A stretch of 17,279 nucleotides of DNA from an uncultured Phycisphaerales bacterium (GTDB lineage: Bacteria > Planctomycetota > Phycisphaerae > Phycisphaerales > SM1A02), in NCBI GenBank assembly GCA_946886375.1, contig CAMPIL010000025.1, positions 1-17,279 on the forward strand, in the 5' to 3' direction. Positions 1 to 17,279 of this stretch are shown one piece after another. Numbering within the stretch: position 1 is the stretch's first letter; each line of letters begins with the position of its first letter. The notes beneath the pieces are model-generated. The model was not told the DNA's origin and did not search any database. It saw only the letters and a program-made list of their open reading frames with translations. The position numbers and the translations under genes are program-made.

Positions 1-2
1 GC

Positions 3-275
3 GCGTATGTCGAGCGCGGCGATGAGACGCTGCCGACGGTTGATGATGCTCAATACGTCAATTCATTCCGTAAGAATCCGATCTCGATTCAACATGGTCC
101 GATTCTGCACACCCACGAGCCGGTGTATTGGGGACGCTGGGCGGGGTACAACTGCGATGTGGGCAACTGGTCGCTGCCATGCTCCATGCGGATCGCAGCC
201 CAAACCAAACAACAGAACGATGCGAAGCAGGCGAGTGATGGCGATGACAAGCAAGGGCTGAAGAAGGCGGCGTAA
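3..275 (+). CDS. C-terminal end of an unrecognised protein (5' end outside window)
   Basis: An open frame enters from the left edge and runs 90 codons to TAA at 273-275. It has no start inside the window. The readable part is rich in aromatic and histidine residues (QHGPILHTHEPVYWGRW, then GYNCDVGNW) and ends in a polar, charged tail (DAKQASDGDDKQGLKKAA) typical of a disordered C-terminus. I do not recognise a family. The stop lies 27 bases before the start of the HNH/AP2 gene on the same strand, so the two could be co-transcribed. The frame was chosen over the competing ATG-started frame (from position 7), whose translation is arginine/methionine-rich and looks like an out-of-frame shadow. 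Confidence 0.6.
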   Translation, partial: AYVERGDETLPTVDDAQYVNSFRKNPISIQHGPILHTHEPVYWGRWAGYNCDVGNWSLPCSMRIAAQTKQQNDAKQASDGDDKQGLKKAA

Positions 276-302
276 CACGTTCGCTCGCAGAATGGATTCT
301 CG

Positions 303-2180
303 ATGATGAAGCACGCAAATATTTCGCTGAACCTTGGAGAGCCGCACCCCGACCCCGAGCGGCCGGGTTGCTGGCGCGTGCCGGTGACGAGTCGGCTGCA
401 TCGCATGGAAGCGATCATCGATGAAGAGTCGCTGCCGCTGGTGCAGGGCAAGCGATGGCACTGGTCGCCGGGCAAACCGAATCGGCCAAACGAGGGGTCA
501 GTGGTCCTCGCTGTCGCAGCCACGCCAAAAACATCGTTGGCGCGAATTGTCCTGGGTGTTCTTGATCCGGACTTGCTGGTCAGTCATGTGAATGGCGACA
601 AGCTGGATTGCCGCCGCGAGAATTTGATTGTGCGGACTCGATCGGAAGTGGCGCAGGCGCGCAAGCCATCGCAGGAGACAATCGCGCGGCTGCAGCCGTA
701 TCCTGATCCGGATCGCCCGGGCGTGTGGCGTGTCCCGCTGAAGAGTTACCTTGCACATCGTGAAGCGCTGATCGATGAAGCGGATTTGCCAATCGTCAAG
801 GGGAAGAACTGGAACTGGTCCACTCGGACCGATGGCAAGACCGAGGGCACAGTGGTGCTCGCGACGACCGGACGGCAGTTGCCGCTGCATCGGTTGATCA
901 CAGGCATTACTGACCCGGCCGCCAAGGTGAGTTTCGTGAATGGCGATGCGCTGGATTGTCGCCGCCAGAACCTGATCGTGCGCACATTGGCCGAGGTGTG
1001 CCGCACCAGCCGCAAGATGGAAATGCGCGTGGGCAGGCAATGCACATCAAAGTTCAAGGGCGTCAGTTGGGACGAGCCGCGCGGAATGTGGCTGGTGCAA
1101 ATTCGCAGAGGCCGAGTGTACGCACACGTGGGCAGATTTGATGACGAAATCAGCGCCGCCAGGGCGTACGACGCCGCGGCGCGATTACTTTTCGGTGAGA
1201 ACCCTTATCTGAACTTTCCAGATCAACCTTCGACCGAGCAATCGACGGCTGAAGCGCGAACAGCATTGGACAGCGCCGTGAATCGGACCCGCGCACAGCG
1301 CCTGCGTCAACGAGACATCGAGCGCCAGCTGTGCAGGGCAAATACCTCCATTGAGTCGAAGCCCCTCGATCAGACTCGCGAGAATGAAATCGCAATGATT
1401 TCACAGGAAACGGCGCAACAGTTATTTGATGTTGGCCCTTGCGTCTGGCAGCGTTGGCATCACTTGAATTGGCTGCCCGAAATTGTGGTGATTGAAGGAA
1501 GGGCGATGTATCGGCTCATCGAGGTTGAGCGGCTGTTGTTGCAATGCGGCATCGTCGCGTTGCCGTATCCCGACCCGCAGCAGCCTGGGGTGTACCGCGT
1601 GCCGCTGAGCGGCGAGACGGCAGAGGGTCGCGAAGCGCTGATCGATGCGGATGCCGTACCGTTGGTGCAGACCAGGAGATGGAGATTCGCCGAGAGCGAT
1701 GCTGGTCGTGGTGGAGAAGTGCAGACGATGATTCCCAGCGAAAAGATTCGGCTGCACTACGTGGTGATGGGCATCTCCGCCAACGCCGAGGAGTTTCACA
1801 TTGGTCATCGCAACGACAACCCGCTGGATTGTCGGCGTGCGAACCTCGTTGTGCGGACGCTGACTGAAACGCGTGCAAACCAGCGCAAGCAGTTGACGTG
1901 GTGCGGGCGGCCGTGCACTTCGCGGTTCAAGGGTGTGCATTGGGACAAGCGCCGGGAAGTTTGGGGGGCAAAGATCAAGAAGGAAGGAGTCTCGCAATGG
2001 CTGGGATCATTTGACAGCGAGATCGCCGCAGCGTTTGCATACGACGAGGCGGCGCGGGAATTGTTCGGCGAACACGCGCGGTTGAATTTCCCAGATGGCA
2101 ACGAGCAGACGCAGAAGTCCGCCGGGCGCGATGGCAATGACAACTTCGCAGGCGATCCCCACTTACGAAAAGCGGCGTGA
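303..2180 (+). CDS. Multi-module HNH/AP2-domain protein (homing-endonuclease-like mosaic)
   Basis: This 625-aa protein is built from repeats. Degenerate HNH-like modules lie at about residues 13-112, 132-228 and 420-519, each opening with a YPDPxxPGVWRVPL-type strand and ending in a NGDxLDCRRxNLxVRT-type motif. AP2/ERF-type DNA-binding domains follow the second and third modules at about 248-306 and 538-598 (TSKFKGVSWD...FGENPYLNFP and TSRFKGVHWD...FGEHARLNFP). Residues 365-412 resemble an excisionase/MerR-type helix-turn-helix. HNH plus AP2 is a known architecture of homing endonucleases and related proteins, so sequence-specific DNA binding is well supported. Nuclease activity is doubtful because the modules have lost different key residues: LHR is LAR in module 1, the central His is Phe (SFVNGD) in module 2, and NGD is NDN in module 3. 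The start is 303 or the adjacent ATG at 306; neither has a clear ribosome binding site. It may be coupled to the gene upstream. Confidence 0.85.
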   Translation: MMKHANISLNLGEPHPDPERPGCWRVPVTSRLHRMEAIIDEESLPLVQGKRWHWSPGKPNRPNEGSVVLAVAATPKTSLARIVLGVLDPDLLVSHVNGDKLDCRRENLIVRTRSEVAQARKPSQETIARLQPYPDPDRPGVWRVPLKSYLAHREALIDEADLPIVKGKNWNWSTRTDGKTEGTVVLATTGRQLPLHRLITGITDPAAKVSFVNGDALDCRRQNLIVRTLAEVCRTSRKMEMRVGRQCTSKFKGVSWDEPRGMWLVQIRRGRVYAHVGRFDDEISAARAYDAAARLLFGENPYLNFPDQPSTEQSTAEARTALDSAVNRTRAQRLRQRDIERQLCRANTSIESKPLDQTRENEIAMISQETAQQLFDVGPCVWQRWHHLNWLPEIVVIEGRAMYRLIEVERLLLQCGIVALPYPDPQQPGVYRVPLSGETAEGREALIDADAVPLVQTRRWRFAESDAGRGGEVQTMIPSEKIRLHYVVMGISANAEEFHIGHRNDNPLDCRRANLVVRTLTETRANQRKQLTWCGRPCTSRFKGVHWDKRREVWGAKIKKEGVSQWLGSFDSEIAAAFAYDEAARELFGEHARLNFPDGNEQTQKSAGRDGNDNFAGDPHLRKAA

Positions 2181-2200
2181 ATCGACGTCAACTTGCACGA

Positions 2201-2233
2201 ATTGATCAGCATCTTCCCGAAGCCGTGATCAAT
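2201..2233. terminator. Inverted repeat after the HNH/AP2 gene
   Basis: ATTGATCA (2201-2208) and TGATCAAT (2226-2233) are perfect 8-base inverted arms separated by 17 bases. The spacer itself contains CTTC-cc-GAAG. It lies 21 bases after the stop of the HNH/AP2 gene and has no T-run after it, so it could be a weak terminator or a protein-binding site. Confidence 0.3.
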
Positions 2234-2272
2234 CGCCAGTAGATTTGCGCGCGGAACCCGCCGCCTGGTTTG

Positions 2273-2278
2273 TATGAT
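2273..2278 (+). promoter_or_regulatory. Candidate -10 box of the dockerin/TSP3 gene
   Basis: TATGAT matches the sigma-70 -10 consensus at five of six positions and would give a leader of about 50 bases that includes the AGGAGG site at 2321-2326. No convincing -35 box lies 16-18 bases upstream. Confidence 0.35.
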
Positions 2279-2335
2279 GATCTTCATCGATCGCGGCGTT
2301 GGTGTATCTCACGCCGCATCAGGAGGGAAGCTCAC

Positions 2336-3157
2336 ATGCGCACGTTCAGATTCACCGGCGTTTTCGCGGCAGGCTTGATCAGCGGCCTGCTCATTCTCTG
2401 GATGCCTTCACCATCGGCACGCGGATCGGATCGCGATGGCATTTCCGGCGGCGGCGCGGCGGGAGTCGCAGGCGGCCGGGCCGGTGGTGGGCCGGTGGGA
2501 ATCGCAGGATCGAACTGTCTCGCCGACATCGCCCCTTCGCCCAATGGCGATGGCGTGGTCAACGTCGCTGATCTCCTCGCTGTCATCAATAGCTGGGGAT
2601 CGTGCCCCATCGATGATGCTGATGGCGATGGCGTCGCCGACAGCCAGGACAACTGCCCAAACACGCCCAACGCCGACCAGGTCGACACCGATGCCGATCT
2701 TGATGGCGATGTGTGCGACAACTGCCCGGTCGATAGCAACCCCGATCAACTCGATTCCGACAACGATGGCATCGGCGATGCGTGCGAGCGGCCGGCGGCA
2801 TGCGATCCTTCGGGCACGTGGATCAACGCCGCAAGCGCGGTTTATTCCTGCGCGTTTGGCTTCGTGGACTTCAACATTACGCAGTGGACGTTCAGTCAAT
2901 CGGGCTCGACGCTGAGCGTGGATTCTCCGGCTCTTCCAGGCATTGGCCCGATGACCGGCCCCGCCGCCGACTGCACCAGCGGCCGCTCGTTCACTGTCAC
3001 GAAGGTTATCGCGGCTGGTTGCACCGAAACCTACACGCTCACCGGCACGTTCAACTCCGCCAATCAGTTCACCGGCACATTCACCGCCCAATACGCAGGC
3101 GGCAACTGCTTCGACTGCATGACTCACGTGTTCAACATCACCGCGACGCGGCAGTAG
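2336..3157 (+). CDS. Secreted protein with dockerin-like module and thrombospondin type 3 repeats
   Basis: The 273-aa protein starts at ATG 2336, nine bases after a perfect AGGAGG (2321-2326); the open frame runs further upstream but that part is not signal-peptide-like. Residues 1-30 form a signal peptide (basic MRTFRF, hydrophobic GVFAAGLISGLLILW). A glycine/alanine linker (about 37-58) is followed by a dockerin-like module at 62-91 (NGDGVVNVADLLAVINSWGS), then calcium-binding thrombospondin type 3-like repeats at 93-152 (DADGDGVADSQDNCP, DQLDSDNDGIGDACE), then a Cys-containing, Thr/Ser-rich beta domain at about 156-273 that I cannot name. The protein is predicted to be exported and to bind calcium. 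The dockerin-like module normally sits at the C-terminus, as in the two other such proteins in this window; here it is near the N-terminus. Confidence 0.88.
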   Translation: MRTFRFTGVFAAGLISGLLILWMPSPSARGSDRDGISGGGAAGVAGGRAGGGPVGIAGSNCLADIAPSPNGDGVVNVADLLAVINSWGSCPIDDADGDGVADSQDNCPNTPNADQVDTDADLDGDVCDNCPVDSNPDQLDSDNDGIGDACERPAACDPSGTWINAASAVYSCAFGFVDFNITQWTFSQSGSTLSVDSPALPGIGPMTGPAADCTSGRSFTVTKVIAAGCTETYTLTGTFNSANQFTGTFTAQYAGGNCFDCMTHVFNITATRQ

Positions 3158-3515
3158 CCGGATTGTGCCGAGGCGGCCGCGGCGCGATTTCAACAGTTGT
3201 GGGCGGCCGGCCGACTGCTTCGAATGGCGGCATCGAATGCGGTATTGAACACGCCATCGAACGCGCCATTTGGACATTCGAGTGAGCATTGAACAGGCGA
3301 ATGGCGCGATGTTGAGAGCGGTCGGCATCGAGCTCAACGAGAGGACTTTCGGCACGCTGCCCGATAGCGGAACGCTGCGCCGAATCGTTCAATCAGCGTT
3401 CATCTTCATCAGGCTTCATCATGACATGAGGACGCTGATGGGTTGAGCCGTGGGCGCGGCTGGGCTGCGTTTCCGCTCTCATCGATTGAAGACAACAGAG
3501 CAGGAGTACACCTGC
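3158..3515. other. 358-base intergenic stretch without a supported gene
   Basis: No reading frame here looks like a protein. Two near-copies of a short motif, catcgaatgcg (around 3230-3240) and catcgaacgcg (around 3255-3265), are visible, and there are GC-rich palindromes near 3172 and 3204. No convincing promoter for the downstream SDR gene was found; its ribosome binding site is AGGAG at 3502-3506. Confidence 0.5.
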
Positions 3516-4439
3516 ATGAATCCGAGCACTGCTACAGCGTCGACGACAACGAATCAAGCGCGGCTGCGGGACCCGCGCGACCTGTATCCCAAGCCGCCAT
3601 TCCCGCGTCAGGTTCAAGAGCCGCCGGGCTTGACTTCGAAGATGACGCCGCGGCCGGACCACGGCGAGAAAAGTTACCGCGGCAGCGGCAAGCTCGTCGG
3701 CCGCAAGGCGCTGGTGACCGGAGGCGATTCGGGCATCGGCCGCGCCGCGGTGATCGCTTTCGCGCGTGAGGGCGCCGATGTCGCGATCAACTATCTGCCG
3801 GTTGAGGAGCCCGATGCGCGGGAGGTGATCGAGTTGATCAAGGCGGAAGGCCGCAACGGCGTCGCGCTGCCGGGCGACATTCGCGATGAGGCGTTCTGCA
3901 CGCAACTGGTGGAAGACGCGGTGACAGGTCTTGGCGGACTGGACATCCTGGTGAACAACGCGGGCAAGCAAAAAGCGCAGCCGACGATTGCCGACATCAC
4001 CACCGAGCAGTTCGATGCGACGTTCAAGACCAATGTGTACGCGATGTTCTGGATTACCAAGGCGGCGGCGCCGCATTTGAAGCCGGGCGCGACGATCATC
4101 AACACCGCTTCGATCCAGGCATTCAAGCCGGCGGAGTTTCTCCTGGACTACGCGCAGACCAAGTCGTGCATCGTGAGCTTCACGAAATCGCTCGCGAAGC
4201 AGTTGATAAGGAAGGGGATTCGCGTGAACGCGGTTGCGCCCGGGCCGGTCTGGACTCCGCTGCAACCCAGCGGCGGACAGCCGCCGGATGAGTTGCCGCG
4301 ATTCGGAAGCGAGGCCTTGTACGGCCGGCCCGCGCAGCCTGCGGAGATGGCCCCGGTGTATGTGTTGCTCGCGTCGCCGGATGCAAGTTTCGTGACAGGC
4401 GAGGTGTATGGATCGACCGGCGGGATCATGCCTTATTAG
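3516..4439 (+). CDS. SDR family oxidoreductase (general-stress-protein-39-like)
   Basis: This 307-aa short-chain dehydrogenase/reductase is predicted to be a cytoplasmic NAD(P)-dependent oxidoreductase of unknown substrate. Visible family motifs are the Rossmann glycine motif TGGDSGIG (68-75), NNAG (147-150), the catalytic Ser (S199 in INTASIQ) and YAQTK (Y212, K216). The N-terminal extension before the Rossmann fold (about 60 residues, YPKPPFPRQVQEPPG and DHGEKSYRGSGKL) and the ending TGEVYGSTGG are typical of the stress-associated SDR subgroup that includes Bacillus general stress protein 39 and E. coli YghA. The start at 3516 is fixed by AGGAG at 3502-3506; a longer frame from 3450 lacks such a site. 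It appears monocistronic. Confidence 0.93.
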   Translation: MNPSTATASTTTNQARLRDPRDLYPKPPFPRQVQEPPGLTSKMTPRPDHGEKSYRGSGKLVGRKALVTGGDSGIGRAAVIAFAREGADVAINYLPVEEPDAREVIELIKAEGRNGVALPGDIRDEAFCTQLVEDAVTGLGGLDILVNNAGKQKAQPTIADITTEQFDATFKTNVYAMFWITKAAAPHLKPGATIINTASIQAFKPAEFLLDYAQTKSCIVSFTKSLAKQLIRKGIRVNAVAPGPVWTPLQPSGGQPPDELPRFGSEALYGRPAQPAEMAPVYVLLASPDASFVTGEVYGSTGGIMPY

Positions 4440-4687
4440 GCGATTAGGCAACGGGCGGCCTGCGACGCGGCGGCGGCTCTGCTGCCGGTTTCGCATCCGA
4501 GCATGAAGCAGTCAACGCGTTCGAATGGTAATTGATCGTCCTCGCGCTCCAATCGCAGCAGCGCGGTGATTGTAAACGTCTGGTTAATTTCGCTTTTACA
4601 TCCATCGGCCCAAGTGCAAAGGTATTGCAATCGGCAGGTCAGCGATTAGGGTAGGCTCGCCTCTGAACGCTGCTTCGGACAGATCAC

Positions 4688-5038
4688 ATGCCCATCGCCT
4701 CCACGCTTGCAGTCAAGATTGAAAAGACCGCCGATACGGTCATCGTTCAGTTGATCGGTGAGGTGGGCCTTGGCGGCGTGGATGAACTTGAGCGCGGCCT
4801 GCGGCCGGTGCTCGCCGCTCGTTGTGCGCTGTCGATCATCGACATGTCGGGTCTGAAGTTCATTTCCAGTCTGGGGCTGGGTCTTCTCGTGGAGTTGCAG
4901 CGCGGCATCACGCGCAACGGCGGCGTGGTGCGATTTGCAGCCCTGCAGCCATTGGTGCGCGATGCCATCGTCAAGTGCAGGCTCGACGCGGTGCTTCCGC
5001 TGTTCGCCAGCGTCGATGAAGCCCTTCACGCTGCGTGA
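4688..5038 (+). CDS. STAS-domain protein (anti-sigma factor antagonist-like)
   Basis: The protein is 116 aa, the normal length of a single STAS domain. The core is SIIDMSGLKFISSLGLGLLV (about 49-68). Aligned with Bacillus SpoIIAA (FMDSSGLG), Ser61 takes the place of the phosphorylated serine, while the preceding Asp is Ser60 and the following Ser is Leu62. Proteins of this type bind anti-sigma kinases in a partner-switching cascade and are released or blocked by phosphorylation. No kinase or phosphatase partner is encoded nearby, so the partner is unknown. The gene stands alone. No good Shine-Dalgarno is visible before ATG 4688; TTGCAA at 4625-4630 and TAGGGT at 4647-4652, 16 bases apart, are a weak promoter candidate. 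Confidence 0.88.
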   Translation: MPIASTLAVKIEKTADTVIVQLIGEVGLGGVDELERGLRPVLAARCALSIIDMSGLKFISSLGLGLLVELQRGITRNGGVVRFAALQPLVRDAIVKCRLDAVLPLFASVDEALHAA

Positions 5039-5233
5039 GCCGTCAAGGTGATGGATGGGTCAAGCAGTTCAAGTGCATCGCGAGACTTGCGCGAGATTCG
5101 CCGCACATGGCAGGTTCCCTTTGATGCCTGAGTTCGCCATTCTCTCACGCGCAGCGGCCGTGTTTCACTGCACTCGCTTCAGGATCATCAGGATTCTCTC
5201 CCTTTTTGCGGTCTAATCCGGGTGAACATTCTG

Positions 5234-5239
5234 TACGAT
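5234..5239 (+). promoter_or_regulatory. Candidate -10 box of the EGF/dockerin gene
   Basis: TACGAT, preceded by TG, lies 45 bases before ATG 5285. It would give a leader of about 40 bases carrying the GGAG site at 5275-5278. No clear -35 box is visible. Confidence 0.3.
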
Positions 5240-5284
5240 TGCACTCTGCAAGGCCGAAGTGCGCAACAACACGTGGAGAGCAAC

Positions 5285-5908
5285 ATGAACACCACTGCAT
5301 CGCGATGGATGCTGGCCCTTGGACTCATTTGGAGTTTGATGAACGCAGGCACGGCGTCGGCCCAGGTCTGTTCGGGCCACGGCGTGATGTCCGGCGGAGT
5401 TTGCATCTGCAATGTCGGTTACGTCGGGCCGAATTGCGAGTTCTGCGCGCCCAATTACTACAACTATCCTAATTGCACGTTCTGTCTTGCAAGCACCACG
5501 TGCAGCGGCCACGGGTTTTGCACGGCTACCGGCGGCTGCGTTTGTGCCGTTGGATATGTCGGGCCCAATTGCAGTCAGTGCGCGCCCAACTACTACAACT
5601 ATCCCACCTGCACGTTCTGTCTTGCGAGCACCACCTGCAGCGGCCACGGCACGTGCAACGCATTGGGCGGCTGCAACTGCGCGCCGGGATGGACCGGGCC
5701 GAATTGTTCGATTCCGGTTTGCTTCGGCGACATCAGCGGCGATGGTCAGGTGAATGTGAACGATTTGCTCGCGGTCATCAACAGTTGGGGATCATGCCCG
5801 ACGCCGCCTCCGGCCTGCGCCGCAGACATCGCGCCGATTGGCGGCGACGGCCAGGTCAACGTCAACGACCTGCTGACGGTGATCAACAAGTGGGGGGCAT
5901 GCCTGTAA
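5285..5908 (+). CDS. Secreted protein with EGF-like repeats and two dockerin-like modules
   Basis: The 207-aa protein begins at ATG 5285 with GGAG at 5275-5278; the upstream extension of the frame is not signal-like. Residues 1-27 are a signal peptide with an ASA cleavage site before Gln28. Three EGF-like (laminin/tenascin-style) modules follow: C29-C51, C73-C96 and C118-C141, each CSGHG...GGCxCxxGxxGPNC. They are separated by nearly identical linkers (CAPNYYNYPNCTFCLASTTC and CAPNYYNYPTCTFCLASTTC), giving a 45-residue period. Two dockerin-like repeats close the protein (about 149-171 and 182-206, GDGQVNVNDLLAVINSWGSC type). This predicts a disulfide-rich extracellular protein anchored or docked through its C-terminus. 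No partner is visible in the window. Confidence 0.88.
   Translation: MNTTASRWMLALGLIWSLMNAGTASAQVCSGHGVMSGGVCICNVGYVGPNCEFCAPNYYNYPNCTFCLASTTCSGHGFCTATGGCVCAVGYVGPNCSQCAPNYYNYPTCTFCLASTTCSGHGTCNALGGCNCAPGWTGPNCSIPVCFGDISGDGQVNVNDLLAVINSWGSCPTPPPACAADIAPIGGDGQVNVNDLLTVINKWGACL
5421..5690 (+). repeat. 135-base tandem repeat inside the EGF/dockerin gene
   Basis: Two consecutive units of 135 bases (about 5421-5555 and 5556-5690) are very similar at DNA level, for example tgcgcgcccaa at 5444 and again at 5579. A partial third unit continues with the GWTGPNC segment. The period is an exact multiple of three, so it reads as in-frame duplication of an EGF-plus-linker module. Confidence 0.8.
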
Positions 5909-6032
5909 TCGCAGGCTTCGTGAGTGGTCGCAAGATTCGTGGCAATCAACCGCTGAAATTCGCGGCCTGAACACAACAGCAACCGCCGGGTCGGCTTCGC
6001 GGTGATCGCGCGGAAGGTTCAGGACGTTGGCC

Positions 6033-6038
6033 TACACT
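6033..6038 (+). promoter_or_regulatory. TACACT box, predicted leaderless promoter of the DUF454 gene
   Basis: TACACT (TAnnnT) ends six bases before ATG 6045, putting the predicted transcription start at or beside the start codon. The same TACACT-N6-ATG arrangement occurs before the DinB-like gene. Confidence 0.5.
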
Positions 6039-6044
6039 TCGGAG

Positions 6045-6482
6045 ATGAACCGGTTCCGGCGAATGCTGTTGGCGGGTGCGGGAGCGCTGTGCGTCGCCTT
6101 GGGAGCGCTGGGCATTTTCCTGCCGCTGCTGCCCACCACGCCGTTTCTGCTGCTGGCGGCGGTGTGTTTCGCAAAGTCGTCGCCCCGGCTGCTGCACTGG
6201 CTCAACCACAACCGCTGGTTCGGCTCGAACATCAGGAACTATCGCGAAGGCCGCGGCATTCCGATGCGCGAGAAAGCGCTGACTCTGGCGCTCTTGTGGC
6301 TGACCATTGGCGTGACGATCGCGTTCTTCATCTCGCTGATATGGGTAAAGATTGTGCTGCTGATCATTGCTCTGCCGGTGACGGCGCACCTGCTGCGCGT
6401 CAAGACGATGAAACCGGAGCGTGCGCTGCACGCGGAACGAGGCAGCCGTGTGGCGAGGCCCGTGGAATGCCGCAACGAGTGA
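6045..6482 (+). CDS. DUF454 (YbaN) family inner-membrane protein
   Basis: The 145-aa protein has the DUF454 signature: a first membrane segment running into LGIFLPLLPTTPFLLLAAVC (about 22-41), then CFAKSSPRLLHWLNHNRWFG (41-60) and a basic stretch before two more hydrophobic segments (about 79-98 and 100-117). The function of the family is not established. I prefer ATG 6045 (MNRFRRMLL) over TTG 6027 because a TACACT box ends six bases before it, as at other genes here. The GGAG directly touching the ATG is too close to act as a ribosome binding site. The gene converges with the DinB-like gene, only 35 bases away. Confidence 0.88.
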   Translation: MNRFRRMLLAGAGALCVALGALGIFLPLLPTTPFLLLAAVCFAKSSPRLLHWLNHNRWFGSNIRNYREGRGIPMREKALTLALLWLTIGVTIAFFISLIWVKIVLLIIALPVTAHLLRVKTMKPERALHAERGSRVARPVECRNE

Positions 6483-6517
6483 TGGCGCGGGCGAGTGCTC
6501 GCGCATGGGATTGCGGG

Positions 6518-7039
6518 TTATTCCACGACTTGCCGCTTGTACATCATGTAACCGAAATCAAGGTCCTGCAGGACCACGCCGCATTCGCGCAGCATCGCCA
6601 TGACCTGCGCGCGGTGGTGAACTTCGTGCAGCGTCATTTGGGTGAAGATATCCGCGGGGGAGACGGTGATTCGCGTCAACTTCCCTTCGCGTGACTTTGA
6701 GGTGTAATCAAACTCGCGCTCCCAACTTCCCGAAGCATGCGCGGCTTGGACCACCGCGCGGGTGCGAGGCGCCTGTTCTCGCCATGTCGTCTCGATGACG
6801 CCGAACGCAGGAGGTTTTTCGTCCTGTATCGGCCAGGTTTCATAGGGAGGCAGATCGTGTCGCTGAATGCGTTCGATGTAAGCCCATTCCACGATCATCA
6901 TGTGCGTGAGCGTGGTGCCGAAGGTCTTCAGACCAATGGAGAACTCGCGTTGGTAGAGTTCCGGCGAAAGCCCGCGCACGGCGTCAAAGACTCTTTCACG
7001 CGCCTTGGTGAGATAGTCGTAGATTTTCAGTGGCTGCAT
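6518..7039 (-). CDS. DinB/YfiT-like putative metalloenzyme
   Basis: The 173-aa protein has the four-helix DinB-like pattern with the metal-binding His triad: H46 in TTLTHMMIVEW, and H138/H142 in the HxxxH of TLHEVHHRAQV. Members of this superfamily include thiol-dependent transferases and hydrolases; the substrate here is unknown. A longer start at 7054 (MYTAS...) is possible, but that ATG lies between the inverted repeat at 7056-7080 and the TACACT box, and neither start has a Shine-Dalgarno. The TACACT-N6-ATG arrangement favours 7039. MgtC lies upstream on the same strand, 47 bases away. Confidence 0.88.
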   Translation of the reverse strand: MQPLKIYDYLTKARERVFDAVRGLSPELYQREFSIGLKTFGTTLTHMMIVEWAYIERIQRHDLPPYETWPIQDEKPPAFGVIETTWREQAPRTRAVVQAAHASGSWEREFDYTSKSREGKLTRITVSPADIFTQMTLHEVHHRAQVMAMLRECGVVLQDLDFGYMMYKRQVVE

Positions 7040-7045
7040 CGAAGC

Positions 7046-7051
7046 AGTGTA
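7046..7051 (-). promoter_or_regulatory. TACACT box, predicted leaderless promoter of the DinB-like gene
   Basis: On the minus strand TACACT is followed by six bases and then ATG at 7039. It lies immediately downstream of the inverted repeat 7056-7080, which would therefore cover the -35 side of the promoter. Confidence 0.45.
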
Positions 7052-7055
7052 CATT

Positions 7056-7080
7056 GCTGTCAGCGCGCAGGTCTGACAGC
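7056..7080. promoter_or_regulatory. Perfect inverted repeat between mgtC-like and dinB-like genes (possible operator)
   Basis: GCTGTCAG (7056-7063) and CTGACAGC (7073-7080) are perfect 8-base inverted arms around a 9-base centre. The repeat fills most of the gap after the MgtC stop (7087) and sits directly upstream of the TACACT box. There is no T-run on either strand, which argues for an operator rather than a terminator. Confidence 0.5.
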
Positions 7081-7086
7081 GCTACT

Positions 7087-7572
7087 TCAGCGCCGCTTGT
7101 TATTCGCGTTGACGTAGAGCCGCTCGAGGAAGTGCACCAGCACAAGCGTCGTCAGGGCGAGTACCGTCATGGTGGCAGCGATGATGTAGAAGCCCGCGCC
7201 GGCCGCCATGCCAGTGGCGGCGACAACCCAAATGCTGGCCGCGGTAGTCAGGCCTTTCACGCGGCCGCGGTTCTCAATGATCGCCCCAGCGCCAAGGAAT
7301 CCCACGCCGCCGACGATCGCGGCGATGATTCGCAAGGGGTCGCCAAGGCTGGGCCCGGACTGAAATCCGCGCCGGTCCAGCCAGCCGAAGAATTCCATCG
7401 CGATGAGCGTGAAGCCTGCCGCGCCCAAGGCCACCATGATGTGCGTCCGCAATCCGGCGTTGCGGCCGCGGCTCTCACGTTCCCAGCCCACCGCCGCGCC
7501 GATGACCATGGCGACCAGCATTCGCACCACGATTTCTACTGGCGATGTGCTTGTCTCCATGAAGGCGCCCAT
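7087..7572 (-). CDS. MgtC/SapB family membrane protein
   Basis: The 161-aa protein carries the N-terminal MgtC domain: GAAVGWERESRGRNAGLRTH (25-44) with the conserved Glu-Arg, GGVGFLGAGAII (88-99) and VKGLTTAASIWVVAATGMA (105-123), with about four to five membrane segments. It lacks the soluble C-terminal regulatory domain of Salmonella MgtC, so it is the short SapB/YhiD-like form. The precise role of short homologues is uncertain. The start at 7572 is supported by TACGAT ending seven bases upstream; ATG 7560 is an alternative. Confidence 0.9.
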   Translation of the reverse strand: MGAFMETSTSPVEIVVRMLVAMVIGAAVGWERESRGRNAGLRTHIMVALGAAGFTLIAMEFFGWLDRRGFQSGPSLGDPLRIIAAIVGGVGFLGAGAIIENRGRVKGLTTAASIWVVAATGMAAGAGFYIIAATMTVLALTTLVLVHFLERLYVNANNKRR

Positions 7573-7579
7573 TCACCCA

Positions 7580-7585
7580 ATCGTA
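7580..7585 (-). promoter_or_regulatory. TACGAT box, predicted leaderless promoter of the MgtC-like gene
   Basis: On the minus strand TACGAT is followed by seven bases and ATG 7572, with no Shine-Dalgarno of usual strength between. Confidence 0.45.
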
Positions 7586-7674
7586 CGGACGCCGCACCGC
7601 CGCATGACCGCAGCGTCTGTGAATGCCCGTCAGTTCGGGTGAAATTCGGAGCCCGTCCCATCGCAGGGCCGCGC

Positions 7675-7690
7675 GCCGCGCCGGCGCGGC
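7675..7690. repeat. 16-base GC palindrome upstream of the nitroreductase gene
   Basis: gccgcgcc/ggcgcggc is a perfect palindrome 25 bases before ATG 7716 and just upstream of the TAGAGT box, in the gap between the divergent MgtC-like and nitroreductase genes. It could be an operator, but in GC-rich DNA it may be chance. Confidence 0.4.
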
Positions 7691-7697
7691 TTCATGT

Positions 7698-7703
7698 TAG
7701 AGT
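7698..7703 (+). promoter_or_regulatory. TGtTAGAGT extended -10-like box of the nitroreductase gene
   Basis: TAGAGT with an upstream TGn (7695-7697) ends 12 bases before ATG 7716, so a leader of only about five or six bases is predicted. No Shine-Dalgarno is present. Confidence 0.4.
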
Positions 7704-7715
7704 CAACGCCCACGC

Positions 7716-8387
7716 ATGCCGGAGCCGACCTATATCCCGTATCGTCCGATCGCGCCTGATCAGGGGGCCGATCCGCTGCGTGCATCGCGTGAATTCTTCG
7801 AGCGGATGAACAGCCGCCGCAGCGTGCGCATGTTTTCTGATCGCGATGTGCCGCGCGAAGTGATCGAGAACCTCATCCGGGCTGCAGGCACTGCGCCCAG
7901 TGGCGCGAACAAGCAGCCATGGCGCTTCATCGCGGTGCGCGATCCGGTCATCAAGAAGGAAATCCGCCTCGCCGCGGAAGAGGAGGAGCGGGAGTTCTAC
8001 CAGCGGCGGGCAAATCCCGACTGGCTGCGCGATTTGCAGGCCATCGGCACCGATGAGCACAAGCCATTCCTTGAGATCGCTCCGTGGCTGATTGCAGTTT
8101 TCAAACTCGTGCGCGATGACCAGATGCAGAATGAATCCGATCAGGTGTATTACGTGAACGAATCGGTTGGAATAGCGGTGGGCTTGCTGCTTGCCGCGGC
8201 GCACCACGCGGGCCTGGCCACGCTGACGCACACGCCAAGCCCAATGAAATTCCTGGCAACAATCCTGCGGCGGCCGCCCTACGAGCGGCCGTACCTGCTG
8301 ATTCCCGTGGGATATCCTGCGCCGGACTGCGTGGTGCCTGATCTTGATCGCAAGCCGCTGGATCAGATCATGGTTGTTGATCGGTAA
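7716..8387 (+). CDS. Nitroreductase-fold flavoenzyme, iodotyrosine-deiodinase-like
   Basis: The 223-aa protein has the FMN-binding nitroreductase fold: RRSVRMFSDRDVP (34-46), AAGTAPSGANKQPWRF (56-71), NESVGIAVGLLLAAAHHAGL (148-167) and IPVGYPAPDCVVPDLDRKPL (196-215). The overall order and wording match iodotyrosine deiodinase, which reductively removes iodine from halotyrosines using FMN. The substrate-lid residues of the human enzyme (Glu157, Tyr161, Lys182) have counterparts at E91, Y95 and K116, with identical spacings of 4 and 21 residues. I infer a halotyrosine or related haloaromatic dehalogenase. A generic nitroreductase or other IYD-family activity remains possible. It stands alone, divergent from the MgtC-like gene and convergent with the next. 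Confidence 0.92.
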   Translation: MPEPTYIPYRPIAPDQGADPLRASREFFERMNSRRSVRMFSDRDVPREVIENLIRAAGTAPSGANKQPWRFIAVRDPVIKKEIRLAAEEEEREFYQRRANPDWLRDLQAIGTDEHKPFLEIAPWLIAVFKLVRDDQMQNESDQVYYVNESVGIAVGLLLAAAHHAGLATLTHTPSPMKFLATILRRPPYERPYLLIPVGYPAPDCVVPDLDRKPLDQIMVVDR

Positions 8388-8444
8388 ACTGGATCTCGCG
8401 CAGCGTGATGACACGCCGGCCCGCGCTGCAAAGGGCAATTGGTG

Positions 8445-9056
8445 TCAGGCGCCTTCGACCAGTTCAAAGAACACGCCATCGGATGTCCGGAGTTTTCCCT
8501 GGCGGGCCAGTTCGTCCCAAACCTGCCGTGGAAATTCGCGCGGAGCCATGATCGCGGCGACCTGCGACTTCTTGCCGCCTGACATGGGGTTGCCCACGCG
8601 TCCAAGTTTGGATTCATCATCCAGCCGCGTCAATTTCAGCCGTTTGCGGAAGGCTTTCATCGCGCGCTTGAGGTTGTCCGATGACAGGTCATCTGGCGGG
8701 GCCTGGGGCACGGGTGTCGCTGCGGCGACTGCTTCAGCGGCACCAGCAATGGCCGGCGAGCCGGGTGAGGGTTCAGCGGCAGACGATTGCTTTTGCTTCA
8801 AACCCGCGCTGAGTTCATTCGTCAGGCGTGCCAGTCCTTTGATGTCCTTTTTTGCAACGATCTCTGCCACGCGCGGATCATCCGCCGCGATGCGCGACAG
8901 CAGCGCCTTGGCCTTCTCCCACAGTTTCACAGGCTTGTTGGCCTCAGCGAGGTAGATCTCCGAGACGATTTCGCTCAGCCGCTGCAGGGAAATGGTGTCA
9001 AAGTGCTCGTAGTACCTGCGGACGATTCCCTGCTGATATGCGGATCGATCTGCCAT
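8445..9056 (-). CDS. Conserved-looking hypothetical protein, two domains joined by an Ala/Pro linker
   Basis: The 203-aa protein is not recognised. Residues 1-88 look all-helical and amphipathic (RYYEHFDTISLQRLSEIVSE, then KLWEKAKALLSRI). Residues 89-122 are a low-complexity Ala/Pro/Ser linker. Residues 125-203 form a second, basic, helical domain (NLKRAMKAFRKRLKLTRLDD) ending in a helix plus strand pattern (FPRQVWDELARQGKLRTSDG, then VFFELVEGA) that could be a small winged-helix-like unit, though this is only a resemblance. There is no signal peptide or membrane segment, so it is probably cytoplasmic. The start is supported by TATGAT five bases upstream. Confidence 0.8.
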   Translation of the reverse strand: MADRSAYQQGIVRRYYEHFDTISLQRLSEIVSEIYLAEANKPVKLWEKAKALLSRIAADDPRVAEIVAKKDIKGLARLTNELSAGLKQKQSSAAEPSPGSPAIAGAAEAVAAATPVPQAPPDDLSSDNLKRAMKAFRKRLKLTRLDDESKLGRVGNPMSGGKKSQVAAIMAPREFPRQVWDELARQGKLRTSDGVFFELVEGA

Positions 9057-9061
9057 GACAC

Positions 9062-9067
9062 ATCATA
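9062..9067 (-). promoter_or_regulatory. TATGAT box, predicted leaderless promoter of the 203-aa gene
   Basis: On the minus strand TATGAT (five of six matches to TATAAT) is followed by gtgtc and ATG 9056. No ribosome binding site fits in five bases. Confidence 0.5.
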
Positions 9068-9189
9068 CGCAGCCAACCGCCACGAAGCCCGGTCTCCAAG
9101 CGAGCGCGGTCGCGAATCATCGCTGCATCATGTCGGGCACCTCGGTTTGCTCGCTGTCGTCCTTGCGCGTCTTGACGTGAATCTTCTAC

Positions 9190-9216
9190 TCTGGCAATGA
9201 AGCTTCTGGCAATGAA
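9190..9216 (+). repeat. 15-base-period tandem duplication at a small ORF start
   Basis: tctggcaatgaa occurs at 9190-9201 and at 9205-9216. Each copy contains an in-frame ATG of the 61-codon frame, giving MKLLAMKL. Confidence 0.7.
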
Positions 9217-9382
9217 ACTGGTCCGGCTCAAACGCAGACATCCGATGAACCTCACGCTGGCGACGCCGCGCTGCCCAGAATGCGGATGTGTGATCGACGC
9301 GGCTGTTGAATTGCTGTTGCGCGGTGGCGCGACGGTTTCGGCGGAGCCAGACCCCAACAAAAGCGCAAAGCAACCTCGCTGA
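9197..9382 (+). CDS. Possible small protein with a single CPxCGC knuckle
   Basis: A 61-codon frame lies between two divergent genes and ends four bases before the convergent PAC2 stop. The centre reads LATPRCPECGCVIDAAVELL (about 21-40), like one half of a zinc ribbon, with an amphipathic helix after it and a polar tail. Starts at 9197, 9212 and 9245 are possible. A TACTCT box ends four bases before 9197, roughly in line with the leaderless pattern of neighbours. The first 15 bases are duplicated, which duplicates the start codon. It may be spurious: it is short and there is no ribosome binding site. Confidence 0.4.
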   Translation: MKLLAMKLVRLKRRHPMNLTLATPRCPECGCVIDAAVELLLRGGATVSAEPDPNKSAKQPR

Positions 9383-9386
9383 CCCA

Positions 9387-10400
9387 TCAATCCGCTTTGC
9401 GGAACAGGTCCAGGAAGCGATCCTCGTATTGCTTGAAGACGCCCAGCCGATCCAGTTCGCGCTTCAGGTGAAAGGCTCTGTCGCGGTTTTCATGGGCGCT
9501 TTCGAACATGGCATCGATGCGGCGGCGCGTGGCGTAATCGAGTTCAGGCCCCTTGTTCACCGCAGGACTGGATTCCGGTTTGGCCGTTTCGTCCGTTTCG
9601 CCGTTGCCTTCATCATCATCATCCTCATCGGCGGCCGCAAACTCCGGCACGGTGAAGCTCTCGCCGCCGGCTTCGGCTTGCTCGCGGGCGGCCTGCTCGA
9701 GTTTCTCCAGCAACTGGATGAGTCCCTTCTCCACCATCTTGGCCTGCTGGTCCAGTTCCGCAAAGTCGATGTCCACTCCGACCATCGTGGTGAAAACTTC
9801 CAGCGCGGCATGCGAAGCCTTGGGATTGGGAACGCCCGCGGCGAAGTAGGGCAGTTCGCCAAGCAGACAAATGCCCGGCATGCTGCGCTCCACGCCCGCA
9901 GCCAGCAGAACGCCGTTGAGCCCGCTAATCTGCCCCTCCTTGAGGATTTCAACTTCCAGCGTCTTGAGTTGCTCAAGCAGTTGGGGATCGGTGGAGACGC
10001 CGAAGACGCGCGGCTGATCGGTTGGATGGAGTTGCGAGGCCATCGCAGCGAAGGTGCAGATATTCCGCACGCCGCGCTGCTGGGCGTAATCCAGTATGCG
10101 ATGGCACAAGGCGTACCCGCCGACGGTCGGCTGCGCCTCGCCGATGAACACCAGCAGATCGCGCGGCGAGTCTGGCAGGCGCAACTCAAAGAACATGTTG
10201 CGCGGCAGGCGGCCGGCGCGGGCCAGTCCGTTGCGCACATCGATGTGCGGCACGTCGAACATCTCGCGCGAAGGCAGCTCATGCACCAGTTTCGCGCCGG
10301 CTTTCACCACGAGGTAGCCTGCGGCTCCGACGGCGACATTGCCCATGCCGGGCCACGCCGCGACAAGCCAGGGATCGCGAAGCAGGGTCACATCAGCCAT
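9387..10400 (-). CDS. PAC2 family protein
   Basis: The 337-aa protein belongs to the PAC2 family, related to archaeal/eukaryotic proteasome assembly chaperone 2. Visible hallmarks are WLVAAWPGMGNVAVGAAGYL (11-30), a LVFIGEAQP segment followed by ILDYAQQRGVRNICTFAAMA (about 102-121), SGLNGVLLAA and the Pro-rich GELPYFAAGVPNPKASHAAL region. A very acidic linker (ADEDDDDEGNGETDE) lies between the PAC2 core and a C-terminal charged helical tail. The bacterial role is not established. A longer frame starts at 10421, but TAGAAT ends eight bases before ATG 10400 and would lie inside that longer frame, so I prefer 10400. It is divergent from the carbonic-anhydrase-like gene. Confidence 0.88.
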   Translation of the reverse strand: MADVTLLRDPWLVAAWPGMGNVAVGAAGYLVVKAGAKLVHELPSREMFDVPHIDVRNGLARAGRLPRNMFFELRLPDSPRDLLVFIGEAQPTVGGYALCHRILDYAQQRGVRNICTFAAMASQLHPTDQPRVFGVSTDPQLLEQLKTLEVEILKEGQISGLNGVLLAAGVERSMPGICLLGELPYFAAGVPNPKASHAALEVFTTMVGVDIDFAELDQQAKMVEKGLIQLLEKLEQAAREQAEAGGESFTVPEFAAADEDDDDEGNGETDETAKPESSPAVNKGPELDYATRRRIDAMFESAHENRDRAFHLKRELDRLGVFKQYEDRFLDLFRKAD

Positions 10401-10408
10401 TTCCTGCG

Positions 10409-10414
10409 ATTCTA
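10409..10414 (-). promoter_or_regulatory. TAGAAT box, predicted leaderless promoter of the PAC2 gene
   Basis: On the minus strand TAGAAT (five of six matches to TATAAT) is followed by eight bases and ATG 10400. Confidence 0.5.
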
Positions 10415-10498
10415 TGCGCATGCAGGCGCAGGGGCAGATGGCAGGCGATTCACCGAGCCGATCCTGAGTCGGCGGTTGCGCCAGTTTCGTTTTGCCGG

Positions 10499-10504
10499 TA
10501 CATT
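10499..10504 (+). promoter_or_regulatory. TACATT box, predicted leaderless promoter of the carbonic-anhydrase-like gene
   Basis: TACATT ends eight bases before ATG 10513, and TTGCGC lies exactly 17 bases upstream (10476-10481) as a possible weak -35 element. Confidence 0.5.
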
Positions 10505-10512
10505 GCCGATGG

Positions 10513-10962
10513 ATGAATTACCAAAGCACTTTGCCCTACGACGCCCAGCGCATTCACGCGGCGGCGATGTACTGCAGCGACGGCCGCGTGGGCGAGCACT
10601 TTGACGACTTCCTGCAGAACGCCTTGAAACTGCCGCGCTACGACCGCGTGGCTCTTCCCGGCGGACCGGCCTGCCTGGCCGGGCACACCGAGGCGCATGT
10701 TGCCGAACAGGGCGTCGTGGATGAACTCAACTTCCTGGTGGAAACCCACAGGCTGGAGCGAATCGTGCTCATCGCCCACGCAGGCTGCGCGTTCTACTCG
10801 GCGCGCCTGAACTTGCCGCATGAATACCTCGAGTCCCAGCAGAAGATCGACTTGGTCAAGGCGGCAGGGTTCATCCGCAGAATTACCCGCATCAGCCGAA
10901 TCGATGCGTTTTTCGCGCGGCCGGACCACAATCGCGTGCTGTTTGAGCCGGTAGTCCTGTAA
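10513..10962 (+). CDS. Small beta-carbonic-anhydrase-like protein
   Basis: The 149-aa protein is shorter than typical beta-carbonic anhydrases (about 170-230 aa) but shows the core zinc-site pattern: YCSDGR (C21, D23, R25), equivalent to the CxDSR motif, and IAHAGC (H89, C92), equivalent to HxxC. Those enzymes interconvert CO2 and bicarbonate using a Cys-His-Cys zinc site and an Asp-Arg dyad; all five residues appear present. The central segment RVALPGGPACLAG and the helix before LERIVLIAHAG also fit the fold. Whether it is an active anhydrase or a divergent relative cannot be decided here. ATG 10513 is preferred over TTG 10492 because of the TACATT box. Confidence 0.75.
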   Translation: MNYQSTLPYDAQRIHAAAMYCSDGRVGEHFDDFLQNALKLPRYDRVALPGGPACLAGHTEAHVAEQGVVDELNFLVETHRLERIVLIAHAGCAFYSARLNLPHEYLESQQKIDLVKAAGFIRRITRISRIDAFFARPDHNRVLFEPVVL

Positions 10963-11047
10963 CGTGCAGCCGCGGCTTGTTGAACGAACTTGCACGGCGT
11001 GAAGAGCGTGTAGCATTGGCCCGAGTCATCCATTCCTGCCCAACCTC

Positions 11048-11197
11048 ATGAGCGATTTTTGAATTCAGCTACGCGAAGTTCCGCCCCATCGTGCAGGACG
11101 CGCTGGATCACGGCTACACCTGCCACAGGTTCGATGAAGCCCTCTCGCGCGTAGTCGCAAAGCGGTTCTACCTGCGGCACACGTGGACATTTCCGCC
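11048..11197 (+). pseudogene. Truncated, twice-frameshifted polysaccharide-deacetylase-like remnant
   Basis: From ATG 11048 the frame reads MSDF then hits TGA because a run of five T (11056-11060) has one base too many. Skipping one T gives a continuous protein-like reading, EFSYAKFRPIVQDALDHGY and then THRFDEAL-like residues up to FYLRH at 11180. There a second shift is needed: adding one base between 11180 and 11181 restores LRH-D-VDIS. The FxYxxFRxxxxxALxxGY...LRHDVDIS pattern is typical of the N-terminus of a polysaccharide-deacetylase-like family. After VDISA the similarity stops, so most of the catalytic domain is missing. I read it as a decayed gene start. Confidence 0.55.
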
Positions 11198-11216
11198 ATC
11201 AATCCTCCCGGACCCA

Positions 11217-11247
11217 TGAACCCTCTCCCTCGATCGGAGAGGGTTCA
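11217..11247. terminator. 12-base-pair perfect stem-loop, candidate terminator
   Basis: tgaaccctctcc (11217-11228) and ggagagggttca (11236-11247) are perfect inverted arms around a 7-base loop. It lies 33 bases beyond the stop of the minus-strand lipoprotein gene and after the pseudogene. No T-run follows on either strand, so it may be a Rho-independent terminator of the tail-less kind or simply an intergenic stem-loop. Confidence 0.5.
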
Positions 11248-11279
11248 CCAACGCACTCAGAACGGCGTTCGGGCACAGT

Positions 11280-11906
11280 TCAGTCGCGATTGGACGGCTG
11301 ACTGATGACATCATTGTTATTCGCGCTGCCGAGATATCGCTCGCGCGCTTGTCGATTAATCGCCAACATGCGGTTGATGACGTTCTGACTCACGCCATGA
11401 TCGAGCAGGTACTGGCGCTGCTCGGCGTTGAGATCGAAGATCTGGCCGGTCGCTTCAAGCCGATTAATCATCTGCTGATCGTTCAGTCCAGCCTGCTTCA
11501 TCGCGACGACTTCATCCAGCGTGACAAAGCCATCGTTGTTGATGTCAGCGGTGCGTGCGCTGCGGGCCTCCTCGGGCGTGGCCGGGTTGGTCTGGGCCTG
11601 GTTCACTGCCTGTTGGGCTTCCTGGCGGACTTCTTCGTCGTCGTCTTCAAACCAATCGGTCTTGGCGCCGATGAGGTAGCCGCCGCCCGCGCCCAGCAAG
11701 CCGCCAATGAGTGCGCCGAGCAGCCGGTTTTCCTTGGCGAGAATGGCGCCGATTCCCGCGCCTGCCGCCCCTCCGATCACTGTGGATTGCTCGGTTCTTG
11801 AACCGGGCAGGTCCTCGCAGCCGCCCATGAATGGTGCGCCGCACAGGCCGGCTATTGCGGCCAGCACCAACGCACACCGTACGAAATTTTGCTTTGAAAG
11901 TGTCAT
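11280..11906 (-). CDS. Glycine-zipper lipoprotein with a single EF-hand
   Basis: The 208-aa protein starts at ATG 11906, nine bases after AGGAG; the frame extends upstream to 11942 without a ribosome binding site. Residues 1-30 look like an export signal ending in FMGGC (Cys30), an imperfect lipobox. Residues 44-80 are a glycine-zipper hairpin (IGGAAGAGIGAILA and LLGALIGGLLGAGGGYLIGA) of the kind found in envelope lipoproteins. An acidic helix follows, then one canonical EF-hand loop, DINNDGFVTLDE (121-132), with all calcium ligands in place. The C-terminal third is helical, with a 'LNDQQMINRLEATGQ' pattern and 'YLLDHGVSQNVINRMLAI'. An envelope, calcium-responsive role is inferred only. Confidence 0.85.
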   Translation of the reverse strand: MTLSKQNFVRCALVLAAIAGLCGAPFMGGCEDLPGSRTEQSTVIGGAAGAGIGAILAKENRLLGALIGGLLGAGGGYLIGAKTDWFEDDDEEVRQEAQQAVNQAQTNPATPEEARSARTADINNDGFVTLDEVVAMKQAGLNDQQMINRLEATGQIFDLNAEQRQYLLDHGVSQNVINRMLAINRQARERYLGSANNNDVISQPSNRD

Positions 11907-11947
11907 GAATTGTCGCTCCTGTGCCGTGTGTTTGCCTTCCATGTGAC

Positions 11948-11953
11948 GCTATA
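11948..11953 (-). promoter_or_regulatory. Candidate -10 box of the glycine-zipper lipoprotein gene
   Basis: On the minus strand TATAGC, 41 bases before ATG 11906, would give a leader of about 35 bases containing AGGAG. No clear -35 box. Confidence 0.3.
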
Positions 11954-12020
11954 CCGCAGGGCTTGCCGCACCCGATCGGAACGATGCCTTATTCGACCGG
12001 CACATCCGTTGAAAACCCGG

Positions 12021-12026
12021 TATAAA
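12021..12026 (+). promoter_or_regulatory. TATAAA box, predicted leaderless promoter of purE
   Basis: TATAAA (followed by T) ends seven bases before ATG 12034; transcription is predicted to start at or one base before the A of the start codon. There is no Shine-Dalgarno. Confidence 0.6.
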
Positions 12027-12033
12027 TCAGCGC

Positions 12034-12549
12034 ATGGCAAAGCGATCTGAACGGTCTGAACGGTCTGAACGTCCTGTCGTAGGCATCATCATGGGGAGCA
12101 AGTCGGATTGGGAGACCATGCAGCACGCCGACCAGACGCTGTCGCGTTTCGGCGTGCCGCATGAGTGCAGGGTGCTTTCCGCGCATCGCACGCCCCACGA
12201 AGCAGCCGAGTACGCCGAAACCGCCGAAGCGCGTGGATTGAAAGTCATCATCGCGGCGGCGGGGGGCGCGGCCCATCTCGCAGGCGTCATCGCCGCATCC
12301 ACGATCATCCCCGTGCTGGCATGCCCGATGCAGACCTCATCGTTGGGCGGGCTGGATTCGCTGCTCTCCATGGTGCAGATGCCCGGCGGAATCCCCGTGG
12401 GCACGCTGGCCATCGGCAAGGCGGGTGCGACCAACGCTGCGCTGCTGGCGGTGGCGATCCTGGCGCTGGAAGACGATGCGCTGCGAACGAAACTGCACGA
12501 TTTCCGCAAGGAGCAGGCGCAGAAAGTCCTTGCGGAATCGCTGCCCTGA
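12034..12549 (+). CDS. purE: 5-(carboxyamino)imidazole ribonucleotide mutase (PurE, class I)
   Basis: The 171-aa protein has all class I PurE landmarks: [13 protein letters not shown] (17-29), [11 protein letters not shown] (48-58, with the catalytic His at H51), [15 protein letters not shown] (74-88) and CPMQ...[20 protein letters not shown] (97-124). It converts N5-CAIR to CAIR in purine synthesis, normally together with PurK, which is not in this window. The N-terminus has an extra tripled SER motif (residues 5-13) encoded by a 9-base tandem repeat. The stop is five bases before the EamA transporter start, so the two are probably one transcript. Confidence 0.96.
12043..12069 (+). repeat. 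Three tandem 9-base units at the purE 5' end
   Basis: cgatctgaa (12043-12051) is followed by two copies of cggtctgaa (12052-12060, 12061-12069), encoding RSE-RSE-RSE. The period is in frame, so copy-number changes would not disrupt the gene. Confidence 0.8.
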
Positions 12550-12554
12550 CCTGA

Positions 12555-13487
12555 ATGCGGCAACTGTCCGGCGCCATACTCGTCGTCATCGCGGCAATCG
12601 GCTTCGGCTTCATGGGGCTGTTCGGGTCCTGGGCGATGAATGCCGGCGTCAGTGTCGAAATGATGCTGTTCCTGCGCTTCGCCATCGCCGGCGCGATCAT
12701 GTCGATCATCATGGTGGGGCGCGGCGAACGCTGGCCGCGCGGCCGCATCCTGCTCGGGTTGATCGGCATGGGGGCAGCGCTCTACGTCGGCGAGGCCATG
12801 TTCTTCTTTCACGCAACGCGGCACATTCCCGTCGGGCTGGTCTCGCTGCTGCTGTACATTTATCCCGTCATCGTCACGTTGTACGCATGGCTGTTTCTCC
12901 ACCAGCCTCTGCGCGGCGGCAGGCTGCTCGCGCTCATTCTCGCGCTGGCCGGGTTGGCGCTGACCATCGGGCCAACGATCTTGAATGGCAGCGGCGACGG
13001 CGTCGCCGGGGGCAACCCTGTTGTGGGCGTGCTGCTTGGGCTTGGCTGCTGCGTGACGTACTCGGTTTACATTCTGGTCGGCGGGCCGATGACCCGCCGT
13101 GCGGGCGCGATCCCCGGCTCGACGATTGTGATTCTTTCCGCGGCGAGCGTTTTGGGGGCGATCGCGCTGATCCGTGGGGATGAACTGCCGCGCGATGGGC
13201 ACGCATGGCTGGGCATCGTGCTCTTGGCGCTGGCCTCCACCGTCATCGCCATCACGGCGGTGCTGGTGGGATTGGAGCGCATCGGCCCGGTGCAGACTTC
13301 CATGCTGTCAACGCTGGAGCCGGTGGTGACTGTCCTCGTGGGGGCGGGGTTGATGGGACAGCGGCTCACCTTGCCGCAAATGGCCGGCGGCGCGTTGATC
13401 GTTCTGGCGGCGGTGATCATCGCACGCACGGTCACGGCTTCGCCGCAATCGCCGCCCAGCGATGCGGATGTGCTGGAGATTCACTGA
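12555..13487 (+). CDS. EamA/DMT-superfamily transporter
   Basis: The 310-aa integral membrane protein has about ten hydrophobic segments arranged as two EamA repeats, the usual drug/metabolite transporter layout. The first repeat runs from GAILVVIAAIGFGFMGLFG to LALAGLALTIGP, the second from NPVVGVLLGLGCCVTYSVYI to GGALIVLAAVIIA. Characteristic segments are LVSLLLYIYPVIVTLYAWLF (end of repeat 1) and GPVQTSMLSTLEPVVTVLVG (end of repeat 2). The substrate is not predictable. It starts five bases after the purE stop, so translation may be coupled; a role in nucleotide or base export is a guess from context only. Confidence 0.92.
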   Translation: MRQLSGAILVVIAAIGFGFMGLFGSWAMNAGVSVEMMLFLRFAIAGAIMSIIMVGRGERWPRGRILLGLIGMGAALYVGEAMFFFHATRHIPVGLVSLLLYIYPVIVTLYAWLFLHQPLRGGRLLALILALAGLALTIGPTILNGSGDGVAGGNPVVGVLLGLGCCVTYSVYILVGGPMTRRAGAIPGSTIVILSAASVLGAIALIRGDELPRDGHAWLGIVLLALASTVIAITAVLVGLERIGPVQTSMLSTLEPVVTVLVGAGLMGQRLTLPQMAGGALIVLAAVIIARTVTASPQSPPSDADVLEIH

Positions 13488-13521
13488 TGCTGGCATCGGA
13501 TGAGTGAAGCGATTGGAAAAG

Positions 13522-13575
13522 TGAAGCCCACGGACTGCTTCCGAGGGCTTCAACGGACTGCTTCCGAGGGCTTCA
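13522..13575. terminator. Duplicated stem-loop between convergent genes
   Basis: tgaagccc (13522-13529) can pair with gggcttca at 13545-13552 or with the second copy at 13568-13575. The second copy arises because a 23-base unit (13530-13552) is perfectly duplicated in tandem (13553-13575). The element lies between eamA (+, ends 13487) and the small minus-strand gene, where a bidirectional terminator would be expected. Confidence 0.5.
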
Positions 13576-13637
13576 TAAGGGGGAATGCGTGCGGTTGAGG
13601 TTCTGGAATCAGTCCTCGTTTTCCGAGATGCACTGCT

Positions 13638-13745
13638 TCACTGCGTTGTTCCACTCGCCGCGGTGGTTACATAGCACGGGTCTGACCACGCCGTCTGGCA
13701 AAGGATCGCGATGCTGAACAGGACGATGATGTGGGCGTAACGCAT
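13638..13745 (-). CDS. Very small secreted peptide, possibly frameshifted
   Basis: ATG 13745 is preceded by AGGAG at seven bases, one of the best ribosome binding sites in the window. The 35-aa product MRYAHIIVLFSIAILCQTAW is a convincing signal peptide, then SDPCYVTTAASGTTQ and a stop. A -1 frame change at the GCG GCG codons would instead continue as EWNNAVKQCISENED and stop at 13609, giving a 45-aa precursor with two mature cysteines that looks more protein-like than the in-frame tail. So this is either a true short peptide or a gene with a one-base lesion. It lies 38 bases downstream of the beta-helix gene on the same strand. No family is recognised. Confidence 0.55.
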   Translation of the reverse strand: MRYAHIIVLFSIAILCQTAWSDPCYVTTAASGTTQ

Positions 13746-13783
13746 GTTCTTCTCCTGAAAAAAACGGGCTTGGAAAGAGAGAT

Positions 13784-15784
13784 TCACTGTCCCCAGGACA
13801 GAATGACCTTGAGCAGGTCTTGAAAATTGACCAGGCCGTCGCCCGCAGGATAAGGGGCGATGTCGGCAGGACAAGGCACGGCGCATGGGCCCCACGAATT
13901 GATCACCGAAAGCAGATCGCTGACGTTGACGACGCCATCCATGTTGATGTCCACCGGCGGCTGAAACTCGAAGGCGCCCATGTCCACCGCCGGCAAGCCG
14001 GTCGTTCCGGTGTTCCCCGAATTGACCGTCTCTGGATCATTGCGAAAACGCTTCTGGTTCCAAAGATCAAGCGGCAGCAGTTCCTTGAGGATTCCATCAT
14101 CGTCCAGATCGAACGTATCGCGAGGAAGTTCGGTGGTATCGCCCGCGTCAATGCAGAGCGAGCCTGGCTGCAATCGAAAGTCACCAACCAACGCATCCAC
14201 GAACACTGGATCGCTGCTGATATTGCCTGTTCCGGGCCAGCCCCCGCCGATGCAGGAGTAGGAGACGTTCGCGTTGCCGGCGAGATCGCCGTTCGAATTG
14301 CCATGGATCACGCTGTTGACAATCGTGGCGTTGCCGCCGGCTGAGATGCCTCCGGTTGTGGTGAGCGAAGTGTTGTTGGTTATGGTCGTGTTGATGAACG
14401 AGGCGCGCTGGTTAGGATCGATTCGGACCGCTCCACCGGGATCGCGTGATGAGTTGTCGGTGATGAGACAGTTCACAAAGCTACTCGCCCCGGCGACGTG
14501 AACCGCGCCTCCGCCGTCAAACCACGCTGAGTTGTCGCGCATTTCGCAATTGATGAAGTTGCCAGAGCCGTACACTGCTCCGCCTGAATGGGCCTTGACG
14601 ACGTTATCAGCGAATGTGCATTGAATGAAGGTAGACGCGGACGCTTTCACACCTCCGCCTTCAAACGTCGCGAAACTATCTTGGAAGCGGCATCTTGTAA
14701 AACGCCCACTTGCCCATGCGGCGCCGCCCTGCACCGCAACGTTTCCAACGAAAATGCAATCCTCGGCGATGGGGTTGCCGACAATGGCCCCGCCGACATC
14801 ACCTACGTTATTTACAAAATTGCACCGATAGAGAGAGAGCACACTGTTGATTCCAAATTGCCGAATCGCACCGCCCAAGCCAGGGACATCCGCCAGATTG
14901 GAGATGAAATCAGAGTCACTGATGGTGCATGTGCTGGGAGGTTTCGTTCCTACTGACTGCAGTATGGCAATGGCTCCGCCTCCAACAGAGAGTGTCGACT
15001 TGTTTGATTGGAAATTGCAGCGGTCAATAACCACCGCGCTGCTCCGGATTTCCAAAGCTCCAGCCTGGCGCCCTAGATTCTGGAAGAATCTTGAATCGTG
15101 AAGCGTGACGGATGTGTCGTTCACGGATGCGCCGCCGCCTGAATACGCCGAGCACTGTATGAACGTGCAATGGTCAATCAGCAAATTTGCATCATGCGCC
15201 AACAATCCGCCTCCCTTCAGTTCGTCAAAGCCCATGACCGCGTTGCCGGCTGTGATTGTCAGTCCTTCCAGAGTAATCAGCGCGCTGCTGTTGATCGTGA
15301 CCACGTGCAGGCTGTTGTCGCCGTAGTTCTGAAATGATCCTGCGGGTCCATCATTGCCCAGCAGATCGCCGCTGAAGATGGTCGGGAACTTGTTCCAATC
15401 CCGTTCATCTGGATTCTGGCTGATCAATCCCGCATACCCGCCGCGCAGGGCGATTCCCGCAGACACGGTGAATGTCGCGTTGCGATCACCGGCAGTCGGC
15501 GTGCCGGGCATTCCCGCTTCGCCTTGATCGGGCTTGTACATTCCCTGAGCGGTGCGGATTTCTGTGACGGCGTTCACAGGATCAGCCGCGTACGCCAATG
15601 CGTTCTGCAGATATCGAAACGCTGATGGCCACGAGGAGCCATCCCCGCCCGGCGGCGCATCGTCATCGACATACAGATTGATCGCCTCCCTTTGGTCGAT
15701 TCCCTCAAAGACCATCGCTTGGGCGCATGCTGAAGCAATGAGCAAAAATCCTGTCATGGAAGGAACGCGGTCCGCAAGGCTCAT
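13784..15784 (-). CDS. Secreted right-handed beta-helix protein with choice-of-anchor Q-like region and dockerin-like modules
   Basis: The 666-aa protein starts at ATG 15784 with GGAG five bases upstream. An export signal covers about residues 1-23 (MTGFLLIASACAQA). NLYVDDDAPPGGDGSSWPSA (about 36-55) is the usual opening of planctomycete secreted beta-helix proteins. From about 160 to 545 short repeats of the GGGxxxxxxxxxxIxxCxFxxNxA type form a parallel beta-helix like that of pectate lyases. SLCIDAGDTTELP...VDMGAFEFQ (about 550-608) matches the choice-of-anchor Q pattern. Residues 611-666 contain two dockerin-like units (DINMDGVVNVSDLLSVINSW and AGDGLVNFQDLLKVILSW). No enzymatic motif was identified, so polysaccharide binding or lysis is unproven. 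The small peptide gene follows 38 bases downstream. Confidence 0.9.
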   Translation of the reverse strand: MSLADRVPSMTGFLLIASACAQAMVFEGIDQREAINLYVDDDAPPGGDGSSWPSAFRYLQNALAYAADPVNAVTEIRTAQGMYKPDQGEAGMPGTPTAGDRNATFTVSAGIALRGGYAGLISQNPDERDWNKFPTIFSGDLLGNDGPAGSFQNYGDNSLHVVTINSSALITLEGLTITAGNAVMGFDELKGGGLLAHDANLLIDHCTFIQCSAYSGGGASVNDTSVTLHDSRFFQNLGRQAGALEIRSSAVVIDRCNFQSNKSTLSVGGGAIAILQSVGTKPPSTCTISDSDFISNLADVPGLGGAIRQFGINSVLSLYRCNFVNNVGDVGGAIVGNPIAEDCIFVGNVAVQGGAAWASGRFTRCRFQDSFATFEGGGVKASASTFIQCTFADNVVKAHSGGAVYGSGNFINCEMRDNSAWFDGGGAVHVAGASSFVNCLITDNSSRDPGGAVRIDPNQRASFINTTITNNTSLTTTGGISAGGNATIVNSVIHGNSNGDLAGNANVSYSCIGGGWPGTGNISSDPVFVDALVGDFRLQPGSLCIDAGDTTELPRDTFDLDDDGILKELLPLDLWNQKRFRNDPETVNSGNTGTTGLPAVDMGAFEFQPPVDINMDGVVNVSDLLSVINSWGPCAVPCPADIAPYPAGDGLVNFQDLLKVILSWGQ

Positions 15785-15880
15785 AATAACTCCATAGCAG
15801 GCTCAGCCATTGCCATGCAGGCGCAGCCTAAACAGGGCGCCAAGATCGTCCATAGGAGTAATGCCGTAATTGAGCTCTCG

Positions 15881-16792
15881 CTATCGCTTGCCCACGGCTG
15901 AACCCACTTCGTCGGCGAACTTGGCGGCGGCATTCGCGACTGATTCATTCCAGCGCGCATCGTTGGGTGTAAATGCGTACATCACGGAGCGGCTGGCGGT
16001 GACGAGCGCACCGGCGCCATCGGAGTTGAAACATGGCAGCACGTCTTCAACTCCGCCGCCCTGCGCGCCGTAACCCGGCACGAGAAAGATCTGCTGCGGC
16101 ATGATGCGGCGAAGTTTCATCACGTCTTCTGACTTTGTCGCGCCGACCACCGCGCCCAGCGTGCTGTACCCGCGCGAGCCAACGTATCTGGACCCGATTT
16201 GCGCGATCAAATCTCCCACGGCCTGCGCGACGGTCCGGCCATCGCGCAGTACGAGATTCTGAATCGCATCGCCGCCCGGATTGGACGTGCGCACCAGCGC
16301 GAACGCGCCATGGCGTTCGTGCTTCAGGAACGGTTCAATGCCATCGCTCCCCAGATAGGAATTGATCGTGAGCCAATCCGGCGTTGCGTGAGTCGACTGT
16401 TTGACGGTTGGTTGAAACGCGGCCGCGGCATAATGGTCCGCGGAAATGCCGATATCGCCACGCTTGGCGTCAAGAATGACCTGGAGGTCTGCGTGCCGGC
16501 CCGCACTGGCCATCAGTTGCTCCAATGCGCTGACACCCACAGAACCGTACCGTTCAAAGCACGCGGATTGGAACTTGATGCACGGCACGTACGGAATGAC
16601 CGCCTCAATCAGTTGCTCGCAGAACGCGCGAATCGCGCTCACGATGGAGGCGGCAGAGTCATCGTTCGGCCGCAGCACGTGGGGCAGTTTTTCGACCACA
16701 GGATCGATCCCCACGCACACTGGGGCACGCATGGAGTCAATCGCGGCGAGCAGGCGGTCGGCAACATGGGCGGGCGGCGCGGCAGGAGTCAT
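15881..16792 (-). CDS. pyrF: Orotidine-5'-phosphate decarboxylase, type 2
   Basis: The 303-aa enzyme decarboxylates OMP to UMP, the last step of de novo UMP synthesis. Motifs: VCVGIDP (25-31), CIKFQSACFERYG (71-83) and the catalytic DAKRGDI (108-114), with later TSNPG and the phosphate-binding LVPGYGAQGGG. The length and the GID/DAKRGDI wording fit the longer PyrF type 2 subfamily. The frame is open to 16861, but the preferred start is ATG 16792 because an extended -10 (TGCTACATT) ends eight bases before it and the upstream extension is not similar to PyrF. The gene is divergent from the DUF971 gene. Confidence 0.95.
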   Translation of the reverse strand: MTPAAPPAHVADRLLAAIDSMRAPVCVGIDPVVEKLPHVLRPNDDSAASIVSAIRAFCEQLIEAVIPYVPCIKFQSACFERYGSVGVSALEQLMASAGRHADLQVILDAKRGDIGISADHYAAAAFQPTVKQSTHATPDWLTINSYLGSDGIEPFLKHERHGAFALVRTSNPGGDAIQNLVLRDGRTVAQAVGDLIAQIGSRYVGSRGYSTLGAVVGATKSEDVMKLRRIMPQQIFLVPGYGAQGGGVEDVLPCFNSDGAGALVTASRSVMYAFTPNDARWNESVANAAAKFADEVGSAVGKR

Positions 16793-16800
16793 GAGGCACA

Positions 16801-16806
16801 AATGTA
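16801..16806 (-). promoter_or_regulatory. TGcTACATT extended -10, predicted leaderless promoter of pyrF
   Basis: On the minus strand TACATT with an upstream TGC is followed by eight bases and ATG 16792. The same box and spacing precede the carbonic-anhydrase-like gene. Confidence 0.55.
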
Positions 16807-16860
16807 GCAGAGACCGGCACGCGCCGGACGCAACGGCCTGCGGAAGCGACGAGCACTTCA

Positions 16861-16866
16861 TAGAAT
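16861..16866 (+). promoter_or_regulatory. TAGAAT box of the DUF971 gene
   Basis: TAGAAT (five of six matches to TATAAT) is followed by six bases and then ATC 16873, the point where DUF971-like protein similarity seems to begin. There is no ATG at that point. Confidence 0.45.
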
Positions 16867-16872
16867 TGCGGC

Positions 16873-17205
16873 ATCGACATTCGACCGCTCCATCTCGATC
16901 TCAAGAAAGACCGCGGGCTCACCGTGCAGTGGAGCGACGGCACGACGAGTTTCTATTCCGTAGCGTATTTGCGCAAGATGTCGCCGTCGGCCGACGCGAG
17001 AGAATTGCGCAAGGAAATGGCAACGAATCCGCTGACGGTGCTGCCCGCAAGCACGGCAAGGCAAACCGGGCCGCTCACGGCCGTCGATGCGGAATTCGTC
17101 GGCAATTACGCTTTGCGCATTCGCTTTTCCGATGGGCACGAAACGGGACTCTACTCGTGGAAGTATCTGCGCGAGATTGACCCGGCGAAGGAGCACGGCA
17201 CATGA
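16873..17205 (+). CDS. DUF971 (GBBH-like N-terminal) domain protein with a non-standard start
   Basis: The single-domain DUF971 protein reads IDIRPLHLDLKKDRGLTVQW, then SDGTTSFYSVAYLRKMSPSA and a C-terminal half with VGNYALRIRFSDGHETGLYS and WKYLREIDP. The usual zinc-site CPCAxC of many members is SPSADA here, as in forms lacking the metal site. The first ordinary start codon in frame is GTG 16924, which would cut off the first beta strand. The frame is open only from 16864, and ATC 16873 (or ATT 16879) is where the domain should start; a TAGAAT box ends six bases before 16873. With ATC the product is 110 aa. It overlaps the next gene by ATGA, so the two form an operon. DUF971 proteins have been linked to iron-sulfur biology, but the role here is unknown. 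Confidence 0.75.
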   Translation: MDIRPLHLDLKKDRGLTVQWSDGTTSFYSVAYLRKMSPSADARELRKEMATNPLTVLPASTARQTGPLTAVDAEFVGNYALRIRFSDGHETGLYSWKYLREIDPAKEHGT

Positions 17206-17279
17206 GCGATGTTCCTTTGCACGCTGACATTCCCGATCTGACACCGCGGAATTCCCCCACCGATCTTTCGGCGCATGAC
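17202..17279 (+). CDS. Start of an unrecognised gene cut by the window edge
   Basis: ATG 17202 overlaps the TGA of the DUF971 gene (ATGA) and is preceded by AAGGAG (17188-17193) at eight bases, a strong ribosome binding site. Only 26 residues are visible (MSDVPLHADIPDLTPRNSPT and then DLSAHD), polar and proline-rich, too little for a family call. Overlap and spacing indicate translational coupling with DUF971. Confidence 0.7.
   Translation, partial: MSDVPLHADIPDLTPRNSPTDLSAHD

What the first reader, a model, noticed from the sequence alone, without database searches (positions are those of the whole stretch)
6033..16866. Leaderless-mRNA signature (TAnnnT ending 5-8 bases before ATG) at most non-secreted genes
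Seen directly: TACACT-N6-ATG (DUF454, 6045), TACACT-N6-ATG (DinB, 7039 minus), TACGAT-N7-ATG (MgtC, 7572 minus), TATGAT-N5-ATG (203-aa unknown, 9056 minus), TAGAAT-N8-ATG (PAC2, 10400 minus), TACATT-N8-ATG (carbonic-anhydrase-like, 10513), TATAAA-N7-ATG (purE, 12034), TACATT-N8-ATG (pyrF, 16792 minus). None has a usable Shine-Dalgarno. In GC-rich DNA a TAnnnT at such fixed spacing should be rare by chance. A TAnnnT -10-like box abutting the start codon is the known mark of leaderless transcripts in groups such as Deinococcus. Inference: this lineage uses leaderless initiation widely for housekeeping genes.
Basis: partly seen in the sequence, partly recalled or inferred. Interest (0 to 1): 0.75.

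Follow-up and report, generated by a model that had tools for sequence, protein, structure and literature searches.

The report
Leaderless gene starts in Phycisphaerae bacteria
In this planctomycete DNA many genes begin at the very spot where the RNA copy should begin, so they would be translated without the usual ribosome landing site; the same signature recurs in related genomes and is seldom seen at genes for exported proteins.

Summary
Seven of the eight listed genes carry a strict TAnnnT 5-8 bases before an ATG; purE's TATAAA does not fit. Of 620 window ATGs 12 have the box at 5-9, and 7 of these open genes. The window's own genome is not held, so I tested relatives. In four samples from relatives TAnnnT at spacing 6-9 ranks first of 640 blind patterns upstream of genes lacking a Shine-Dalgarno (SD) 4-mer (85 seen, 11.3 expected); it also ranks first in Deinococcus radiodurans, 465th in E. 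coli. Boxed genes rarely have SD (8/97 against 344/857) and tightly packed downstream genes rarely have the box (4/193), as a promoter predicts. The anti-SD is intact, so both modes coexist. The rate is about 10% of genes, not 'most'; the window is locally dense. Over 14 planctomycete samples signal-peptide-like first genes have the box in 4/183 cases against 71/682 cytosolic-like ones, and SD in 52% against 27%; a small independent set shows the SD difference but no clear box deficit. Leaderless initiation is known; Phycisphaerae as users is a new member. No RNA 5' ends were mapped.

The parts
6033..6038 (+). TACACT -10-like box, 6 bases before ATG of DUF454 gene
   Evidence: sequence
6045..6482 (+). 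DUF454 membrane protein gene (PF04304)
   Evidence: Pfam E 1.8e-39; motif-blind caller picked 6063 (3 of 4 tables)
7046..7051 (-). TACACT box, 6 bases before ATG of DinB-family gene
6518..7039 (-). DinB-family gene (PF05163)
   Evidence: Pfam; motif-blind start caller picks 7039 (4 of 4 tables)
7580..7585 (-). TACGAT box, 7 bases before ATG of MgtC gene
7087..7572 (-). MgtC-family gene (PF02308)
   Evidence: Pfam; start 7572 picked with 3 of 4 codon tables
9062..9067 (-). TATGAT box, 5 bases before ATG of 203-aa gene
8445..9056 (-). 203-aa protein of unknown function
   Evidence: 9 of 17 homologues start at the same column; no Pfam match
10409..10414 (-). TAGAAT box, 8 bases before ATG of PAC2 gene; lies inside the 344-aa database version of the ORF
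9387..10400 (-). PAC2-family gene (PF09754)
   Evidence: Pfam; 19 of 21 homologues start here; motif-blind caller picked 10421
10499..10504 (+). TACATT box, 8 bases before ATG of carbonic-anhydrase-like gene (divergent from PAC2)
10513..10962 (+). Pro_CA_2 gene (PF20393)
   Evidence: Pfam; motif-blind start caller picks 10513 (4 of 4 tables)
12021..12026 (+). TATAAA, 7 bases before ATG of purE: -10-like but not TAnnnT
12034..12549 (+). purE (PF00731)
   Evidence: Pfam E 9.8e-63; motif-blind caller picked 12091 or 12118
16801..16806 (-). TACATT box, 8 bases before ATG of pyrF; lies inside the 326-aa database version of the ORF
15881..16792 (-). pyrF (PF00215)
   Evidence: Pfam; start supported by homologues, and by the motif-blind caller
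2336..3157 (+). contrast: TSP3 protein gene, exported by reading of its N-terminus, with SD AGGAGG and no box
5285..5908 (+). contrast: EGF/dockerin protein gene, exported by reading of its N-terminus, with SD GGAG and no box
   Evidence: motif-blind caller picked 5309 or no gene
11280..11906 (-). contrast: lipoprotein-like Gly-zipper gene with SD AGGAG and no box
   Evidence: motif-blind caller picked 11828
13784..15784 (-). contrast: 666-aa protein gene, exported by reading of its N-terminus, with SD GGAG and no box
   Evidence: motif-blind caller picked 15715

Best explanation
TAnnnT is the -10 element of a housekeeping-sigma promoter placed so that transcription starts at, or 1-3 bases before, the A of the start codon. 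The mRNA has no usable 5' leader and no SD, and is started from its 5'-terminal AUG. In Phycisphaerae this mode serves roughly a tenth of genes, mostly the first gene of a unit, beside ordinary SD initiation by ribosomes with an intact anti-SD. Shown: the box, its fixed spacing, the lack of SD at boxed genes, its rarity inside apparent operons, and its recurrence in relatives. Inferred: sigma recognition, the transcription start, and 5'-AUG initiation.
For: Window: 7 of 17 ATG gene starts boxed against 5 of 603 other ATGs. Relatives, motif-blind start calls: G001 50/518, G018 34/290, G256 7/70, G005 6/76 boxed at 5-9, against 0.3-1.5% before internal ATGs. TAnnnT is rank 1 of 640 blind patterns in non-SD genes there and in D. 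radiodurans, rank 465 in E. coli. Single-candidate-start genes: 19/192 boxed, 16 of them at spacing 6-8. Spacing 6-9 fits the -10 to +1 distance (established knowledge). Tight downstream genes 4/193, divergent genes 38/303, co-directional with gap over 40 49/408; boxed genes rarely have SD, 8/97 against 344/857. Logo of 89 boxes chosen as TAnnnT: middle C-a-(a/c), no -35 signal. Anti-SD CACCTCCTTTCT in 6 of 6 16S ends read. Whole-genome counts: 104 of 120 genomes have more spacing-6 than spacing-18 matches.
Against: No RNA data. The window's organism could not be tested genome-wide; nearest held relatives are 62-64% identical in PAC2. The state is not conserved gene by gene: PAC2 starts are boxed in 7 of 107 rows, window and duplicates included, while 44 of 87 distinct PAC2 hits have SD. 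Six of 14 planctomycete samples show no significant excess over internal ATGs, and two that do (G009, G031) do not exceed their positional control. The start caller agrees with annotation at only 59 of 74 E. coli and 80 of 105 D. radiodurans starts, so rates are approximate. The EM motif search failed to find the box.
Confidence: 0.88

Rival explanations
1. The A/T-containing box is a translation signal (for example an unstructured or S1-binding site) in a normal leader, not a promoter.
For: Nakagawa et al. 2017 (PMC5397173, passages seen) say that AT bias upstream of non-SD starts in several phyla could be leaderless mRNA and/or S1 binding.
Against: A translation signal should also precede genes inside operons, but 4 of 193 tight co-directional genes have the box, against 87 of 711 genes that are divergent or more than 40 bp downstream. 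The core is a -10 hexamer at a fixed distance, not a diffuse U-rich tract.
Confidence: 0.06
2. The boxes are -10 elements of short-leader promoters, with start sites a few bases upstream and 1-8 nt leaders, so the genes are near-leaderless.
For: Spacings 7-9 together are commoner than 6 (49 against 35 of 89 boxes; 5 at spacing 5), leaving 1-3 nt if the start lies 6 bases after the box.
Against: The commonest single spacing, 6, places +1 on the A of ATG. The difference is minor, since leaders this short cannot hold an SD.
Confidence: 0.25
3. Chance or reader selection: an A/T-poor genome read until boxes were found.
Confidence: 0.01

Closest known systems
-10-motif adjacent to ORFs, Deinococcus-Thermus (Zhong et al. 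2025, PMC12340547; outline and sections 7 and 11 read)
   Same: TANNNT with nearly invariant T1, A2, T6; commonest form TACACT; about 6-7 bp before the ORF; coexists with a GGAG motif. My scan of D. radiodurans plasmid MP1 finds the same box (17 of 113 annotated starts typed in).
   Different: Another phylum; strict-box rate about 10% here against nearly one-third of D. radiodurans genes by MEME in that paper. They report no pathway bias; here exported proteins appear depleted. They show reporter and RNA-seq data; here none.
TA-led leaderless genes of Zheng et al. 2011 (PMC3160421; section 7 read, passages elsewhere)
   Same: TANNNT about 12 bp upstream of the start codon, with a weak middle in high-GC groups.
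   Different: Their list of groups with leaderless genes (207 of 953 genomes) does not include Planctomycetes.
Mycobacterial leaderless transcripts (Cortes et al. 2013, PMC3898074; search listing only)
   Same: High-GC bacterium with many leaderless transcripts beside SD genes (partly recalled).
   Different: Actinobacteria; experimentally mapped.

Membership tests
Bacterial leaderless (TA-led) genes | -10-like TANNNT core with T1, A2, T6 | tested here: met
   7 window genes; blind rank 1 of 640 in non-SD genes of four relative samples
Bacterial leaderless (TA-led) genes | fixed distance, about 6-9 bases between box and start codon | tested here: met
   sharp peaks at 6-9; window spacings 5-8
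Bacterial leaderless (TA-led) genes | no Shine-Dalgarno at boxed genes | tested here: met
   0 of 7 in window; 8 of 97 against 344 of 857 in relatives
Bacterial leaderless (TA-led) genes | found at first genes of transcription units, not inside operons | tested here: met
   4 of 193 tight genes against 38/303 and 49/408; units inferred from spacing only
Bacterial leaderless (TA-led) genes | genome-wide excess over composition in the organism itself | not testable with these tools
   no genome held for the window; tested in relatives instead
Bacterial leaderless (TA-led) genes | primary RNA 5' end at the start codon | not testable with these tools
   needs 5'-end RNA sequencing
Bacterial leaderless (TA-led) genes | box drives transcription (promoter activity) | not testable with these tools
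   needs reporter assays
SD-led initiation (coexisting mode) | intact anti-SD and SD upstream of genes | tested here: met
   CCTCC in 6 of 6 16S ends read; SD 4-mer at 25-50% of genes in 13 of 14 planctomycete samples, 13% in G008

The most novel reading that the evidence does not exclude
In these planctomycetes the two initiation modes are sorted by protein destination. Genes for signal-peptide proteins are started from leadered SD mRNAs and largely avoid leaderless promoters, while cytosolic and multi-spanning membrane proteins use leaderless starts freely. If true, the 5' end of the mRNA is linked to export, through targeting, expression level or the sigma factors used.
Probability: 0.45. 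Interest if true: 0.65.

Novelty: new member of a known kind. Interest (0 to 1): 0.5.

Why it matters
It extends TA-led leaderless initiation to a class of planctomycetes; in the papers my searches listed I saw it only as a possibility for the phylum, from one genome. It also has a practical side: database versions of two of three boxed proteins checked are extended upstream (PAC2 344 instead of 337 aa, pyrF 326 instead of 303 aa), hiding promoters inside coding sequence. The export contrast, if confirmed, would make the old question of what selects leaderless against leadered mRNAs testable.

Tried and rejected
A hand-written EM motif search drove its mixing weight to 0.91-0.95, at or near the ceiling, in 7 of 8 runs and found SD-like or diffuse motifs, not a clean box; I replaced it with the exhaustive 640-pattern scan. 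The first genome scan with one PAC2 sequence found nothing; an alignment worked. Gene-level conservation outside PAC2 and purE could not be judged: no held orthologue-like hits for DUF454, DinB, MgtC, the 203-aa protein or pyrF, and 2 for the carbonic-anhydrase-like gene, neither boxed. purE orthologues: 6 of 30 had a boxed plausible start, with start positions uncertain. Rfam found nothing in the window at gathering scores. Rows dropped before counts: genes under 90 aa (80 aa) and, outside, genes whose start lay within 80 bases of a stretch end. The first export test used 8 of the 14 planctomycete samples, picked by me; one search repeats it on all 14. In one search the title groups are mine: L051, titled only Planctomycetota, sits among the 35 Planctomycetia loci; L057 (titled Planctomycetales) and L047 (titled Bacteroidales) sit among the 17 unassigned; L001 was left out. 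Considered and rejected: S1-type translation signal, and chance.
Full report
WHAT THE WINDOW IS. Homologues of the PAC2 and pyrF proteins that carry an organism name in the lists shown are Phycisphaerales, Phycisphaerae or Planctomycetes/Planctomycetota. No whole genome is held for the window. The nearest held genomes are about 62-64% identical in PAC2 (G001, which holds locus L001 titled Phycisphaerales OFTM33, and G002). Eighteen genes with starts curated by me were examined.

THE OBSERVATION. Seven of the eight listed genes have a strict TAnnnT 5-8 bases before an ATG; purE has TATAAA and fits only loosely. Of 620 ATG trinucleotides on both strands 12 have the box at 5-9, and 7 of these open genes. 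A start caller that never looks upstream recovers five of the seven with three different relatives' codon tables and four with the window's own table. Homologue alignments support the starts of PAC2 (19 of 21 rows), pyrF (9 of 17 within one residue, 4 more with Met at that column) and the 203-aa protein (9 of 17 at the same column). The database versions of PAC2 and pyrF are 7 and 23 residues longer (P0001 344 aa, P0121 326 aa; the 203-aa protein is not extended), which puts the box inside the coding sequence.

GENOME-WIDE TEST IN RELATIVES. I fetched about 2.4 Mb from relatives and called genes with a codon-score caller blind to upstream sequence. It agrees with annotation at 59 of 74 E. coli and 80 of 105 D. 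radiodurans starts. TAnnnT at 5-9 precedes 50 of 518 genes in G001, 34 of 290 in G018, 7 of 70 in G256 and 6 of 76 in G005, against 0.3-1.5% before internal ATGs. D. radiodurans MP1 gives 16 of 114; E. coli gives 4 of 74, no excess. Of 14 planctomycete samples 8 exceed the internal-ATG control at P < 0.05; six do not (G008, G360, G288, G381, G129, G146). G009 and G031, among the eight, do not exceed their positional control. A cross-trained weight-matrix estimate gives 6.7-10.4% of genes in the four main samples and 8.9-15.1% of first genes, against shifted-control means of 0.1-0.5% (single shifts up to 2.5%). Genes with only one possible start give 19 of 192, with 16 of the 19 boxes at spacing 6-8.

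BLIND PATTERN SCAN. Among 640 three-base patterns tested at 11 offsets, TAnnnT at 6-9 ranks first for 602 genes without an SD 4-mer in the four main samples (85 seen, 11.3 expected), first in G001 and in G018 alone, first in D. radiodurans and 465th in E. coli. Over all 954 genes the top seven patterns are SD-like and TAnnnT ranks eighth. In 89 boxes selected as TAnnnT the middle is C-a-(a/c), with some preference for C four bases and G two bases upstream and nothing resembling a -35 element.

WHOLE-GENOME COUNTS. TACAMT-N6-ATG against the same pattern with N18 (same codon phase) in 120 genomes of G001's class: 3086 against 1844, higher in 104 genomes, equal in 1, lower in 15; 33 genomes individually at P < 0.01. 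In 59 genomes of the class of G008 (TBK1r; a Pirellulales-type planctomycete by recall): 1466 against 1105, higher in 45, equal in 2, lower in 12; 7 at P < 0.01, three of them with very high ratios (G441, G430, G449). The mode is therefore patchy in both classes and commoner in the first. Loci grouped by record title agree: Phycisphaer* 22 of 223; Planctomycetia 11 of 347, below its positional control though above internal ATGs at P = 0.03; unassigned 4 of 135.

PROMOTER OR TRANSLATION SIGNAL. The box is rare at tightly packed co-directional genes (4 of 193), which often have SD (108 of 193). It is present at divergent (38 of 303) and widely spaced co-directional genes (49 of 408). A promoter predicts this; a ribosome-binding signal does not. 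Boxed genes rarely have SD (8 of 97 against 344 of 857; among first genes 7 of 87 against 214 of 624). The anti-SD is intact in the six 16S ends read (G001, G005, G006, G007, G008, G009), so SD and leaderless starts coexist. A spacing of 6 puts the expected +1 on the A of ATG (established promoter geometry).

EXPORT. In the window all four genes I class as exported have SD and no box, while 7 of the other 14 are boxed and none of those seven has SD. For three of the four exported genes my start, chosen to keep the signal peptide whole, lies upstream of the motif-blind caller's. In all 14 planctomycete samples, among first genes, signal-peptide-like proteins have the box in 4 of 183 and SD in 96; cytosolic-like ones have the box in 71 of 682 and SD in 185; multi-spanning membrane proteins are boxed in 29 of 267 and other N-terminally hydrophobic ones in 3 of 55 (box P = 1.6e-4, SD P = 3e-10; stratified by genome z = -3.5). 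In G001 alone the box P is 0.055; without G001 and G018 it is 1 of 90 against 23 of 326, P = 0.04. The eight samples tried first gave 4 of 139 against 65 of 529. An independent set of 18 Phycisphaer* loci gives 2 of 24 against 10 of 89 for the box (not a clear difference) and 14 of 24 against 21 of 89 for SD. A coarser split by N-terminal hydrophobicity gave 17 of 213 against 70 of 498, P = 0.024. In D. radiodurans MP1 the numbers are too small (2 of 13 against 11 of 45), and in E. coli SD does not rise with the signal peptide (4 of 11 against 20 of 45). The signal-peptide rule is home-made. Better start calling for exported proteins would raise both signals, so it cannot explain a lower box rate.

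CONSERVATION. The state changes gene by gene: PAC2 starts are boxed in the window and in G001, but in only 7 of 107 rows examined, window and duplicates included; 44 of 87 distinct PAC2 hits have SD.

LITERATURE. Zheng et al. 2011 list the groups with leaderless genes and Planctomycetes are not among them (PMC3160421, section 7). Nakagawa et al. 2017 include one planctomycete and suggest leaderless mRNA and/or S1 (PMC5397173, passages). Zhong et al. 2025 describe the Deinococcus-Thermus -10-motif and also scanned bacteria at large, but their per-phylum figure is not visible to me (PMC12340547, sections 7 and 11). Searches joining leaderless with Planctomycetes, Phycisphaer, Planctomycet or Planctomycetota, or for start-site maps in planctomycetes, listed 20 of 46, 1 of 1, 20 of 55, 20 of 71, 3 of 3, 2 of 2 and 1 of 1 papers; by title none listed is a start-site map of a planctomycete. 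Unlisted papers and most subscription papers were not seen. Two searches on leaderless mRNA and exported proteins listed 2 papers and 0 papers; in one of the two (PMC10502375, passages) no such contrast appears, the other was not opened.

VERDICT. It is a known kind in a class where I found no earlier experimental description; the sorting by export is the part most worth testing.

Noticed in passing
window 2336, 5285, 11906, 15784 (starts): All four exported-type genes of the window have an SD at usable spacing and no box, whereas none of the seven boxed genes has one; 14 relative samples show a similar contrast.
   Followed up: partly
L053, L061, L069, L070, L072, L073, L074: Seven Verrucomicrobiota-titled loci show almost no SD (4% against 8% control) and 6 of 84 boxed starts; a small sample.
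   Followed up: no
G001 and G018 samples: Four of 149 divergent gene pairs have a box on both sides, with only 20-78 bp between the start codons; in the 20-bp case the two boxes overlap. 2.4 such pairs are expected if sides are independent.
   Followed up: partly
window 9387-10421 and 15881-16861: Database proteins for PAC2 and pyrF start upstream of the conserved start, so the putative promoter falls inside the annotated coding sequence.
   Followed up: yes
window 303-2180: A 625-aa protein with an HNH_3 match and two AP2 stretches, a homing-endonuclease-like make-up.
   Followed up: no
window 10400-10513: PAC2 and the carbonic-anhydrase-like gene diverge from a 112-bp gap that holds a box facing each way.
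   Followed up: no
G441, G430, G449: Three genomes of G008's class show a very strong spacing-6 excess (44 against 3, 51 against 6, 26 against 4), so the mode recurs outside G001's class.
   Followed up: no
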